This document shows, in pieces, positions 1-57,762 of a stretch of DNA of 57,762 nucleotides. Source of the stretch: Bacteroidales bacterium (GTDB taxonomy: Bacteria; Bacteroidota; Bacteroidia; Bacteroidales; UBA932); the NCBI GenBank assembly GCA_017438975.1, contig JAFRUH010000013.1, positions 1 through 57,762 of the forward strand, read 5' to 3'. How positions within the stretch are numbered: the stretch's first letter is position 1; every line of letters starts with the position of its first letter. Below the pieces are notes generated by a model, which did not search any database, had not been told where the DNA came from, and saw only the letters and a list, made by a program, of their open reading frames with translations. The position numbers were made by a program, and so were the translations under genes.

Positions 1-303
1 ACGTATTTTCCTTTATGCATGTGCCATTCTACGTTAGTCTGGCAAAGATAAATTCAAATCGGCGCGCCTCAAAAACCTTTGTAATTACCTAACTTTCAAT
101 GTTTTCAAAGATCTTTTACGGATTTTTACCGGACACTAATGAGAAGGAATCTCTATAATATTTATCCGAATGAATAAGTACGGCAGGTGAGGAGAAAGAT
201 AAGGAAAATGAATAATTGAGAGGAAAGATGTGAATCCTGTGTTGTTTTCGCTAAATACAAGCACAACACGCAACGAAACCGGTTCCCAATGCATCTATAC
301 GGT
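1..303. other. Gene-free left edge
   Basis: AT-rich leader of about 300 bases before the first gene. I see no convincing coding frame, RNA gene or clear TAnnTTTG promoter box. A short imperfect palindrome (GAGAAGGAATCTC, about 141-154) lies near a GATAAATA sequence on the minus strand, but the match to the motif seen at 18350 and 41184 is too weak to call. The region probably holds the promoter and untranslated leader of the DUF4249 gene. Confidence 0.4.
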
Positions 304-1389
304 ATGAAACAGTTTTTCCGTTTGGTTCTTCTTTGTCTCCTGGCCATGTCCTGCGTGGAAACGATCGTCATGGATCCGAAGGAAGAGAAACCTTTTACAA
401 TTTTGTGTGTTCTGAATGATACAACCGATACGCAAATAATGAGACTATTTTATCCCGGAGGAGAGAATGATCCTGGAGCACCGGTCTCACCATCTGATGT
501 TCATAAAGCGGAATTATCTGATCGGTATCATCACTATCCTTTCTCTTACGTGGATGGGGATATTTGGGAAGTTAACCTCCCGATGCAGTATTCTACAGAA
601 TATCATCTGACAATTGAATTGACCGGAAGCCGGTTCATAGAAGCGAATACAACAACTCCTAATAAATGGGAGGTAAGCTATTCTCAAGAAGGTTTTGACA
701 ATGCTTTACACATTTTTAAGTATGCTCCAAATGATTTCATAGAGAGTGGTCCTGTAGTTTACTGGATTTCGCGATATCAAGTCCTCTCAAATGGAGATCG
801 CTATTACAGTGAATTCCTTGGTTCAATTATGGGCGGTACAACCGACTCTTTCAACAGGACCACTGTCTCAATGTCTGATGTCGAGAGTTTCTCGGAGAAT
901 CATCTTCGCAGCTCTGGTTTAGGAGAAGAAACCGGTCATTATTTCTTCGATTATATCCGTCTCTGTAAGTCAGAATCAGTCTCGTTGTACTGGAAATCAT
1001 TGCGTATTAATCAGTCGGGTACCAGATCAGATGATTCCGACGAGGGCTCTTTTTCATGGTTGTATCCATGGGTGATTGGAGATTACGACTGGAAAGATGC
1101 GACCTATTTGTTCTCGACAAAGGGAATAAGGCCGAAGATGTTCACAGAAATCCATTTCCCTTCGACAGAATATGATATGTTTTTAAAACGACTGTACAAA
1201 AAAGGGTTTGATAATATATCGGGAGATTTGATGCAGCAGATGTTCGACCGCGAGGGACTCTATTCCAACATTGAAGGCGGATTTGGGATTTTTGGTGCAG
1301 AATCCATTCGCACCATCCCCGTCTTTTATGGGACGTCGATTGTCCAGGAAGAAGACGGCAGTTACTATATGATTCCTGTGACGCAATGA
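304..1389 (+). CDS. DUF4249-family surface lipoprotein
   Basis: A 361-residue secreted lipoprotein. The N-terminus (MKQFFRLVLLCLLAMSC) is a signal peptide ending in a lipobox-like AMSC with Cys17 as the likely acylated residue. An ATG 15 bases upstream (289) is in frame but would add residues before the signal peptide, so 304 is preferred. The pattern after the Cys (short N-terminal strand, 'KPFTILCVLNDT', then a beta-rich body) fits DUF4249, a Bacteroidetes family normally encoded beside a TonB-dependent receptor. That receptor follows after 15 bases, so the two probably act together at the outer membrane, by analogy with SusD/SusC. The substrate is unknown. Its codons are more AT-rich than those of the genes downstream. 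Confidence 0.75.
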   Translation: MKQFFRLVLLCLLAMSCVETIVMDPKEEKPFTILCVLNDTTDTQIMRLFYPGGENDPGAPVSPSDVHKAELSDRYHHYPFSYVDGDIWEVNLPMQYSTEYHLTIELTGSRFIEANTTTPNKWEVSYSQEGFDNALHIFKYAPNDFIESGPVVYWISRYQVLSNGDRYYSEFLGSIMGGTTDSFNRTTVSMSDVESFSENHLRSSGLGEETGHYFFDYIRLCKSESVSLYWKSLRINQSGTRSDDSDEGSFSWLYPWVIGDYDWKDATYLFSTKGIRPKMFTEIHFPSTEYDMFLKRLYKKGFDNISGDLMQQMFDREGLYSNIEGGFGIFGAESIRTIPVFYGTSIVQEEDGSYYMIPVTQ

Positions 1390-1404
1390 GAGGTTATTGT
1401 TGTT

Positions 1405-3516
1405 ATGGTTCGTATCCACTTTTTCACGCTCCTTTTCTTTTCTGTCATGTCATTCATGATGACGGGTCAGGAGGTGACGTCCCTTCGTGATTCACTTCCG
1501 GCTGCCATTAAGGAGGACTACCGCTTCCGGCATGGTACTGGGACTCACCTCGTAAGTCCGTCTCAGATCCGCGCCGTCGTGTCCGCCTCGGGTGAGGCCG
1601 ATTATATTAAATACATTCAGACACTTCCTGGCGTCTCTTCCGGAGCGGACGGATCTTCTGCCATTTATGTTCGCGGCGGGAATCTCGGGAACAACGTTGT
1701 GACCCTGGACGGGGTTCCAATTTATGGTTCCAGTCATCTTCTTGGAATGATGTCGGTCCTGTCGAATGAGGTGGTCGGAGAAACGATGTTCCGGGTCGGA
1801 GGCTTCTCTTCCGACGAAGGGAACCTGACGGCATCCCATATCCGGTTATCTTCAGCGGAGGACTCCTGGAGCGTCTTCCGGGGCAGCGGAAGCGTGAGTA
1901 ACTTCATGCTGGGCGCTTCGGTTTCCGGTCCCCTCGTCAAGAATCGGGTCAGCCTTGTGGGGGCGGCCCGCTGGTCTCCGCTGGGAAAGGAGCTGCAGCT
2001 GTTCAATCGCTCTTTCGGAGGATTTACCGAGATGGGCGCCGGCATCTACGACGTGTATGGGAAGGTGTCCGCGAAGCTGTGGAAAGGGAGCCGGCTGGAC
2101 GGGAGCGTGTTCCGTAGCGACGATTCCTACCGGTTCACGGTGGACGGGAACACGGCGGATCGTTTCGGGTGGGGCAACCTGATCGGGATGGTCCGCTGGG
2201 AATGGAAATGGAGAGGACTGGAGGTGAAAGCCGGAGGTTATTGGAACCGGAAGAATACCCATCAGATCCAGGAGAAGGAGACCCGGGGAGCCATGAACAC
2301 GTTCATCCTCCGGGACAGTCTGGTCGAAAAGGGGTTCGACGGAAGCCTGCTGGTCCATTTGGCGAAGGGCCTTGCCGTCAGCGGTGGATATTCCTATCGA
2401 CAGGGTTCATTCAATCCTGGCTCGTTTACCAGCTATTCCGGGAATTACTATCGGGAGGCCCGCGTTTCACCGATGATAGACAATCGGGAAGAATCGACGA
2501 CAAGGACCTGGCACGTCCAGGGCGAATATGAACTTCCGGACCGGCTCTCTGCGCGGGTGGCGCTCCGGAGGAATGCCCATCAGGGGTTCGCGAATACCGA
2601 GCACAGCGCCATGCTGCGAATCCGGCTGATGAAGGGGCTGGCCATTGAGGGGACCTTTGACAACAGGTACCAGTACTATCATACGCTGGAAGGGATCCCG
2701 GTGGGATGGTCTCTGGACATGATCGTTCCGGCCGACAGCAAGCTGCCTCCCGAAAAGGCGCTGCAGTACTATGGCGGGATCGTTTCGGATCTCGGAGACC
2801 ATCATTTTACGCTCGGGGGATATTGGAAGGAGATGGACAATCTGGTGTATTTCCAGGAGGCGGCGGATGTGTTCAGCATGGACATTGCGGGATGGAAACA
2901 ATCCTCCCTTTACGGGTCGAGCCGGTCTCCGATCCAGGTCGGATCGGGCCTTTCGTATGGTCTTGAAACATCCTATGGCTATACGGGGAAGCGACTTTCC
3001 GTACGGGCTGCGTATACATGGTCAAAGACCGACCGGTATTTCCGGTATCTGAACGAAGGGAAGCGTTTCCCGGCCAAATTCGACCGGCCGCACATCTTCA
3101 ACCTGAGCGGAAGTTGGATCCTTACCCGGAGCGAACGAAAAGAGACGGGCCTGACGGTTTTCATAACCGTTCAGTCGGGCTGCAGCGAGACGGTTCCTGC
3201 CGCCCGGTTTTGGTTCCCGCTGTTTCCGAGCGGGGAAGAAGTAGATTTCGATTACTTTACGACGTTGAACAATTATCGGATGCCGACGTTCTTCCGGACG
3301 GATGCCGGCTGGTATATGAAAATACGCGGAGACCGGCTATCCCGGGAACTGCACCTCGGCATCTACAACTTGACGAATCGGCACAACCCTTTCATGATCA
3401 CGTATAACGCGGAGGAGCGGGTCTGGAAGCAGATTTCCCTTCTTCCGATCATGCCAAGCGTCAGTTACCGCATTCTTTTTCATGGGACAGGTATGTCGGC
3501 CGACAGAGGGAGATAA
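1405..3516 (+). CDS. TonB-dependent receptor, short form without N-terminal carboxypeptidase-like domain
   Basis: A 703-residue outer-membrane receptor. After a signal peptide (about residues 1-21) the protein goes almost directly into the plug domain: 'IKYIQTLPGVSSG', 'IYVRGG' and 'VVTLDGVPIYG' around residues 70-110 are classic plug motifs. The rest is an aromatic-rich beta-barrel ending near 'SVSYRILF', with a tail of about ten residues beyond the usual terminal aromatic. DUF4249-linked receptors often carry a CarboxypepD_reg-like domain before the plug; none is visible here. It is the second gene of a two-gene operon with the DUF4249 lipoprotein and presumably imports that protein's ligand using TonB energy. 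The ligand cannot be told. Confidence 0.85.
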   Translation: MVRIHFFTLLFFSVMSFMMTGQEVTSLRDSLPAAIKEDYRFRHGTGTHLVSPSQIRAVVSASGEADYIKYIQTLPGVSSGADGSSAIYVRGGNLGNNVVTLDGVPIYGSSHLLGMMSVLSNEVVGETMFRVGGFSSDEGNLTASHIRLSSAEDSWSVFRGSGSVSNFMLGASVSGPLVKNRVSLVGAARWSPLGKELQLFNRSFGGFTEMGAGIYDVYGKVSAKLWKGSRLDGSVFRSDDSYRFTVDGNTADRFGWGNLIGMVRWEWKWRGLEVKAGGYWNRKNTHQIQEKETRGAMNTFILRDSLVEKGFDGSLLVHLAKGLAVSGGYSYRQGSFNPGSFTSYSGNYYREARVSPMIDNREESTTRTWHVQGEYELPDRLSARVALRRNAHQGFANTEHSAMLRIRLMKGLAIEGTFDNRYQYYHTLEGIPVGWSLDMIVPADSKLPPEKALQYYGGIVSDLGDHHFTLGGYWKEMDNLVYFQEAADVFSMDIAGWKQSSLYGSSRSPIQVGSGLSYGLETSYGYTGKRLSVRAAYTWSKTDRYFRYLNEGKRFPAKFDRPHIFNLSGSWILTRSERKETGLTVFITVQSGCSETVPAARFWFPLFPSGEEVDFDYFTTLNNYRMPTFFRTDAGWYMKIRGDRLSRELHLGIYNLTNRHNPFMITYNAEERVWKQISLLPIMPSVSYRILFHGTGMSADRGR

Positions 3517-3523
3517 ATCGTTG

Positions 3524-3555
3524 TTTGCAAAAAATAAGGGAATGATATACTTTTG
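3524..3555 (+). promoter_or_regulatory. Bacteroidetes-type promoter (TTTG / TAnnTTTG)
   Basis: A TTTG (3524-3527) is followed after 20 bases by TACTTTTG (3548-3555), matching the Bacteroidetes sigma-factor -33/-7 consensus. It sits between the TonB receptor and the next gene. It makes an ATG at 3553 impossible as the start and supports a start at 3589 or 3598. Confidence 0.65.
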
Positions 3556-3597
3556 TACAGGTATGGTTTTTCAATTGATGTATCCTTCATGACTATT

Positions 3598-4098
3598 ATG
3601 AAAATCCGAAATTATCTAATCCGTTTTTTCATTGTATTTAGCATTGCAATGTCGTTTACGTTCCAAGTATTTGGAGCGGACCGACTTCGTGAAGTCTCTT
3701 TTTCCATGGGCCTGGGAGCTCCTTCAGGAGGTTCGGCGGTGCCATATATCTCAGCTTTGTACACATCGGGATTCAATCTGAACGAGTATATCGCTATAGG
3801 ATTGTCAACTGGTTTTGAATTGGGTTTGACGGCACAGCTCAGCCTGCGTTCCAGAATCCCGTTCTCGAGAGAAGCCAGAATGGGAGCTTATCTTTCTGCA
3901 AATGGCGGGGCAAGTTTCTTTTATGATGGAACTATACCTCTTGGATCCGTCTCTTTAGGGATCTTCAGAACAACTCGTTCAGGGAAAAGAATTCTTCTTG
4001 GCCCCTATCTTTCAAAATATTATACTGATACCGATGATTTATCAAACGGTAAAGCATGGGGAGGAAGTGTGGGGCTGAGAATTGGCTGGCAATTTTAA
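3598..4098 (+). CDS. Small outer-membrane beta-barrel-like protein, unknown function
   Basis: Predicted secreted protein of about 166 residues. MKIRNYLIRFFIVF... begins a typical signal peptide ending near 'QVFGA'; an ATG at 3589 would add three residues and cannot be excluded. The mature part alternates hydrophobic and polar residues, is rich in Gly and Tyr, and ends in Phe ('GLRIGWQF'), which is the usual C-terminal signature of outer-membrane barrels. Its own promoter lies at 3524-3555 and a terminator follows, so it is a single-gene unit. No family is recognised. Base composition is more AT-rich than its neighbours, as for the DUF4249 gene. Confidence 0.6.
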   Translation: MKIRNYLIRFFIVFSIAMSFTFQVFGADRLREVSFSMGLGAPSGGSAVPYISALYTSGFNLNEYIAIGLSTGFELGLTAQLSLRSRIPFSREARMGAYLSANGGASFFYDGTIPLGSVSLGIFRTTRSGKRILLGPYLSKYYTDTDDLSNGKAWGGSVGLRIGWQF

Positions 4099-4118
4099 AT
4101 ATCCCGGAGCATAGGTTT

Positions 4119-4155
4119 AGAGGTCGACTAAAAAGGGTCGGCCTCTGCTTTTTTT
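4119..4155 (+). terminator. Rho-independent terminator
   Basis: A 10-base stem with one G-T wobble (AGAGGTCGAC / GTCGGCCTCT) and a short A-rich loop is followed by GCTTTTTTT. It lies 20 bases after the stop of the small barrel gene. The following 4156-4365 holds no gene; it contains GC-rich near-repeats such as CGCTCACTACGTTCGCTC, which I cannot name. Confidence 0.8.
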
Positions 4156-4365
4156 GTGCGCCAGGTTTCGTAGCGGTCGGCAGCTTGCCTCTGAGAGGAC
4201 TCCGCTCACTACGTTCGCTCCGGCCCCTCCCATCACCATCTGGAGACAGGTACGAATTCAAAAGCTCGGCTAGCAATAGGGATTACAGGAGCTGTTCTTG
4301 AGACGGCGACCGGAGTCACCTATGCTGCCGGCCTCTCGCTTGCCCTTCGGTTCTGAGTCCCACGC

Positions 4366-5652
4366 TCAAGGGGCGGCCCCGGAGAGCAGATAGCGTTTGA
4401 AGGAGGAGAAGTCGCGGGGGAGTCCGACGGCCTGTTTCTCTCCCTGCATGAAGGCGGCAAGCCGGTCGGGGATGGAGACAGGTTTCCCGATGATCCCTTC
4501 GACGGTATCCTTGAATTTGGCCGGGTGGGCCGTTTCACAGAAAAACCCGGTCTCGCCCTCGCGCAGCCCCTCTTTCAAGGCCCGGTAGCCGCAGGCTCCA
4601 TGCGGATCCAGCAGATAACCGGTGCGGGCGAAACAGTCGCGGATGGTCCAGGCAATCTGCGCATCGGAATAGGATGCGCCGGAAATGTCCGCCCGGATCG
4701 CGTCGGGATCGTGCCCATACAGGTCCCAGATCCTGGCGAAATTGCTCGGATCCCCCACATCCATCGCGTTGGCGATGGTCTGGACGGAAGGACGGGGCCG
4801 GTATTCGCCCGTCTTCAGGAAATCCAGGAAAACGCAGTTGGCGTTGTTCGCCGCGATGAACCGCTTGACGGGAAGGCCCATCCGTTTCCCGAACAAGGCG
4901 GAGCACAGGTTCCCGAAATTGCCGCTGGGGACGCTGCAGACCACATTCCCGCGTCCGCCCAGCTGCGCACACGCCCAAAAATAATAGAAGGCCTGCGGCA
5001 GGAATCTCGCCACGTTGATGCTGTTGGCGGAGGTCAGGCGCATGGCCCCGTTCAATTCTTCGTCCATGAACGCGGCCTTCACCAGCGCCTGGCAATCATC
5101 AAAGGTCCCGTCAATTTCCAGGGCGGTGATGTTCCGCCCCAGCGTCGTGAACTGGCACTCCTGGATCGGGCTCACCTTCCCTTTGGGGTAGAGGACGGAG
5201 ACATGGATCCCCTCGACGCCCAGGAAGCCGTTCGCCACGGCGCTTCCCGTATCTCCGGAGGTCGCCACAAGGACATGGATCTCCTCCGTCCCGGCCGTGA
5301 AGTGCCGGAGCAGCCGCGCCATGAACCGGGCCCCGACGTCCTTGAACGCGAGGGTGGGTCCATGGAAGAGTTCCAGGGCATAGATCCCCGGCTCTACCTC
5401 GACGAGCGGGCAGTCGAAGGAAAGCGTTTCCTCCACGATCCGCCGCAGCTCCCCGGCGGGGATATCTTCCCCGAAGAAAGCGTCGGCGACGGCCATGGAT
5501 ACCTCCGTAAAGGACTTGCTCCGGAAGATTTCTTCCGGAACCGGAAGGATCCGCTCCGGCATATAGAGTCCGCGGTCTTCCGCAAGGCCCTTGACGACAG
5601 CCTTGCGGAGGGAGGCGAGCGGAGCGCGGCCGTTTGTGCTGTAGTATCTCAT
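4366..5652 (-). CDS. thrC: Threonine synthase
   Basis: A 428-residue PLP enzyme converting O-phosphohomoserine to threonine and phosphate in the cytoplasm. 'MRYYSTNGRAPLASLRKAV' is the typical opening of the family. 'FHGPTLAFKD' (Lys104) carries the PLP lysine, and 'TSGDTGSAVA' (131-140) is the phosphate-binding region. The frame stays open 18 codons upstream, but the start at 5652 matches the family N-terminus and overlaps the thrB stop as ATGA, showing translational coupling. Length is normal for bacterial ThrC. No aspartokinase/homoserine dehydrogenase gene is in the window. Confidence 0.95.
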   Translation of the reverse strand: MRYYSTNGRAPLASLRKAVVKGLAEDRGLYMPERILPVPEEIFRSKSFTEVSMAVADAFFGEDIPAGELRRIVEETLSFDCPLVEVEPGIYALELFHGPTLAFKDVGARFMARLLRHFTAGTEEIHVLVATSGDTGSAVANGFLGVEGIHVSVLYPKGKVSPIQECQFTTLGRNITALEIDGTFDDCQALVKAAFMDEELNGAMRLTSANSINVARFLPQAFYYFWACAQLGGRGNVVCSVPSGNFGNLCSALFGKRMGLPVKRFIAANNANCVFLDFLKTGEYRPRPSVQTIANAMDVGDPSNFARIWDLYGHDPDAIRADISGASYSDAQIAWTIRDCFARTGYLLDPHGACGYRALKEGLREGETGFFCETAHPAKFKDTVEGIIGKPVSIPDRLAAFMQGEKQAVGLPRDFSSFKRYLLSGAAP

Positions 5653-6575
5653 TGGGCAAGCAGCTTGGCGCCCTTGTTCGTGACTTTCACCACATAGACG
5701 TCGCAACCGATCCCGTGTGATGTAAAGTGTTCTTTCATAATTTCTTCCGCTCGCGTGGCAACCTCCCGCCTGTCGGAGATGGAGAATACGGAAGGTCCGG
5801 AGCCGGAGATATTCATCGCCATCGAGCCGGATGCGAGGATCTTCTCACGCAGCTGGTCGAATTCAGGGATGAACTGTTTCCGGTACGGTTCTGCCACGAA
5901 ATCTTTCATCGCCCGGCCGACCAGGCCGATATTGCCGGAATACAGGCCGGCGATCAGGCCGCCGACATTCCCCCACTGGCGGATGGCGTCGTGCATGGAC
6001 ACCGCCTTGGGAAGGATGCTTCGGGCGACCTTGGTCGAGACCACGATTTCCGGGTGGGAGACGGCGCAATAGAAATTGCCGGGGATGGGCAGCTGGATGA
6101 TGTCGAGGGGTTCATAGCCGCGGATCAGGATGATCCCTCCGAGCAGGGCGGGCGCCGCATTGTCCGCGTGGTAGCCGCCGCTGGCCAGGTTCTCTCCTTC
6201 CATGGCGCAGATAACCATCTCTTCGTCGGAGAGCGGGCAGTCGAACAGTTCGTTCATTCCGTAGGCCGCCGCTGCGCTGGACGCCGCGCTGGAACCGATG
6301 CCGGATCCCGGGTAGATTTTCTGGCAGATTACGACGTCGATGTGCCCGGAAAGCCCGGTCATCTCGAAGAACTTCCGGATGACGGGGGTGATGACATTCT
6401 CCTCGATATCCTCGGGGAGAGGAACGTCGGTCTTGTTGGTGATGGTGATGCCATCCCCTTCGGTGGCGGTCATTTCCAGGATGTCTCCCACTTCGTCCAG
6501 GGCGAGGCCCATGACATCAAATCCGCATCCCAGATTGGCGATGGATGCGGGCGCGAATACTCTAACCTTCTTCAT
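5649..6575 (-). CDS. thrB: Homoserine kinase
   Basis: A 308-residue GHMP-family kinase that phosphorylates homoserine, feeding ThrC encoded immediately downstream. 'VRVFAPASIANLGCGFDVMG' at the N-terminus and the glycine/serine-rich ATP loop 'PGSGIGSSAASS' (89-100) are diagnostic. The start at 6575 (MKKVRVF) is preferred over an in-frame ATG six codons earlier because family members begin this way. A TATATTTG -7 box lies about 43 bases upstream (6618-6625). It overlaps thrC by four bases. Confidence 0.95.
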   Translation of the reverse strand: MKKVRVFAPASIANLGCGFDVMGLALDEVGDILEMTATEGDGITITNKTDVPLPEDIEENVITPVIRKFFEMTGLSGHIDVVICQKIYPGSGIGSSAASSAAAAYGMNELFDCPLSDEEMVICAMEGENLASGGYHADNAAPALLGGIILIRGYEPLDIIQLPIPGNFYCAVSHPEIVVSTKVARSILPKAVSMHDAIRQWGNVGGLIAGLYSGNIGLVGRAMKDFVAEPYRKQFIPEFDQLREKILASGSMAMNISGSGPSVFSISDRREVATRAEEIMKEHFTSHGIGCDVYVVKVTNKGAKLLAQ

Positions 6576-6617
6576 ACGCTGAATACCCCTCAATTAAAAC
6601 TAACTAACCTTATACTG

Positions 6618-6625
6618 CAAATATA
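6618..6625 (-). promoter_or_regulatory. -7 box of the thrBC operon
   Basis: TATATTTG on the minus strand, about 43 bases before the thrB start, giving a leader of roughly 35-40 bases. It matches the TAnnTTTG consensus and no other candidate is closer. Confidence 0.55.
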
Positions 6626-6668
6626 GTCTTTTTTTGGCAAGATACGCTCTCCCCCTTCCTTTTCTTTC

Positions 6669-6816
6669 GGTTTCAGGGTATCCCCCCTGAAACCGCCGCT
6701 TCGCGGCCCCTCCCTGAGAGTTCCCCAAGAATCAGAGATTCCCGGGGTCCCCTCAGGGCCCCTCCCTCTTATAATGCCGAGGGTGGCATAGGTTGCAGGG
6801 GGGATACCCTGCAACC
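6669..6816. repeat. Palindromic intergenic element with paired, complementary hairpins
   Basis: Two hairpins bound a 148-base structured block. The left one (6669-6694) has arms GGTTTCAGGG/CCCTGAAACC and loop TATCCC. The right one (6791-6816) has arms GGTTGCAGGG/CCCTGCAACC and loop GGGATA. The loops are exact complements, so the 16-base cores (CAGGGTATCCCCCCTG and its complement) form inverted terminal repeats. Between them are further nested arms (CCCTGAG at 6712-6718 with CTCAGGG at 6752-6758; CCGCTTCGCGG around 6696-6706). This resembles a REP/BIME- or MITE-like element. It lies upstream of thrB in a 430-base gap (6576-7005) that otherwise holds only the thrB promoter and a terminator. Confidence 0.7.
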
Positions 6817-6875
6817 AAAAAAACAGGGAGGAATTGTCTGCCGGCTAACGAAGTAATAATCAGCATATTAAACAA

Positions 6876-6905
6876 TCAAGGGGCCAGAATTTTCAGACCC
6901 CTTGA
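6876..6905 (-). terminator. Probable terminator of the DUF1080 lipoprotein gene
   Basis: Eight-base arms TCAAGGGG / CCCCTTGA with a 14-base loop; on the minus strand the hairpin is followed by ATTGTTTAAT. It lies about 100 bases after the stop of the minus-strand gene that ends at 7006. The T-tract is weak. Confidence 0.45.
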
Positions 6906-7005
6906 TGTTGTTATCAATTGATATTCAGATGGTTGCGCGGCACGCGTCAGGCGGTCTTGCCGGAGACGGTCGCTCCGGAAGGAAGGAGCCGGTCGGGCGG
7001 GACCG

Positions 7006-7623
7006 TTATTTGAGGTAGATGTTGCGGAACTCGAGGGCGCCGCCTTCGCTCTGGAAGCCGATATAGCCTTCGGTGGCCTCCGCTACGGCTTCATTGACCA
7101 GGATGCCGTTGACCTTGCAGGTCAGGTGGCCGCCTTTGCAGGTGATTTCAGTCTTGTTCCACTCGCCGTCAGGCAGTTCCGGATCGGCCTCGCAGAGGGG
7201 CGCTGCCCGGTAGAAGGGACCTTCGATGCCCTCGAGAGGAATGGAACTGAACAGGAAACCGAAGTCCCTTTCCCTCATCTGGAGCTGGATGCCGTCAGGC
7301 CAGACCTTGTCCGGGTCCTGCAGGCGGTTGAAGATGCCGCTGTCGGCGCGGGGTCCGGCCCAGCGCCATTCGAGGAAGAGCGTGTAGTCTGCATATTTCT
7401 TCTCGGTCCGGATGTATCCGAACGGTTCTCCGGTGATGTGGAGAACGCCGTTCTGGACGCTGAATGTCGGCGGGGGTACGGGCATGTCGTCCGGGACGGC
7501 GGTGCTGTCCGCCTTGGTGATGCAGACCCAGCCGTCGAGGTCTTTTCCGTTGAACAATACTTCTTTCCGTCCGCAGCTGGCGAGGACGGCGATAAAGGCG
7601 ATGGCGAATAGGATTCGTTTCAT
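7006..7623 (-). CDS. DUF1080 (3-keto-disaccharide hydrolase domain) lipoprotein
   Basis: A 205-residue lipoprotein (MKRILFAIAFIAVLASC, Cys17) made almost entirely of one DUF1080 domain: 'LFNGKDLDGW' near the start, 'DYTLFLEWRWAG' and 'DSGIFNRLQDPDKVWPDGIQLQM' in the middle, and 'GYIGFQSEGGALEFRNIYLK' at the end, all typical of the family. Members act on 3-keto-glycosides made by oxidoreductases, cleaving the glycosidic bond by elimination or hydration. It is divergent from a GH95 fucosidase, with a possible -7 box TACCTTTA at 7646-7653. A second, larger DUF1080 protein is encoded at 41340-43757. Its exact substrate is unknown. Confidence 0.8.
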   Translation of the reverse strand: MKRILFAIAFIAVLASCGRKEVLFNGKDLDGWVCITKADSTAVPDDMPVPPPTFSVQNGVLHITGEPFGYIRTEKKYADYTLFLEWRWAGPRADSGIFNRLQDPDKVWPDGIQLQMRERDFGFLFSSIPLEGIEGPFYRAAPLCEADPELPDGEWNKTEITCKGGHLTCKVNGILVNEAVAEATEGYIGFQSEGGALEFRNIYLK

Positions 7624-7685
7624 GACAAGGGGTTTTTATTCCGGATAAAGGTAGGGATTTCCGTTCAGTTGTCCAAATAACTTCT

Positions 7686-7693
7686 TATATTTG
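7686..7693 (+). promoter_or_regulatory. -7 box of the GH95 gene
   Basis: TATATTTG on the plus strand, 24 bases before the ATG at 7718. It overlaps an upstream in-frame ATG (7691), which is therefore unlikely to be the start. Confidence 0.6.
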
Positions 7694-7717
7694 TCTGAAA
7701 CCAATCTTCCCCTTCCC

Positions 7718-10054
7718 ATGAACCGTTTTCCCCTCTTTCTTGCTCTCGCCGTCCTTCTCGCCGGCTGCAACCAGGCCGGCCCGGACCTCCGGCTGAAATA
7801 CGATGCACCCGCCACCTTCTTCGAAGAGGCGCTCCCCATCGGGAACGGCCGCCTCGGAGCCATGGTCTACGGCGGGGTCGGTACGGAGCGGCTTTCGCTG
7901 AACGATATCACGCTCTGGACCGGAGAGGGTGAAACCGTTCCGAAAGACTATCCGGACGGAAGCCAGATGGGGAAATACGCCGACGGAGAATGGATCCCGG
8001 CGATCCGGGCGGCCCTCGACGCAGAGGATTATCGGCTCGCGGACGACCTGCAGCGGAATGTCCAGGGCCATTTCAGCGAGAACTACCAGCCCCTGGGCAC
8101 GCTGTGGATCGAGTTCGGGGACAGCATCATGACCGGAGATTATCACCGCCAGCTGGACCTTCGGGATGCCACAGCGACCGTCCGGACGGTCCGGACAGGG
8201 GGGAAGGTCCAGACGAGGGAGTATTTCGCTTCGTCGCCGGATTCGGTCATCGTCATGTACCTGAAGGACGAGGCGGGAATCGACGCCCGCTTCCGACTCG
8301 AATCGGAACTCCCCTTCGAGACGACGGCCTCGGAAAACGGGGAACTCGACCTCCGGGGCTATGCGGCTTACCATTCCTATCCGAGCTATCATGCCCAGGA
8401 AGGAGTCCCTCATTTCCTCTATGATCCGAACCGGGGGATCCATTTCCGTACCTTGCTCCGAGTCCTTCCGAAAGACGGGGAAGTGGCCGCCGGAGACGGT
8501 GAGATCCTTCTGAGGAACTGCCACGAGGCGATGGTCCTGCTGACCAATGCGACGAGTTTCAACGGGCCCTTCAAGAACCCCGCGACGGAAGGGAGGGACT
8601 ATGTCGCCGATGCGCAGCGGATCATGGACCGGGCTGCCGGGAAATCCTTCAAGGCCCTGAAAAAAGCCCATGTAGCCGATTACAAGAGCTATTTCGACCG
8701 GGTCTCCCTGGACCTCGGCCGGACGGATCCCGCCATCGCCGCCCTTCCGACGGACCGGCAGCTCCTCCGCTACACCGACAGCCTGGACGTCAACCCCGAA
8801 CTGGAGGCGCTTTATTTCCAGTATGGACGGTATCTGCTCATCTCCTCGTCCCGCACTCCGGGAGTCCCGGCCAACCTGCAGGGACTTTGGAATGAAAAGA
8901 TCCTGCCGCCATGGAGCAGCAATTATACCATCAACATCAATACGGAGGAGAATTACTGGCCCGCGGAGGTGACGGCCCTTCCCGAGATGCACGAAGTCCT
9001 GCTCGGCTTCGTCCGGAACCTCAGCGTCAACGGCGTCGCCCCCGCCCGGAACTTCTACGGGGTCACGGAGGGATGGAATGCCGGCCACAACAGCGATATC
9101 TGGGCCATGGCGACCCCCGTCGGGGCCGGCGTCGGCAATCCCCAGTGGGCCAACTGGACGATGGGCGGAGCCTGGCTCTCGACCCATTTCTGGGAGCATT
9201 ATCTCTTCACCCGGGACCTGGAGGATCTCAAGAGGGATTATCCGGTCCTGAAGGGCGCCGCCGAGTTCTGCCTCGGCTGGCTCACAGAAAAGGACGGAGT
9301 GCTGCTCACTTCTCCCGGGACCTCGCCCGAGAATGCCTTCGTCACCCCGGACGGGTATCAGGCGCGCACCCTGTACGGAGGGACGGCGGACCTCGCGATC
9401 ATCCGGGAATGCGTCGGAGATGCGGTCGCGGCGGCCGAGACCCTTGGCGTGGATTCCGATTTCGTCAAGGAGGCCCGCGGGAAACTGTCCCGCCTGCTCC
9501 CGTACCGGATCGGTGCGGACGGCGCCCTGCAGGAATGGTTCCACGACTGGCCGGACCGGGATCCGCGGCACCGGCACCAGTCCCACCTGATCGGACTCTA
9601 TCCGGGACACAGCATCACCGGGGGAGACCTCGCGAAAGCCTGTGCGAAAACCCTGGAAATCAAAGGTTTCGAGACGACGGGATGGAGCTGTGGCTGGAGA
9701 GTCAACCTCCATGCCCGCCTCGGGGACGGCGAGAAAGCCTACCGGCAGTACCGGCGGCTGCTCCGCTATGTCAGTCCGGACAATTACAAGGGCAAAGATG
9801 CCCGGAGGGGCGGAGGTACCTATCCGAATCTGCTGGACGCCCATTCCCCGTTCCAGATCGACGGGAACTTCGGGGGGACGGCCGGAGTCGTGGAAATGCT
9901 GCTGCAAAGCGCGATGGACGGAAGCGTGACCGCCCTGCCCGCCCTGCCTGAAGCGTGGGCTTCCGGAGAGGTCCGGGGCCTCCGTACACGGGGCGGCGAG
10001 ACCGTCGACCTGCGCTGGAAAGACGGCCGCGTCACCTCCCTGAAGCGGCGCTAG
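7718..10054 (+). CDS. Glycoside hydrolase family 95 (alpha-L-fucosidase-like) lipoprotein
   Basis: A 778-residue lipoprotein ([17 protein letters not shown], Cys17), probably cell-surface or periplasmic. '[28 protein letters not shown]' begins the N-terminal beta-sandwich of GH95. The (alpha/alpha)6 barrel holds '[13 protein letters not shown]' (about 403-415; the Asn pair that activates water), 'SPENAF' (about 537, general acid Glu) and 'QIDGNFGG' (about 713, Asp). These match the catalytic set of the characterised 1,2-alpha-L-fucosidase AfcA. Some GH95 enzymes act on alpha-L-galactose, so fucose specificity is likely but not proven. Its stop shares the palindromic CTAG with the stop of the convergent lpxK. 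Confidence 0.9.
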
Positions 10055-11184
10055 CCGAGGAAGGAAAGCAGGGTCGCTTCAAAGACGGCCTTCTCGTTGT
10101 CAGAGAGGAAATTCACTTCGATCGGGACCTGGAAAAGACGCTCCTTGAGGGCGTCGGGGACCTTTTTCGTGTCCACGACCCTCTGCGCGTCCTTCTCGGT
10201 CGTCGCGACGACGGCGGTCGGATTCTCCCGGACGGCGTGCGAAAGGGTCCGGATATCAGCGGGAGTGTACTTGTGGTGATCCGGGAAATTGAAGCGCTTG
10301 ACGATCTTGTAGCTGTCCGACAGGTAGTTCCGGAGCTGGATGTCCTTGGCGATGCCCGAGAACAGCACCAGGCGTTTCGAGTAGACGAACCGGTTGTCGG
10401 CCTCCTCCTCGAAGACCGGAAGCATGTCCCGGTAGCCGATGTAGGAGAAGAGGAGGGTCTGCTGCTTCCCGCCTTCCCGGACGCCCTTGCAGGACGCGGC
10501 CTGGTAATTCGAGAGCCCGAGGTAACCCGCCCATTTCATCTTCTCCCAATCGTCGAGGTAGGGAGGGCACTTGGTCACGATGAGGATGTCCGCGTCCCCC
10601 AACCTTTTCGGCAGGTCCCTCAGCTGTCCCAGCGGGAGGAGCCTGTCCTTATGGACCGGGCGGTAATAATCGACGAGGACGATGTTGACCGAGGCGCGGA
10701 GTTTCCGGTACTGAAAGGCGTCGTCGAGGACGATGATGTCCGCGGCGGGGAGGTCCTTGTCCATGCACCGGCGGGCTTTCTTGTCGGTCTGGAGTTCGTC
10801 CGGGTGGCGGAGGAAGCGGCAGCCTTCGATCCGGTCCCTGTCCACCGCGACGGTCACGGAAGGGAACTTCTTCGCGATCTGGAGCGGCTCGTCCCCGAAG
10901 GTGGCCGCACTCCCGTCCCGAAGCACTTTCTGGAAACCGCGGCTCTTCCGCTTGTACCCCCGCGACAGGACGGCGATGTTGCTGTAGGCCCACCGGTCGC
11001 TCCGGAGCAGGGTCCGGAGGATCATCTCCGTATGCGGGGTCTTTCCGGTTCCGCCGACGGTGATATTGCCGACGCAGATGGTCGGGACCTCTGCAGAGAC
11101 GGATTTCCGGAGGCCTTTCCGGAAGAGGAAATCCCGGGCCGCCAGGGTGAGGGTGTAGGGGAAGAGGAGGATTCTATCGATCAT
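10051..11184 (-). CDS. lpxK: Tetraacyldisaccharide 4'-kinase
   Basis: A 377-residue inner-membrane enzyme that phosphorylates the 4' position of the lipid A disaccharide, giving lipid IVA. '[13 protein letters not shown]' (38-50) is the Walker A loop, preceded by a hydrophobic N-terminal anchor helix; '[12 protein letters not shown]' and 'DDAFQYRKL' are further family motifs. It starts 12 bases after dusB and forms an operon with it. Its stop codon overlaps the GH95 stop on the other strand by four bases (CTAG), so the two transcripts must overlap at their ends. It is slightly longer than the usual 320-360 residues. Confidence 0.93.
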
Positions 11185-11196
11185 TGTCTCAATTGT

Positions 11197-12231
11197 TTAC
11201 AGTCCATATACCGAGGTGACGGTTTCCAGGGGAGTGTCTCCCCAGCGTTCCGCTATGTAGTCCAGGATCCGGACAATTTCCTCCGGGTCGGTCTCGGTGA
11301 CGAGCCGGATCCGGGTCTCCTTGAAATCGGGCAGCCCCTTGAAATAGCAGGAGAGGTGCCGGCGCATCTCGAAAACGCCCGTGACGGGTCCCTTGACCGC
11401 GAGGGACAGGGCGAAATGGCGCTTGGCGAGGGCGACCCTTTCGCGGACGCCCATCGGGGGCATCGGCTCCCCGGTCCGCAGCAAGTGCTTGATTTCGGTG
11501 AAGATCCAGGGGTGGCCGAAGGAGGCGCGCCCGACCATGATTCCGTCGACGCCCCAGCGGTCGAAGGCCTCCCGGGCTTTCTCGGCGGTGTTGATGTCCC
11601 CGTTCCCGATGATGGGGATGTGCATCCGGGGATTGTTCTTCACCGCCCCGATGAGGGTCCAGTCCGCCTCGCCCTTGTACATCTGGGACCGGGTCCGGCC
11701 GTGGATCGTGAGCCCCTGGATCCCGACGTCCTGCAGGCGCTCGGCGAGGTCCACGATGATTTTCGACTTGTCGTCCCAGCCGAGGCGGGTCTTGACGGTG
11801 ACGGACTTCCGGACGGCCTTGACAATCGCTTCCGTGATCGCGACCATCTTGTCGGGGTCCTTCATCATCCCGCTTCCGGCTCCGCGGCCGGCGATTTTCG
11901 AGACGGGGCAGCCGAAATTGATGTCGATCAGGTCGGCTCCATGGCCCCCCGCGATTTCCGCGGCGCGGTCCGCCATCCGAGCGGCGTCGACCATGGGCTC
12001 CAGTTCGCTGCCGTAGATCTGGATCCCGATCGGGGCCTCTTCGTCGGAGGTGACCATCTTCGCAAGGGCTTTCCGGGCGTCCCGGATCAGCCCGTCGGCG
12101 GAGATGAACTCGGTATAGACCATGTCCGCCCCGGCTTCCCGGCACAGGATCCGGAAGGATGCGTCCGTCACATCCTCCATCGGCGCCAGCAGCACTGCCC
12201 TTTCCCCGAGGTCTATGTCTCCAATTCTCAT
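11197..12231 (-). CDS. dusB: tRNA-dihydrouridine synthase
   Basis: A 344-residue FMN enzyme reducing uridines in the tRNA D-loop. 'LLAPMEDVTDASFRILC' (14-30), 'LIDINFGCPVSKI' with the catalytic Cys108, and 'LTIHGRTRSQMYKG' are the Dus signatures; the first resembles DusB most closely. The start follows a TATTTTTG -7 box by only eight bases (12240-12247), suggesting a leaderless or nearly leaderless transcript. lpxK follows 12 bases after its stop. Confidence 0.93.
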   Translation of the reverse strand: MRIGDIDLGERAVLLAPMEDVTDASFRILCREAGADMVYTEFISADGLIRDARKALAKMVTSDEEAPIGIQIYGSELEPMVDAARMADRAAEIAGGHGADLIDINFGCPVSKIAGRGAGSGMMKDPDKMVAITEAIVKAVRKSVTVKTRLGWDDKSKIIVDLAERLQDVGIQGLTIHGRTRSQMYKGEADWTLIGAVKNNPRMHIPIIGNGDINTAEKAREAFDRWGVDGIMVGRASFGHPWIFTEIKHLLRTGEPMPPMGVRERVALAKRHFALSLAVKGPVTGVFEMRRHLSCYFKGLPDFKETRIRLVTETDPEEIVRILDYIAERWGDTPLETVTSVYGL

Positions 12232-12239
12232 AAAACTTA

Positions 12240-12281
12240 CAAAAATAACGAAAAAAAATCAGCACAAAATCGTTATATTTG
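12240..12281. promoter_or_regulatory. Divergent promoter pair dusB / FAD oxidoreductase
   Basis: Minus-strand TATTTTTG (12240-12247) lies eight bases from the dusB ATG. Plus-strand TATATTTG (12274-12281) lies 22 bases before the ATG at 12304. The whole divergent intergenic region is only 72 bases. Confidence 0.55.
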
Positions 12282-12303
12282 TAGAAATCTAAAACAAGCA
12301 GAA

Positions 12304-14178
12304 ATGAGAAAGATTTTTCGGGTTTTCTGCGCGGGCGTCCTGGCCCTCGCAACCCTGAATGCCCATGCCCAGGTCAGCACCATGCTGACGGAACAGAATT
12401 CCCAAGTCATCAAAAATGTAGAGCTTGAGGGCGACCTGATCGTCTGCGGCGGCGGACTTTCCGGCGTTTGCGCCGCGGTCACGGCTGCCCGGCACGGGAC
12501 GAAGGTCATTCTTGTCCAGGACCGTCCGGTCCTCGGCGGAAACGCCTCGAGCGAAATGCGGATGGGCATTGTCGGCGTTCTGAAAGATCAGTACCAGGAG
12601 GCCGGCATCCTGGAGGAAATGCAGCTTAGGAACTTCCGCTACAATCCCCTCCAGCGCTATACCCTTTGGGATGACGTGATCTATACGACGGTCATCAATG
12701 AACCCAATATCAAGCTGCTGCTCAACACTTCCGTTGAGGATGTCGTTATGGATGGAGATCGTATCGCAGCCGTGAAGGCATGGAACTCGAATGCTTATAC
12801 GAAGTATCTGATAAAAGGAAAGCTTTTTGCGGACTGCACCGGCGACGGTATCCTCCGGCTTTCCGGCGCGAAATATCGCCGCGGCCGCGAATTCCCGAGC
12901 GAGTTCAACGAGAGCGATCTCGCCGAAGGCGGAGACTCCCATACGATGGGCAATTCAATCCTTCTGCAACTGAGGAAAACGGATGAGGACCATCCTTTCG
13001 AAGCCCCCGACTGGGCCTACCATTTCACGGATGCCGATTTCGATTATACGATTCCGGTCTCTACGATTCCCGGAGTCAAGTTCAACTACAAACGGATCTA
13101 CAGTCCGAAGGATAATAATTTCTGGTGGATCGAGTTCGGCGGCCTGTACGATACGATTTTCGATGCCCCCGACATCCAGTTTGAGCTCAAACGGATCGCC
13201 TACGGAATCTGGGAATACATGAAGAATCACCCGGACGGCCGCGGAAAGGGCTACGAACTCGACTGGATCGGGTCCCTTCCCGGCAAGCGTGAGTCGACCC
13301 GTTATGTCGGACCGCATATCCTGACCCAGAACGACGTCCTCTCCGGCGGACACTTCGAGGATGTGGTCGCTTACGGAGGATGGACCCTGGACGACCATGA
13401 TCCCGAGGCCTTCCACAAGAAAGGCCGGATCTCCGTGGAATACAGCACCCCGGACTATTTCGGGATTCCCTTTGACTGCCTTTACTCGGTCAATGTGCCG
13501 AACCTGATGTTTGCCGGGCGGGATATTTCCTGCACGCACATGGGCCTTTCCGCAACCCGGGTCATGGCGACCTGCGCCCTGCTCGGCCAGGCCTGCGGAA
13601 CCGGCGCGGCGGTCGCCCTGCGGGAGGGAATCACCCCCGCGGAAGTTCGCCGGGACCATATCGCCGAAGTCCAGGACATGCTCGAGGATGACGACTGCAT
13701 GCTCCCGTACCGCTGGCGGAAAATCTCTCCGCTGACCGCCGCCGCGACCGTAGATCCGGCCCTGGAGGTGCTCCGGAACGGGATCGACCGCGAGTGGGGC
13801 GGCGCCGACAACGGCGTCTGGGCCGCTCCTGGCGAGGAGTCGGTCGTCTATACGTGGAAGAAGCCGGTTACCCTTTCGGGCGCCCGCCTGATCTTCGATT
13901 CCCATTTCAAGATCCGTTCGAAGCGGATGCGGAAGCTCGAGGCGACGACCGAGCGGGTCCAGGTGCCTCCGATGATGGTCAAGGGCTACCGTCTCGAGGC
14001 GCGGGTCAAGACCGGACGCCGCACGACTGCCTGGAAGACGGTCTATGAGGAGGAGGGGAACTTCCTGCGCCTTCGCAAGGTCTCTTTCGAACCAGTCGAA
14101 GCGGACGCCCTCCGCCTTGTCGTGACGTCGACCTGGGGCTCCGAGAAGGGCCATGTCTTCGCTTTTGATGCACTGTAA
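12304..14178 (+). CDS. Secreted FAD-dependent oxidoreductase (FAD_oxidored type)
   Basis: A 624-residue protein with a signal peptide (MRKIFRVFCAGVLALATLNAHA-Q). The dinucleotide-binding loop 'CGGGLSGVCAA' (48-58) follows 'DLIV', and 'VLGGNASSEMRMG' and 'FADCTGDGILRLSGA' are typical of the FAD_oxidored (PF12831) family of Bacteroidetes. The extra C-terminal part of about 150 residues looks beta-rich. The frame is open far upstream because of GC-rich antisense coding; the true start is set by the signal peptide and the promoter at 12274. A lipoprotein sugar isomerase/epimerase follows after 12 bases, so the pair may process an oxidised sugar outside the cytoplasm. The substrate is unknown. Confidence 0.85.
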   Translation: MRKIFRVFCAGVLALATLNAHAQVSTMLTEQNSQVIKNVELEGDLIVCGGGLSGVCAAVTAARHGTKVILVQDRPVLGGNASSEMRMGIVGVLKDQYQEAGILEEMQLRNFRYNPLQRYTLWDDVIYTTVINEPNIKLLLNTSVEDVVMDGDRIAAVKAWNSNAYTKYLIKGKLFADCTGDGILRLSGAKYRRGREFPSEFNESDLAEGGDSHTMGNSILLQLRKTDEDHPFEAPDWAYHFTDADFDYTIPVSTIPGVKFNYKRIYSPKDNNFWWIEFGGLYDTIFDAPDIQFELKRIAYGIWEYMKNHPDGRGKGYELDWIGSLPGKRESTRYVGPHILTQNDVLSGGHFEDVVAYGGWTLDDHDPEAFHKKGRISVEYSTPDYFGIPFDCLYSVNVPNLMFAGRDISCTHMGLSATRVMATCALLGQACGTGAAVALREGITPAEVRRDHIAEVQDMLEDDDCMLPYRWRKISPLTAAATVDPALEVLRNGIDREWGGADNGVWAAPGEESVVYTWKKPVTLSGARLIFDSHFKIRSKRMRKLEATTERVQVPPMMVKGYRLEARVKTGRRTTAWKTVYEEEGNFLRLRKVSFEPVEADALRLVVTSTWGSEKGHVFAFDAL

Positions 14179-14190
14179 ACCATTATTGAT

Positions 14191-15150
14191 ATGAAACGTT
14201 TTTATCTGATTCTGACGGCCGTCCTGGCCGCTGCCGCCCTCCTGGTATCCTGCGGGGGAAACAAGAAATGCTCCGAGGACCAGAGCTGCTGCTATGAGTA
14301 TGCCCGCCGTCTTCCGGTCGGGGTCCAGCTCTATTCCGTCCGGACCGAACTCGAGAAAGACTTCTACGGAACCCTGAAGAAGATCCGCGAGATGGGCTAT
14401 GCCGGCGTCGAATTCTACGGTGAGTATTATGGCCATACGCCCGTCGAGGTGAAGACCATGTGCACCGAACTCGGCCTGATTCCCTTCTCCAACCATGTTC
14501 CGTTCCAGCAGATGATGGACGATCTCGACAAGGTCATCGAGGAGAATACCATCCTCGGCGTCCAGTACATCACCTTCCCGTATATGGACGAGGCAAGCCG
14601 TCCGGGCGTCAATCCGGAGCAGTTCAAGGAGACCGTCGCGAAGATCGGCGAGATCGGCAAGAAGGTCAAGGAAGCCGGATTCCAGCTCCTGTACCACAAC
14701 CACGACTTCGAATTCGTCAAACTCCCTGACGGTACGGTCGGTCACGACTACATCTTCGCTTCTACGGAACCCTCCGACCTCCAGGTCGAACTGGATGTCT
14801 GCTGGGCCGACTACGCCGGTTTCCCTCCGGCAGAGGTCATCGCGAAGTATTGCGGCCGCATTCCTGTCATCCATGCCAAGGATTATTTCCTGGAGGGCAA
14901 GCTCAGCAGCGCCCCGTACGCCCTGATCGGCCTGTCCACGGACAATTCGATGAAGGATGACGGCGGCTGGTTCGAGTACCGTCCGCTGGGCAAGGGCCAG
15001 GTCGACATCCCGGCCGTCCTGAAGGCTTCCGTCGAGGCCGGTGCCCAGTGGTTCTGTGTCGAGCAGGACGAGCCTGTCAAGGAGGCCAAGGACCGTTTCG
15101 AGGGTATCGCCCAGAGCGCCTGCTACCTCCGCAGCATCGGACTGATGTAG
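14191..15150 (+). CDS. Sugar phosphate isomerase/epimerase-like (AP endonuclease 2 fold) lipoprotein
   Basis: A 319-residue lipoprotein (MKRFYLILTAVL... LLVSC, Cys21) with a xylose-isomerase-like TIM barrel: 'PVGVQLYSVRTEL', 'MGYAGVEFYGEYYG', 'LLYHNHDFEFVKL' and 'VELDVCWADYAG' are typical of PF01261. The His and Asp/Glu residues in these segments are the usual metal ligands. Cytoplasmic relatives isomerise keto-sugars or inosose; a lipidated form implies a periplasmic or surface role. It is translated with the FAD oxidoreductase 12 bases upstream. Family members occur with 3-keto-glycoside enzymes, and DUF1080 proteins are encoded elsewhere in this window. Confidence 0.82.
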   Translation: MKRFYLILTAVLAAAALLVSCGGNKKCSEDQSCCYEYARRLPVGVQLYSVRTELEKDFYGTLKKIREMGYAGVEFYGEYYGHTPVEVKTMCTELGLIPFSNHVPFQQMMDDLDKVIEENTILGVQYITFPYMDEASRPGVNPEQFKETVAKIGEIGKKVKEAGFQLLYHNHDFEFVKLPDGTVGHDYIFASTEPSDLQVELDVCWADYAGFPPAEVIAKYCGRIPVIHAKDYFLEGKLSSAPYALIGLSTDNSMKDDGGWFEYRPLGKGQVDIPAVLKASVEAGAQWFCVEQDEPVKEAKDRFEGIAQSACYLRSIGLM

Positions 15151-15171
15151 TCCTGAACACGAAACAAAAAT

Positions 15172-15201
15172 AGAAGGCGGCCCGGGCGGGTCGCCTTCTT
15201 T
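15172..15201. terminator. Bidirectional terminator
   Basis: Arms AGAAGGCG / CGCCTTCT with a GC-rich loop. Plus-strand reading gives TTCTTTGT; minus-strand reading gives TATTTTTGTTTC. It separates the convergent sugar-isomerase and cytolysin-like genes and can serve both. Confidence 0.75.
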
Positions 15202-15219
15202 GTGAAAGAGAGGGCAGTA

Positions 15220-16926
15220 CTAATACTTGCCCTTCTTGAGACCGATGAACTCGACGTCGGAATCTATGCTCACATAGACGTTGCCATGGACCGTGCCGGC
15301 GAATACGAGCGTGCCGACTTCTCCGTTATACCGGATCGGATCGATATAGTTGTCGGACATCGATTGTTTCCAATCGCCTGCATACCTGGTTCTGACGCTG
15401 CATGAGATATTGCCGTCGAGATACTCTCCCTTCTTAAGTTCGAGGGTATACTGCCAGGTATCGTTGCAGGTCATCTCTTTCTCGATGGGATCATGCTCGA
15501 TATTCCTTTTGAGAATCTTTCCGGAGTTCTCGTCCACTAGCATCGTCCGATAGTAGAATTTGGGCTTTATCCGGGAGTTGACAAGCCCCTTGTTGTCCAG
15601 CTTGGAGCGAACCTTCAAAGTCAGCCGGTTGATACACTTCTTGTATTCCGCCGTGTAGTATTTTCCGGTAGTCCCTCTCTGGCAGACATCCTGGGATCCG
15701 AGGTAAGTCGTGGTGAACGACATGGGCAGTCCCTGGTTGTACTGGTTGAGCGTCAGCGCCTTGTTGCTTCCGTTATTGTCATATGTAGACAGCACCTTCC
15801 GGACGGTGGCTTCGTCCTGGATCAGACCCGATCCGAGGCTGGGATCGCCGCCTTTCATATATACGGAAATGCTGCTGGCCTTCTGATTTTTCATGATATT
15901 CGAGGACGAAGTAAAAGATGCTCCGGAATAGGAAGCCGACGCGGAGGCGTCCATCTTGAAATCGGAAGCCTTGTACTCGGAGAATTTGTACAGCCGGCGG
16001 CCGAAACTCATCTGATTGACGAATACGAACGGGGCTTTGTACTGCGCGACCATTTCTTTGATTTTATCTACCGTAACTTCCGGGCCGAAAAGGTTGGAAT
16101 AGTCACCTCCGGCAGGGGTTACCACGACGTTATAATAGATTTGGGAAAGGTCGTCGAGGTGGGTGATCGTGACATGCTTCTCGTCCGTAGAGACCGAAGC
16201 GCTGAATTTGGCGGCGAAATTCACGTCACATCCGGCTTTGATGGCAATTTCTTCGGTACTGGAATAATCTCCGGTGATGCTTTTCATCCTGGCCGGCTGG
16301 GAATACTTCGATTCATAGATCTGGCGGACAAGCTCCCGAACCGCTTTCATGACTTCAGCATAGGAGTTTTCTACGTTTTTCTTGGCGAACTCCTTGCCTC
16401 CCGTGTCGATGTCGAGACTGATATCCACGCGTCCGTATCCCATTCCCGCTACGGTCTTGGGATTTCCGTTCGCAAGGCCCTTGTCTGCAACCAGCAGTAC
16501 GCCCGGATAGATCCGGTTGTTATCCTCCGTGAAAATGTCCACGTCCTTGGTGTCGACATTGTGGGGGACTTCCTTCAATTCATAGAGATCGCCGTTTTCG
16601 ATGACGAACTGGGGAAGTTTCTGCCCCTTTACGTCACGGACGAGGTTCGCGGGGTTTTCCATCTTGAACATCTCCTTGAGAAGATAGTCGTTGATGGCCT
16701 TGCGGCGGGCTTTGTCCTTCTCCTCTTCTGAAGATTTCGAGTCCAAAGCCTGTTTGTAGACAGGCTGCCTCATCTTAATTTCCTTCATTTCTTTAGTGCC
16801 CTGTTTCTGCTGGAGGGTCTTCCCCATCTGGGTAGCGTTCTTCATTTCTTTCCGCTGAACTTGGGCAAATGCACCGGAGACGACTGTCAGCGCCGCCAGC
16901 ATCATGATCAAATGTTTGTAATTCAT
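15220..16926 (-). CDS. Thiol-activated-cytolysin (CDC)-like pore-forming protein
   Basis: A 568-residue secreted protein with a Sec signal peptide cleaved after AFA (about residue 21) and no lipobox. Several blocks match the cholesterol-dependent cytolysin core. These are 'RIYPGVLLVADKGLANGNP' (138-156), 'ITGDYSSTEEIAIKAG' (217-232), 'APFVFVNQMSFGRRLYKF' (298-315, equivalent to the VSSVAYGRQVY block), and 'SVYMKGGDPSLGS' (354-366), which has the conserved diglycine of the domain-3 bend. The Trp-rich undecapeptide of true CDCs is absent; the aligned stretch reads 'VRTRYAGDWKQ' (511-521). This fits the Bacteroidetes CDC-like (CDCL) proteins, some of which kill other bacteria as long/short pairs. 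No short partner is visible here. A -7-like TATATTTA lies at 16952-16959. Confidence 0.8.
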   Translation of the reverse strand: MNYKHLIMMLAALTVVSGAFAQVQRKEMKNATQMGKTLQQKQGTKEMKEIKMRQPVYKQALDSKSSEEEKDKARRKAINDYLLKEMFKMENPANLVRDVKGQKLPQFVIENGDLYELKEVPHNVDTKDVDIFTEDNNRIYPGVLLVADKGLANGNPKTVAGMGYGRVDISLDIDTGGKEFAKKNVENSYAEVMKAVRELVRQIYESKYSQPARMKSITGDYSSTEEIAIKAGCDVNFAAKFSASVSTDEKHVTITHLDDLSQIYYNVVVTPAGGDYSNLFGPEVTVDKIKEMVAQYKAPFVFVNQMSFGRRLYKFSEYKASDFKMDASASASYSGASFTSSSNIMKNQKASSISVYMKGGDPSLGSGLIQDEATVRKVLSTYDNNGSNKALTLNQYNQGLPMSFTTTYLGSQDVCQRGTTGKYYTAEYKKCINRLTLKVRSKLDNKGLVNSRIKPKFYYRTMLVDENSGKILKRNIEHDPIEKEMTCNDTWQYTLELKKGEYLDGNISCSVRTRYAGDWKQSMSDNYIDPIRYNGEVGTLVFAGTVHGNVYVSIDSDVEFIGLKKGKY

Positions 16927-17000
16927 GGGCGTTATCGTTATGGTTCGGTTGTAAATATAATGATAATTTGCCCAACCGATTCTTTTTAGCCGAGAAAAAT

Positions 17001-17074
17001 ATACTTAAGTATGACTGTTTGGCAGGTATTTGCATATGTGGCAATATGGCATTATATTTGCGTAAATATTACGC
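17001..17074. promoter_or_regulatory. Palindromes and promoter between the cytolysin-like gene and the small gene
   Basis: ATACTTAAGTAT (17001-17012) is a perfect 12-base palindrome in the divergent region. TATATTTG (17053-17060) is the -7 box for the plus-strand gene. It runs directly into GCGTAAATATTACGC (17060-17074), six-base inverted arms around ATA placed at the expected transcription start. Both palindromes could be operator sites; no regulator gene is nearby. Confidence 0.45.
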
Positions 17075-17100
17075 ATATTAACCCCAAAACACAAAACACC

Positions 17101-17364
17101 ATGAAAGTATTCCATCTTAAGTTCAACAAAGGATCCGACGGCTGCTGGTACATTGATTTTCCCGGTTATCCCTTTGACCATCACAACCTTATGATGGTAG
17201 CGGGCGCGAACCTTCTTTGCCAGTATGTGGCCGGAAAGGAAGGTCATCCCGACTATGCGGTCGTCGACGTTACCACGGGCGATCACCTCATCGGAGGCCT
17301 GGATCTGCCCCGTTACCCTTCTGGTCCTCGGAAGGTATCCGAAGCAAATCAACCTTTATCTTAA
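17101..17364 (+). CDS. Small conserved protein, possibly DUF6717-like
   Basis: An 87-residue protein without a signal peptide or membrane segment. The frame is open upstream, but the promoter at 17053 puts the start at the ATG at 17101. The pattern 'WYIDFPGYPFDHHNLMMVAGANLLCQYV' resembles, from memory, small DUF6717-type proteins of unknown function; this match is tentative. It is divergent from the cytolysin-like gene and upstream of the DUF3667 membrane protein. Its expression may be controlled through the palindrome at 17060-17074. A role linked to the toxin cannot be shown from the sequence. Confidence 0.6.
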   Translation: MKVFHLKFNKGSDGCWYIDFPGYPFDHHNLMMVAGANLLCQYVAGKEGHPDYAVVDVTTGDHLIGGLDLPRYPSGPRKVSEANQPLS

Positions 17365-17385
17365 GGATGAATAACTAAAAAAGCG

Positions 17386-17393
17386 TACCTTTG
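17386..17393 (+). promoter_or_regulatory. -7 box directly before a start codon
   Basis: TACCTTTG with only seven bases between its last G and the ATG at 17401. The predicted transcription start is at or next to the start codon. Confidence 0.5.
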
Positions 17394-17400
17394 CGGTACT

Positions 17401-18291
17401 ATGTTCAAGCAAAGGCTGGCCGTTCGCTTCAGGGCGTTTTCCATCTGGCAGAAACTGGGTTTCATGCCTTGGAGGAAGCGCCGTTCCAGATCCAGGAAAG
17501 GGGACTTCTACAGGGGAGCCTTCGACAGCATCCCGTTTCTCAACGATGATGCAAAGCGTACCTTCGTGCATCTTCTCCTGCGTCCGGGATATATGATCCG
17601 GGACTACATCAAAGGACAGCACGAGCGGTATCTCGCACCTTTGACCTCCTTGATCATTTTCTATGCTTTTTTCGCACTGGTTTCATCGATCGTCAACCCG
17701 GACTATCGTCCTGCGGCCAAGCCTGAAACCGGTCAGGTCCAGGAATCTGCCCCGGCTGTATCGGATCCGGTCGAGCCGGCTGATACTCTGAAGAATGCGG
17801 AGAAGATTCAGAAAGCGACGAAGATCGCAATCAATCTAGACTCCGTCATCGATCTGCTGGACCTGGACCGCCATCCTGAAAAAATAGACTCTCCCGCAAA
17901 GGCTTCCCTGGCTGCATTGGAAGATGCCCTTCGGAGCCAGGGAATCTATCTGTTCCTGTTCGAGTTTTTGTTCCTCTGGTCGGCCATGTGCCTTGCCCTG
18001 AGGAAAAGGAAGATGGGCGTGTCTGCTTGCGCGGCCATCGCAGCCTATGTCCTCTGTCAGTTCTGTTTCTTCATGTTCTTCTCCCTTTTCCTCGGGAGCA
18101 AGGAGAGAGGGGAGATCGGCATCAGCCTGATGGCTGTGCTTCTGACGATTGATTACCGGCAGCTGTTCGGAACCGGATGGAAGAAAGGCTTCTTGCTGGC
18201 GCTGAAAACCGGCGTCTACTACGCCCTCGTCTTCTGTTTCTTGATAGCCCTGCTGATAGGCGTCTTACTCCTCGTAATCACATTCAGTTGA
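17401..18291 (+). CDS. DUF3667-type integral membrane protein
   Basis: A 296-residue membrane protein. 'RGAFDSIPFLNDDAKRTFV' and 'LLLRPGYMIRDYIKGQHERYLAPLTSLI' (residues about 38-85) are the DUF3667 signature. The zinc-ribbon (CxxC) often found at the N-terminus of the family is missing and replaced by an Arg/Lys-rich stretch (25-33). Hydrophobic segments lie at about 82-98, 179-197, 207-228 and 271-294, with an Ala/Pro/Glu-rich soluble loop between the first two. The function of the family is unknown. The -7 box is so close to the ATG that the transcript is probably leaderless; a start at Met22 is the alternative. Confidence 0.75.
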   Translation: MFKQRLAVRFRAFSIWQKLGFMPWRKRRSRSRKGDFYRGAFDSIPFLNDDAKRTFVHLLLRPGYMIRDYIKGQHERYLAPLTSLIIFYAFFALVSSIVNPDYRPAAKPETGQVQESAPAVSDPVEPADTLKNAEKIQKATKIAINLDSVIDLLDLDRHPEKIDSPAKASLAALEDALRSQGIYLFLFEFLFLWSAMCLALRKRKMGVSACAAIAAYVLCQFCFFMFFSLFLGSKERGEIGISLMAVLLTIDYRQLFGTGWKKGFLLALKTGVYYALVFCFLIALLIGVLLLVITFS

Positions 18292-18349
18292 CGGTCTGTA
18301 TGAATCACATTGATACGGAGGACTCTGCCACGTGTGTTCGCTAAAACGC

Positions 18350-18405
18350 TGATAAATAATCGTTTATAAAAAATCTCCTACCCGAATCATAGTAGGATAT
18401 TTTTT
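18350..18405. repeat. TGATAAATAATC-N6-hairpin element, copy A (bidirectional terminator-like)
   Basis: TGATAAATAATC (18350-18361) is followed after six bases by a hairpin with arms AAAAAATCTCCTAC (18368-18381) and GTAGGATATTTTTT (18392-18405), containing one mismatch. The A/T tails make it look like a bidirectional terminator between the convergent DUF3667 and transposase genes. The same 12-mer, spacing and CTCCTA/TAGGA arm core recur at 41184-41239. Confidence 0.65.
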
Positions 18406-18428
18406 GTATAGTGCAGTCAATCAGTCTT

Positions 18429-19319
18429 TTATGAATCACGCCCCTCATGCCTGAGTTGGATGCGTAGGTATTTGGCCACTTGTTCTGGAGGGGCACTGGT
18501 AGCACGAAGGAGTCGGGAGAATAGTTCCAGTTCTTTTATTATCCAGGAAGACATTTTTGCATAGTAAGCATCTGATTTACCGACGAAAACTTCATTAAGG
18601 TCATGTTCGCTCCCTGTGTTTGAGTGCATTGCCGTCAACATGTTCTGATAGCCATCGAAATAGCGTATGGCGGCATCATAGTCAATGCAATTGTACGTGG
18701 AGATGATATAATCGGTCAGTTGAAGTTTCTCGTCTTTTTCCAGTTTGCTGAATAGTCTTTTAATTTGTTTATACGTAAGAGGTTTTTCGGCAGCGTGTTC
18801 AGCATCAATCTCCTTGATCCCTTTCCGAAGAGCAGCGGAAGCCTCTCTACTGATCAGTTTTGGGGAGAAAGGGTGATCACTGATGGCATAAGCCAGAAAG
18901 GACCACCTGTATTCCTCCGCCTTTTTGCACAGCCGCCGCTCAACGCCATTGTTCCCGACATAGCAGAGATTAGTTCTGGCCTTCTTGTCTCCTATTACAG
19001 GAACACTTCCAAAAGGGCTCTCGAACAGTGGGCCTTCAGTGTGGCAGGTCTGGTTATGGACCCTGGAAAACCGGCGGGAATAATCAGCGACAAAGTTAGA
19101 TAAATCATTACTACTACTGGAAATTACGGAGATATGGATATGGTCCGGCATCAGGGATAAGGCAAGAATGCGGACTCCGTGTTTTGGTGCGACGGTACAG
19201 ATAATCGTAAATAAGACAAGATAATCGCTGACGTTGTAGAAAAGCAAGACTCCATCTTTAGTCCTTTGATAAACGTGATTCAAAATACCGCCGATAACAA
19301 TCCTTTTAGCGTTTTTCAT
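18429..19319 (-). mobile_element. Y1 (HUH) transposase, REP-associated tyrosine transposase type
   Basis: A 296-residue protein with the IS200/RAYT fold. 'LSLMPDHIHISVI' contains the metal-binding HxH (His60, His62), 'FVADYSRRFSRVHN' supplies the likely nucleophile Tyr80, and 'EEYRWSFLAYA' matches the conserved W-S block of RAYT proteins. The C-terminal half (about 150-296) is an alpha-helical extension seen in Bacteroidetes members. RAYTs move or maintain hairpin (REP) sequences rather than carrying insertion-sequence ends, and no IS boundaries or target duplications are visible. The hairpin element at 18350-18405 abuts its 3' end. It is AT-richer than its neighbours. Confidence 0.8.
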
Positions 19320-19347
19320 GTTGTTCGTTAAAGTTTAGATAGACTAT

Positions 19348-19887
19348 TTAAAAAGCCTTTCCGAATCCAAGATAGGGATAGATGCTGAGTTTTGAAGAGG
19401 AGAAATGGTAGGAGGGTAATGCGCCGATCCGGAAAAGTAAGCCATTCTTCGTGACCAGCCGGTATCCCAGACTGAAGTAGGGGATGACCCCGAAAGAAAT
19501 GACGGGCTCCGCTCCGGATTCCGAGGTATATCTGTCCATGCAGAGAACCGCTCCGACCCCACTCTCAAACTTGGATTTCCCCTTTCCTGCAAGGTAATTC
19601 ACTTCCAGGGGAGCGGCGAACCGGAACATCTGGTTGTACGATTGGATTTGATCGCCTTTGAAATCGTAGAACAATGATAAGGTGGAATATGCGTAGCCGA
19701 AAGCCGCTCCGGCTCTCCAGCCGAATCCGTCGGCGGCACCCTTCCGGAAGCGGGCATCGTAGTTGATCCCGATTCCCTGCGAGGCTCCCAGCAATTCGCC
19801 ATAGAGGCTCTTGCTGCGGTTTTGGGCGAGGCTGTTGATGTTGGCAAAAGAGATTATCAGAATAAAGAATAATACGGTCTTTTTCAT
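19348..19887 (-). CDS. Secreted beta-barrel-like protein, unknown function
   Basis: A 179-residue protein with a signal peptide (MKKTVLFFILIISFANINSLA-Q). The mature part has alternating aromatic and small residues ('GFGWRAGAAFGYAYSTLSLFYDF', 'VISFGVIPYFSLGYRL'), ends in Phe ('YLGFGKAF'), and is probably a small outer-membrane barrel. No named family is recognised. It lies between the transposase and a lipoprotein gene on the same strand, with 37 bases to the latter, so the two may form an operon. Base composition is somewhat lower in GC than the core genes. Confidence 0.6.
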   Translation of the reverse strand: MKKTVLFFILIISFANINSLAQNRSKSLYGELLGASQGIGINYDARFRKGAADGFGWRAGAAFGYAYSTLSLFYDFKGDQIQSYNQMFRFAAPLEVNYLAGKGKSKFESGVGAVLCMDRYTSESGAEPVISFGVIPYFSLGYRLVTKNGLLFRIGALPSYHFSSSKLSIYPYLGFGKAF

Positions 19888-19924
19888 ACTGCTGAACCTA
19901 CTATCTATAAGTGAATCACAAAGT

Positions 19925-20845
19925 TTACGGTTGACTAAAATCCGCTCTGGAAAAGATTGTCGTATTTGTAAGTTCTGTCCCGAATGTCAATCCGTAGAAT
20001 AACCCTTCCGGGCAATCGATGGATGAAAGCGCATAAAAATCTTCCCCGGGATGTTCGGCTTCATATCGTTTTCTGTCGGCAAGAACAGACGCGGGAAGGA
20101 CTGTATTCATATTGAGAGGATAACGAGTGTCCTGCCATTCATAACCATATCCTCTGTCCCTTAAAGTTACAGTCTTAATTATGTCATGATCACGGATGAA
20201 CAGGACATTATTTCCTCCATCATTCACAGCGCCAAGGATCGGCACATCCCCATATTTGTTTCTCACGCACTCAATCGATGTTCGGATATCATACCACCAG
20301 ATTGAGCGATTGAACCAAGTATGTGAGCATGTCAGCAGCGTCCCGTCTTCATCAATGACAATATTATACAAGAGGTTGTCTATCAGCCGTGAGCCCTCGA
20401 CAAATGGGGCGGAACATACAAACTCGTATTGTTTCCTGGTCATCCCATTCCGCGATATTTCGACGACATAGTAACTATCGCCGTTGTAATCTTCGTTTTC
20501 AATGCCTGTCCCGATATACGTTCTGGCAACCTTTCTTGGAATCTTGTAAAGGAAATCGTCCGTATTAAATGTTTTTTCCGTAATCATCCAGGTCCCGTCG
20601 ATGTAGATAGTCACACCTTCAAGGCCATCTGCATCGGTGAAGAGGATGATTGTTTTACCGTCATCCCTGTTTGAAATGTCGACTATGCGCGCTGACGGGC
20701 AGCGGGTCTTGAAGTCATATAGAATATACGGATCTGTTAGAATAAACGGATCCGTCGTTGGACGAACATCCGGAATCGTGCGTTCGCAGGAGAATAACAG
20801 AGATAAAACAACGAAAGAAGATAGAAGTATTGTAAACTTTTTCAT
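19925..20845 (-). CDS. Lipoprotein of unknown function
   Basis: A 306-residue lipoprotein (MKKFTILLSSFVVLSLLFSC, Cys20). The sequence is rich in beta-strand patterns with repeated 'I-x-D-x-D' turns ('FTDADGLEG', 'IVIDEDGTLLT'), but no family is recognised. A -7-like TACCTTCG lies about 25 bases upstream. It is the first gene of a probable two-gene unit with the small barrel protein. Codon use is AT-richer than in the neighbouring GH92 and aro genes. It may be surface exposed; nothing in the sequence gives a substrate. Confidence 0.6.
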   Translation of the reverse strand: MKKFTILLSSFVVLSLLFSCERTIPDVRPTTDPFILTDPYILYDFKTRCPSARIVDISNRDDGKTIILFTDADGLEGVTIYIDGTWMITEKTFNTDDFLYKIPRKVARTYIGTGIENEDYNGDSYYVVEISRNGMTRKQYEFVCSAPFVEGSRLIDNLLYNIVIDEDGTLLTCSHTWFNRSIWWYDIRTSIECVRNKYGDVPILGAVNDGGNNVLFIRDHDIIKTVTLRDRGYGYEWQDTRYPLNMNTVLPASVLADRKRYEAEHPGEDFYALSSIDCPEGLFYGLTFGTELTNTTIFSRADFSQP

Positions 20846-20900
20846 ATTTCATGTATTGTTAAAGGGCTGCGAAGGTACAGACTTTTCAAGAGAAAACCAA

Positions 20901-20930
20901 AAAAAGCACCGCTTCGCTGCAGTGCTTTTT
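20901..20930 (-). terminator. Terminator of tRNA-Leu
   Basis: AAAAAGCAC and GTGCTTTTT arms form a stem with a short loop, ending in a run of T on the minus strand, seven bases after the tRNA 3' end. Confidence 0.8.
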
Positions 20931-20936
20931 CCGGAG

Positions 20937-21021
20937 TGCCCGAGGCCGGGCTCGAACCGGCACGTCTGTTGAGGACACAGGATTTTGAGTCCAGCGCGTC
21001 TACCAATTCCGCCACTCGGGC
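20937..21021 (-). tRNA. tRNA-Leu (anticodon CAA)
   Basis: An 85-base tRNA with a long variable arm. The acceptor arms GCCCGAG (21021-21015) and CTCGGGC (20944-20938) pair fully; the discriminator is A and CCA is not encoded. The D-arm 'GGCGGAATTGGTAGACGC' and T-arm 'GCCGGTTCGAGCCCGGC' are canonical. The anticodon loop CTCAAAA places CAA at 20987-20985, reading UUG. The second pair of the anticodon stem is T-T, a mild irregularity. Confidence 0.95.
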
Positions 21022-21038
21022 CTTTGCGGGTTGGACTG

Positions 21039-21096
21039 CAAATTTATCGCAAATTCCCTGAATTGCAAAATTTTTCATAAAATCGTAGTATCTTTG
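21039..21096. promoter_or_regulatory. Back-to-back promoters of tRNA-Leu and the GH92 gene
   Basis: On the minus strand, TTTG (21069-21066) and TAAATTTG (21046-21039) are separated by 19 bases, an excellent Bacteroidetes promoter 17 bases before the tRNA. On the plus strand, TATCTTTG (21089-21096) lies only three bases before the GH92 ATG (21100), with TTG at 21063-21065. The two upstream boxes touch. Confidence 0.65.
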
Positions 21097-21099
21097 GAT

Positions 21100-23463
21100 A
21101 TGAAGACGATTTTAGCTTTTTTGCTGGCCGTGGCGGCTGGCGCGGCTCCCGCAGCCGGCTCGATCCACCCTGCCCGAACCGGGAAGGCCGACTTCCCGGA
21201 AAAGGGACCGGCCGCGTATGTCGACCCGTTCATCGGAACGGCGGGGATGGGCCATACCTTTCCGGGGGCGTGCGTCCCGTTCGGGGCGGTCCAGCTCAGT
21301 CCCGATACCGATACGATCCCCCACAACGTGGGCGGGCAGTACCAGAAACGGGTCTATGACCATTGCGCCGGCTACCGCCACGAAGATCCGACGATCGTCG
21401 GGTTCTCCCACCGTCACCTCAGCGGAACGGGCCATTCCGACCTCGGGGATATCCTGCTGATGCCGTTCCCGACACCGAAGGAGGGAACGGGGACCGGAGA
21501 AATGGGCGTGCCGCCGCTGCATCCGGGAACGGCAGATGACCCCGGAAAGGGCTACCGCTCCCGCTATTCCCACGATACGGAAACCGCGTCTCCCGGTTAT
21601 TACGCCGTCGACCTGACGGACTACGGGATCCGGGCGGAACTGACCGCGACCCCACGGACCGGCGTCCACCGTTACACCTTCCCCGAGGGCGACCCCGGGA
21701 CGGTTGTGCTGGACCTCGGCCACGGCATCTACAACTACGACGGAAAGGTCCGCTGGTCGACGCTCCGGGTCGAGAACGATACCCTCCTCACCGGCTTCCG
21801 GCTGACCGACGGATGGTCCCGGACGAACTATACCTATTTCGCCATTTCCTTCTCGAAGCCCATCCGTTCCTATGGGTCCGAGGACCGGAAACAACCGGCA
21901 TACAAGGGCTTCTGGCGCCGGTTCGACACCCGGCACGACTTCCCGGACATGGCCGGGGCGGACCTCGCCGCCTGGTTCACCTTCGAGGGGGACGGCCCGC
22001 TGACCGTCAAGGTCGCCCTTTCCGCGGTAGACGCTTCAGGGGCGCTGCGGAACCTCCGGGCGGAGGGGGGCGGCTCGTTCGATGAAATCGCCCTCCGGGC
22101 GCGTCGGGCGTGGGAAAAGGAACTGTCCCGCTTCCGGGCGGAGGGGACGGACGCCGAACTGACGATGTTCTACACCTCCCTTTACCATACGATGATCAAC
22201 CCCTCGGTCTACATGGACGTGGACGGACAGTACCGCGGGATCGACGGGAACATCCACCGGGCAGAAGGCTTTACGAACTATACCGTTTTCTCCCTCTGGG
22301 ATACCTACCGGGCGGAGCACCCTTTCCTCGGCCTGTTCCATCCGGAGCGCAACGCGGACATGATCCGTTCGATGGTGGAGCATTGGAAACAGAATGCGGT
22401 CGGGATGCTCCCGGTCTGGAGCCTGATGGGCAGCGAAGGCTGGTGCATGAGCGGGTACCATGCGGTTTCCGTGCTCGCCGACGCGGTCGTCAAGGGCACC
22501 TGTCCGAATCCCGAAGAGGCCCTGGAAGCGATGGTCGCGACCTCGAAAGTCGCTATCTATGAGGGACTTGGAGATTATATGGAAAAGGGGTACGTCCCTT
22601 ATGAGAAGAGCAAGACAGCCGCGTCCACGACCCTCGAATACGCCTATGACGACTGGGCCATATACGCTGCGGCGAAGGCACTCGGGAAGGAGGATGTGGC
22701 GGAGGAATACGCCCGCCGCGCCCTCAATTACCGGAATGTTTTCGACCCGGCGACCGGATTCGCCCGGCCCCGGTACGGCGACGGTTCCTTCAAGGATCCT
22801 TTCAGCGTCGACCAGACCTACGGGGAGGGATTCATCGAAGGGAATTCCCGGAATTTCTCCTTCCATGTCCCGCACGACGTCGAGGGGATGATCGGGCTCA
22901 TGGGCGGGGAAAAGGTCTTTCTGGAGCGCCTGGAGGAGCTTTTCCGGGCCGATTTGGACCCGGTCTATTATGCCGACAACGAAGATATCGAGAAAGAGTG
23001 CCTGATCGGTGGATATGTCCATGGGAACGAACCCTCCCACCATGTCCCGTATCTCTTTGCATGGACGTCGAAGCCCTGGCTCACGCAGTATTGGGTCCGG
23101 GAAATCATGGGCCGGATGTACCGGAGCGGCATCGACGGACTCGGGGGCAACGACGACTGCGGCCAGATGAGTGCGTGGTACCTCTTCTCGGCCATGGGAT
23201 TCTATCCGGTCTGCCCGGGTTCCGACCGCTATATTCTCGGGGCGCCGTACCTGCCCCGGATCGAGGTGACGCTTCCGAACGGGAATGTCCTGGAAATCAA
23301 GGCCCCCGGAGTTTCGGACAAAAACCGTTACGTCCGGCGGACAACCCTTCGCGGCAAACCTGTCGAACGCCCTTACCTCACGCAGGAGGAAATCCTCGGC
23401 GGCGGAGTCCTGGAATTCGAGATGGGAGACCGGCCGCCCCGGAAACGGCCCGTTCGATTTTGA
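21100..23463 (+). CDS. GH92 alpha-mannosidase
   Basis: A 787-residue secreted enzyme (signal peptide about 1-20, no lipobox). GH92 enzymes are calcium-dependent exo-alpha-mannosidases, usually alpha-1,2, acting on N-glycans or yeast mannan. 'AYVDPFIGTAGMGHTFPGACVPFG' near the N-terminus, 'HGNEPSHHVPYLF' (about 640-652, with the general acid Glu) and 'GNDDCGQMSAWYLFSAMGFYP' (about 684-704, with the catalytic base Asp) are all intact. Start at 21100: the frame is open further upstream, but that part lies in the promoter, and MKTILAFLLAVAAGA is a clear signal peptide. The -7 box is three bases from the ATG, so the mRNA is probably leaderless. Confidence 0.93.
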   Translation: MKTILAFLLAVAAGAAPAAGSIHPARTGKADFPEKGPAAYVDPFIGTAGMGHTFPGACVPFGAVQLSPDTDTIPHNVGGQYQKRVYDHCAGYRHEDPTIVGFSHRHLSGTGHSDLGDILLMPFPTPKEGTGTGEMGVPPLHPGTADDPGKGYRSRYSHDTETASPGYYAVDLTDYGIRAELTATPRTGVHRYTFPEGDPGTVVLDLGHGIYNYDGKVRWSTLRVENDTLLTGFRLTDGWSRTNYTYFAISFSKPIRSYGSEDRKQPAYKGFWRRFDTRHDFPDMAGADLAAWFTFEGDGPLTVKVALSAVDASGALRNLRAEGGGSFDEIALRARRAWEKELSRFRAEGTDAELTMFYTSLYHTMINPSVYMDVDGQYRGIDGNIHRAEGFTNYTVFSLWDTYRAEHPFLGLFHPERNADMIRSMVEHWKQNAVGMLPVWSLMGSEGWCMSGYHAVSVLADAVVKGTCPNPEEALEAMVATSKVAIYEGLGDYMEKGYVPYEKSKTAASTTLEYAYDDWAIYAAAKALGKEDVAEEYARRALNYRNVFDPATGFARPRYGDGSFKDPFSVDQTYGEGFIEGNSRNFSFHVPHDVEGMIGLMGGEKVFLERLEELFRADLDPVYYADNEDIEKECLIGGYVHGNEPSHHVPYLFAWTSKPWLTQYWVREIMGRMYRSGIDGLGGNDDCGQMSAWYLFSAMGFYPVCPGSDRYILGAPYLPRIEVTLPNGNVLEIKAPGVSDKNRYVRRTTLRGKPVERPYLTQEEILGGGVLEFEMGDRPPRKRPVRF

Positions 23464-23481
23464 GCATTCCCGAAAAGGTAG

Positions 23482-23489
23482 TATCTTTA
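23482..23489 (+). promoter_or_regulatory. -7 box of the shikimate operon
   Basis: TATCTTTA, seven bases before the aroB ATG at 23497. It implies a leaderless or nearly leaderless start. Confidence 0.5.
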
Positions 23490-23496
23490 CAAGATT

Positions 23497-24543
23497 ATGA
23501 ATGAGAAGCTCGAAATAGCGCTGGACTCCCGGGAACGGAGTCTCGTCACGGGGGGACCCCTTTCCGGCCTTCCCACCCTCCTGGAGGGGGAACGGGAAGT
23601 CTTCCTTGTCTATGACAGGAACGTGGAGAAGGTGGCTGAAGGGATCATGGAGGCCTGTCCCGGAATCGTCGGGATGATGCCGGTCGTCGCCACGGAGGAG
23701 GAGAAGTCCATCGACACGGTTCTCGACATCTGCGGACGGATGATGGACGCGGACCTTTCACGCGACGCCCTTGTCCTCGCCCTCGGCGGCGGCGTCACGA
23801 CCGACCTGACCGGCTTCGCCGCCTCGGTCTACAAGCGGGGCGTCCGGTATGCCAATATTCCCACGACCCTCCTTTCACAGGTCGATGCGGGAATCGGAGG
23901 GAAGACCGGGGTCAATTTCGAGTCCTATAAAAATATGCTCGGCGTGATCCGCCAGCCTGTTTTCACCTACCTCTCTTCGGAGGTGCTGGAGACCCTTCCG
24001 GAGCGGGAATTCCGCTCCGGCGCCGCGGAACTGCTCAAGACCTTCCTGATCGAGGACCGGGACGGCGGCTATGAAAAGGCCGTCCGCTATCTTTCCGGCG
24101 GGGATGGCGACCTGCAGCCTCTCCTGTTTGCGGCCGCTTCCGTCAAGGCCGGCATCGTTTCCCGCGATCCTTTCGAGAACGGCGAGCGCCGGAAGCTCAA
24201 TCTCGGCCATACCTTCGCCCACGCCATCGAACACGAGGCTCGCCTGAGGGGTGACGACATCACCCACGGAGAAGCCGTCGCGATCGGCATCGTCCTCGCT
24301 GCTGCACTTGCCGACGGGCTCGGCGTCAGCCGGGACCTGGCTCCGCGCCTTTCGCAGGACTTCTCTTCCGCAGGACTGCCCGTCCGCTGCCCGTATCCCC
24401 TCTCCGCTCTCGCGGAGGCGATGGGCAAGGACAAGAAGGCCGCCTCCGGCATGGTCCGGTTCGTCCTTCCCGAGCGGATCGGCTCCGTCATCGTCCGTCC
24501 CCTCGCCGTCTCCGCAGCACTCAAAGTGCTGAGTACCAGATAA
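23497..24543 (+). CDS. aroB: 3-dehydroquinate synthase
   Basis: A 348-residue NAD- and metal-dependent enzyme that cyclises DAHP to 3-dehydroquinate, the second step of the shikimate pathway. 'ALGGGVTTDLTGFAAS' (nucleotide loop), 'RGVRYANIPTTLLSQVDAGIGGKTGVN' and 'NLGHTFAHAIEHE...HGEAVAIG' (metal-binding His and Glu) are diagnostic. It is the first gene of the operon aroB - aroDA - aroC - GH3; the next start is 25 bases on. Length is normal. Confidence 0.95.
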   Translation: MNEKLEIALDSRERSLVTGGPLSGLPTLLEGEREVFLVYDRNVEKVAEGIMEACPGIVGMMPVVATEEEKSIDTVLDICGRMMDADLSRDALVLALGGGVTTDLTGFAASVYKRGVRYANIPTTLLSQVDAGIGGKTGVNFESYKNMLGVIRQPVFTYLSSEVLETLPEREFRSGAAELLKTFLIEDRDGGYEKAVRYLSGGDGDLQPLLFAAASVKAGIVSRDPFENGERRKLNLGHTFAHAIEHEARLRGDDITHGEAVAIGIVLAAALADGLGVSRDLAPRLSQDFSSAGLPVRCPYPLSALAEAMGKDKKAASGMVRFVLPERIGSVIVRPLAVSAALKVLSTR

Positions 24544-24568
24544 TCAAGATATTAAGTGATGCTGAGAA

Positions 24569-26566
24569 ATGATTTGCGTTTCAATACAGAACAAGACCTT
24601 TGACGAAATCTGCGCCCTGCTGGACGCGGGCGGGATCGAAATGGCCGAGATCCGGCTGGACCGCTGCCCGCTTTCCGACGGGGAAATCGGGGAGCTCTTC
24701 GCTTCGACCGACATCCCGCTGATCGCGACCTGCCGGATCGCCGAGGCTTCCCTCGCGAAAGCGGAGATGCTCCTGCTCAAGGCCATCGACGCCGGAGCGG
24801 CCTATGCGGATCTCGAGATCGAGGCTCCGCCCCAGACCGGGAAGCGCATCCGCCACGCCTGCAACGAGGCCGGGGCGGTCCTGATCCGGTCCTGGCACGA
24901 TTTCGAAGGGACCCCTTCGATGGAGGTCCTCGAGGAGGTCGCTGCCCGCTGCCGCCGCTTCGGCGGAGAGATCGTCAAGATCGTGACGACGGCCCGCAGC
25001 GGGGAAGACATCGAACGCGTCCTTTCCTTCGCCGGGGCCGACACGGTCGCCTTCTGCATGGGCGAGGCGGGACGGGAATCCCGGCTGGAATGCCTCCGGA
25101 AGGGTTCTCCTTTCTCCTACGCCGCCCTGACTGCGGAAGAAGCGACAGCCCCGGGCCAGTGGACCCTGGAGGAGATGGCAAAGAAAATCTACGGGGGAAC
25201 ATCCCTTCCCCTCCGTCCTGAAGCGTCTGTTGCGATGCCCTCGTCAAAGAGTTTTGCGCAGCGGGCGATTATCGCGGCGGCCCTTGCGGAAGGTACTTCG
25301 CGCCTCTCGGGGTATACCCCCTGCGGGGACAATGAATCGGCGATCGCGGTCGCCAGGGCCATCGGGGCCACGGTCCGCCGGGAGGACCGGGACCTTGTCG
25401 TCGACGGCATCGCGGCGGAACCGGGCAGCATCAGTCTCGGCACCCTGCATACCGGCGAGTCCGGTTTCCTGACCCGGATGATGATCCCGATCCTTTCCGT
25501 GATCGATTCCTCCGAGGTTTTCGTGACCGGGGAGAAAACCCTGCTCAACCGCCCCCTCGCCGGGGCCCACGATATCATGGCCTCGTTCGGTGTGCGCCTG
25601 AGGCCCGGAAACGCGACGGCGATGAACCGGAAGACGGATTGCTGCGTCCCGCTGACGGTCTGCGGCCCCCTCGTCCCCGGCAAGGCCGACCTGGACGGAA
25701 AGGACGGATCCCAGCTGATTTCCGGTCTTCTCTCCGCCCTGCCGCTCTGCCAGGACCGCTCCACCGTCTATGTCCACCAGCCCCGGAGCATCCCCTATAT
25801 GTTCATTACGGTCGACGTCCTGCAGCATTTCGGGATCCGGATCGGAAGCGAGATGGAAGGGGGCGAAGAGTTCATGGAGACCCGCGACTGGGGCCTCTGC
25901 GACGCGGTCAGTTTCAAGATCAAGGGCGGCCAGCGCTACAAGGCGGCCGATTTCCGGATCGAAGGGGACTGGAGCAGTGCGGCGAATTTCCTCGTGGCCG
26001 GCGCCGTTTTCGGCGAGGTCTGGGTCGAGGACCTGGACACGGCGTCCCTCCAGGCGGACCTCTCCATCCTGGACATCCTCCGCGATGCGGGGGCGTCCAT
26101 CTCCCAGCTCGGGGAAGGGGATACCGCCGGCGCGCTCCACGTCCAGAAGGCCCCGCTCAGGGCTTTCGAAACCGATTTGAACAATTGTCCGGACCTCTTC
26201 CCGATCGTGGCTGTGCTGGCCGCCTTCTGCGAAGGGACCAGCCGGATCCTCGGAGCCGGGAGACTGGCCCATAAAGAGACCGACCGGGCGGCTGCGATCG
26301 TCGGCATGCTGACGCGGATGGGCGTCCGCGCCCGGGTCGAGGAAGATTTGATGACGATCGAAGGCCTTTCCCTGAGCCGCCGCCTTCTGACCGGGAGGCT
26401 CCTGCACGGCGGAGAGTATACCTCGAGCCGGGACCACCGGATGGTGATGGCCCTGAAAGTGGCCTCCCTCGGAGCGGACAGTCCGGTCTTGATCGACGAC
26501 ACCGCCTGCGTGGAGAAATCCTACCCGGGCTTCATGGAAGATTGGAAACTATTGGATAAGAGATGA
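24569..26566 (+). CDS. aroDA: Fused 3-dehydroquinate dehydratase (type I) / EPSP synthase
   Basis: A 665-residue bifunctional protein. Residues 1-205 are a type I dehydroquinase: 'MAEIRLDRC', 'IRSWHDFEGTP' with catalytic His110, and 'EIVKIVT' with Schiff-base Lys137. Residues from about 213 are EPSP synthase: 'MPSSKSFAQRAII' (Lys227), 'GSQLISGLLSALPLC', 'EGDWSSAANFLVAGA', 'NCPDLFPIVAVLA' (catalytic Asp) and 'LAHKETDRAAAI'. It thus catalyses steps 3 and 6 of the pathway on one chain. The loop matching LGNAGTAMRP of E. coli reads 'TGESGFLTRM'. The frame is unbroken with no stop or start at the join. It overlaps aroC by four bases. Confidence 0.93.
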   Translation: MICVSIQNKTFDEICALLDAGGIEMAEIRLDRCPLSDGEIGELFASTDIPLIATCRIAEASLAKAEMLLLKAIDAGAAYADLEIEAPPQTGKRIRHACNEAGAVLIRSWHDFEGTPSMEVLEEVAARCRRFGGEIVKIVTTARSGEDIERVLSFAGADTVAFCMGEAGRESRLECLRKGSPFSYAALTAEEATAPGQWTLEEMAKKIYGGTSLPLRPEASVAMPSSKSFAQRAIIAAALAEGTSRLSGYTPCGDNESAIAVARAIGATVRREDRDLVVDGIAAEPGSISLGTLHTGESGFLTRMMIPILSVIDSSEVFVTGEKTLLNRPLAGAHDIMASFGVRLRPGNATAMNRKTDCCVPLTVCGPLVPGKADLDGKDGSQLISGLLSALPLCQDRSTVYVHQPRSIPYMFITVDVLQHFGIRIGSEMEGGEEFMETRDWGLCDAVSFKIKGGQRYKAADFRIEGDWSSAANFLVAGAVFGEVWVEDLDTASLQADLSILDILRDAGASISQLGEGDTAGALHVQKAPLRAFETDLNNCPDLFPIVAVLAAFCEGTSRILGAGRLAHKETDRAAAIVGMLTRMGVRARVEEDLMTIEGLSLSRRLLTGRLLHGGEYTSSRDHRMVMALKVASLGADSPVLIDDTACVEKSYPGFMEDWKLLDKR

Positions 26567-27621
26567 ATACGTTCGGAAGAATTTTCAGGGTCAGCATTTT
26601 CGGCGAGTCGCACGGACCGGCTATCGGAGTCGTGATCGACGGCGTGGAACCCGGCCTGCCCCTTTCGGAAGAGGACTTCATGGCGGATATCCGCCGCCGG
26701 AAGAGCGGAGCCCCCGGGACGACGCCCCGCATCGAAGAGGACCGCCCCGAGATCGTCAGTGGTGTTTTCGAAGGCCATACGACCGGCGCTCCCCTGACCA
26801 TCCTGTTCCGGAACGGGAACACCCGCTCCGGGGATTATGAACTGCTCCGGGATGTTCCGCGTCCGGGCCATGCCGACCTCGTCGCATCGATCAAGACCGG
26901 CGGGTTCAACGATCCTCGCGGCGGGGGCCATTTCTCCGGCCGCATGACCCTGCCTGTCGTCGCGGCGGGGGTTGTCGCCAAGAAGGTCCTCTCGGAAACG
27001 GTCCGGATGGAAACGGAGGGCCATGTGGCCTTCTCCGCGAAGGCCCGGATCGTCGAGCTCGGCGGCGTTACCCTGGAAGAGGCGCTGGGCCGCTCCGGAA
27101 AAGAAGTTCCGGATTTCGAACTCTGGGCTCCTGAAATCGAAGTCGCTGCGGCGGAGGGAGATTCCCTCGGCGCCGTCGTGGAGTGCGTTGTGGACGGTCT
27201 TCCTGCCGCCCTCGGGGAGCCGTTCTGGGACAGCGCGGAGTCGCTCCTCGCCCATGCCGTTTTCGCCATTCCGGGTGTCCGCGGGGTTGAATTCGGAGAC
27301 GGATTCGCCGCTTCCCGGATGCGGGGCAGCGAGCACAACGACCGCTTTGTCGCGACCGGCCACGGGATCGTCGCCCCGGAAACCAACCACGCGGGCGGAA
27401 TCAATGGCGGGCTGACGAACGGCAACCCGATCGTTTTCCGTGTTGCATTCAAGCCGACATCCAGTATCCGCAAACCGCAAAAGACCTATAATCTGACCGA
27501 AGGGGAGATGACCGAACTCGTCGTTCCCGGACGCCATGATACCTGTTTTGCCCTTCGCACCCCGGTCGTCGTCGAGGCCGCCGCGGCCATCGTTCTCGCA
27601 GATTTGATAGACATCGCATAA
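26563..27621 (+). CDS. aroC: Chorismate synthase
   Basis: A 352-residue FMNH2-dependent enzyme making chorismate from EPSP. 'GRIFRVSIFGESHGPAIGVVIDG' at the N-terminus, 'RPGHADLVASIKTGGFNDPRGGGHFSGR' (about 105-135) and 'RGSEHNDRFVATGHG' are the family signatures. The ATG overlaps the aroDA stop as ATGA, so translation is coupled. Only three bases separate its stop from the GH3 start. aroE, aroK and the DAHP synthase gene are not in the window. Confidence 0.95.
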   Translation: MNTFGRIFRVSIFGESHGPAIGVVIDGVEPGLPLSEEDFMADIRRRKSGAPGTTPRIEEDRPEIVSGVFEGHTTGAPLTILFRNGNTRSGDYELLRDVPRPGHADLVASIKTGGFNDPRGGGHFSGRMTLPVVAAGVVAKKVLSETVRMETEGHVAFSAKARIVELGGVTLEEALGRSGKEVPDFELWAPEIEVAAAEGDSLGAVVECVVDGLPAALGEPFWDSAESLLAHAVFAIPGVRGVEFGDGFAASRMRGSEHNDRFVATGHGIVAPETNHAGGINGGLTNGNPIVFRVAFKPTSSIRKPQKTYNLTEGEMTELVVPGRHDTCFALRTPVVVEAAAAIVLADLIDIA

Positions 27622-27624
27622 ATT

Positions 27625-29703
27625 ATGAAAAAAATCCTCATTCTTTTCGCGCTTACGGCGGTCCTGATGCCGCTCTATGCCCAGAAAATCACCCGCGCCG
27701 ACAAGGAGCGGGCCGAGGGCCTCGTCCGACAGATGACCCTTGAAGAGAAAGTCAACTTCATCGCCGGCGCCGTCGACGGTTTCCATACCTATGCCATCGA
27801 CCGGCTCGGCATCCCCTCCGTCCGGATGTGCGACGGCCCCCAGGGGGTCAGGAACAATACGAAGAGCACCCTCTTCCCGTGCGGCGTCGCCGCCGCGGCA
27901 TCCTGGAACCGGGATGCCGTCAGGGCCATGGGCCGGGGCATCGCCATGGACGCGAAGGCCCGCGGGGTCGGAATCATGCTCGGTCCGGGGGTGAACATCT
28001 ACCGCAGCGCCGTCAACGGCCGTAATTTCGAGTATTTCGGCGAGGATCCCTACCTTGCTTCCGAAACCGCATCCCAGTATATCCAGGGCATGCAGGGCGA
28101 GGGCGTCATGGCGACCATCAAGCACTTTGCCCTGAACAATTCTGAATACGGGCGGCACTGGACCAGTTCCGTCGTCGACGAGCGGACCATGAACGAGATC
28201 TACTTCCCGACTTTCCGCAAGGCTGTCGAGGAGGCCCGCGTCGGTGCCGTCATGACCAGCTACAACATGGTCAACGGCATGCACGCCCCGGAAAATCCCT
28301 GGCTGATCCGGGAGACCCTCCGCGGCAGATGGGGATTCGAAGGGCTGGTCATGTCCGACTGGACCTCGACCTATTCCACCCTCGGCTGCATCAAGGGCGG
28401 ACTCGACCTCGAAATGCCGAGGAACTATGTCTACCGCTATGATATCATCAAGGAAATGATTGACAACGGGGTGATTGCGGAAAGCGAGATCGACGAGAAG
28501 GTCCAGCATATCCTCCAGGCCTTCATCGCCTTCGGCTTCCTCGACCGGCCTCTCCAGGACACGACGGTTCCGGAGGACAACGAAGCCTCCCGCCAGGCCG
28601 CGTATGAACTTTCCCTCGAAGCGCCCGTCCTCCTCAAGAACAACGGAACCCTTCCCCTTCCCGCCGGCCGCAAGAACCGGATCCTCCTCATCGGACCGAT
28701 GGCCGACGTGATGCCCTGCGGGGGCGGCAGCGGCGAGGTCCATCCCTTCGAGAACCGCTCCATCACGATGAGACAGGGCTTCCAGGCCCTTGGCAAGAAC
28801 CGTCCGTTCGACTGCGTGACCGAAGGATATGACACCCCGACGGCGATTTCCCTGATGGACAATGCCTACGCGGTCGTCGTTGCGGTCGGCTATGGAAAGA
28901 AGACCGAGAAGGAGAATTCCGACCGGACCTTCACCCTTCCGGAAGGCCAGGATGAACTGATCGAGCTGGCCCTCAAGCACAATTCCCGCGTCGTTGTCGT
29001 CGTCGTTTCCGGCGGCGAAGTGGACATGTCCCGCTGGCACGACCGCGTCTCGGCGATCCTCTACACCTGGTATGACGGCCAGGACCTCGGAACCGCCGTC
29101 GCGAAGATCCTCTCCGGGGAGGTGAACCCTTCCGGCCGCCTTCCGATGACCTTCTGGGGCACGCAGGAGAAGAATCCGGCCTTCAACTACTACCAGCCGA
29201 CGATGACCGCCCTGAAGAATACCACTTCCGAGCGTCACAAGGAACGCTTCTCCCGCTATGAGTATGCCGAGTACCGGGAGGGAATCTTCCTCGGATACCG
29301 CGGCATCGACCATTTCGGCGTCAAGCCGCTCTATGCCTTCGGCCATGGTCTCTCCTATACGAGATTCGACCATAACGGCCTGACCGCCAAGCCGGAAGGC
29401 GAGGGCGTCAAGGTCGAGGTCATCGTCCGGAACATCGGCGAGGTGGCCGGTTCCGATGTCGTCCAGGTCTATGTCTCCCCGATCAATCCGGAGGTCATCC
29501 GTCCGGTCCGCGAGCTCAAGGGCTACCAGAAGATCGACTTGGAGAAGGGTCTTGCCAAGACGGCGAGGATTCTCCTCCCGAAGTCCGCATTCATGTACTA
29601 TGATGTAGAGAGCCACGAATGGAAACACCAGCACGGCCGCTACAAAGTCCAGATCGGAGCGTCCGCCGATAAGATTCTCTGCGAGACGGAAGTCATCTTG
29701 TAG
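27625..29703 (+). CDS. GH3 beta-glucosidase-like enzyme
   Basis: A 692-residue secreted enzyme (signal peptide about 1-20, ending LYA-Q). 'NFEYFGEDPYLAS' and 'IKHFALNNSEYGR' are the GH3 substrate-binding blocks, and 'GLVMSDWTSTYS' holds the nucleophile (about Asp245). The (alpha/beta)6 sandwich follows (about 310-540), and a fibronectin type III-like domain ('YAFGHGLSYTRF' onward) closes the protein. The family cleaves beta-glucosides, beta-xylosides or related sugars; the specificity cannot be read here. It begins three bases after aroC, so a polysaccharide enzyme appears to be translated from the shikimate transcript. Confidence 0.9.
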   Translation: MKKILILFALTAVLMPLYAQKITRADKERAEGLVRQMTLEEKVNFIAGAVDGFHTYAIDRLGIPSVRMCDGPQGVRNNTKSTLFPCGVAAAASWNRDAVRAMGRGIAMDAKARGVGIMLGPGVNIYRSAVNGRNFEYFGEDPYLASETASQYIQGMQGEGVMATIKHFALNNSEYGRHWTSSVVDERTMNEIYFPTFRKAVEEARVGAVMTSYNMVNGMHAPENPWLIRETLRGRWGFEGLVMSDWTSTYSTLGCIKGGLDLEMPRNYVYRYDIIKEMIDNGVIAESEIDEKVQHILQAFIAFGFLDRPLQDTTVPEDNEASRQAAYELSLEAPVLLKNNGTLPLPAGRKNRILLIGPMADVMPCGGGSGEVHPFENRSITMRQGFQALGKNRPFDCVTEGYDTPTAISLMDNAYAVVVAVGYGKKTEKENSDRTFTLPEGQDELIELALKHNSRVVVVVVSGGEVDMSRWHDRVSAILYTWYDGQDLGTAVAKILSGEVNPSGRLPMTFWGTQEKNPAFNYYQPTMTALKNTTSERHKERFSRYEYAEYREGIFLGYRGIDHFGVKPLYAFGHGLSYTRFDHNGLTAKPEGEGVKVEVIVRNIGEVAGSDVVQVYVSPINPEVIRPVRELKGYQKIDLEKGLAKTARILLPKSAFMYYDVESHEWKHQHGRYKVQIGASADKILCETEVIL

Positions 29704-29714
29704 GAACTTTTTGC

Positions 29715-29722
29715 TATCTTTG
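29715..29722 (+). promoter_or_regulatory. -7 box of the suf operon
   Basis: TATCTTTG, 23 bases before the sufB ATG at 29746 and just after the GH3 stop. Confidence 0.5.
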
Positions 29723-29745
29723 CGCTCCTAACGGTCAAGGGTAAG

Positions 29746-31194
29746 ATGAACAGGGAAGAAGAAGACAGGATCATCCGGGAAGCGACCACCTCCGAATACA
29801 AGGAGGGGTTCGTGACCGACGTGGAGCAGGAATATGTTCCCAAGGGTCTGAACGAAGAGATCATCCGGACGATTTCCGCCCGGAAACAGGAGCCGGAATG
29901 GCTGCTGGAGTTCCGTCTTGACGCTTTCCGGAAGTGGCGGAAGATGGAAATGCCCTCCTGGGCCCATCTCGATCTCCCGCCCATCGATTTCCAGGACATC
30001 ATCTACTATGCCGCTCCGAAGAAGGATGCGGACCGGCCGAAGGAGATCGACCCGAAACTGGCCGAGACCTTCGAAAAGCTCGGAATTCCCTTGAATGAAC
30101 GCGAGGTCCTCGCCGGGGTCGTCGCCGTCGACGCCGTTTTCGATTCGGTTTCCGTTACGACGACTTTCCGGAAAACCCTCGCCGAAAAGGGGATTATCTT
30201 CTGTTCCTTCTCGGAGGCCGTCCGGGAGCATCCGGACCTCGTCCGGAAGTACCTCGCCACGGTCGTCCCCGTCGGGGACAATTATTTCGCGGCCCTGAAT
30301 TCCGCCGTTTTCAGCGACGGTTCCTTCTGCTACATCCCGAAAGGGGTGCGCTGTCCGATGGAACTGTCGAGTTATTTCCGAATCAACGCCCGGGGAACCG
30401 GCCAGTTCGAGCGGACGCTCATCGTCGCGGACGAAGGCTCCTACGTCAGCTATATGGAAGGCTGCACCGCCCCGATGCGGGACGAGCAGCAGCTCCATGC
30501 CGCCGTCGTGGAGATCATCGTCGAGAAGGACGCCGACGTCAAGTACTCGACCGTACAGAACTGGTATCCGGGCGATTCCGAAGGGAAGGGCGGTATTCTC
30601 AACCTGGTTACGAAGCGCGGTCTCTGCCGCGGAGAAGGCAGCCACCTCAGCTGGACCCAGGTCGAGACCGGATCCGCCATCACCTGGAAATACCCCTCGA
30701 CGGTCCTGCTCGGGGACCATTCCTCCTCGGAATTCTTCTCCGTCGCCGTGACGAACAATTTCCAGCAGGCCGACACCGGCACGAAGATGGTCCATATCGG
30801 GCGCGACACCCGGAGCCGGATCGTGTCCAAGGGCATCTCGGCCGGCCGGAGCCAGAACAGCTACCGGGGGCTCGTTCGGATCAACAAAGGGGCGCAGAAC
30901 GCCCGGAACCACTCCCAGTGCGACAGCCTCCTGATCGGTTCCGCCTGCGGGGCCCATACGTTCCCGGTCATCCGGAGCGCAAACCCTTCCGCGGTCGTCG
31001 AGCATGAGGCGACCACCTCGAAGATCAGCGAAGACCAGCTCTTCTACTGCAACCAACGGGGTATCGGTCCCGAGGATGCAGTCGGGCTGATCGTCAACGG
31101 GTATGCCCGGGAAGTGCTCTCGCGCCTTCCGATGGAATTCGCCGTCGAAGCGCAGAAATTGCTGCAGGTTTCACTTGAAGGATCGGTCGGATGA
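29746..31194 (+). CDS. sufB: Fe-S cluster assembly scaffold SufB
   Basis: A 482-residue cytoplasmic scaffold protein that with SufC and SufD builds Fe-S clusters. '[16 protein letters not shown]', '[32 protein letters not shown]' and '[23 protein letters not shown]' (C-terminal, with the conserved His and Glu) are typical. It carries its own promoter and opens the operon sufB-pnuC-sufC-sufD. Its stop overlaps the pnuC start by four bases. Length is normal. Confidence 0.95.
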
Positions 31195-31823
31195 TGGACT
31201 GGATGGATACCATACTCTTTACCCTTGCCGGAAGGCCGGTGCTCGCGATCGATCTCGTGACGTCGGTCCTCGGCCTCGTCTGCGTTTTCCTCGCGGGACG
31301 CAACTCGAAATACAATTTCTGGGTCGGATACTTCTATACCGCCGCCCTTTTCCTGATGTTCTGGACCAAGAACCTCTATGCGAGCCTCCTGCTCCAGCCG
31401 GTCTCCCTGGCGATCAACATCCTGGGGCACTACCGCTGGACCCATCCGCGGGAAAATGAGCAGAGCTCGGAAAAGGCCGGCGACCTGAAGGTTTCGATGC
31501 TCAGCTGGCCGGAACGGGGCCTCGCCGCCCTGTCGGTGCTGATCGTCGCCTTCGCCTGGGGCGCGCTCTTGGACCGCCTGTTCCCCGCCGATCCGCATCC
31601 CTACCTCGACTCCTGCGTGACCGTGCTGATTCTTCTGGCCCAACTCCTGTCGGCGATGAAGAAATGGGACTGCTGGGTCGCCTGGCTGCTCGTCAACATC
31701 ACCCAGATCATCCTCCACATCAGCGTCGGCAACGTGTTCATGCCGGTCGTCTGCGGCCTGTACCTCGTCAACGGGATCTGGTCGATCATTACCTGGATGA
31801 AACTATACCGAAGAAAAGCATAA
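31191..31823 (+). CDS. pnuC: Nicotinamide riboside transporter PnuC
   Basis: A 210-residue inner-membrane protein with about seven hydrophobic helices. '[20 protein letters not shown]' and '[16 protein letters not shown]' match PnuC, a facilitator of nicotinamide riboside uptake for NAD salvage. It is inserted between sufB and sufC, overlapping sufB as ATGA and ending four bases before sufC, so it is translated with the suf genes. No NadR-type kinase gene is nearby. Placement within a suf operon is unusual. Confidence 0.85.
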
Positions 31824-31827
31824 GCAT

Positions 31828-32574
31828 ATGGCAGATATATTACTGGACATCCGCAACCTCCACGCCCGGGTCGAAGGGAAAGAGATCCTCAAGGGGATCG
31901 ACCTGACGATCCGGCGGGGCGAGATCCACGCCGTGATGGGCCCAAACGGGGCCGGAAAAAGTACTCTCGGGGCGGTCCTGACCGGGAAACCGGGTTATGA
32001 AGTGACCGAAGGAAGCGTTTCTTTCGCGGGGCGAGACCTTCTTGCGATGGCTCCCGAGGAGCGCAGTTGGGCGGGTCTGTTCCTTTCTTTCCAATATCCG
32101 GTCGAGATCCCCGGTGTCGGGATTACGAATTTCCTGAAAACGGCTCTCAACGCCCGGCGCAAGGCGCAGGGACTGGAGCCGCTGAAGGCCCCGGAATTCC
32201 TGAAGCTGATGAAGGAAAAGATGGCCCTCGTGCAGATGAAACCGGAGTTTTCGAAGCGGGAAGTCAACGTCGGGTTCTCCGGCGGCGAGAAAAAGCGCAA
32301 CGAGATTTTCCAGATGGCGATGCTCTCTCCGGTCCTGTCGATCCTCGACGAGACGGACAGCGGCCTCGATGTCGACGCCCTGAAAATCGTCGCGGACGGG
32401 GTCAATACCCTGCATACGCCCGAAACGTCCGCGATCATCATCACCCATTACCGGAAGCTCCTCGACTATGTGCGGCCGGATGTCGTCCATGTCCTGAAGG
32501 CCGGCCGGATCGTCCGGACGGGCGGGGCGGACCTCGCCGATGAAATCGAACGGGATGGATTTGACAAGTTCTGA
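31828..32574 (+). CDS. sufC: Fe-S assembly ATPase SufC
   Basis: A 248-residue ABC-type ATPase that energises the SufBCD scaffold. Walker A 'GPNGAGKST' (38-46), the signature 'GFSGGEKKRNEI', Walker B 'LSILDETDSGLDVDAL' and the H-loop 'IITHY' are all present. It starts four bases after pnuC, and its TGA is followed by a single base before the short sufD start. Confidence 0.95.
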   Translation: MADILLDIRNLHARVEGKEILKGIDLTIRRGEIHAVMGPNGAGKSTLGAVLTGKPGYEVTEGSVSFAGRDLLAMAPEERSWAGLFLSFQYPVEIPGVGITNFLKTALNARRKAQGLEPLKAPEFLKLMKEKMALVQMKPEFSKREVNVGFSGGEKKRNEIFQMAMLSPVLSILDETDSGLDVDALKIVADGVNTLHTPETSAIIITHYRKLLDYVRPDVVHVLKAGRIVRTGGADLADEIERDGFDKF

Positions 32575-32575
32575 G

Positions 32576-33178
32576 ATGGGTCACGGTCGGTACATAGCGC
32601 CCGCTTTCGGCGGCGGAGTCCATACGGTTGGGGCGGGAGAGCGCCTGGTCCTTGATTTCGTGATCCTTCCGGGGCAGTCGCAGGACCTCAGGGTCGAGGT
32701 GGACCTGGTCGGGGAAGGCGCGGAAGTTACCCTGCGGGGGCTTTGGCTCTGCCCTGCCGACGAGCGGGTTTCCGTGACGGTGAGGGTCCATCACCGGGTC
32801 CCCGGCTGCCGTTCTTCCCAGCTTTTCAAGGGAATTGTCGGCGGTACGGCGTCGGTCCGTTTTGACGGGACGATCATCGTCGCTCCGGATGCCCAGCAGA
32901 CGGAGGCCTACCAGGAGAACCACAATCTCCTTCTCTCGGAAACGGCTCTGGTCGAGACTTCTCCGCAGCTGGAGATCTATGCCGACGACGTCAAGTGTTC
33001 CCACGGGGCGACCGTCGGCCGTCTTAACGAAGACGAGCTGTTCTATATGCGCTCCCGGGGGATTCCCGAGGCGGATGCCCGCATCCTGCAGATGATTTCT
33101 TTCCTCTCTCCGGTCACTGCGAATCTTTCCGAAACGCAGAAGGCGGATATCGAATCCGCCCTCAGTTCCATGCTGTAG
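32576..33178 (+). CDS. sufD: Short SufD-like protein
   Basis: About 200 residues, less than half of a normal SufD (around 420-450). Only the C-terminal beta-helix core is kept: 'SSQLFKGIVGG', 'VAPDAQQTEAYQENHNLLLS', and 'LEIYADDVKCSHGATVGRLNEDELFYMRSRGI' with the conserved CSHGA histidine. The helical N-terminal region of SufD is missing, and no second reading frame upstream encodes it because sufC is intact. In-frame ATGs at 32540 and 32552 lie inside sufC; the one at 32576, just past its stop, is preferred. sufS and sufE do not follow. It could be a functional minimal SufD. Confidence 0.85.
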   Translation: MGHGRYIAPAFGGGVHTVGAGERLVLDFVILPGQSQDLRVEVDLVGEGAEVTLRGLWLCPADERVSVTVRVHHRVPGCRSSQLFKGIVGGTASVRFDGTIIVAPDAQQTEAYQENHNLLLSETALVETSPQLEIYADDVKCSHGATVGRLNEDELFYMRSRGIPEADARILQMISFLSPVTANLSETQKADIESALSSML

Positions 33179-33184
33179 CCTGAT

Positions 33185-34609
33185 TTACAGGATCTCCAGG
33201 GTGTAGTCCCACTTGTTGAAATACAGGTTCCCTTTCCGCCATTCGACCTCGCCCCGCTGGAAGTCGACCGTCTCGCTGCGCGGGTAGACCTTCCGCGGAT
33301 AGAGGAACTGGCCGTAGTCGCTGTTGACGATCATCCGGTACGGATCGATGCCCCCGAAATAGAAGTATTCCGCTTCGGGAAGGTCCAGGACCGTTTCGCC
33401 GGAAGGAGCCCAGATCCCCATGAGGGGGCTCTTTCTCGCAGCGTAGGACGGGATGCCGAAGGACTGGTCGACCGGAATCCATCCGAGACCCTCGAAGTAG
33501 AGTTCGCCCCAGTCATGAAGGTTCCATCCGTGCGGATGCATCATGAACCCGCTCTGCCAGCGGGCCGGGATGCCGGCGTACCGGCAGAGGGTCAGCAGCA
33601 GGAGCGTGACCATCCCGCAGTCACCGTGGCCGCTCTCCAGGACATAGGTGGGGATGTTCTCCACGGTCGAATACTCCCGGGCGGAGGCCCAGGGGAAGTT
33701 GTCGTTGACATAGGTGAAATAGCGCCTCGCAATGAGGAGCGGGTTCTCGAGACCGCCCTTCAGGGAGTCGGCGAGGGCCTTGATCTCCGGAGTGAAGATG
33801 ATATGGGCCTCGCGCTCCGACGTATACTCCTTATAGAGTTTGCTTTCCGTATCATAGGGCTTTACGTTCTCCGGAGCCGCAGGATGCCACTCGCCGGAAA
33901 CCGTGTACTCGAATTCTTCCGAGAAGACGGTCGGCTGCCCGGCGACGGCGGTCTTTTCCATATAGACCGTGCTGTGGGCGTCCCATTCCCGGGAAGGGAT
34001 GTACTCCGGCTCGCTGGTCGAGAGGAGCTTCACATCCTTCTGCCGGGAGGCGTCGCTCCGGGGGAAGGGCAGCCAGCAACGGATCTTTTCCCCGGCGGGA
34101 ACGGCATCCGCCTCGACCGCAAGGGTATAGCGGACATGGAAATGCCTCGGCTGGGCGAGATAGGGGTTCTCCGCGCCCTCGAGGAGCTGCCTCTTTACGT
34201 CGGATACGATCTGCGGGATGACTTCGGCGTCGTCGATGTCATGACCGGAGATGGAATTGCCGCTGAGGGTTTCCGTGGTCGCCTTGATCCGGGTGCAAGC
34301 GGTGTCGATCCGGAAAAGGTTCGGTCCCGCGTTCCGGAAATAGCGGCGCTCTCCGCCGATGTCCATGGACTCCAGTTTCCCGGAAGCGGTCCAGGCGTCG
34401 ATTTGGGCGTCGGTCACGTTCGGAATGAACCGGGCGACATAGGTTTTCACGTCTTCCCGGGAGCGGCTGAAATCATAGGCGATACGCTCCCGGAGGTCCT
34501 TCTCCCAGGCTTTTTCCGCCCGGCGGGCCGCGATCTTATCCACGGCGAACCAGGCTACGATGGCCGCGCAGAGGACCCAGAAGATCCAGTCTGACTTTTT
34601 CATAGGCAT
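33185..34609 (-). CDS. Transglutaminase-domain protein
   Basis: A 474-residue protein anchored by an N-terminal hydrophobic helix (about residues 7-25). The C-terminal half has the transglutaminase-like core: 'ESGHGDCGMVTLLLLTLCRYAGIPAR' (Cys near 330), 'HDWGELYFEGLGWIPVDQS' with the His and Asp of the triad. Bacterial members are usually peptidases or cross-linkers of the cell wall or surface proteins. It is the last of three genes on this strand with an NlpC/P60 enzyme and a dipeptide epimerase (three bases apart from the latter), which suggests a role in muropeptide handling. It is convergent with sufD, with only six bases between stops. Confidence 0.85.
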   Translation of the reverse strand: MPMKKSDWIFWVLCAAIVAWFAVDKIAARRAEKAWEKDLRERIAYDFSRSREDVKTYVARFIPNVTDAQIDAWTASGKLESMDIGGERRYFRNAGPNLFRIDTACTRIKATTETLSGNSISGHDIDDAEVIPQIVSDVKRQLLEGAENPYLAQPRHFHVRYTLAVEADAVPAGEKIRCWLPFPRSDASRQKDVKLLSTSEPEYIPSREWDAHSTVYMEKTAVAGQPTVFSEEFEYTVSGEWHPAAPENVKPYDTESKLYKEYTSEREAHIIFTPEIKALADSLKGGLENPLLIARRYFTYVNDNFPWASAREYSTVENIPTYVLESGHGDCGMVTLLLLTLCRYAGIPARWQSGFMMHPHGWNLHDWGELYFEGLGWIPVDQSFGIPSYAARKSPLMGIWAPSGETVLDLPEAEYFYFGGIDPYRMIVNSDYGQFLYPRKVYPRSETVDFQRGEVEWRKGNLYFNKWDYTLEIL

Positions 34610-34612
34610 CCT

Positions 34613-35749
34613 TTAAAGCAGTTCGATGCCGATGCCCGGACGGTTCGGCAGGGTGAGTTTTCCATCCACGACCTTGACTCCGTCGAACCGGTCGTTCGCG
34701 ATCAGAAGGTTGCCGTCGAGGTCGGCGAAGTCGACGGCGGGAGAGAACTGGGCGGCGGCGGAGACGGCGCAGGAGGTTTCGGTCATGCAGCCGACCATCA
34801 CCTTCATCCCGAGCCCGCGGGCGAACTCGAGCATCTTGTGCCCTTCCCGCATGCCGGTGCATTTCATCAGTTTGATATTGATTCCGGTGAAAGCGCCCTT
34901 GAGGTGCTGGATGTCGCGGAGGCGCTGGATCGACTCGTCGGCGAAGATAGGGAGGGGGCTGTTCTCGGTCACCCAGGCGATATCGTCGAGCTGTTCCTTC
35001 GGCATGGGCTGCTCGACCATAACAATCCCGTGCTCTTTCAGCCAGTGGATCATCTCGAGGGCCTTGTTCTTGTCTTTCCAGCCCTGGTTGGCGTCGACGG
35101 CGATCGGCAGGTCGGTGATCTCGCGGATCGTCTCGATCATTTCCTTGTCGTTGTCGAGACCGACCTTGACCTTGAGGATCTTGAACTTGTCGGCGCATTC
35201 CCTGGTCTTTTCCCGGACGACATCGGCCGTGTCGATGCCGATCGTGAAGGTCGTGTTCGGGGCCTTGGCGGGGTCATAGCCCCAGATCTTGTACCACGGA
35301 ACGCCGAGGATCTTGCCCACGAGGTCGTGCAGGGCGATGTCGATCGCCGCCTTCGCGGCGGGTTCTCCCTCGTCCAGGCTGTCTACATAGGTCAGGATGT
35401 CGTCCATCCGGAACGGGTCGTCGAACTGGTCGAGATTGACCTTCTCCAGGAATTTCGTGACGCTTTCGACGCTCTGGCCGAGGTAGGGAGGCATTGAAGC
35501 TTCACCGTAGCCGGTATAACCCTCGTACTCGAGCTTGACCTGCACGTCCGGGGTCGTCGTCCGGCTGTATGAAGCGACGGTGAAGGTATGCTGGAGTTTG
35601 AGTTCATAAGGGAACCAGCTCAGTTTCAGCTTGCCGCTGAGGGTATTGATGTTGACTTTTTCCGGCCGGCCGGCGGAACCGCAGCCGACGAGAAGACCGG
35701 AGCCGAGGGCAAGGGCTCCCGAGGTCTTGAGGAAATCTCTTCTTTCCAT
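34613..35749 (-). CDS. Dipeptide epimerase (L-Ala-D/L-Glu epimerase family), exported
   Basis: A 378-residue enolase-superfamily enzyme. 'ILKVKVGLDNDKE' is the K-x-K base motif; metal ligands lie in 'AVDANQGW', 'VEQPMP' and 'FADES', and the second base is the Lys of 'INIKLMKC'. These fit the L-Ala-D/L-Glu epimerases that recycle murein dipeptides. The N-terminus has a twin-arginine-like 'MERRDFLKTSG' and a lipobox 'LLVGC', so unlike E. coli YcjG it appears to be exported and lipidated. It lies eight bases after the NlpC/P60 gene, whose product would supply the dipeptide. Confidence 0.88.
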   Translation of the reverse strand: MERRDFLKTSGALALGSGLLVGCGSAGRPEKVNINTLSGKLKLSWFPYELKLQHTFTVASYSRTTTPDVQVKLEYEGYTGYGEASMPPYLGQSVESVTKFLEKVNLDQFDDPFRMDDILTYVDSLDEGEPAAKAAIDIALHDLVGKILGVPWYKIWGYDPAKAPNTTFTIGIDTADVVREKTRECADKFKILKVKVGLDNDKEMIETIREITDLPIAVDANQGWKDKNKALEMIHWLKEHGIVMVEQPMPKEQLDDIAWVTENSPLPIFADESIQRLRDIQHLKGAFTGINIKLMKCTGMREGHKMLEFARGLGMKVMVGCMTETSCAVSAAAQFSPAVDFADLDGNLLIANDRFDGVKVVDGKLTLPNRPGIGIELL

Positions 35750-35757
35750 GGCGGGGA

Positions 35758-36717
35758 TTATTCGTTATAGTAAGGATTCGTTTCTGTCGTGTTGAGGCCA
35801 TCCTGCCGGTTGATATAGGGCAGGATCCGGCTGGCGTAGAGCAGCCGTCCGTGGTCATAGGCGTCATAATCCGGATCGTCCGGGTTGAGGCTCGCGATCT
35901 GGACAAGGCCGAGGGAGTGGATGAACTTCCGGTTTCCGATATAGATGGCGACGTGCGAGACGCGGTCGCGCTCCGGGGTGCGGCGTCCGAAGAACAGGAG
36001 GTCTCCCGGCACGAGGTTCGAGCAGTCCGGTTCGATCAGGATCCGCTCTCCCTTCGGGGCTTGCTGGGAGGCGTCCCGCGGGATGATGATGTCGTGCATG
36101 TAGAGGACCGTCCGGACAAAGCCGCTGCAGTCCATTCCTTTCGGGGACATGCCTGCCCAGAGATAGGGGAATCCGACCATGGACCGGGCTGTCCGGATGA
36201 TGGCTTCCGCGCTCTGGTCCAGATGCTTCCGCCATTCGCTCTCCTTCTCGCCGAGCTTCCTGGAGAGGTAGCCTTCCCGTCCGTCGGGGAAGCCGACCCG
36301 GAAGAATCTCCCTTTCGTCCCGAGGAAGCGGAGCCGGTCCCCGCCGACGACGTCGGAAAGGGTCGCCGACTTGGCGGATGGCTGTTCATAGACGATGCCG
36401 GTCAGGGCGGTCACGACGACTTTCTCGGCGGCGTTCCAGGCGGAGTACTCCTCCTTCGTGAGGATCTGGATGCCGGCGCCATGGACCCATCCGGTATAGC
36501 CTTCCGGGCTCTGGATTTCGGGCCATCTGTTCCCTTCCGGGTTGATCCGGAGGATATGGACCGGCGTGCCGAGGAGGGCCTGTGAGACCATTTCCGCGTC
36601 GAAATCGGGGGTGCGCCGCATGTTGCAGACCGAAAGTCGGACGACCCCGTACTGCTCCTGGGCGGCGAGTCCGCCCGCCGTCAGCAGCATCAGGAAAATC
36701 AAGGCAAATCTTTTCAT
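35758..36717 (-). CDS. SH3-NlpC/P60 murein endopeptidase
   Basis: A 319-residue secreted protein (signal peptide MKRFALIFLMLLTAGGLAA-Q). An SH3-like region (about 25-90, 'YGVVRLSVCNMRRTPDFDAEMVSQ') precedes the NlpC/P60 domain: 'GMDCSGFVRTVLYMHD' (Cys near 197), 'RVSHVAIYIGNRKFIHS' (His) and a third polar residue downstream. It resembles YkfC-type gamma-D-glutamyl-L-diamino acid endopeptidases, which release L-Ala-D-Glu, the substrate of the epimerase encoded next. The start at 36717 is chosen for the signal peptide; a -7 box TATATTTG ends five bases upstream. Confidence 0.88.
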   Translation of the reverse strand: MKRFALIFLMLLTAGGLAAQEQYGVVRLSVCNMRRTPDFDAEMVSQALLGTPVHILRINPEGNRWPEIQSPEGYTGWVHGAGIQILTKEEYSAWNAAEKVVVTALTGIVYEQPSAKSATLSDVVGGDRLRFLGTKGRFFRVGFPDGREGYLSRKLGEKESEWRKHLDQSAEAIIRTARSMVGFPYLWAGMSPKGMDCSGFVRTVLYMHDIIIPRDASQQAPKGERILIEPDCSNLVPGDLLFFGRRTPERDRVSHVAIYIGNRKFIHSLGLVQIASLNPDDPDYDAYDHGRLLYASRILPYINRQDGLNTTETNPYYNE

Positions 36718-36722
36718 ATCCT

Positions 36723-36770
36723 CAAATATACAAAAAATGGCCGTTGGTCGCAAAAAAGGTGTTATCTTTA
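36723..36770. promoter_or_regulatory. Divergent promoters: NlpC/P60 operon and serine hydrolase
   Basis: Minus-strand TATATTTG (36730-36723) lies five bases from the NlpC/P60 ATG. Plus-strand TATCTTTA (36763-36770) lies 23 bases before the serine hydrolase ATG at 36794. The divergent gap is 76 bases. Confidence 0.55.
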
Positions 36771-36793
36771 CACAGCTAAAGCATGAAAACGAT

Positions 36794-37858
36794 ATGAAAC
36801 GCTTTTATCTGATCCTTTCGGCCGTCCTCCTGCTCTCCGCCTGTCAGACCGGGCAGGGCCCGCTTCCCCGGGGCAAGGCCACCCCGGCAATGGACGAGGC
36901 CTTCGCCTCTTATCTCCAGGCTGTCTCAGATGCGAAGGAGGACCTACACTCCATCATGGTCGTCCAGCACGGGAAAGTGCTGGAAGAGAAGTTCTTCGTG
37001 CCCGATACGGCGCATATCCTGAATTCTGTCAGCAAGACATTTACCTCGACGGCCGTCGGCTTCGCTGTTTCCGAAGGCCTGCTCTCCCTGGATGACAAGA
37101 TTGTCGACCTTTTCCCGGAAAGCGTTCCGGAGAATGTTTCCGATACGATGCGGAGGGTAACCCTGCGGCACCTTCTGACGATGAATTCCGGCCATGGAAA
37201 GGATCCCACCGGGACCGTCCGTTCGGGCGACGGGGACTGGATCCGGGGGTTCATGGAATGGCCGCAGCCGTATGAACCCGGAACCTGCTTCTGCTACAAC
37301 AGCCTCGGAACCTATCTCCTCTCCGCAGCGGTGCAGAAAGTGACCGGGCAGAAGGTCGTGGACTATCTCGAAACCCGTCTCTGGAAGCCTCTCGGCATCG
37401 AAAAGCCCCATTGGCTGGAGAGCCCGGCCGGGATCAATACCGGAGGCTGGGGCCTCTACCTCCGCACGGAAGACCTCGCGAAGATGGGCCTTTGCATCCT
37501 GCAGGGCGGGAAGTACGGAAAGAAGCAGGTCATCCCCGCGGACTGGGTCCGGGAGATGTCCGCCTGCCAGGTTCCTTCGGTCAACGCCGGGATTAATGAA
37601 ATGAGGCTCAAAGAGATCCTCTCCGACCCTGAGAATCCTTCCCGGGAGCGTTACCTTCCCGAGAATAGCGACTGGGTCCAGGGCTATGGCTACCAGATGT
37701 GGCGCTGCCGTCACAATGCGTTCCGCGCCGACGGGGCGGCCGGTCAGTATATCATCGTCCTGCCCGAACAGGATGCCGTCATCGTTACTACAGCGCATCT
37801 CAAGAACATGCAGGAAGAAATCAATCTGATCTGGGACCACATCCTCCCTGCGCTGTAA
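36794..37858 (+). CDS. Class C beta-lactamase-related serine hydrolase, lipoprotein
   Basis: A 354-residue lipoprotein (MKRFYLILSAVLLLSAC, Cys17). 'NSVSKTFTS' holds the SxxK motif (Ser78, Lys81) and 'CYNSLGTYLLSA' (about Tyr167) the YxN motif of the class C beta-lactamase/D-peptidase fold. Family members include D-amino acid peptidases and esterases. Its divergence from the muropeptide operon suggests a cell-wall substrate. The frame is open far upstream, but the promoter and signal peptide define the start. Its first nine residues nearly repeat those of the sugar isomerase lipoprotein at 14191. Confidence 0.85.
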   Translation: MKRFYLILSAVLLLSACQTGQGPLPRGKATPAMDEAFASYLQAVSDAKEDLHSIMVVQHGKVLEEKFFVPDTAHILNSVSKTFTSTAVGFAVSEGLLSLDDKIVDLFPESVPENVSDTMRRVTLRHLLTMNSGHGKDPTGTVRSGDGDWIRGFMEWPQPYEPGTCFCYNSLGTYLLSAAVQKVTGQKVVDYLETRLWKPLGIEKPHWLESPAGINTGGWGLYLRTEDLAKMGLCILQGGKYGKKQVIPADWVREMSACQVPSVNAGINEMRLKEILSDPENPSRERYLPENSDWVQGYGYQMWRCRHNAFRADGAAGQYIIVLPEQDAVIVTTAHLKNMQEEINLIWDHILPAL

Positions 37859-37874
37859 TTCCGGCTGTTTTTGT

Positions 37875-37882
37875 TATATTTG
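37875..37882 (+). promoter_or_regulatory. -7 box of the phosphoester operon
   Basis: TATATTTG, seven bases before the alkaline phosphatase ATG at 37890; a leaderless start is likely. Confidence 0.55.
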
Positions 37883-37889
37883 TAGGGTT

Positions 37890-39287
37890 ATGAAAAAGAT
37901 TGTCGCCTTTGTCAGCATCCTGCTGATCTCCCTGAGCGTATTTGCCGCCAAGCCCAAGTATGTTTTCTATTTCATCGGTGACGGAATGGGGACCAACCAC
38001 GTCCTCATGACCGAGTTCTACCTTTCTTCCCTGAAAGGGGAATTCGGTCTTACTCCGCTCTGCTTCACCCAGTTTCCCGTAGCTTCCGTGGCTACCCATT
38101 ATGCGGCCAACAGCAATGTGACGGATTCTCCCGCCTCCGGAACGGCTCTCGCAACGGGAGTCAAGACCCGGAACGGTTTCGTCAGCATCGATCCGGATGA
38201 AAAACCGCTGGAGACCCTCGCAGAGGTCGCGAAGGCCGCCGGAAGGGGAGTCGGGATCGTTTCGACGAGCGGTGCCAACGACGCGACCCCGGCCGCTTTC
38301 GTGGCTCATCAGACAACCCGCCGGAAAGGGTACGAGATCATGCAGGAGATGATTGAGCACGGCTTTGAATTCTACGGAGGAGCCAGCCTGATCAGCGAGG
38401 CCCGCACCTTTGACAGGGAACCCGCCCCGCCGATCCGGCCCCAATTCGAGGCCGCCGGTTATACGATCTGCAATCCCGAGGAGTTCCGCGCCGGATACAA
38501 GGATATGAAAAAGGTCCTGATGGTTCCGGGCAAAGGCCAGGCGGTCACCTACGCCATCGATGCGGTCAATGACAAGCCCGAGAACAAGGATAAGCACGTG
38601 ATTTTCAGTGATTTCGTATCCTCTGCGCTGACCTTCCTGACGCAGGACGAGAAGAAGGGCTTTTTCCTGATGGCGGAAGCGGGCGAGATCGATCATGCCG
38701 CGCACAGCCATGATGCCGCGACCGTCATCCAGGAGGTCATCGACTTCGATGAAGGGATCAAGATCGCCCTGGAGTTTTATAAGAAGCATCCTAAGCAGAC
38801 CCTCATCGTCGTCACCGCGGACCATGAGACCGGCGGCCTGACCTTTGCTCCGCATTCCACGAACGACCTGGCCAACCTGCGTGTCCAGAAGCACAGCGTG
38901 AATGTCATTTCCGATATGCTGAAGCAGCGGATGGTTTCCGAGAAGGCGATCCTGTCCTGGGATGAGGTCCGGTCGTTCCTCCGTGAGGAACTGGGCCTCT
39001 GGAAGGAGATCCGGGTTTCGTGGGAGGATGAGAAAATGCTGCGGGACATCTATGAATCTACGATCGCCCGCCGCGACCCCGGCTCCGAAAAGGACCTTTA
39101 TGCGGACAATTCCAAAATCGTCGCAGCGGCCGTCGGCGTGCTGAACCGCAGCAGCCGCGTCTATTGGAGCGGTTCCCATACGGCGGGTTACGTCCCCGTG
39201 TTCGCCCTCGGAGTCGGGGCCGAACTCTTCTCCCGCCGGATGGACAATGCCGAAATCGCGAGGATGATCCGCCAGGCGGCCTACTGA
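37890..39287 (+). CDS. Alkaline phosphatase
   Basis: A 465-residue secreted phosphomonoesterase (signal peptide MKKIVAFVSILLISLSVFA). Metal and catalytic residues are all visible: 'YFIGDGMG' (Asp), 'VTDSPASGTALATG' (nucleophile Ser near 79), 'EAGEIDHAAHSHD' (Glu, Asp, His), 'VVTADHETGG' (Asp-His) and 'SHTAGYVPVFALG' (His). It belongs to the PhoA family. It is followed after 18 bases by a metallophosphoesterase and then a glycerophosphodiesterase, so the operon can release phosphate from diesters and monoesters. No Pho box is recognisable. Confidence 0.92.
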   Translation: MKKIVAFVSILLISLSVFAAKPKYVFYFIGDGMGTNHVLMTEFYLSSLKGEFGLTPLCFTQFPVASVATHYAANSNVTDSPASGTALATGVKTRNGFVSIDPDEKPLETLAEVAKAAGRGVGIVSTSGANDATPAAFVAHQTTRRKGYEIMQEMIEHGFEFYGGASLISEARTFDREPAPPIRPQFEAAGYTICNPEEFRAGYKDMKKVLMVPGKGQAVTYAIDAVNDKPENKDKHVIFSDFVSSALTFLTQDEKKGFFLMAEAGEIDHAAHSHDAATVIQEVIDFDEGIKIALEFYKKHPKQTLIVVTADHETGGLTFAPHSTNDLANLRVQKHSVNVISDMLKQRMVSEKAILSWDEVRSFLREELGLWKEIRVSWEDEKMLRDIYESTIARRDPGSEKDLYADNSKIVAAAVGVLNRSSRVYWSGSHTAGYVPVFALGVGAELFSRRMDNAEIARMIRQAAY

Positions 39288-39305
39288 AACCAATAACTTT
39301 GACAT

Positions 39306-40262
39306 ATGGACAGAAGAAAATTTCTCGGGAGCATGGCCGTTCTCGGCCTCCAGGGTGCCCTGCTGGAAGCGGCCCCGCTTGAAACCTTGCAAAAGATTCC
39401 CGCCGGGAAGCACCGAAGGAAAAGAAAGGGCGACGAGTTTGACGACAACCTGGTCGTAATCATTTCCGACCTGCATACCAATCCCGGGGGATACCAGCCG
39501 GCCAAGTTGGAGCGGACCATTGCGGATATCGTCGCCATGGACCCGAAACCCCGGAACGTGATCGCCCTCGGCGACCTGGCCTATCTCAAGGGGAAACCCG
39601 CCGAGTATGCCCTCCTGAAAGAGATTGTCGCTCCGCTTGAGGCTGCCGGTATCCGGCTGACCATGACGATGGGGAACCATGACCGCCGGAAACGTTTCGC
39701 GGAAGCTTTCCCGGAGATGGCCGCGGCCTCCCTGATGGACGACCGCTATGTTTATGTCGTCGAGACTCCGCGGGCGGATATCATCCTGATGGATTCCCTG
39801 CAGGAAGATCCGGACCCGGAAAAAGGAATCGTCGCCGGCGCCTTGAACGATGCGGAAAAAGAGTGGCTCAAGGCAAAGCTCTCGACCTATACCGACAAGC
39901 CCGTTTTCGTAACGGCCCACCATCCGATCGGGGAGACCGGCATTCGGGATATTCTCGTCAACAGCCCGACCTGCAGCGGTTATATCCATGGACACGACCA
40001 TGTCTGGCGGGACGGCTGGGTCAAGAAGAATTACAGCGTCCGCAACCTGGTCCGGACCCTTTGCGTCCCTTCCACAGGGCACTGGGGCGACATCGGTTAT
40101 ACCGTGCTCCGTTTTGAGGAGGACCATGCCGAGGCGCAGATCCATGAATATGAATTCTTCTTCCCGAAACCGGCCGCGGAAGGGGAACCGATCCCGGCCC
40201 AGTGGAAGATGATCGAACAGGAGCATCGCGACCGCATCTGCTTTTTTGAGTACAGGAAATAA
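39306..40262 (+). CDS. Metallophosphoesterase (calcineurin-like), exported
   Basis: A 318-residue protein with a twin-arginine-like start (MDRRKFLGSMAVLG). The calcineurin-type metal motifs are complete: 'IISDLHTN' (DxH), 'VIALGDLAYL' (GD), 'MGNHDRR' (GNHD), 'TAHHPIGE' (H) and 'IHGHDHVW' (GHxH). The fold covers phosphomonoesterases and phosphodiesterases, so the substrate is open. It is the middle gene of the phosphoester operon. Confidence 0.88.
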   Translation: MDRRKFLGSMAVLGLQGALLEAAPLETLQKIPAGKHRRKRKGDEFDDNLVVIISDLHTNPGGYQPAKLERTIADIVAMDPKPRNVIALGDLAYLKGKPAEYALLKEIVAPLEAAGIRLTMTMGNHDRRKRFAEAFPEMAAASLMDDRYVYVVETPRADIILMDSLQEDPDPEKGIVAGALNDAEKEWLKAKLSTYTDKPVFVTAHHPIGETGIRDILVNSPTCSGYIHGHDHVWRDGWVKKNYSVRNLVRTLCVPSTGHWGDIGYTVLRFEEDHAEAQIHEYEFFFPKPAAEGEPIPAQWKMIEQEHRDRICFFEYRK

Positions 40263-40277
40263 TTGTTTATCAGCAAT

Positions 40278-41099
40278 ATGAAAAGAATCGTAGCTGTCGT
40301 TTTCGCCCTCTGCCTTGCCGCAGGGGCCTATGCCCAGACCCAGACGGTCCGGGCTTTCTCCCACCGGGGCGGCCGCCTCGAGCGGGATGAGAATACCGCC
40401 ATCGCTTTCCAGGAAAGCTGGGACGCCGGGTACACCGGATTCGAGACCGACATCCGGATGACCAAGGATGGGGTTCTTTACCTGACCCATGACCATACGC
40501 TGGAGCGCACGACCAACGGGACCGGCATTTTCGAGGAAAAGACCTCTGCCGAAATCGAGAGACTCCGCACGAAGAAGGGGAACAAGCTGATGTCCTTCGA
40601 AGAATTCTGCCAGTTCCTGGACGGAAAAGAGAATCTTTATGTCGAGTTCGAGTTCAAGACCAAACCGGTCGACCTTTATCCCCAGGAACGCCTTGAAGAG
40701 TATGTGGAAAAAATCTACAAGAGGGTAAAGAAGATCCGTACGAAGAATTCCCAGTTCGTCTTCACGTCTTCTGATTACCGGGGACTCCGCTACCTGCAGG
40801 AGCACCATCCGGATGCGGAACTCCTACTGATCATCGGCAAGCCGATCAACGACGAGACGATCGCGATGGCCAAGACCGTCGGCATCTATACCCTCGGCTG
40901 CAAGACTGAAGGTACGTCCAGGGCCATGGTCGAGAAGGCCCACAAGGAAGGTATCACGGTCAGCCTCTGGCCGAGCCTTACGGTCGAGGATTTCGTCCTT
41001 GCCGTCTATCTCGGCGCCGACCGCCTCTGCTGTGACATTCCCGTGACCCTCAAGCAGTTCATGGACGAGAAGATGCCCTGGGTCAAGGTTGTCTATTAA
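40278..41099 (+). CDS. Glycerophosphodiester phosphodiesterase, secreted
   Basis: A 273-residue protein with a signal peptide (MKRIVAVVFALCLAAGAYA-Q). 'FSHRGGRLERDENTAIAF' (HRG and Glu), 'GFETDIRMTKDGVLYLTHDHTLERTTNG' (E-x-D, HDH) and 'LYVEFEFK' mark the GDPD TIM barrel, which cleaves glycerophosphodiesters (deacylated phospholipids) to glycerol-3-phosphate and an alcohol. The start at 40278 is chosen for the signal peptide over an in-frame ATG five codons earlier. It is the last gene of the phosphoester operon; the hairpins at 41129-41239 follow. Confidence 0.9.
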   Translation: MKRIVAVVFALCLAAGAYAQTQTVRAFSHRGGRLERDENTAIAFQESWDAGYTGFETDIRMTKDGVLYLTHDHTLERTTNGTGIFEEKTSAEIERLRTKKGNKLMSFEEFCQFLDGKENLYVEFEFKTKPVDLYPQERLEEYVEKIYKRVKKIRTKNSQFVFTSSDYRGLRYLQEHHPDAELLLIIGKPINDETIAMAKTVGIYTLGCKTEGTSRAMVEKAHKEGITVSLWPSLTVEDFVLAVYLGADRLCCDIPVTLKQFMDEKMPWVKVVY

Positions 41100-41128
41100 G
41101 TTTTTCCCGGACGAGACTCAAAACAGCG

Positions 41129-41167
41129 GGCAGAATCTGATATCGCCTTCTCTTATGAGATTCTGCC
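41129..41167. repeat. Inverted repeat after the GDPD gene
   Basis: Perfect 10-base arms GGCAGAATCT (41129-41138) and AGATTCTGCC (41158-41167) with a 19-base loop. It lies just before the motif-hairpin element at 41184. No T-tract follows, so it may be an RNA processing or stability hairpin rather than a terminator. Confidence 0.55.
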
Positions 41168-41183
41168 GTGAGATATAAAGAGT

Positions 41184-41239
41184 TGATAAATAATCAATTA
41201 AGAAATTCCTCCTATGTAAATATGCATAGGAGGAATTTC
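41184..41239. repeat. TGATAAATAATC-N6-hairpin element, copy B
   Basis: TGATAAATAATC (41184-41195) is followed by six bases and a hairpin with perfect 15-base arms GAAATTCCTCCTATG (41202-41216) and CATAGGAGGAATTTC (41225-41239). It shares the 12-mer, the six-base spacing and the CTCCTA arm core with 18350-18405. It sits between the convergent GDPD and repeat-DUF1080 genes. The rest of 41240-41339 holds nothing I can identify. Confidence 0.65.
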
Positions 41240-41339
41240 GTAATAAGCAGTCAGACAGCCTGTTCCGCATCACGGGCAGTTCTCCGTTCTCCGCGGTCAG
41301 CAGGTTCCGGGGCCGTGGGGCGGCAGTCAGGACCGGGAC

Positions 41340-43757
41340 CTACTTCTTGTCCAGGTCGAGGACGCGGACGTTGCGGATCTTCAAGCCTTCGCCGTGGCCG
41401 CAGAAGGAGATGTAGCCGGACTTGTTGAACATGCCCGGGTGGTTCCGCTTGTCGACCGTGTACGGGTTGGTCTTGCTGCCGTCCGGAGCGACATTGTGGC
41501 CCTTGCAGGCCTTGCGGATGTTCGCATCGACGATGACTTCTCCGTTGACCGTGACCTTGATGTGGTCGCCTTCGACCCGGATCTCTTCCGTGCTCCATTC
41601 GCCGAGCGGCTTATGGACGATCCGTTTGGCGGGAACGACACCGTAGACCGAACCATGGACCTGATACTCCCGGAGGTTCTTGTAGATCGGGGCATCATGG
41701 TCCAGGATCTGAACCTCGCACATCGCGTCATAGGCCGCGTCCACGCCCATCGGGGTGCGGATGCCGACGCCGTTGTTGACGCCCGGACGGAGGAAGCAGA
41801 ACTCGAAACGGTAGACGAAGTTCCGGTACTCCTTCTTGGTGTAGAGGTTTCCGGTTGAGCCGTAATTGGCGGATACATAGATCGTTCCGTTGAGGGGGAT
41901 GTATCCTTCCAGATCGCCCTGCCACTTGGAGAGGTCGGTTCCGTCGAAGAGCATCTCAAACCCTTGTTTCTCCTCTTCCGGAGTCAGCTTCGAAATCGGG
42001 GATGGTTCCGCCTTGGAGAGGATTTCCTTGATTTCGTCGATGGCGTATCCGTCGTCCGGATCGCCGGTCCCGGCATAGACCGCGGCGGCCTTCTCAAGGG
42101 TAGATTTCAGGGTCGCATAGTCCAGTTCCTCTTCCGTCTTGGCAGCGATTTTCTTGACGCTGTTGGCGGCTTCATAGGCAACCGCCGGTTCGCCCAGGTA
42201 TTTCGCCGCGAGCCGGAAGGCCTTCATTGTCGGAACGTCGCCGACCGCCTTGAGAATCCCCTTCTTGATCTTGGGATTTTCGGTGAGGGAAAGGGCGGAT
42301 GCATAGTCTGCGCGCTTCTTGTCGAGGTTCTCTTCATATTTCGCGACGAGGGAAGTGTAGCGCGGGAGGATTCCGTCGGCAAGGGACTTGTCCCCCTTGG
42401 CGATTTTCAGGAGTTCGGGAATGACCTTGGCATTGTCGATATTCAGGAGGCCGGTCAGGGCGTCCTTCTTATCTCCGTTCGCATAGGCTTCCGTCAGGAT
42501 CTTGACGGCGTCGTCCATGCCGGTTCCGGCGAGGCTCGGGAAGAGCCGGGACGGATTCCGGACATCGTGCAGGAAGTCGTTGATCTTGTCGAAGGCATCG
42601 GCGGCGGAAAGGGTGTGGAGGGCTCCGGAAAGAGCTTTCTGAAGAGGAGCGATATCTTTTTCGGACGCCTTGTCGAGCAGGCCCACGATCTTCGCGGCGT
42701 CATCCGGAACGGTCACGCCGGAGAGAGCCGCGATTGCGGCGTCGTGGGTCGTCGGATTGGAGACGAGGTCGAAGATCCGGCCGGAGGAACCGGTCAGTCT
42801 TCTCGCACCGGCCAGGGCGACGAGTTTCGGGTCGGCCGTGCGCGCGAGCGCTTCACCGAGTTTGCCCCGGATGTCTCCGTTGTAGGCGGCAAGGGCCTGG
42901 CAGGCCTTCTCCGCGAGCGGGCTCTTGGTCTCGATCAGGGACAGCAGGTTTCCGAGATTGTGGTCTCCGCCGATCTTCCCGGCCGCGGCGACGGCCGCTT
43001 CCCCGAGTTCACCGGCTTCGCCAAGGCACCCGTCGACCAGGTCCTGCAGCGAGGAGAGTTTGTTCCGGCCGATCCAGTTGAGGACATCGGTCCTGGCATT
43101 GCCGAGTTTCTTGAAATTCTTGGCGATCACGGGGACGATGGCCGCAGGTCCCGCGAGTTCATCGGCATAGCCGAGGACGGCGTTGGCGTATTCGCGGTTT
43201 CCGCTCTTGAGGGCGCTCAGGAGGGTCTTTCCAATCTTTTTCGGCTGGGCGCTCATAAGCGCGAAGGCTCCTTTGCACATCTGGTTCGTCACGCCGCTCT
43301 TGAGAAGCTCCTTGGCTTCCTTGACGGTGGGCAGGACATCGGGAACGATCTCGGGAACGGGGCCGAGCATGCGGCAGAGAGAATTGAGGAACTGCTTGTT
43401 GGTCTCGTCCGTGCAGGCACCGGCGGCTTTCGCGAGCCCTTCAAGCACTTTCGCTTTCGATCCGGGATGGGCGGGATCGGTGACATATTTGACCAGGCCG
43501 GACAGGGCGTATTCCACCAGATTGTTGGTGGTCCCTGCGGCGGCCGGCTGGAGCATTCCGGCGAGAATTTCGACGGACTTCGGGGCTGAGGCCGCGAGGT
43601 CTTCCATGTCCCCGGCCAGGATATCGGCGGAAGGTGCGGGCATCTGGGCCAGCACGTCGGAGACGATGGTTTCAACGGTCCGCTGGCGGGCATCCTGAGC
43701 CGACAGAGACAGGATACCGACGGACAGGGTAAGTATGAGGGATACTAACTTTTTCAT
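41340..43757 (-). CDS. Helical-repeat protein with C-terminal DUF1080 domain, secreted
   Basis: An 805-residue protein with a signal peptide (MKKLVSLILTLSVGILSLSA-Q). Residues about 25-580 are Ala/Leu-rich helical hairpins ('PKSVEILAGML', 'GKTLLSALKSGN', 'VTVPDDAAKIVGLLDKAS') typical of HEAT-like solenoids. Residues about 590-805 form a DUF1080 domain: 'GFEMLFDGTDLSKWQGD', 'GVNNGVGIRTPMGVDAAYDAMCEVQI' and 'GLKIRNVRVLDLDKK'. DUF1080 enzymes act on 3-keto-glycosides; the solenoid may dock a partner or polymer. It follows the Gfo/Idh/MocA oxidoreductase by 19 bases, a known functional pairing, and ends the large SusCD locus. Confidence 0.82.
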   Translation of the reverse strand: MKKLVSLILTLSVGILSLSAQDARQRTVETIVSDVLAQMPAPSADILAGDMEDLAASAPKSVEILAGMLQPAAAGTTNNLVEYALSGLVKYVTDPAHPGSKAKVLEGLAKAAGACTDETNKQFLNSLCRMLGPVPEIVPDVLPTVKEAKELLKSGVTNQMCKGAFALMSAQPKKIGKTLLSALKSGNREYANAVLGYADELAGPAAIVPVIAKNFKKLGNARTDVLNWIGRNKLSSLQDLVDGCLGEAGELGEAAVAAAGKIGGDHNLGNLLSLIETKSPLAEKACQALAAYNGDIRGKLGEALARTADPKLVALAGARRLTGSSGRIFDLVSNPTTHDAAIAALSGVTVPDDAAKIVGLLDKASEKDIAPLQKALSGALHTLSAADAFDKINDFLHDVRNPSRLFPSLAGTGMDDAVKILTEAYANGDKKDALTGLLNIDNAKVIPELLKIAKGDKSLADGILPRYTSLVAKYEENLDKKRADYASALSLTENPKIKKGILKAVGDVPTMKAFRLAAKYLGEPAVAYEAANSVKKIAAKTEEELDYATLKSTLEKAAAVYAGTGDPDDGYAIDEIKEILSKAEPSPISKLTPEEEKQGFEMLFDGTDLSKWQGDLEGYIPLNGTIYVSANYGSTGNLYTKKEYRNFVYRFEFCFLRPGVNNGVGIRTPMGVDAAYDAMCEVQILDHDAPIYKNLREYQVHGSVYGVVPAKRIVHKPLGEWSTEEIRVEGDHIKVTVNGEVIVDANIRKACKGHNVAPDGSKTNPYTVDKRNHPGMFNKSGYISFCGHGEGLKIRNVRVLDLDKK

Positions 43758-43776
43758 ATCGATGTTCTCTTTCCGG

Positions 43777-45087
43777 TTATAACTTCATGTAATCTGCCCA
43801 AGGAGCCCGCATAGGCTGGTTGATCAGCAGGTTGGCCGCATCGTCACCGATAAACTTCTCCGTCTTCGGGTCGAAATGCAGGGTGCGGCCGAGACGCAGG
43901 GCGCAGGCGCCGATGTTGACGACCGTGGAGCTGTGGTACCCGATGATCTCGTCCAGGGCGAAATGCTGGCGGTTTTTGACGCACTCGAGGAAGTCGGTGT
44001 GGCGCGGCGCCGGGTCCGGGAGTTCCGCGAGGACATCCATGACATTCGGAATGGTGCACTCGAAGCCCTTGTAGACCTTGCCTTTCGGGCCTTCGATGTA
44101 CGGTACCTTGCCCTTGCTTTCGAAGCCTTCGCCTTCGAGGATGATCTTGCAGCCGTCCTCATAGGTATAGGTTATGCTCCGCCAGGTGCCGACGGCGTCG
44201 CTGTGCTGCTGCGGGGCGTCGACTTCGACCTTGACCGGGAAGGTGTCGTCCTTGCCGAGGATGTACTGGACCGGGTCGATATAGTGCTGGCCCATGTCTC
44301 CGAGTCCGCCGCTGTCATAGTCCCAGTATCCGCGGAAGGTCTGGTGCACACGGTGGGGGTTGTAAGGCTTGTACGGAGCGGGACCGAGCCACATGTCATA
44401 ATCGAGTTCCTTCGGAATCGGCTGGGGAACAAGGTTTTCCTTGCCTGTCCAGAAGAATTTCCACGCGAAGCCCGTCGCGCCGGAGATCCGGACGGTCAGC
44501 GGCCATCCGAGCAGCCCGCTGTCGACGAGTTTCTTGAGCGGTTCGACGGTCGTCCCGAGTCCGTAGAACGTATCCTTGAAGCGGAACCAGGTGTCGAGCC
44601 GGAACATCCTGCCGTAGTCGTGGACGGCCTTGACGATCTTCTGGCCTTCTCCGATTGTTCGGGTCATCGGCTTTTCGCAGAAAATGTCTTTTCCGCTCCG
44701 GGCCGCCTCGACGGCCATGATGCCGTGCCAGTGCGGCGGCGTGGCGATGTGGACGATGTCGACGTTCGGGTCGTGGACGAGGTCTCTCCAGTCATGGTAG
44801 GGCTGGAGGTTCGCGTCGAACTGTTTCTTGCCTTTTTCGAGGGCCAGGTCCAAATGGTGCTGGTCGACGTCGCAGACGGCGACGAGACGGCATTTCTCAT
44901 CACTCATGAAATGGTACCGGCTCCGGCCGATGCCGCCGGTTCCGATGATACCGCGGGTCAGCTGGTCACTCGGGGCGACGTAATTCGTGGTGCCGTTCAG
45001 CTTGCCCAGTACCTCCCGGGGGAGAATCGTGAACGCGCCGATGCCGAGTCCGGCTTTTTTGATAAAATCTCTTCTGTTCTGAGCCAT
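43777..45087 (-). CDS. Gfo/Idh/MocA-family oxidoreductase, exported
   Basis: A 436-residue NAD(P)-dependent sugar or inositol dehydrogenase-like protein. It has a twin-arginine signal (MAQNRRDFIKKAGLGIGAF), the nucleotide loop 'RGIIGTGGIGRSRYHF', the conserved 'DIFCEKPMTRTI' (EKP) and the 'YDSGGLGDMGQHYIDP' block with the catalytic His region. Tat export means it folds with cofactor before crossing the membrane. Exported members of this group oxidise glycosides at C3, supplying 3-keto substrates to DUF1080 enzymes such as the next gene. It lies eight bases after the EEP gene at 45096. Confidence 0.88.
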   Translation of the reverse strand: MAQNRRDFIKKAGLGIGAFTILPREVLGKLNGTTNYVAPSDQLTRGIIGTGGIGRSRYHFMSDEKCRLVAVCDVDQHHLDLALEKGKKQFDANLQPYHDWRDLVHDPNVDIVHIATPPHWHGIMAVEAARSGKDIFCEKPMTRTIGEGQKIVKAVHDYGRMFRLDTWFRFKDTFYGLGTTVEPLKKLVDSGLLGWPLTVRISGATGFAWKFFWTGKENLVPQPIPKELDYDMWLGPAPYKPYNPHRVHQTFRGYWDYDSGGLGDMGQHYIDPVQYILGKDDTFPVKVEVDAPQQHSDAVGTWRSITYTYEDGCKIILEGEGFESKGKVPYIEGPKGKVYKGFECTIPNVMDVLAELPDPAPRHTDFLECVKNRQHFALDEIIGYHSSTVVNIGACALRLGRTLHFDPKTEKFIGDDAANLLINQPMRAPWADYMKL

Positions 45088-45095
45088 ATGCTTGA

Positions 45096-45902
45096 TTATT
45101 TGATTTTTACGTCAACGTAGACAGGAAGGTGATCGGAGGCGACAGTAACGTCTCCGCTCTTGAACTCGACGGGAACGTCCGAGGAGTAGAGTTTGATGAC
45201 GGCCTTGTTGTTGAGTTTCAGGATGAAGTCGATGCAGCCGTGCGGTTCCTTTGCGGAGTAGGAAGGTTTGGGAACGGACAGGATGGTCCAGTCCTTCGTG
45301 AAATCGGCGATGGTCTTGCTGTCCGGATGGACATTCATGTCGCCGGCGAGGAAAACCGGCTTGTCGGAATCCCCGTAGCGGGCTTTGAGGGTCTCGGTGA
45401 TGGTCCGTGCCTGAAGCAGGTTGGCTTCCTTGGAGCGGTGGTCCAGATGGGTCGATGCGAGGACATACCGCGGGGTCTCGACGACGCAGCAGGCCCTGGG
45501 CTCGGATCCCGAGTCCTTCGGAAGGGCGATCGTGAACTGGTCCAGGATCTCGTCCGGCACGGCGACTCCTACGCCATAGGCACCATCGCGGTAAGGCATG
45601 GCGCGGCCGAAACGGAAGTTCCATCCCCCCATCGCCTCGGCCAGGTCGGCCGTCTGGTTGTTCAGGTGCCGGGTGTTGCAGCTGTCCAGTTCATTGAGGG
45701 AGAGGGCGTCGGCATGGATCTCTTTCATCATGTCCGCAATCATCGGAATACTGTTGTCGATCTCTTTTGAGAAGGCTCCGACATTGTACTGGACGATGCG
45801 GAGGGTTCCCTTCGGCTTGGGATAGGCCTCCTTGTTCTTGCACCCGGCCGCCAGGAGAGCCAGGCAGGCGAGGCCGGTGAGGATCAGAGCTGTTCTTTTC
45901 AT
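45096..45902 (-). CDS. EEP-family lipoprotein 1 (endonuclease/exonuclease/phosphatase fold)
   Basis: A 268-residue lipoprotein (MKRTALILTGLACLALLAAGC, Cys21). The metal-dependent EEP fold is complete: 'QYNVGAF' (Asn), 'LNELDSCN' (Glu), 'STHLDHRS' (His), 'AGDMNVHPDS' (Asp, Asn), 'IDFIL' (Asp) and 'ASDHLPVYVDV' (Asp-His). The superfamily includes DNase I, neutral sphingomyelinases and inositol-polyphosphate 5-phosphatases, so the substrate is an unknown phosphoester. It is one of four paralogs in the locus and is closest to the one at 49757 (shared 'SGSE', 'VVETxxYV'). Confidence 0.85.
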   Translation of the reverse strand: MKRTALILTGLACLALLAAGCKNKEAYPKPKGTLRIVQYNVGAFSKEIDNSIPMIADMMKEIHADALSLNELDSCNTRHLNNQTADLAEAMGGWNFRFGRAMPYRDGAYGVGVAVPDEILDQFTIALPKDSGSEPRACCVVETPRYVLASTHLDHRSKEANLLQARTITETLKARYGDSDKPVFLAGDMNVHPDSKTIADFTKDWTILSVPKPSYSAKEPHGCIDFILKLNNKAVIKLYSSDVPVEFKSGDVTVASDHLPVYVDVKIK

Positions 45903-45911
45903 GGTATCGGA

Positions 45912-46739
45912 TTAAAATTTTACGTCTGCGAAGATCGGGAAATGGTCCGAAGCCTTCTCGGAATCGGCGTTGTAGAGTTTGAGCAGGGTATTGCCCCCGA
46001 CGACTTCGACAGGAGCGGAATCCTTGTAATGGAAGATGAAGTCGATGGTGCGGTGCGAATTGACCGTCGTGTAGTCTTCCTGGTTGGAAATGACTTCCCA
46101 TTGCTCTTCAAGGGCTTTGATGGCATCCGATCCCGGGATGGAGTTCATGTCTCCGCAGAAGAAGACGGGGATCTTGGAGCCTTTGTATTTCTGGACCCAG
46201 GCGTTGATCTCTGCGATCTGCGACTGGATGTATTCTTCGGAGGAATGGTCGAGATGGGAGCAGGCGAGGATGTATTTGCCGGTGGTAACCGCAATCATGC
46301 CGCGGTCTTCGAACCGCTTTCCGTCTTCCCGTTCGATATCGTTCCTGAACTGGATGGTTTCCTTGGAAAGGACCTTCGTCTTCTTCGGTGTGATGATGCC
46401 GTTTCCATAGGCCCCGCCACGGTAGTCGAGGGTCTTGCCGTAGAACCAGTTCCAGTCCCCGGCCGCCTGGGTCAGGAGTTCGATCTCATTGACATTGTGA
46501 CGCTGGTTGCAGCTGTCCAGTTCGTTGAGTCCGACGACATCGGGCTGGGCTTCCTTGATGATTTCCGCGAGCATGTTGACATTGTCTTCGAGGACGGGGA
46601 TGTATTTGTGCATCGCTCCTACGTTATAGGACATGATCCGGAAGGTTCCTTTCGCTTTCGGATAATAGGATTGGGGGGCTTTAGGGGCGCATCCGGCGAG
46701 CATTCCGATGCAGGCGAGGAGCAGGATTGTTTTTTTCAT
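45912..46739 (-). CDS. EEP-family lipoprotein 2
   Basis: A 275-residue lipoprotein (MKKTILLLACIGMLAGC, Cys17). After 'YYPKAKGTFRIMSYNVGAMHKY' it has 'LNELDSCNQRHN' (Glu), 'CSHLDHSSEEYIQSQIAEINAW' (His), 'FCGDMNSIPGSDAI' (Asp, Asn), 'IDFIFHYKDS' and 'ASDHFPIFADV' (Asp-His); all catalytic positions are kept. It is most similar to the next paralog at 46753 (shared 'EYIQSQIAEINAW'-type helix and 'KTLDYRGGAYGNGI'), pointing to a recent duplication. It is separated by nine bases from paralog 1 and 13 from paralog 3, all in one operon. Confidence 0.85.
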   Translation of the reverse strand: MKKTILLLACIGMLAGCAPKAPQSYYPKAKGTFRIMSYNVGAMHKYIPVLEDNVNMLAEIIKEAQPDVVGLNELDSCNQRHNVNEIELLTQAAGDWNWFYGKTLDYRGGAYGNGIITPKKTKVLSKETIQFRNDIEREDGKRFEDRGMIAVTTGKYILACSHLDHSSEEYIQSQIAEINAWVQKYKGSKIPVFFCGDMNSIPGSDAIKALEEQWEVISNQEDYTTVNSHRTIDFIFHYKDSAPVEVVGGNTLLKLYNADSEKASDHFPIFADVKF

Positions 46740-46752
46740 GATATCAGGTGGT

Positions 46753-47655
46753 TCAGTTTGTCGGGAAAGTCACGTCTACATAGATGGGAAGGTGGTCGGA
46801 GGCCGTTTTCACATCTCCGTTGTAGAAGCGGGTCATGGTATTCGCCCCGAGCACCTTGACGGGTGCGGAGCGCTTGTAGTGGAAGATCCAGTCGATGGTG
46901 CTTCTTTCCGTGGTCAGGACGGAAGAGTTCGAAATGGCCTCCCAGGGGCCCAGGATGGCCTGGATGGCCTCCGATCCCGGCCTGGCGTTCATGTCCCCGC
47001 AGAAGAAGACGGGGATGTCGCTGTCCCGGTAGTGCGTCTGGAACCAGGCGTTGATCTCGGAAATCTGGGATTGGATATAATCTTCGGAGGAATGGTCGAG
47101 GTGGGTGGCGCCGAGGACGTATTTGTCGGTTTCGACGATGACCATGCCCCGGCTTTCATACGAGGTCGTGTTTTGGAAGCGGAGCCGGTAAACCTTGAGG
47201 ATCTTCACGTCCGAAGGGGTCATGATTCCGTTTCCATAGGCCCCTCCGCGGTAATCGAGGGTCTTGCCGTAGAAGTAATTCCATTTCCCGGCCGCCTGGG
47301 CCAGGAGTTTGAGCTGGTACTGGTTGCAGCGCTGATTGCAGCTGTCGAGTTCATTGAGCCCGACGATATCCGCCTGGGCCTCGTTGATCATGGCTGCGAT
47401 CATGTTCACATTGTCCGTCAGGACGGGAATGTACTTGTGGAGGGCGCCGACATTGTAGGACATGATCCGGAAGGCACCCTTCTCTTTGGGATAGTAGGTT
47501 TTCTCCGGATCGATGACGACCGGTTCCATTTCCTTCTCCTTGTCCCATTTATAGGGACCGTCGTCGATGTTGACCGGTTTGTTGTCCGGACCGCACGCGA
47601 GGGCGAAGAGCAGCAGGAAAGCCGTAAAGAAAAATACCGGAAAATATTTTTTCAT
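46753..47655 (-). CDS. EEP-family lipoprotein 3
   Basis: A 300-residue protein with the lipoprotein-like start MKKYFPVFFFTAFLLLFALAC (Cys21). It repeats the plan of paralog 2 with a longer spacer after the Cys: 'YYPKEKGAFRIMSYNVGALHKY', 'LNELDSCNQRCN', 'ATHLDHSSEDYIQSQISEINAW', 'CGDMNARPGSEAI', 'IDWIFHYKRS' and 'ASDHLPIYVDV'. All EEP catalytic residues are present. It begins 13 bases after the hairpin terminator at 47668, so it depends on read-through from the upstream genes or on an unrecognised promoter. Confidence 0.85.
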   Translation of the reverse strand: MKKYFPVFFFTAFLLLFALACGPDNKPVNIDDGPYKWDKEKEMEPVVIDPEKTYYPKEKGAFRIMSYNVGALHKYIPVLTDNVNMIAAMINEAQADIVGLNELDSCNQRCNQYQLKLLAQAAGKWNYFYGKTLDYRGGAYGNGIMTPSDVKILKVYRLRFQNTTSYESRGMVIVETDKYVLGATHLDHSSEDYIQSQISEINAWFQTHYRDSDIPVFFCGDMNARPGSEAIQAILGPWEAISNSSVLTTERSTIDWIFHYKRSAPVKVLGANTMTRFYNGDVKTASDHLPIYVDVTFPTN

Positions 47656-47667
47656 AAATAATATAAA

Positions 47668-47700
47668 AGGAGGCGGGAAACCGGCGGTCCCCCGCCTCCT
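47668..47700 (-). terminator. Terminator inside the SusCD/EEP locus
   Basis: Perfect 10-base arms AGGAGGCGGG / CCCGCCTCCT with a 13-base loop, followed on the minus strand by TTTTATATTATTT. It lies 10 bases after the GLUG-protein stop and 12 bases before the next EEP start. No -7 box is visible between them, so it probably attenuates expression of the downstream five genes. Confidence 0.75.
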
Positions 47701-47710
47701 GGATAAAGGA

Positions 47711-49744
47711 TTATTTCAGTTTCGGAGCGTCTCCGGAGAGATCCCAGACATCCTCGGGCCAGCCAAGGGACTTGGCGACGGAAGAGATCGTGGACCCGGC
47801 CGGGGCGGCGAGACCGTGATAAGGATAGTAATTCTTAACCTTCAGGGCGTCCTTCAGCGGCGCAGCAGCGGAAACGTTCGGGCTGTCGAAGATGGAAGGC
47901 GTAACCTCGCTTCCGTCAGCGAATTCCATATCCGGGCGGCGGTAGTTGTCCGTCAGCGTGTTGTAGACGTTGGATACCGCGATGACGGCGCCGGAGCTCC
48001 AGGTCGTCGGAGAGCCGGTCGGGCAGGTGATCGTCTTGTTCCAGGCGATGGATTGCTCCAGCGTGAAGTTGATGTCGTCGGTCAGGGTACTGGACTTCGC
48101 AAAGGCGATGAGACCGCCGATGACGGAGTACTCGGACTTGATGTCCCCGGATGCGTAGCAGCGGCGGACCGTGATGCCGGTCTTGTTCTCGATGACGCCG
48201 ATGAGACCGCCGGCCATACGGCCGTTCGAAGCCTTGAGCGTGACATTGCCGGTCGCATAGCAGTCTTCGATCAGGGAATCGCCCGTCGTACGGGCGGCAT
48301 TACCGATGAGACCGCCATTGTGGTTACCGCCGTTACAGGTGATGTTGCCGGTCGCATAGCAGCGCTGGATTGTGGACGTTCCGTTCATGGAACCGATGAG
48401 ACCGCCGGCGTAGTGGCTGGCGAGGGTGGTGACATCTCCGGTCGCGTGGCTGTCCGTAACGGTGAGTTTCGGAGCATAGGCGAGACCGATGAGGCCGCCG
48501 GCATTCTGGCTTTCGGTGACAATCGTCATGGAAGAGGAGCACTTCTCGACCTTGATATCCTCGGCCGTGTCACGGATGTAACCGATGATGCCGCCGCCGC
48601 GCTGGTTGGCGTGGAGGGATCCCTTGGTTTCGCAGCCCGTGAAGAAGCAGCCGCCATAGACGACACCGGAGACACCGGCGATGGAGCTCGGAACCTTGTG
48701 GTCATCGTCCGCATCGAGGATGTCCGTCTCGACTTTCACGTTGGAGAAGGTCGTGTTGTAGGCCGTGCCGATGAGACCGCCGACGCCTTCGGAAGTACCG
48801 ATGACATTGATCTTCATTCCGTTGACGGTGACGTTCTTGACCTCTGCTTCGGCGCCATCGGCGGTTCCTGCGAGGGCTCCGAGGAGACCGGCGGGAGTCC
48901 CGTTGACATCAAGGACCGGCTTTTCGAAGGTTACGTCGTGGATACTGCCGACGAGGCAGCCGACGAAGCTCGGCCAGGCGTCGGCGTTGCAGAAGAAGTT
49001 GCTGATCTTGTGGCCGGCGCCGTCGAAGTCGATGGCCATGTCGTACGGACTTGCCGCGTTGGCGGGAATCCAGTCTTCATAGCCATTCATATCGACGTCG
49101 GCGTCCATCTTGAAGTAGGTCTTCTGGCCGCTCTTCATGGCTCTCGGGACGCAGGCGAGTTCGGTCTGGTTCCGGATGATGTACGGGTCGGCCTCGGTCC
49201 CGGTTCCGAGTTCGAAACCGGACGCCGGGAGACCCTTGCGGCGGAAGAGGATGTAGAAAGTGCTGTCCGCCTGGCTCAGGGAGGTCGGGCTGCTGCCCTC
49301 GATCTTGGTGATCGTCAGGGGCAGGATCCGGGCCGTGTTGTCATCCGGCATGGCTGCACTGTTGAGCGTCAGGATCGTGGTGGACGAGACTTTGTTGTAG
49401 CGGGGAAGGAGCAGCTGGTCCTTCGTGAGGGAGAAAGCATCGCCGGGAACCGCCTCGAAAGAGGTTCCGTGGCTGCGGTTGTACGCCGCGACCTTGGAGG
49501 GGTCCGAGCCGATGGTCAGGGTGAGCAGGTCGTCCGCGACGCTGGATGCGGTGACCTTGACGGTGTAGGACTTGGTCCGCGGGGACATCAGCACGACCGT
49601 ATCTTCCATCGAATCGACGGAAATCGTGAAATTGGCGGGCGTGTCGATCTTGACCTTCTTCTCATAGTCGTATTCCTGGTTGAAGCAGGAAACGGCCATG
49701 AGGGCGGTGAGTCCGATAAGCGCTAATATTCTGTACGTTTTCAT
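47711..49744 (-). CDS. DUF1735/GLUG-repeat surface lipoprotein
   Basis: A 677-residue lipoprotein (MKTYRILALIGLTALMAVSC, Cys20). Residues about 35-170 look like the DUF1735-type domain of SusCD-linked surface glycan-binding proteins ('DTVVLMSPRTKSYTVKVTA', 'LTIGSDPSKVAAYN'). Residues about 220-580 are GLUG-type beta-helix repeats: recurring 'GGLIGxx...CYATGNV' units, seen for example in 'HYAGGLIGSMNGTSTIQRCYATG' and 'MAGGLIGVIENKTGITVRRCYASG'. Such repeats usually form extended adhesive solenoids. It stands where PULs encode the surface-binding protein, so a ligand-capture role is likely. It is 12 bases downstream of the EEP gene. Confidence 0.8.
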   Translation of the reverse strand: MKTYRILALIGLTALMAVSCFNQEYDYEKKVKIDTPANFTISVDSMEDTVVLMSPRTKSYTVKVTASSVADDLLTLTIGSDPSKVAAYNRSHGTSFEAVPGDAFSLTKDQLLLPRYNKVSSTTILTLNSAAMPDDNTARILPLTITKIEGSSPTSLSQADSTFYILFRRKGLPASGFELGTGTEADPYIIRNQTELACVPRAMKSGQKTYFKMDADVDMNGYEDWIPANAASPYDMAIDFDGAGHKISNFFCNADAWPSFVGCLVGSIHDVTFEKPVLDVNGTPAGLLGALAGTADGAEAEVKNVTVNGMKINVIGTSEGVGGLIGTAYNTTFSNVKVETDILDADDDHKVPSSIAGVSGVVYGGCFFTGCETKGSLHANQRGGGIIGYIRDTAEDIKVEKCSSSMTIVTESQNAGGLIGLAYAPKLTVTDSHATGDVTTLASHYAGGLIGSMNGTSTIQRCYATGNITCNGGNHNGGLIGNAARTTGDSLIEDCYATGNVTLKASNGRMAGGLIGVIENKTGITVRRCYASGDIKSEYSVIGGLIAFAKSSTLTDDINFTLEQSIAWNKTITCPTGSPTTWSSGAVIAVSNVYNTLTDNYRRPDMEFADGSEVTPSIFDSPNVSAAAPLKDALKVKNYYPYHGLAAPAGSTISSVAKSLGWPEDVWDLSGDAPKLK

Positions 49745-49756
49745 TGCTCTTGGGTA

Positions 49757-50677
49757 TTAAAACTGAACATCCACATAAATCGGGAGATGGTCGGATGCCA
49801 TGGTGACATCACCGTTGTAGAACTGCGTCATCACATGGGATCCGACAACCTTGACCGGAGCGGATTTCTTGTAATGGAAGATATAGTCGATACAATTCTT
49901 CGCATCCCGGGAAGGGAAGGAATTCTCATTCGTGACGGAAAGGAGGTCCCACTCCTGCTTGAGGGCCGTGATGGTCTCGGTGTCGGGATAGTTGTTCATG
50001 TCCCCGAGGTAGAAGACCGGTTTCTTCGAGTCGCGGTATTTGGATTCCGCCCAGCGGTTCACGATTGCGACCTGCTCGATCTGGGCGTCGGTCGACTTGT
50101 GGTCGAGATGGGAAGCCCCGATGACGTACTTTTCGGTCTCGACCACCGCGATGCTGCGCTGCTCCGATCCGGAGCCCTTTGCGAGGGTGACCGTGTACTT
50201 GGACAGGATCTTGGCGTCTTTCGGGACGACGACCCCGTTGCCGTACGCTCCGCCCTTGTAGGCCATGGCCCGGCCGAACCACCACTGCCAGTCCCCGAGC
50301 TGCTTGGCCAGGTTCGCAACCTGGTTTTCGCCCGGATGGCGGGTGTTGACGGAATCGCACTCGTTGAGGCCGGCGACATCCGCCTTGACCTCGGTGAGCA
50401 TTTTGGCGATCATTTCGGTACTCTCCTTCGTTGTCATATACTTGTTGAATGAGCCGACATTGTAGGAGACGATCCGGAAGGAGCCGCTGGCCTTCGGGTA
50501 GTAGGTCTGCCCGGGGTTTACCGGTTCAGGGTCCTTCTTGTCATCCCCGCCGACGGGCTTCCAGGAATCCGGCTCCTTGGATGTGTCGACCGGTTCCACT
50601 CCCGTTCCGCCGCAGGCGAAAAGGGTAGCCGCGGCGGCCAGGATTGCGAGATATGTAAAGATTCTTCTCATCACCAT
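49757..50677 (-). CDS. EEP-family lipoprotein 4
   Basis: A 306-residue lipoprotein ('ATLFAC' lipobox near residue 22). Catalytic motifs: 'SYNVGSFNKY' (Asn), 'LNECDSVNTRHPG' (Glu), 'ASHLDHKSTD' (His), 'LGDMNNYPDTETI' (Asp, Asn), 'IDYIFHYKKS' and 'ASDHLPIYVDV'. Unlike the other three it has Cys for Leu in the NELDS block. It directly follows susD with overlapping stop and start (ATG at 50677, or 50671 giving TGATG), so it is co-translated with the uptake system. It has a longer, charged spacer after the Cys. Confidence 0.85.
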   Translation of the reverse strand: MVMRRIFTYLAILAAAATLFACGGTGVEPVDTSKEPDSWKPVGGDDKKDPEPVNPGQTYYPKASGSFRIVSYNVGSFNKYMTTKESTEMIAKMLTEVKADVAGLNECDSVNTRHPGENQVANLAKQLGDWQWWFGRAMAYKGGAYGNGVVVPKDAKILSKYTVTLAKGSGSEQRSIAVVETEKYVIGASHLDHKSTDAQIEQVAIVNRWAESKYRDSKKPVFYLGDMNNYPDTETITALKQEWDLLSVTNENSFPSRDAKNCIDYIFHYKKSAPVKVVGSHVMTQFYNGDVTMASDHLPIYVDVQF

Positions 50678-52407
50678 CCGGGATTCTGCACAAGATTTTC
50701 GTTAAGGCTCAGCTCGTCGGTCGGAATCGGATAATAGTAATCGCGATTCTCGTTCCAGGAACCGGGGTCGGTCGGATTGGTCAGCACGTAACCGCTGGTG
50801 CCGTTCGTGAGGAAGATGTCCGTTCCGATCTTGCGGGTGATCGCCGTGGATGGAATATCGGTCGGCTTCGTGTCCGTGTAGATGGCGTGGTCGATCACGC
50901 CGTCGCCGTCCAGGTCATAGTTCCCGGGACCCGGGAAGTAGAGGCCGAGGTTCTGGTGCTTGAAAGCCTGTCCGTTCTTCCAGCGGATGATGTCGTAGTA
51001 GCGGAAGTTCTCGTCGAAGAGCTCGACGGTCCGCTCGCGGCGGATTTCCAGGATGACGCCGGCGTTGGGTCCCGTCACATTGGGATAGCCCGTTTCGGCG
51101 GCCTGCAGGTACGGATCCGGCCTGGCATTGGCTTCGGCGAGGTTGATGTTCGGCATGCCGACGCGGTCGCGGAGGAGGCGGATCGACTTGTCGAGGTCGG
51201 CCTGGGTCAGGGTTCCGAGCTCGGCCTTGGCCTCGGCGAAGTTGAGGATCACCTCAGCCGCGCGGAAGAGCGGAAGGTCGTTGTAGGAGGCACCGTACAG
51301 GTCCACGCCGAGGTCGACGCCCTGCATGTACTTGGTGGGCTGGTAACCGGTCTCGGAGTCGGCGAGGCTCGGAGCCTCGGTCTTGTCGGAAGCGATCCGC
51401 TTGTAGCCCGGGATCCGGATGGACTGGCCCAGACGCGGGTCCCTGTTCTTCGTCTCATCCACGAAGCTCATCGTCTGCCAGCCTTCCTTGTCGGTGAAAC
51501 GGGTTCCGTCCGCCATCAGGTAGGTGCAGAACATCTTGCGGGTCATGCCCGGGTTGCCATAGTTGCCAAGGGTATAGTAGGTACCGTTGTGCTTGACGTT
51601 GAGGGAGAGGTCATAGTCGCGGGCGAGGATGATCTCGGTTCCGATGGCGTCCGTGCTGGCGAAGAGGTCGCGGTAGGCGTTCGGGCCGGAATTGTAGATT
51701 CCATAACCGCTCGTCGCGATGAATTCCTCACCGGCTGCGGCGGCCTGCTCGAGGTACCACTGCCAGGAATGCTCAGGGAAGGAGATGTTGTGATACTTGC
51801 GGAAAGTACCCTCGAAGAGGCAGGCGCGGGTCTTGAGGGCCATCGCCGTCCATTTCGTGACCTTGTAGAGGGAGTGCTTGGTCGGGAGGTGCTCGATGGC
51901 GAAGTCGAGGTCTTCGACGACATGGGCCATGACGAGCTCGCGGCTGTCGCGCGGTTTGTAGAGCGCCTCGTCGGCAGAACCGAGCTGGGTATCATACCAC
52001 GGCACGTCACCGAAACGTTTTACTTTTTCAAGATAGAAATACGCACGGAAGAATCGGGCAACGGCAACGTACTCGTTGCGGACGTTATCGTCCTTGCAGT
52101 TGACGGAGAAGTCGATCAGCGTATTGTAGTTGCGAAGGGCGCTCCAACTCCAGCCGCCGCCGGATCCGGGGACGGTACGCGCACCGCGCATCTCGTTGGT
52201 GAGGCCCATCTTGATGATCATATCGGACTCTTCCTCATAGACCGAAGTCCCGGGGAGGTCGGAATAGAAATTGTTTGCAAAGGCGTCCATTTCGCTCGCG
52301 TTGGAGAAATAGCTGTCCGGCGAGAGGGAAGCAAGCGGATACTTGTTCAGATCGCAGGCCACAACGGCGAGGGCGGTTGCAAGGATCAGGATTATATTCT
52401 TTTTCAT
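50671..52407 (-). CDS. SusD/RagB-family nutrient-binding lipoprotein
   Basis: A 578-residue surface lipoprotein (MKKNIILILATALAVVAC, Cys18). 'LNKYPLASLSPDSYFSNASEMDAFANNFYSDL' is the typical N-terminal block. The middle has the tetratricopeptide-like helices ('NEYVAVARFFRAYFYLEKVKRFGDVPWYD'), and 'RAAEVILNFAEAKAELG' and 'ILEIRRERTVELFDENFRYYDIIRWKNG' are the C-terminal SusD signatures. It forms the lid over the adjacent SusC channel. A start 15 bases earlier (52422) is possible; 52407 gives a cleaner signal peptide. susC ends only a few bases upstream. Confidence 0.93.
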   Translation of the reverse strand: MKKNIILILATALAVVACDLNKYPLASLSPDSYFSNASEMDAFANNFYSDLPGTSVYEEESDMIIKMGLTNEMRGARTVPGSGGGWSWSALRNYNTLIDFSVNCKDDNVRNEYVAVARFFRAYFYLEKVKRFGDVPWYDTQLGSADEALYKPRDSRELVMAHVVEDLDFAIEHLPTKHSLYKVTKWTAMALKTRACLFEGTFRKYHNISFPEHSWQWYLEQAAAAGEEFIATSGYGIYNSGPNAYRDLFASTDAIGTEIILARDYDLSLNVKHNGTYYTLGNYGNPGMTRKMFCTYLMADGTRFTDKEGWQTMSFVDETKNRDPRLGQSIRIPGYKRIASDKTEAPSLADSETGYQPTKYMQGVDLGVDLYGASYNDLPLFRAAEVILNFAEAKAELGTLTQADLDKSIRLLRDRVGMPNINLAEANARPDPYLQAAETGYPNVTGPNAGVILEIRRERTVELFDENFRYYDIIRWKNGQAFKHQNLGLYFPGPGNYDLDGDGVIDHAIYTDTKPTDIPSTAITRKIGTDIFLTNGTSGYVLTNPTDPGSWNENRDYYYPIPTDELSLNENLVQNPGW

Positions 52408-52425
52408 ATCGTGTTCCTCCATGGT

Positions 52426-55400
52426 TTAGAAAGTAAGATCGATACCGAACATATAGGACTTTTGCCACGGGTAGATACGGTTGGTCGAGTCGAGTTTCGC
52501 CATTTCCGGATCAATGTACTCGGAGTGGATTCCGGACCACTTCGCGAGGTTTTCACCCGAGAAGTAGATGCGGATGTTTTCGATTCCGATACGGTCGGTC
52601 AGGGTCTTCGGGAGGGTGTATCCGACGTTGAGGTTCTTCAGACGGCAGTAGGCGATGTTCTGGAGATAACGGTCGGTCGGGACGGTCAGCTCACGGTTGG
52701 AACCGAGGGCGACGTAACCTCTCGGACGCGGATAGTAGGCATCCGGGTTGTCTTCGCTCCAGATCATCTTGTGGAAGTCCTTCGGGATCAGGGTTGCATA
52801 CGGACGGGCGTACGGTCCCCAGAAGAGGACGTTGTTCGTAGCCGGAGCCCAGTCAAGTTTGCCGATGCCCTGGAAGAAGATGGAGAAGTCGAAGCCCATC
52901 CACTGGAAAGCGAGGTTGAGACCGTAGTTGTAGCGCGGCTGCTTGTTGCCGATGATGCGGCGGTCGCCCGGGTTGTCGACGGTGTTCTCGCCGATACCGA
53001 TCTTGCCGTCACCGTCGAGGTCGCGGAACTTCAGGTCACCCCCGTGGATACCGCGCTCGCTTCCGGCGGAGCCGTTGATTCCGTTGTTGACGTACTTCTG
53101 GTCGATCGGCCAGGAAGCTGCCTCGGCGTCGTCCTTGAACAGACCGTCGGTATAGTAACCCCAGATCTCACCCCAAGTCATTCCTTCGTAATAGCTCTGT
53201 GCGAGAGACTTGTTGGGGTTGTCGTACTTGGTGATCTTCGTGAGATAGTCGCTGAAGGAAGCGGTCACGCTGTAGTTGAACGGCTTGCCGGCGAGGTTGA
53301 AACCGTCTCTCCAGACGAGCTGGAGCTCATAACCCTTGGTGCGGAGGTCCGCAGCGTTCATCTTCGGGGAAGAAGCGCCGTAGACGGCCGGGAGGGTCTT
53401 GCCAGCGGTAAGCATGTCCTTGGTGTCACGGATATAGGCGTCGGCCGTGAAGGTCAGGCGGTTGCCGAGGAAGGCGAGGTCGAGACCGAGGTCATGCTGG
53501 AGCGTGCGCTCCCAGGTGAGGTTCGAAGCGACCGGAGCGCCGATCGTTGCGATCGTCGGCTTCGCGCCGGTACCGAAGAGGTAGCTTCCGGTGCTGATCG
53601 AAACCTTGCGGATATAATCGTAGTAACCGACCTGCTGGTTGCCGAGGGCTCCGTAGGAGTAACGGATCTTGGCGTTGTTGATCACGGGCTTGAGCGGAGC
53701 GAAGAACGCTTCTTCGGAGATTCTCCAACCGGCGGATGCGGAAGGGAAGAAACCCCAGCGGTGATCCGCGGCGAAGCGGGAAGATCCGTCATAACGGCCG
53801 CTGACCTCGAAGAGGTATTTCTCCTTGTAGTCATAATTGAGACGGCCGAAGAAGCCTTCGAGGGCATATTCGTTCTGACCGCCGGTGACCTCCATGCGCT
53901 GGTTGCCGTCGGCATCCGCGCCGATGAGGTTGAGGTCGGAGAGGGTCTGGCTCATCAGATAGTAACCGACCGCCTTGTTGTCCTTGAGGTGCTTGGTTTC
54001 CCAGTTGAAACCGCCCATGAGTTTGACATGGTGGTTCTGTGCGAAGGTCTCAGCCCAGGTCGCATAGACGTTGGTAGAGTAGTAGTTGTGGGTCTCGTAA
54101 GATTCCTGCAGCTTATCGATGGAACGGCTGTTGTTGACCGCGAGGAGCTCGCCGGGATACTGGGAGTAGTAGGTGACGAGGGCGCGGTTGGAGTAGCGGT
54201 TCTGGTCGAGGGCATAGGTGAAGTTGGCCCGGATTTCGAGGGACTTGAGCGGCTTGAGGACGAGTTCTGTCGTCGTCCGGAAGTCGGTCTTTTCGTCCTT
54301 GTTTCTATAGTTCGGCTCGTCGAGAACGGTCAGGAAGCCGTCCATGACGAAGTTGTTGTCCGCGAAGGACGTGAAGCCGATCGAGGTGCCGTCCGGGTTG
54401 TGGGCCGGGTAGCTCGCGAGGGCATGGACCGTCATCAGCGAGAAGACGGTATCGACACCGCTGGCGCCCGGATAAGCGTACTGGTACTTGTAGAAGGAGG
54501 TGTTGTTCGATACGCTCATCCACTTGTTGATGTCGAAGGTCAGCTTCGAGCGGAAGTTGTACTTGTTGAGCTTATCGGTATTCCTGCGGAACAGGCCCTC
54601 TTCGTAGTTGTATGCGCCGGAGAGGAAGTACTTGACATGTTCGGTTCCGCCGCTCAGGGAGATGCTGTGCTGCATCGAAGGACGGCGGTCCTGGAACATC
54701 TCATGCCACCAGTCCGTATTGGCATAATAGACATACTGGTCGCGGCCGTTGCGCTGGTCGATCATGACCCAGGGACGGTCGGGATTCTCGACGGAATCGT
54801 TGACACGGGCCCAGAGCTGGGCCATGTCGTCTTCCGTGTAGACCGTGTAATTCTTGCCGTTGTAAGCGCGGAAGAAAAGGTCGTTGAGATAGACGGAATA
54901 GTAACCGCGGGTTTCGAAGTCGGTCGAAGTCGTCGGCTCTTCCCAGCCCATGCGGCTCGATACCTGGACGCGGGCGAAGCCTTCCTTGGCGGAACCGGTC
55001 TTCGTCGTGACGAGGATGACACCGAAGGAAGCACGGGCACCGTAGATCGCGGCGGCGGAAGCATCCTTGATGACGGAAATCGACTCTACATCAGCAGGAT
55101 TGACACGGGAGAGATCGCCTTCGGCACCGTCGACCAGAACGAGCGGGCTGCCGCCGTTGATCGAGTTGATACCTCGGATGTTGATGCTGGCGGAGTTGCC
55201 CGGACGTCCTGAACTGGTCGTAACGTTGAGGCCCGGGACGGAACCCTGCAGCATGTGGGTCAGCGTCGGAGCGACGCGGTTTTCAAGGGTTTCGGACGTT
55301 ACGGAGGAGATGGCACCGGTCAGGTTGACTTTTTTCTGGACGCCGTAACCGACGACGACAGTCCCTTCCAGGTTCAGCGCATCCTCCTGGAGGACGACGT

Positions 55401-55680
55401 TGACGACGGTCTGGTTGGCTCCGACCGAGACCTTCTGCGAAATGTAGCCCAGCGACGTGATGTCGAGGACGACGGGACCTGACGGAGCCTTCAGGGAGAA
55501 GGATCCGTCCATGGCTGAGATCGTTCCCTGATTGGTCCCTTCGATCAGGACGCCTGCACCGACGACGGGTTCCTGATTCGCATCACGGATCGTACCGGTG
55601 ATCGTCCTGTTCTGACCGAAGGCCCCCGCTGCTGTCGCAAGCGCAAGGAACAAAGTCAGGATCAAAGATTTAGAACGCAT
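52426..55680 (-). CDS. SusC/RagA-family TonB-linked outer-membrane transporter
   Basis: A 1084-residue outer-membrane channel. After the signal peptide (about 1-22) comes a CarboxypepD_reg-like domain ('ITGTIRDANQEPVVGAGVLIEGT', 'GSFSLKAPSG'), then the plug ('VVVGYGVQKKVNLTGAISSV', 'SINIRGINSINGGSPLVLVDGAEGDLSRVNPADVESISVIKDASAAAIYGARASFG'), then a barrel ending in Phe ('SYMFGIDLTF'). It pairs with the SusD downstream and likely imports a large oligosaccharide or other polymer fragment. It heads the EEP locus. No anti-sigma/ECF or hybrid two-component regulator gene is adjacent. A -7 box TATTTTTG lies about 57 bases upstream (55737-55744). Confidence 0.95.
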   Translation of the reverse strand: MRSKSLILTLFLALATAAGAFGQNRTITGTIRDANQEPVVGAGVLIEGTNQGTISAMDGSFSLKAPSGPVVLDITSLGYISQKVSVGANQTVVNVVLQEDALNLEGTVVVGYGVQKKVNLTGAISSVTSETLENRVAPTLTHMLQGSVPGLNVTTSSGRPGNSASINIRGINSINGGSPLVLVDGAEGDLSRVNPADVESISVIKDASAAAIYGARASFGVILVTTKTGSAKEGFARVQVSSRMGWEEPTTSTDFETRGYYSVYLNDLFFRAYNGKNYTVYTEDDMAQLWARVNDSVENPDRPWVMIDQRNGRDQYVYYANTDWWHEMFQDRRPSMQHSISLSGGTEHVKYFLSGAYNYEEGLFRRNTDKLNKYNFRSKLTFDINKWMSVSNNTSFYKYQYAYPGASGVDTVFSLMTVHALASYPAHNPDGTSIGFTSFADNNFVMDGFLTVLDEPNYRNKDEKTDFRTTTELVLKPLKSLEIRANFTYALDQNRYSNRALVTYYSQYPGELLAVNNSRSIDKLQESYETHNYYSTNVYATWAETFAQNHHVKLMGGFNWETKHLKDNKAVGYYLMSQTLSDLNLIGADADGNQRMEVTGGQNEYALEGFFGRLNYDYKEKYLFEVSGRYDGSSRFAADHRWGFFPSASAGWRISEEAFFAPLKPVINNAKIRYSYGALGNQQVGYYDYIRKVSISTGSYLFGTGAKPTIATIGAPVASNLTWERTLQHDLGLDLAFLGNRLTFTADAYIRDTKDMLTAGKTLPAVYGASSPKMNAADLRTKGYELQLVWRDGFNLAGKPFNYSVTASFSDYLTKITKYDNPNKSLAQSYYEGMTWGEIWGYYTDGLFKDDAEAASWPIDQKYVNNGINGSAGSERGIHGGDLKFRDLDGDGKIGIGENTVDNPGDRRIIGNKQPRYNYGLNLAFQWMGFDFSIFFQGIGKLDWAPATNNVLFWGPYARPYATLIPKDFHKMIWSEDNPDAYYPRPRGYVALGSNRELTVPTDRYLQNIAYCRLKNLNVGYTLPKTLTDRIGIENIRIYFSGENLAKWSGIHSEYIDPEMAKLDSTNRIYPWQKSYMFGIDLTF

Positions 55681-55736
55681 AATAAAAACTGGTTAGTTAG
55701 TAATGTATTTTTTTGAACAGGTTTTCTTCCACATTT

Positions 55737-55785
55737 CAAAAATAAATAAAAATATTGAGTGAACAAATAATAATACTTACTTTTG
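55737..55785. promoter_or_regulatory. Divergent promoters: susC and phosphodiester glycosidase
   Basis: Minus-strand TATTTTTG (55744-55737) precedes susC with a leader of about 50 bases. Plus-strand TACTTTTG (55778-55785) with TTG at 55754-55756 lies four bases before the ATG at 55790, implying a leaderless transcript. Confidence 0.55.
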
Positions 55786-55789
55786 TGCG

Positions 55790-56736
55790 ATGGGAAAAAG
55801 AAAATTTTATATCCTCCTGACGGTTTTGCTTCCCCTGCTGCTGGTCTCCTGCGGAAAGGGAAAGATTCTCGACGAACCCACACCTTTGCCTCCCGCCCCG
55901 AACCCTCCCGTCGTCACTCCCGGAGAGAATGGCGGTGGAAGCGGTACGTACGCATGGGAGGCCAACCGCGGCAAGATCATACGCCCTGCGGCCGGGAACG
56001 GCTGGACCGTAACGCCTGTCGAGGAAGGGATCGTTTACTATTCTTTCAGCGGAAAAGAACCCGTAACGAACACCAACCAGCGTATCTTTGTCACGGAGAT
56101 CGACCTGAACAATACCTCTTTTTCGGTAAAACTGGGTTACTATAGCGGAAAAACCACCGCATCCAATGTCTTGAAGCAGACGGGCGCCATCGCCAGCATC
56201 AACGCCGGCTATGAGAAGGCGGCGTTGTACCTCAAGTGCAACAACTCGGTGATATCTACCATCAGCGCCGAAACCATCGGTTCGACGGGCGTCCCCCAGT
56301 GGAAGAGCGAAGCGGCGGTTTACATGGACCAGGAGCGTGACGTCCGCATCGAATTCACCGGCCGCGGAATGTCCCTGGCCGAGTGGCGTAACGTCTATCG
56401 CGCACGGCCCTTGCCAAGACCGAGGACAACCATCTGTTTTTCATTGTCGTCGACGGCCGGCGCGAAGGCATCTCCAAAGGGATTTCGGCTGCGGACCTGA
56501 CCAAGTTCCTGGTCAACAACTTCAACCCGCAGTCAGCCATCAACATGGACGGCGGCGGATCCTCCACGATGTGCGTGAGAGGACAGGGCGACCCCGTAAC
56601 ATTCGTGGTGAATTACCCCTGTGACAACCGCAATGAAGACAAGAATGGTTCCCCCAAGGAAACCGACGGTCCCGACCATGCCGGCGAACGTCCCCGCGAC
56701 ACCTTCTTCTATGTGGTGAAAAACCAGACCCCTTAA
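55790..56736 (+). pseudogene. Phosphodiester glycosidase (NAGPA/DUF2233) lipoprotein, frame-disrupted
   Basis: Lipoprotein start MGKRKFYILLTVLLPLLLVSC (Cys21). The first frame runs to 56500 and has 'RIFVTEIDLNNTSFSVKLGYYSG' and 'IASINAGYE', typical of the phosphodiester glycosidase fold. The family's remaining signatures, 'RTALAKTEDNHLFFIVVDGR' and 'AINMDGGGSSTM', lie in another frame from about 56401 to the stop at 56736. Reading is restored by one extra base near 56399-56402 (CGCGC). The product would be about 315 residues. There is no slippery sequence, so this is a one-base deletion in the cell or in the assembly. The family cleaves sugar phosphodiesters (GlcNAc-1-P-6-Man uncovering enzyme type). 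It is divergent from susC. Confidence 0.8.
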
Positions 56737-56761
56737 ACAGCTGAATAGTAAGCAAATAAAA

Positions 56762-56795
56762 CTTCCCCTCTGTCCCGGAAAGGACAAAGGGGAAG
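56762..56795 (-). terminator. Terminator of pnp
   Basis: Arms CTTCCCCTCTGTCC / GGACAAAGGGGAAG with one mismatch and loop CGGAAA; on the minus strand the hairpin is followed by TTTTATTTG. It may also stop the convergent glycosidase transcript. Confidence 0.75.
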
Positions 56796-56844
56796 GCTTG
56801 GTCACCTGATAATCAGGGAAAAAGGTTCTGTGGCGGGAGACGGA

Positions 56845-57762
56845 CTAGAAGACATCCGGCTCATTCTGGCGCGGCTCTTCGGCGGGACGGTTCTCCCGGC
56901 GCGGGCCGTTGCCGCCCGGACGGCGGTCACCGCCGCGATCGCGGCGCTCGCCACGGTCATTGCCGCGGCGCTCTCCACCGTTTCCACCCGGACGACGGTC
57001 GCCGTTCCTGCGGTCTCCGCCGTTTCCGCCCGGACGCCGGTCTCCGCCCCGCTTGGGCTCGACATAGCCTTCCGGCTTCTCGGTCAGGGCACGCATGGAC
57101 AGGCGCATCTTGCCGGTCTTCTGGTCGATCTCGAGGAGTTTCACGTCGACCTCGTCGCCGACTTTCAGGACGTCCTCGACCTTCTCGGTCTTGCCCCAGG
57201 CGATCTCGCTCACGTGCAGGAGGCCTTCCTTGCCCGGAAGGATCTCGATGAACGCACCGAACTCGAGGATGCTGACGACCTTGCCGTGATAGACGGTACC
57301 CGGCTCGGGAACGGCGCAGATGTCCTTGATGCGCTGCAGGGCGGTCTCCATGGACTCCTTGTCGGTTCCGAAGATGTCGACGACACCCTTCGTGCCTTCG
57401 CCATTGTCATTGGGAACTTCCTCGATGGTGATGGTCGTGCCGGTCTCTTTCTGGAGGCCCTGGATGGTCTCTCCACCCTTGCCGATGACGGCGCCGATGA
57501 ACTCGGCCGGGATCTCGATCTGGACCATGCGCGGAACGAACGGCTTGTAGTCCTCGCGCGGCTCGGCGATGGTCTTGAGCATTTCGCCCATGATGTGCAT
57601 CCTTCCCTGGCGGGCCTGCTCGAGGGCTTTCTCGAGGACCTCGTAGGAGAGTCCGTCGACCTTGATGTCCATCTGGGTCGCGGTGATACCGTCCTTGGTG
57701 CCGGTGACCTTGAAGTCCATGTCACCGAGGTGGTCCTCGTCACCGAGGATGTCGGTCAGGAT
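56845..57762 (-). CDS. pnp: Polynucleotide phosphorylase, 3' part (runs off the window)
   Basis: The last 305 codons of PNPase; the 5' part lies beyond the right edge. '[19 protein letters not shown]' is the end of the second RNase PH domain with its active-site Asp residues. It is followed by a KH domain ('[20 protein letters not shown]') and an S1 domain ('[28 protein letters not shown]'). The tail (about 75 residues) is an Arg/Gly-rich low-complexity region with repeats of the type '[11 protein letters not shown]', which probably adds RNA binding. PNPase degrades RNA from 3' to 5'. The Met at 57720 is internal, not the start. Confidence 0.95.

Follow-up and report, generated by a model that had tools for sequence, protein, structure and literature searches.

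A Bacteroidales SusC/SusD locus with four EEP-fold proteins as a probable uptake system for a phosphate-bearing glycan

PUL prediction is usually built on glycoside hydrolases and lyases, so that phosphoesterase-centred loci readily escape notice, and the use of phosphate-bearing glycans by gut and rumen bacteria is poorly known. Such loci have precedents in BT3783, the mannosyl-6-phosphatase of Bacteroides thetaiotaomicron (PDB 4c1r), and in the phosphate utilisation systems (PUS) of Flavobacterium, in which a SusCD-like pair is co-located with phosphoesterases instead of CAZymes (PMC8115612). The enzymes of PUSI and PUSII are two phosphodiesterases or an enzyme of PhoA type, and an EEP-type protein in the tables of that paper is classed as an orphan (PMC8115612).

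Here we analysed a 57,762-nucleotide stretch of Bacteroidales DNA (the window), in which the following features were found:

37890..41099, plus strand: neighbouring alkaline phosphatase, calcineurin-like phosphoesterase and glycerophosphodiester phosphodiesterase (GDPD) genes, convergent (Pfam)
41340..43757, minus strand: 805-aa protein with a helical-repeat N part and a C-terminal DUF1080 domain (PF06439 at residues 599-799)
43777..45087, minus strand: Gfo/Idh/MocA oxidoreductase, 436 aa (GFO_IDH_MocA_C2, 457 bits; twin-arginine-like N-terminus)
45096..45902, minus strand: EEP1, 268 aa (Gfo/Idh-linked EEP lineage)
45912..46739, minus strand: EEP2, 275 aa (Exo_endo_phos, 51.3 bits)
46753..47655, minus strand: EEP3, 300 aa (Exo_endo_phos, 54.4 bits)
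47668..47700, minus strand: intrinsic-terminator-like hairpin inside the operon (15 pairs, T-rich tail)
47711..49744, minus strand: lipoprotein with a BT_3987-like N-domain and GLUG repeats, 677 aa (Pfam; Glug, 71 bits)
49757..50677, minus strand: EEP4, phosphoesterase-fold protein, 306 aa (Exo_endo_phos, 44.7 bits; lipoprotein-like signal by reading)
50671..52422, minus strand: SusD-like surface lipoprotein, 583 aa (Pfam SusD_RagB, 154 bits)
52426..55680, minus strand: SusC-like TonB-dependent transporter, 1084 aa (Pfam Plug, CarbopepD_reg_2 and TonB barrel)
55790..56735, plus strand: divergent lipoprotein gene with a NAGPA domain (PF09992), its frame broken at about 56395-56415

The nine genes at 41340-55680 all lie on the minus strand in the order that the original prediction had given: SusC, SusD, EEP4, GLUG/BT_3987-like lipoprotein, EEP3, EEP2, EEP1, Gfo/Idh oxidoreductase and DUF1080 protein. 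SusC and SusD are adjacent, as in PULs of the SusCD type, and from the gene coordinates they are 3 bases apart. The gaps are 12 bases for EEP4/GLUG, 13 for EEP3/EEP2, 9 for EEP2/EEP1, 8 for EEP1/Gfo and 19 for Gfo/DUF1080. SusD and EEP4 leave no gap and overlap by 7 bases. The terminator placed in the 55-base GLUG/EEP3 gap is convincing: the hairpin has a folding energy of -30.7 kcal/mol (z -4.94; none of 200 shuffles folded as well) and the longest stem among the 17 terminator-like sites listed between 41000 and 56600, a total that is itself not above chance (15.9 expected). The search for the same gene order elsewhere in Bacteroidales, proposed as a check, recovered the whole order in another genome (locus L119), where EEP2 and EEP1 form one 525-residue protein; the locus is therefore not a chance array. 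The cultured Alistipes montrealensis (L181) carries the partial order SusC-SusD-EEP-GLUG. The phosphatase trio is convergently placed in L119 likewise, and its membership of the system is uncertain.

Exo_endo_phos matches all four EEPs at 42-54 bits (Pfam cut-off 24.5). Eight positions (N40, E71, H152, D188, N190, D225, D257 and H258 in EEP1 numbering), which we take as the catalytic residues of DNase I-type enzymes, do not vary across an alignment of 58 sequences that includes the four EEPs of the window. This bears out the earlier claim of intact motifs in four paralogs; a grouping with non-catalytic members, named in advance as grounds for refutation, and catalytically dead EEPs are both unsupported. 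By sequence, then, the four proteins look catalytically intact, with signal-peptide-like N-termini. The fold itself comes from structure prediction of EEP1, whose model is confident and whose nearest structural matches are bacterial EEPs, one of them a sugar phosphatase. BT3783, a close match in structure, ranks fourth among these, at about 20% identity over 223 residues; on this identity EEP1 is rejected as its ortholog, and so distant a match tells little about the substrate. The EEP1 model also matches TDP2 and nocturnin structurally. In a PDB search with a larger profile (A3), 3l1w was the sole match past 1e-6, and the models for exodeoxyribonuclease III, MnuA and ExeM gave the EEPs weak scores of 16-27 bits against cut-offs of 99-300.

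The locus is composite by its sequences, a point that the original prediction had missed: its four EEPs belong to two different lineages. In a tree of 120 rows (116 of 143 EEP domains plus the four window EEPs, leaving out short, identical or early-locus rows), built with the 'quick' method with SH-aLRT support only and containing several long branches, EEP2, EEP3 and EEP4 fall in a SusD-adjacent lineage, with EEP3 grouping with EEP2. EEP1 falls in a separate lineage, that of an EEP-Gfo/Idh-DUF1080 module also found standing alone. Because EEP1 stands apart, we reject a recent tandem quadruplication of one EEP.

The GLUG/BT_3987-like protein (model pLDDT 85.1) has 3n6z and EndoBT-3987 as its best PDB matches, the latter through its N part in the sequence search, and is probably a surface glycan-binding protein. 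The idea of a hidden lyase or hydrolase is unsupported by these best matches: the 15 that reach E 0.001 or better include no lyase, and GH87 appears much lower in the list as a weak match, at 2.3e-3. The Gfo/Idh protein, whose N-terminus scores 16.3 bits for TAT_signal_seq, just below the cut-off of 16.7, has 8tdf and 8tdh as best PDB sequence matches; it is not a BT_2158 or BT_2159 equivalog (143.9 vs 750 bits and 29.3 vs 650 bits). The DUF1080 domain (3keto-disac_hyd, PF06439) scores 113 bits against a cut-off of 26.8, and its protein has 13 PDB matches, among them 3s5q, 8rr2 and 8tda. Of the 17 genomes carrying the Gfo/Idh gene, 11 lack a neighbouring EEP of this subfamily; in three of these 11 the contig extends less than 1 kb upstream.

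The original prediction had found no glycoside hydrolase or lyase gene in the locus, but it overlooked a frame-broken NAGPA (phosphodiester glycosidase) gene that adjoins SusC divergently; of carbohydrate-active domains, the operon itself has DUF1080 only. At 55790-56735 the NAGPA domain is split across two frames and is not one open reading frame. PF09992 matches the 3' piece at 56389-56634 with 60.7 bits (cut-off 25; 2.8e-16). When the pieces were searched apart, the 5' part matched the NAGPA, intact there, of a sister locus that also has an EEP (L190, 1.4e-52) and the 3' part that of another (L192, 1.7e-37). Two close relatives, L119 and L099, have no NAGPA beside SusC; the gene there, by our own reading, is PNPase-like in L119 and RadA-like in L099.

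Considering the best 60 SusD rows among the matches listed, in 61 genomes, the nearest relative is one 73% ortholog, and the next five all lie near NAGPA genes, two of the five also near an EEP of this kind. The other three (L030, L032 and L033) have no EEP in the stretch examined, so NAGPA and EEP do not always occur together. A NAGPA gene is present within 12 kb in 13 of 43 EEP clusters, against 1.07 expected with EEPs taken at 1e-20, uniform gene placement assumed and shared descent ignored; among the 13, G019 C4 and C38 seem to be the same contig in two copies. The neighbours of EEP relatives include NAGPA, histidine-acid-phosphatase-like, organophosphate-antiporter-like, GH89, NamZ and MurQ genes. 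Some EEP relatives are fused to GH89 and others sit in EEP-NamZ loci, two of which have a symporter, a kinase-like protein and MurQ; one SusCD-EEP-NamZ locus lies elsewhere in the genome of the window. The window operon itself contains no NamZ, MurQ or GH89, nor a transporter of these kinds. Among 78 named EEP loci, drawn from the 80 top-ranking of 257 confirmed stretches, marker genes are absent next to the EEP in 40; EEP genes were read from stop-to-stop frames, since a gene caller had missed them in 14 of the 78. One locus without marker genes (L145) is a GH53/GH2/galactokinase operon, L139 looks alike, and the EEP locus L146 adjoins a gene of RNase R type.

We consider it probable, at roughly 0.6, that these genes form a system of SusCD type for taking up and dephosphorylating a phosphate-bearing glycan. 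The relatives' neighbour genes and the structural match of EEP1 to BT3783 favour this general part of the original prediction. On the cell surface, SusC and SusD would bind the polymer together with the GLUG/BT_3987-like lipoprotein and import its fragments. The four EEPs would cut phosphodiesters or strip phosphate from sugar residues, outside the cell or in the periplasm. C3 oxidation of a glycoside released in this way would fall to the Gfo/Idh protein and cleavage of the 3-keto glycoside to the DUF1080 protein, after which sugars and phosphate would enter the cell. The sequences show the gene order, the intact residues, the EEP fold (by prediction), the conserved neighbourhoods and the composite origin, from which we infer the catalytic steps, the side of export and the substrate. 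EEP folds serve nucleases and sphingomyelinases too, and this, together with the missing marker genes, the broken NAGPA of the window and its absence beside SusC in two close relatives, the SusD loci with NAGPA but no EEP, the lack of NamZ, MurQ and GH89 from the operon and the frequent occurrence of Gfo/Idh without an EEP, weighs against the phosphate-bearing glycan.

The presence of phosphatases next door in the window and in L119 would also suit a phosphate-scavenging system, in which SusCD imports organic phosphorus and the EEPs free phosphate when it is scarce, the sugar being incidental; the PUS of Flavobacterium johnsoniae, whose expression is induced when phosphate is depleted, combine SusCD with phosphodiesterases or with a phosphatase in place of CAZymes (PMC8115612). 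We hold this unlikely: the Gfo/Idh-DUF1080 pair and the relatives' NAGPA, GH89, NamZ and MurQ point to sugar breakdown, and among the stretches examined, many of which end short of that position, just the window and L119 have the trio adjoining the locus. Rumen fluid, moreover, is usually rich in phosphate. The 109 bases between SusC and NAGPA contain no TGTCA/TGACA, although Bacteroidales Pho boxes may differ. The weak nuclease-family matches, with TDP2 and nocturnin as structural matches, could also speak for uptake of nucleic acids, the EEPs then being nucleases; the scores lie far under the cut-offs, the annotated neighbours include no nucleosidase or nucleotidase and the partners are sugar-specific instead, which makes this reading very improbable.

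Two other phosphate-bearing substrates each appear improbable. Phosphomannan, handled as in the B. theta PUL for yeast alpha-mannan and with EEPs removing mannose-6-phosphate, would agree with the fourth rank of 4c1r, and NAGPA-type enzymes could cut Man-1-P-6-Man; against it stand the low identity to BT3783, the absence (Pfam) of a mannanase or mannosidase from the nine genes and that of any GH76, GH92 or GH99 match from those genes around related loci that were scanned with Pfam. Glycosyl inositol phospholipids or GPI-like glycans of plants, fungi or ciliates, cut by EEPs of phospholipase C type, fit poorly with the single A3 match to 3l1w, the NamZ and MurQ neighbours of relatives, annotated neighbours that include no lipid-handling gene and the bacterial EEPs, including a sugar phosphatase, that are nearest in structure.

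Within the phosphate-bearing glycan reading our favoured candidate is a polymer of bacterial walls, for instance teichoic acid, because EEP relatives occur with NAGPA, GH89, NamZ and MurQ. Wall teichoic acid is joined to peptidoglycan by a GlcNAc-alpha-1-phosphate-6-MurNAc unit, a linkage that is chemically the kind of bond NAGPA cuts. A teichoic-acid phosphodiesterase of GlpQ/PhoD type is not among the nine genes (Pfam), and GDPD is found solely in the convergent neighbour operon. More tentatively, and with considerable doubt, we propose that the locus and its relatives form an undescribed Bacteroidales uptake class for phosphodiester-linked wall polymers (teichoic acids joined to peptidoglycan), in which the shared EEP subfamily would cut the phosphate and NAGPA, GH89, NamZ/MurQ or Gfo/Idh-DUF1080 would be interchangeable modules. 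If the phosphate-bearing glycan reading is right, the EEP subfamily would mark phosphoglycan-degrading loci, and a route of Gram-positive wall recycling in the rumen would become directly testable.

A homologous locus already assigned to a substrate, which the original prediction had named as possible grounds against it, was not found in the open-access literature, where the slashes in the EEP name limit searching; yet the combination of SusCD with phosphoesterases is of a published kind (PMC8115612). Likened by genes alone to PUS as described there, the locus shares SusCD beside phosphoesterases rather than CAZymes, and differs in its EEP enzymes, its glycan-binding-type lipoprotein and its 3-keto-glycoside pair (PMC8115612). 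Compared with BT3783 (4c1r), it has four EEPs and no mannan glycosidases, plus Gfo/Idh and DUF1080. EEP relatives sit in EEP-NamZ loci akin to NamZ/MurNAc recycling clusters of the T. forsythia type, whereas the window locus is without NamZ and MurQ. With the NAGPA-type phosphodiester glycosidases (human uncovering enzyme, 6pkg; Bacteroides-type, 3ohg), the divergent gene of the window and the sister loci share a domain; the window copy is frame-broken, and one sister-locus copy matches human NAGPA weakly (3e-4 to 4e-4). As in the 3-keto-glycoside pathway (BT2157-type DUF1080 hydrolase and Gfo/Idh dehydrogenases), Gfo/Idh and a DUF1080 (PF06439) protein are adjacent here; the differences are that the Gfo/Idh protein, at 144 bits, falls below the 750 required of a BT_2158 equivalog, that a long helical-repeat part is joined to DUF1080 in one protein and that the pair has an EEP partner.

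All nine genes of the predicted SusC/SusD locus with four EEP-fold lipoproteins were found, on one strand and in the predicted order. They are given here with the neighbouring genes of interest (L numbers denote loci or fetched stretches from relatives).

41340-55680, minus strand: SusC, SusD, EEP4, BT_3987-like/GLUG lipoprotein (GLUG protein), EEP3, EEP2, EEP1, Gfo/Idh oxidoreductase, DUF1080 protein
55790-56735, plus strand: NAGPA-domain (phosphodiester glycosidase) lipoprotein gene, divergent from the adjoining SusC
37890-41099, plus strand: alkaline phosphatase, calcineurin-like phosphoesterase and GDPD genes in a single convergent run that adjoins the locus, placed alike in L119
7006-7623, minus strand: small lipoprotein whose N-terminal sequence resembles a stand-alone DUF1080 protein

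The DUF1080 protein of the locus is helical in its N part and carries DUF1080 (3-keto-disaccharide hydrolase) as its C-terminal domain. Junctions are 3-19 bases long, as predicted for most of them, except that SusD and EEP4 overlap by 7 bases and that 55 bases separate the GLUG and EEP3 genes. The terminator proposed in this last gap is borne out by a hairpin of 15 pairs with a T-rich tail (-30.7 kcal/mol, z -4.94), and transcription of the enzyme part may therefore be lowered. A search for the same order elsewhere recovered it whole in L119, where EEP2 and EEP1 form a single 525-residue protein with two EEP domains (9167-10744).

A 120-row tree of EEPs puts EEP2, EEP3 and EEP4 into one 17-row group (SH-aLRT 98), where SusD-adjacent rows account for 9 of the other 14, whereas EEP1 belongs to a separate 17-row group (SH-aLRT 96), where Gfo/Idh-adjacent rows account for 13 of the other 16. 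Judged from these sequences, the window locus is a combination of two modules, EEP2-4 with a SusD-type system and EEP1 with Gfo/Idh-DUF1080. The second module occurs without SusCD, alongside ribosomal-protein genes (names read from the sequences), in L101, L102 (the same as L129), L122-L124 and L131. Of 101 genomes searched, 13 of the same genus have a Gfo/Idh match at 1e-80, each with a DUF1080 gene next to the Gfo/Idh gene. Among all 17 carriers, 6 have a subfamily EEP next to the Gfo/Idh gene and 11 do not; three of these 11 have less than 1 kb of contig upstream, and one (L198) has a GH89-like gene, named by similarity, at the EEP position.

When the order was sampled evenly, the EEP subfamily (EEP1-EEP4 and relatives) was present at 1e-30 in at least 30 of 295 genomes, spread over 25 of 183 genera, the window's genome counted. 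Among the best 80 of 257 confirmed stretches, the sources are for the most part rumen or gut Bacteroidales, several of them Candidatus Cryptobacteroides. Alistipes, Barnesiella, Porphyromonas and Proteiniphilum contribute a few, and a single record, L169, bears the label Anaerolineaceae. Among the 78 EEP loci named from these 80 stretches, the EEP adjoins SusD in 16, four of which also hold Gfo/Idh and DUF1080 (L119, L152, L153 and L174, the last a Proteiniphilum record); Gfo/Idh and DUF1080 only accompany it in 10, NAGPA in nine, NamZ in three (two counted among the 16), and a GH89-EEP fusion is found in two. None of these marker genes occurs in 40, few of which were viewed in detail and some of which, e.g. 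L157 and L177, are stretches of less than 4 kb. In L146, one of the 40, an RNase R-type gene adjoins.

NAGPA is a recurrent partner, lying within 12 kb of 13 of 43 EEP clusters (33 genomes) against 1.07 expected under uniform placement with kinship ignored, the window being counted and two of the 13 probably being one duplicated contig. Among the best 60 SusD matches listed (61 genomes), rank 1 is the window and rank 2 an ortholog at 73% with no NAGPA nearby; every match at ranks 3-7 has NAGPA genes no more than 9 kb away (5/5), as have 7 of the 53 at ranks 8-60. A subfamily EEP is present in two of those five stretches, L031 and L034 (on the same contig as L187), and absent within the fetched limits of L030, L032 and L033. 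L030 carries SusC-SusD-GLUG-GLUG and then three consecutive NAGPA genes (4486-14436). The order in L031 and L034 is SusC, SusD, two GLUG-type lipoproteins, NAGPA, GDSL, a variable gene, NAGPA and EEP; the variable gene is organophosphate-antiporter-like in L031 and histidine-acid-phosphatase-like in L034, names that come from NCBIfam matches below the curated cut-offs (322-324 of 425 and 221-226 of 408 bits). L170, L190 and L192 match the L034 order within their stretch limits, as does L193 minus GDSL, and L191 is near L031.

The original prediction that the locus holds no polysaccharide lyase or glycoside hydrolase gene had overlooked the divergent NAGPA gene, whose reading frame is broken. 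A Pfam search places the domain in its 3' part (56389-56634, plus strand), and the frame shifts between about 56395 and 56415, which may reflect either gene decay or an assembly error. Among the fetched loci, the 5' piece is nearest to a NAGPA of L190 (1.4e-52), while the best match of the 3' piece is the L192 NAGPA (1.7e-37); both of these genes have open reading frames and belong to NAGPA-EEP loci. In L119 (stretch L226) no NAGPA lies directly upstream of SusC, and a PNPase-like gene occupies that place.

EEPs of this subfamily have other partners besides NAGPA. EEP-GH89 (alpha-N-acetylglucosaminidase) fusions make up seven rows of the 120-row tree, and L116 (1415-15818) holds SusC-SusD, two distant EEPs, two GH89 genes and a glycerate kinase; in L036 the partners are GH3, GDSL, GDPD-like and antiporter-like genes. 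The fusions located are:

L113 8633-11347: EEP-GH89 fusion, Pfam-confirmed
L112 8892-11768: EEP-GH89 fusion, by similarity only
L114 9491-13138: EEP-GH2 fusion, a single case

NamZ (exo-N-acetylmuramidase) accompanies EEP in L060, L061, L109 (the same as L161), L168 and L188. L060 (1603-8879), on contig C2 of the window's own genome, is a second SusC-SusD-EEP locus followed by NamZ; in L061 (6201-18846) and L168 (4816-17450), SusC-SusD-EEP-NamZ is followed by DUF6259, a Na-symporter, a kinase-like protein (read from the sequence) and MurQ, and these two are apparently loci for MurNAc uptake and breakdown.

In the proposed function, a phosphate-bearing glycan would be taken up by SusCD and the GLUG protein, its phosphate bonds would be cut by the EEPs, and a glycosidic bond would be broken via a 3-keto form by Gfo/Idh and DUF1080; the 3-ketotrehalose hydrolase BT2157 belongs to the DUF1080 proteins (PMC9007349). 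Taken together, the relatives' neighbours NamZ and MurQ (peptidoglycan), NAGPA (GlcNAc-1-phosphodiester) and GH89 (alpha-GlcNAc) suggest peptidoglycan-linked wall teichoic acid as the favoured candidate substrate, a subfamily-level reading carried over to the window by analogy. The predicted PUL-like system for a phosphate-bearing glycan draws its support from the neighbourhoods of relatives; in the window, NamZ, MurQ and GH89 are missing from the locus and the NAGPA is broken. An EEP of the same subfamily inside a GH53/GH2/galactokinase operon (L145, one of the 40 loci lacking the marker genes; L139 looks similar) does not fit the phosphoglycan reading. This reading is moderately favoured all the same, the two-of-five EEP count notwithstanding, since several different neighbourhoods support it.

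Loci of this kind are already known, since SusCD clusters with phosphoesterases instead of CAZymes, the phosphate utilisation systems (PUS) of Flavobacterium, are published (PMC8115612) and there is a solved structure of an EEP that bears the name of a sugar phosphatase (4c1r, BT3783 of B. thetaiotaomicron). Searches of open-access papers, several of them with weak queries, brought up neither the EEP-NAGPA-GH89-NamZ class nor the composite with Gfo/Idh-DUF1080. The Flavobacterium systems share SusCD and phosphoesterases with the window, where the phosphoesterases are EEPs and a Gfo/Idh-DUF1080 pair is added.
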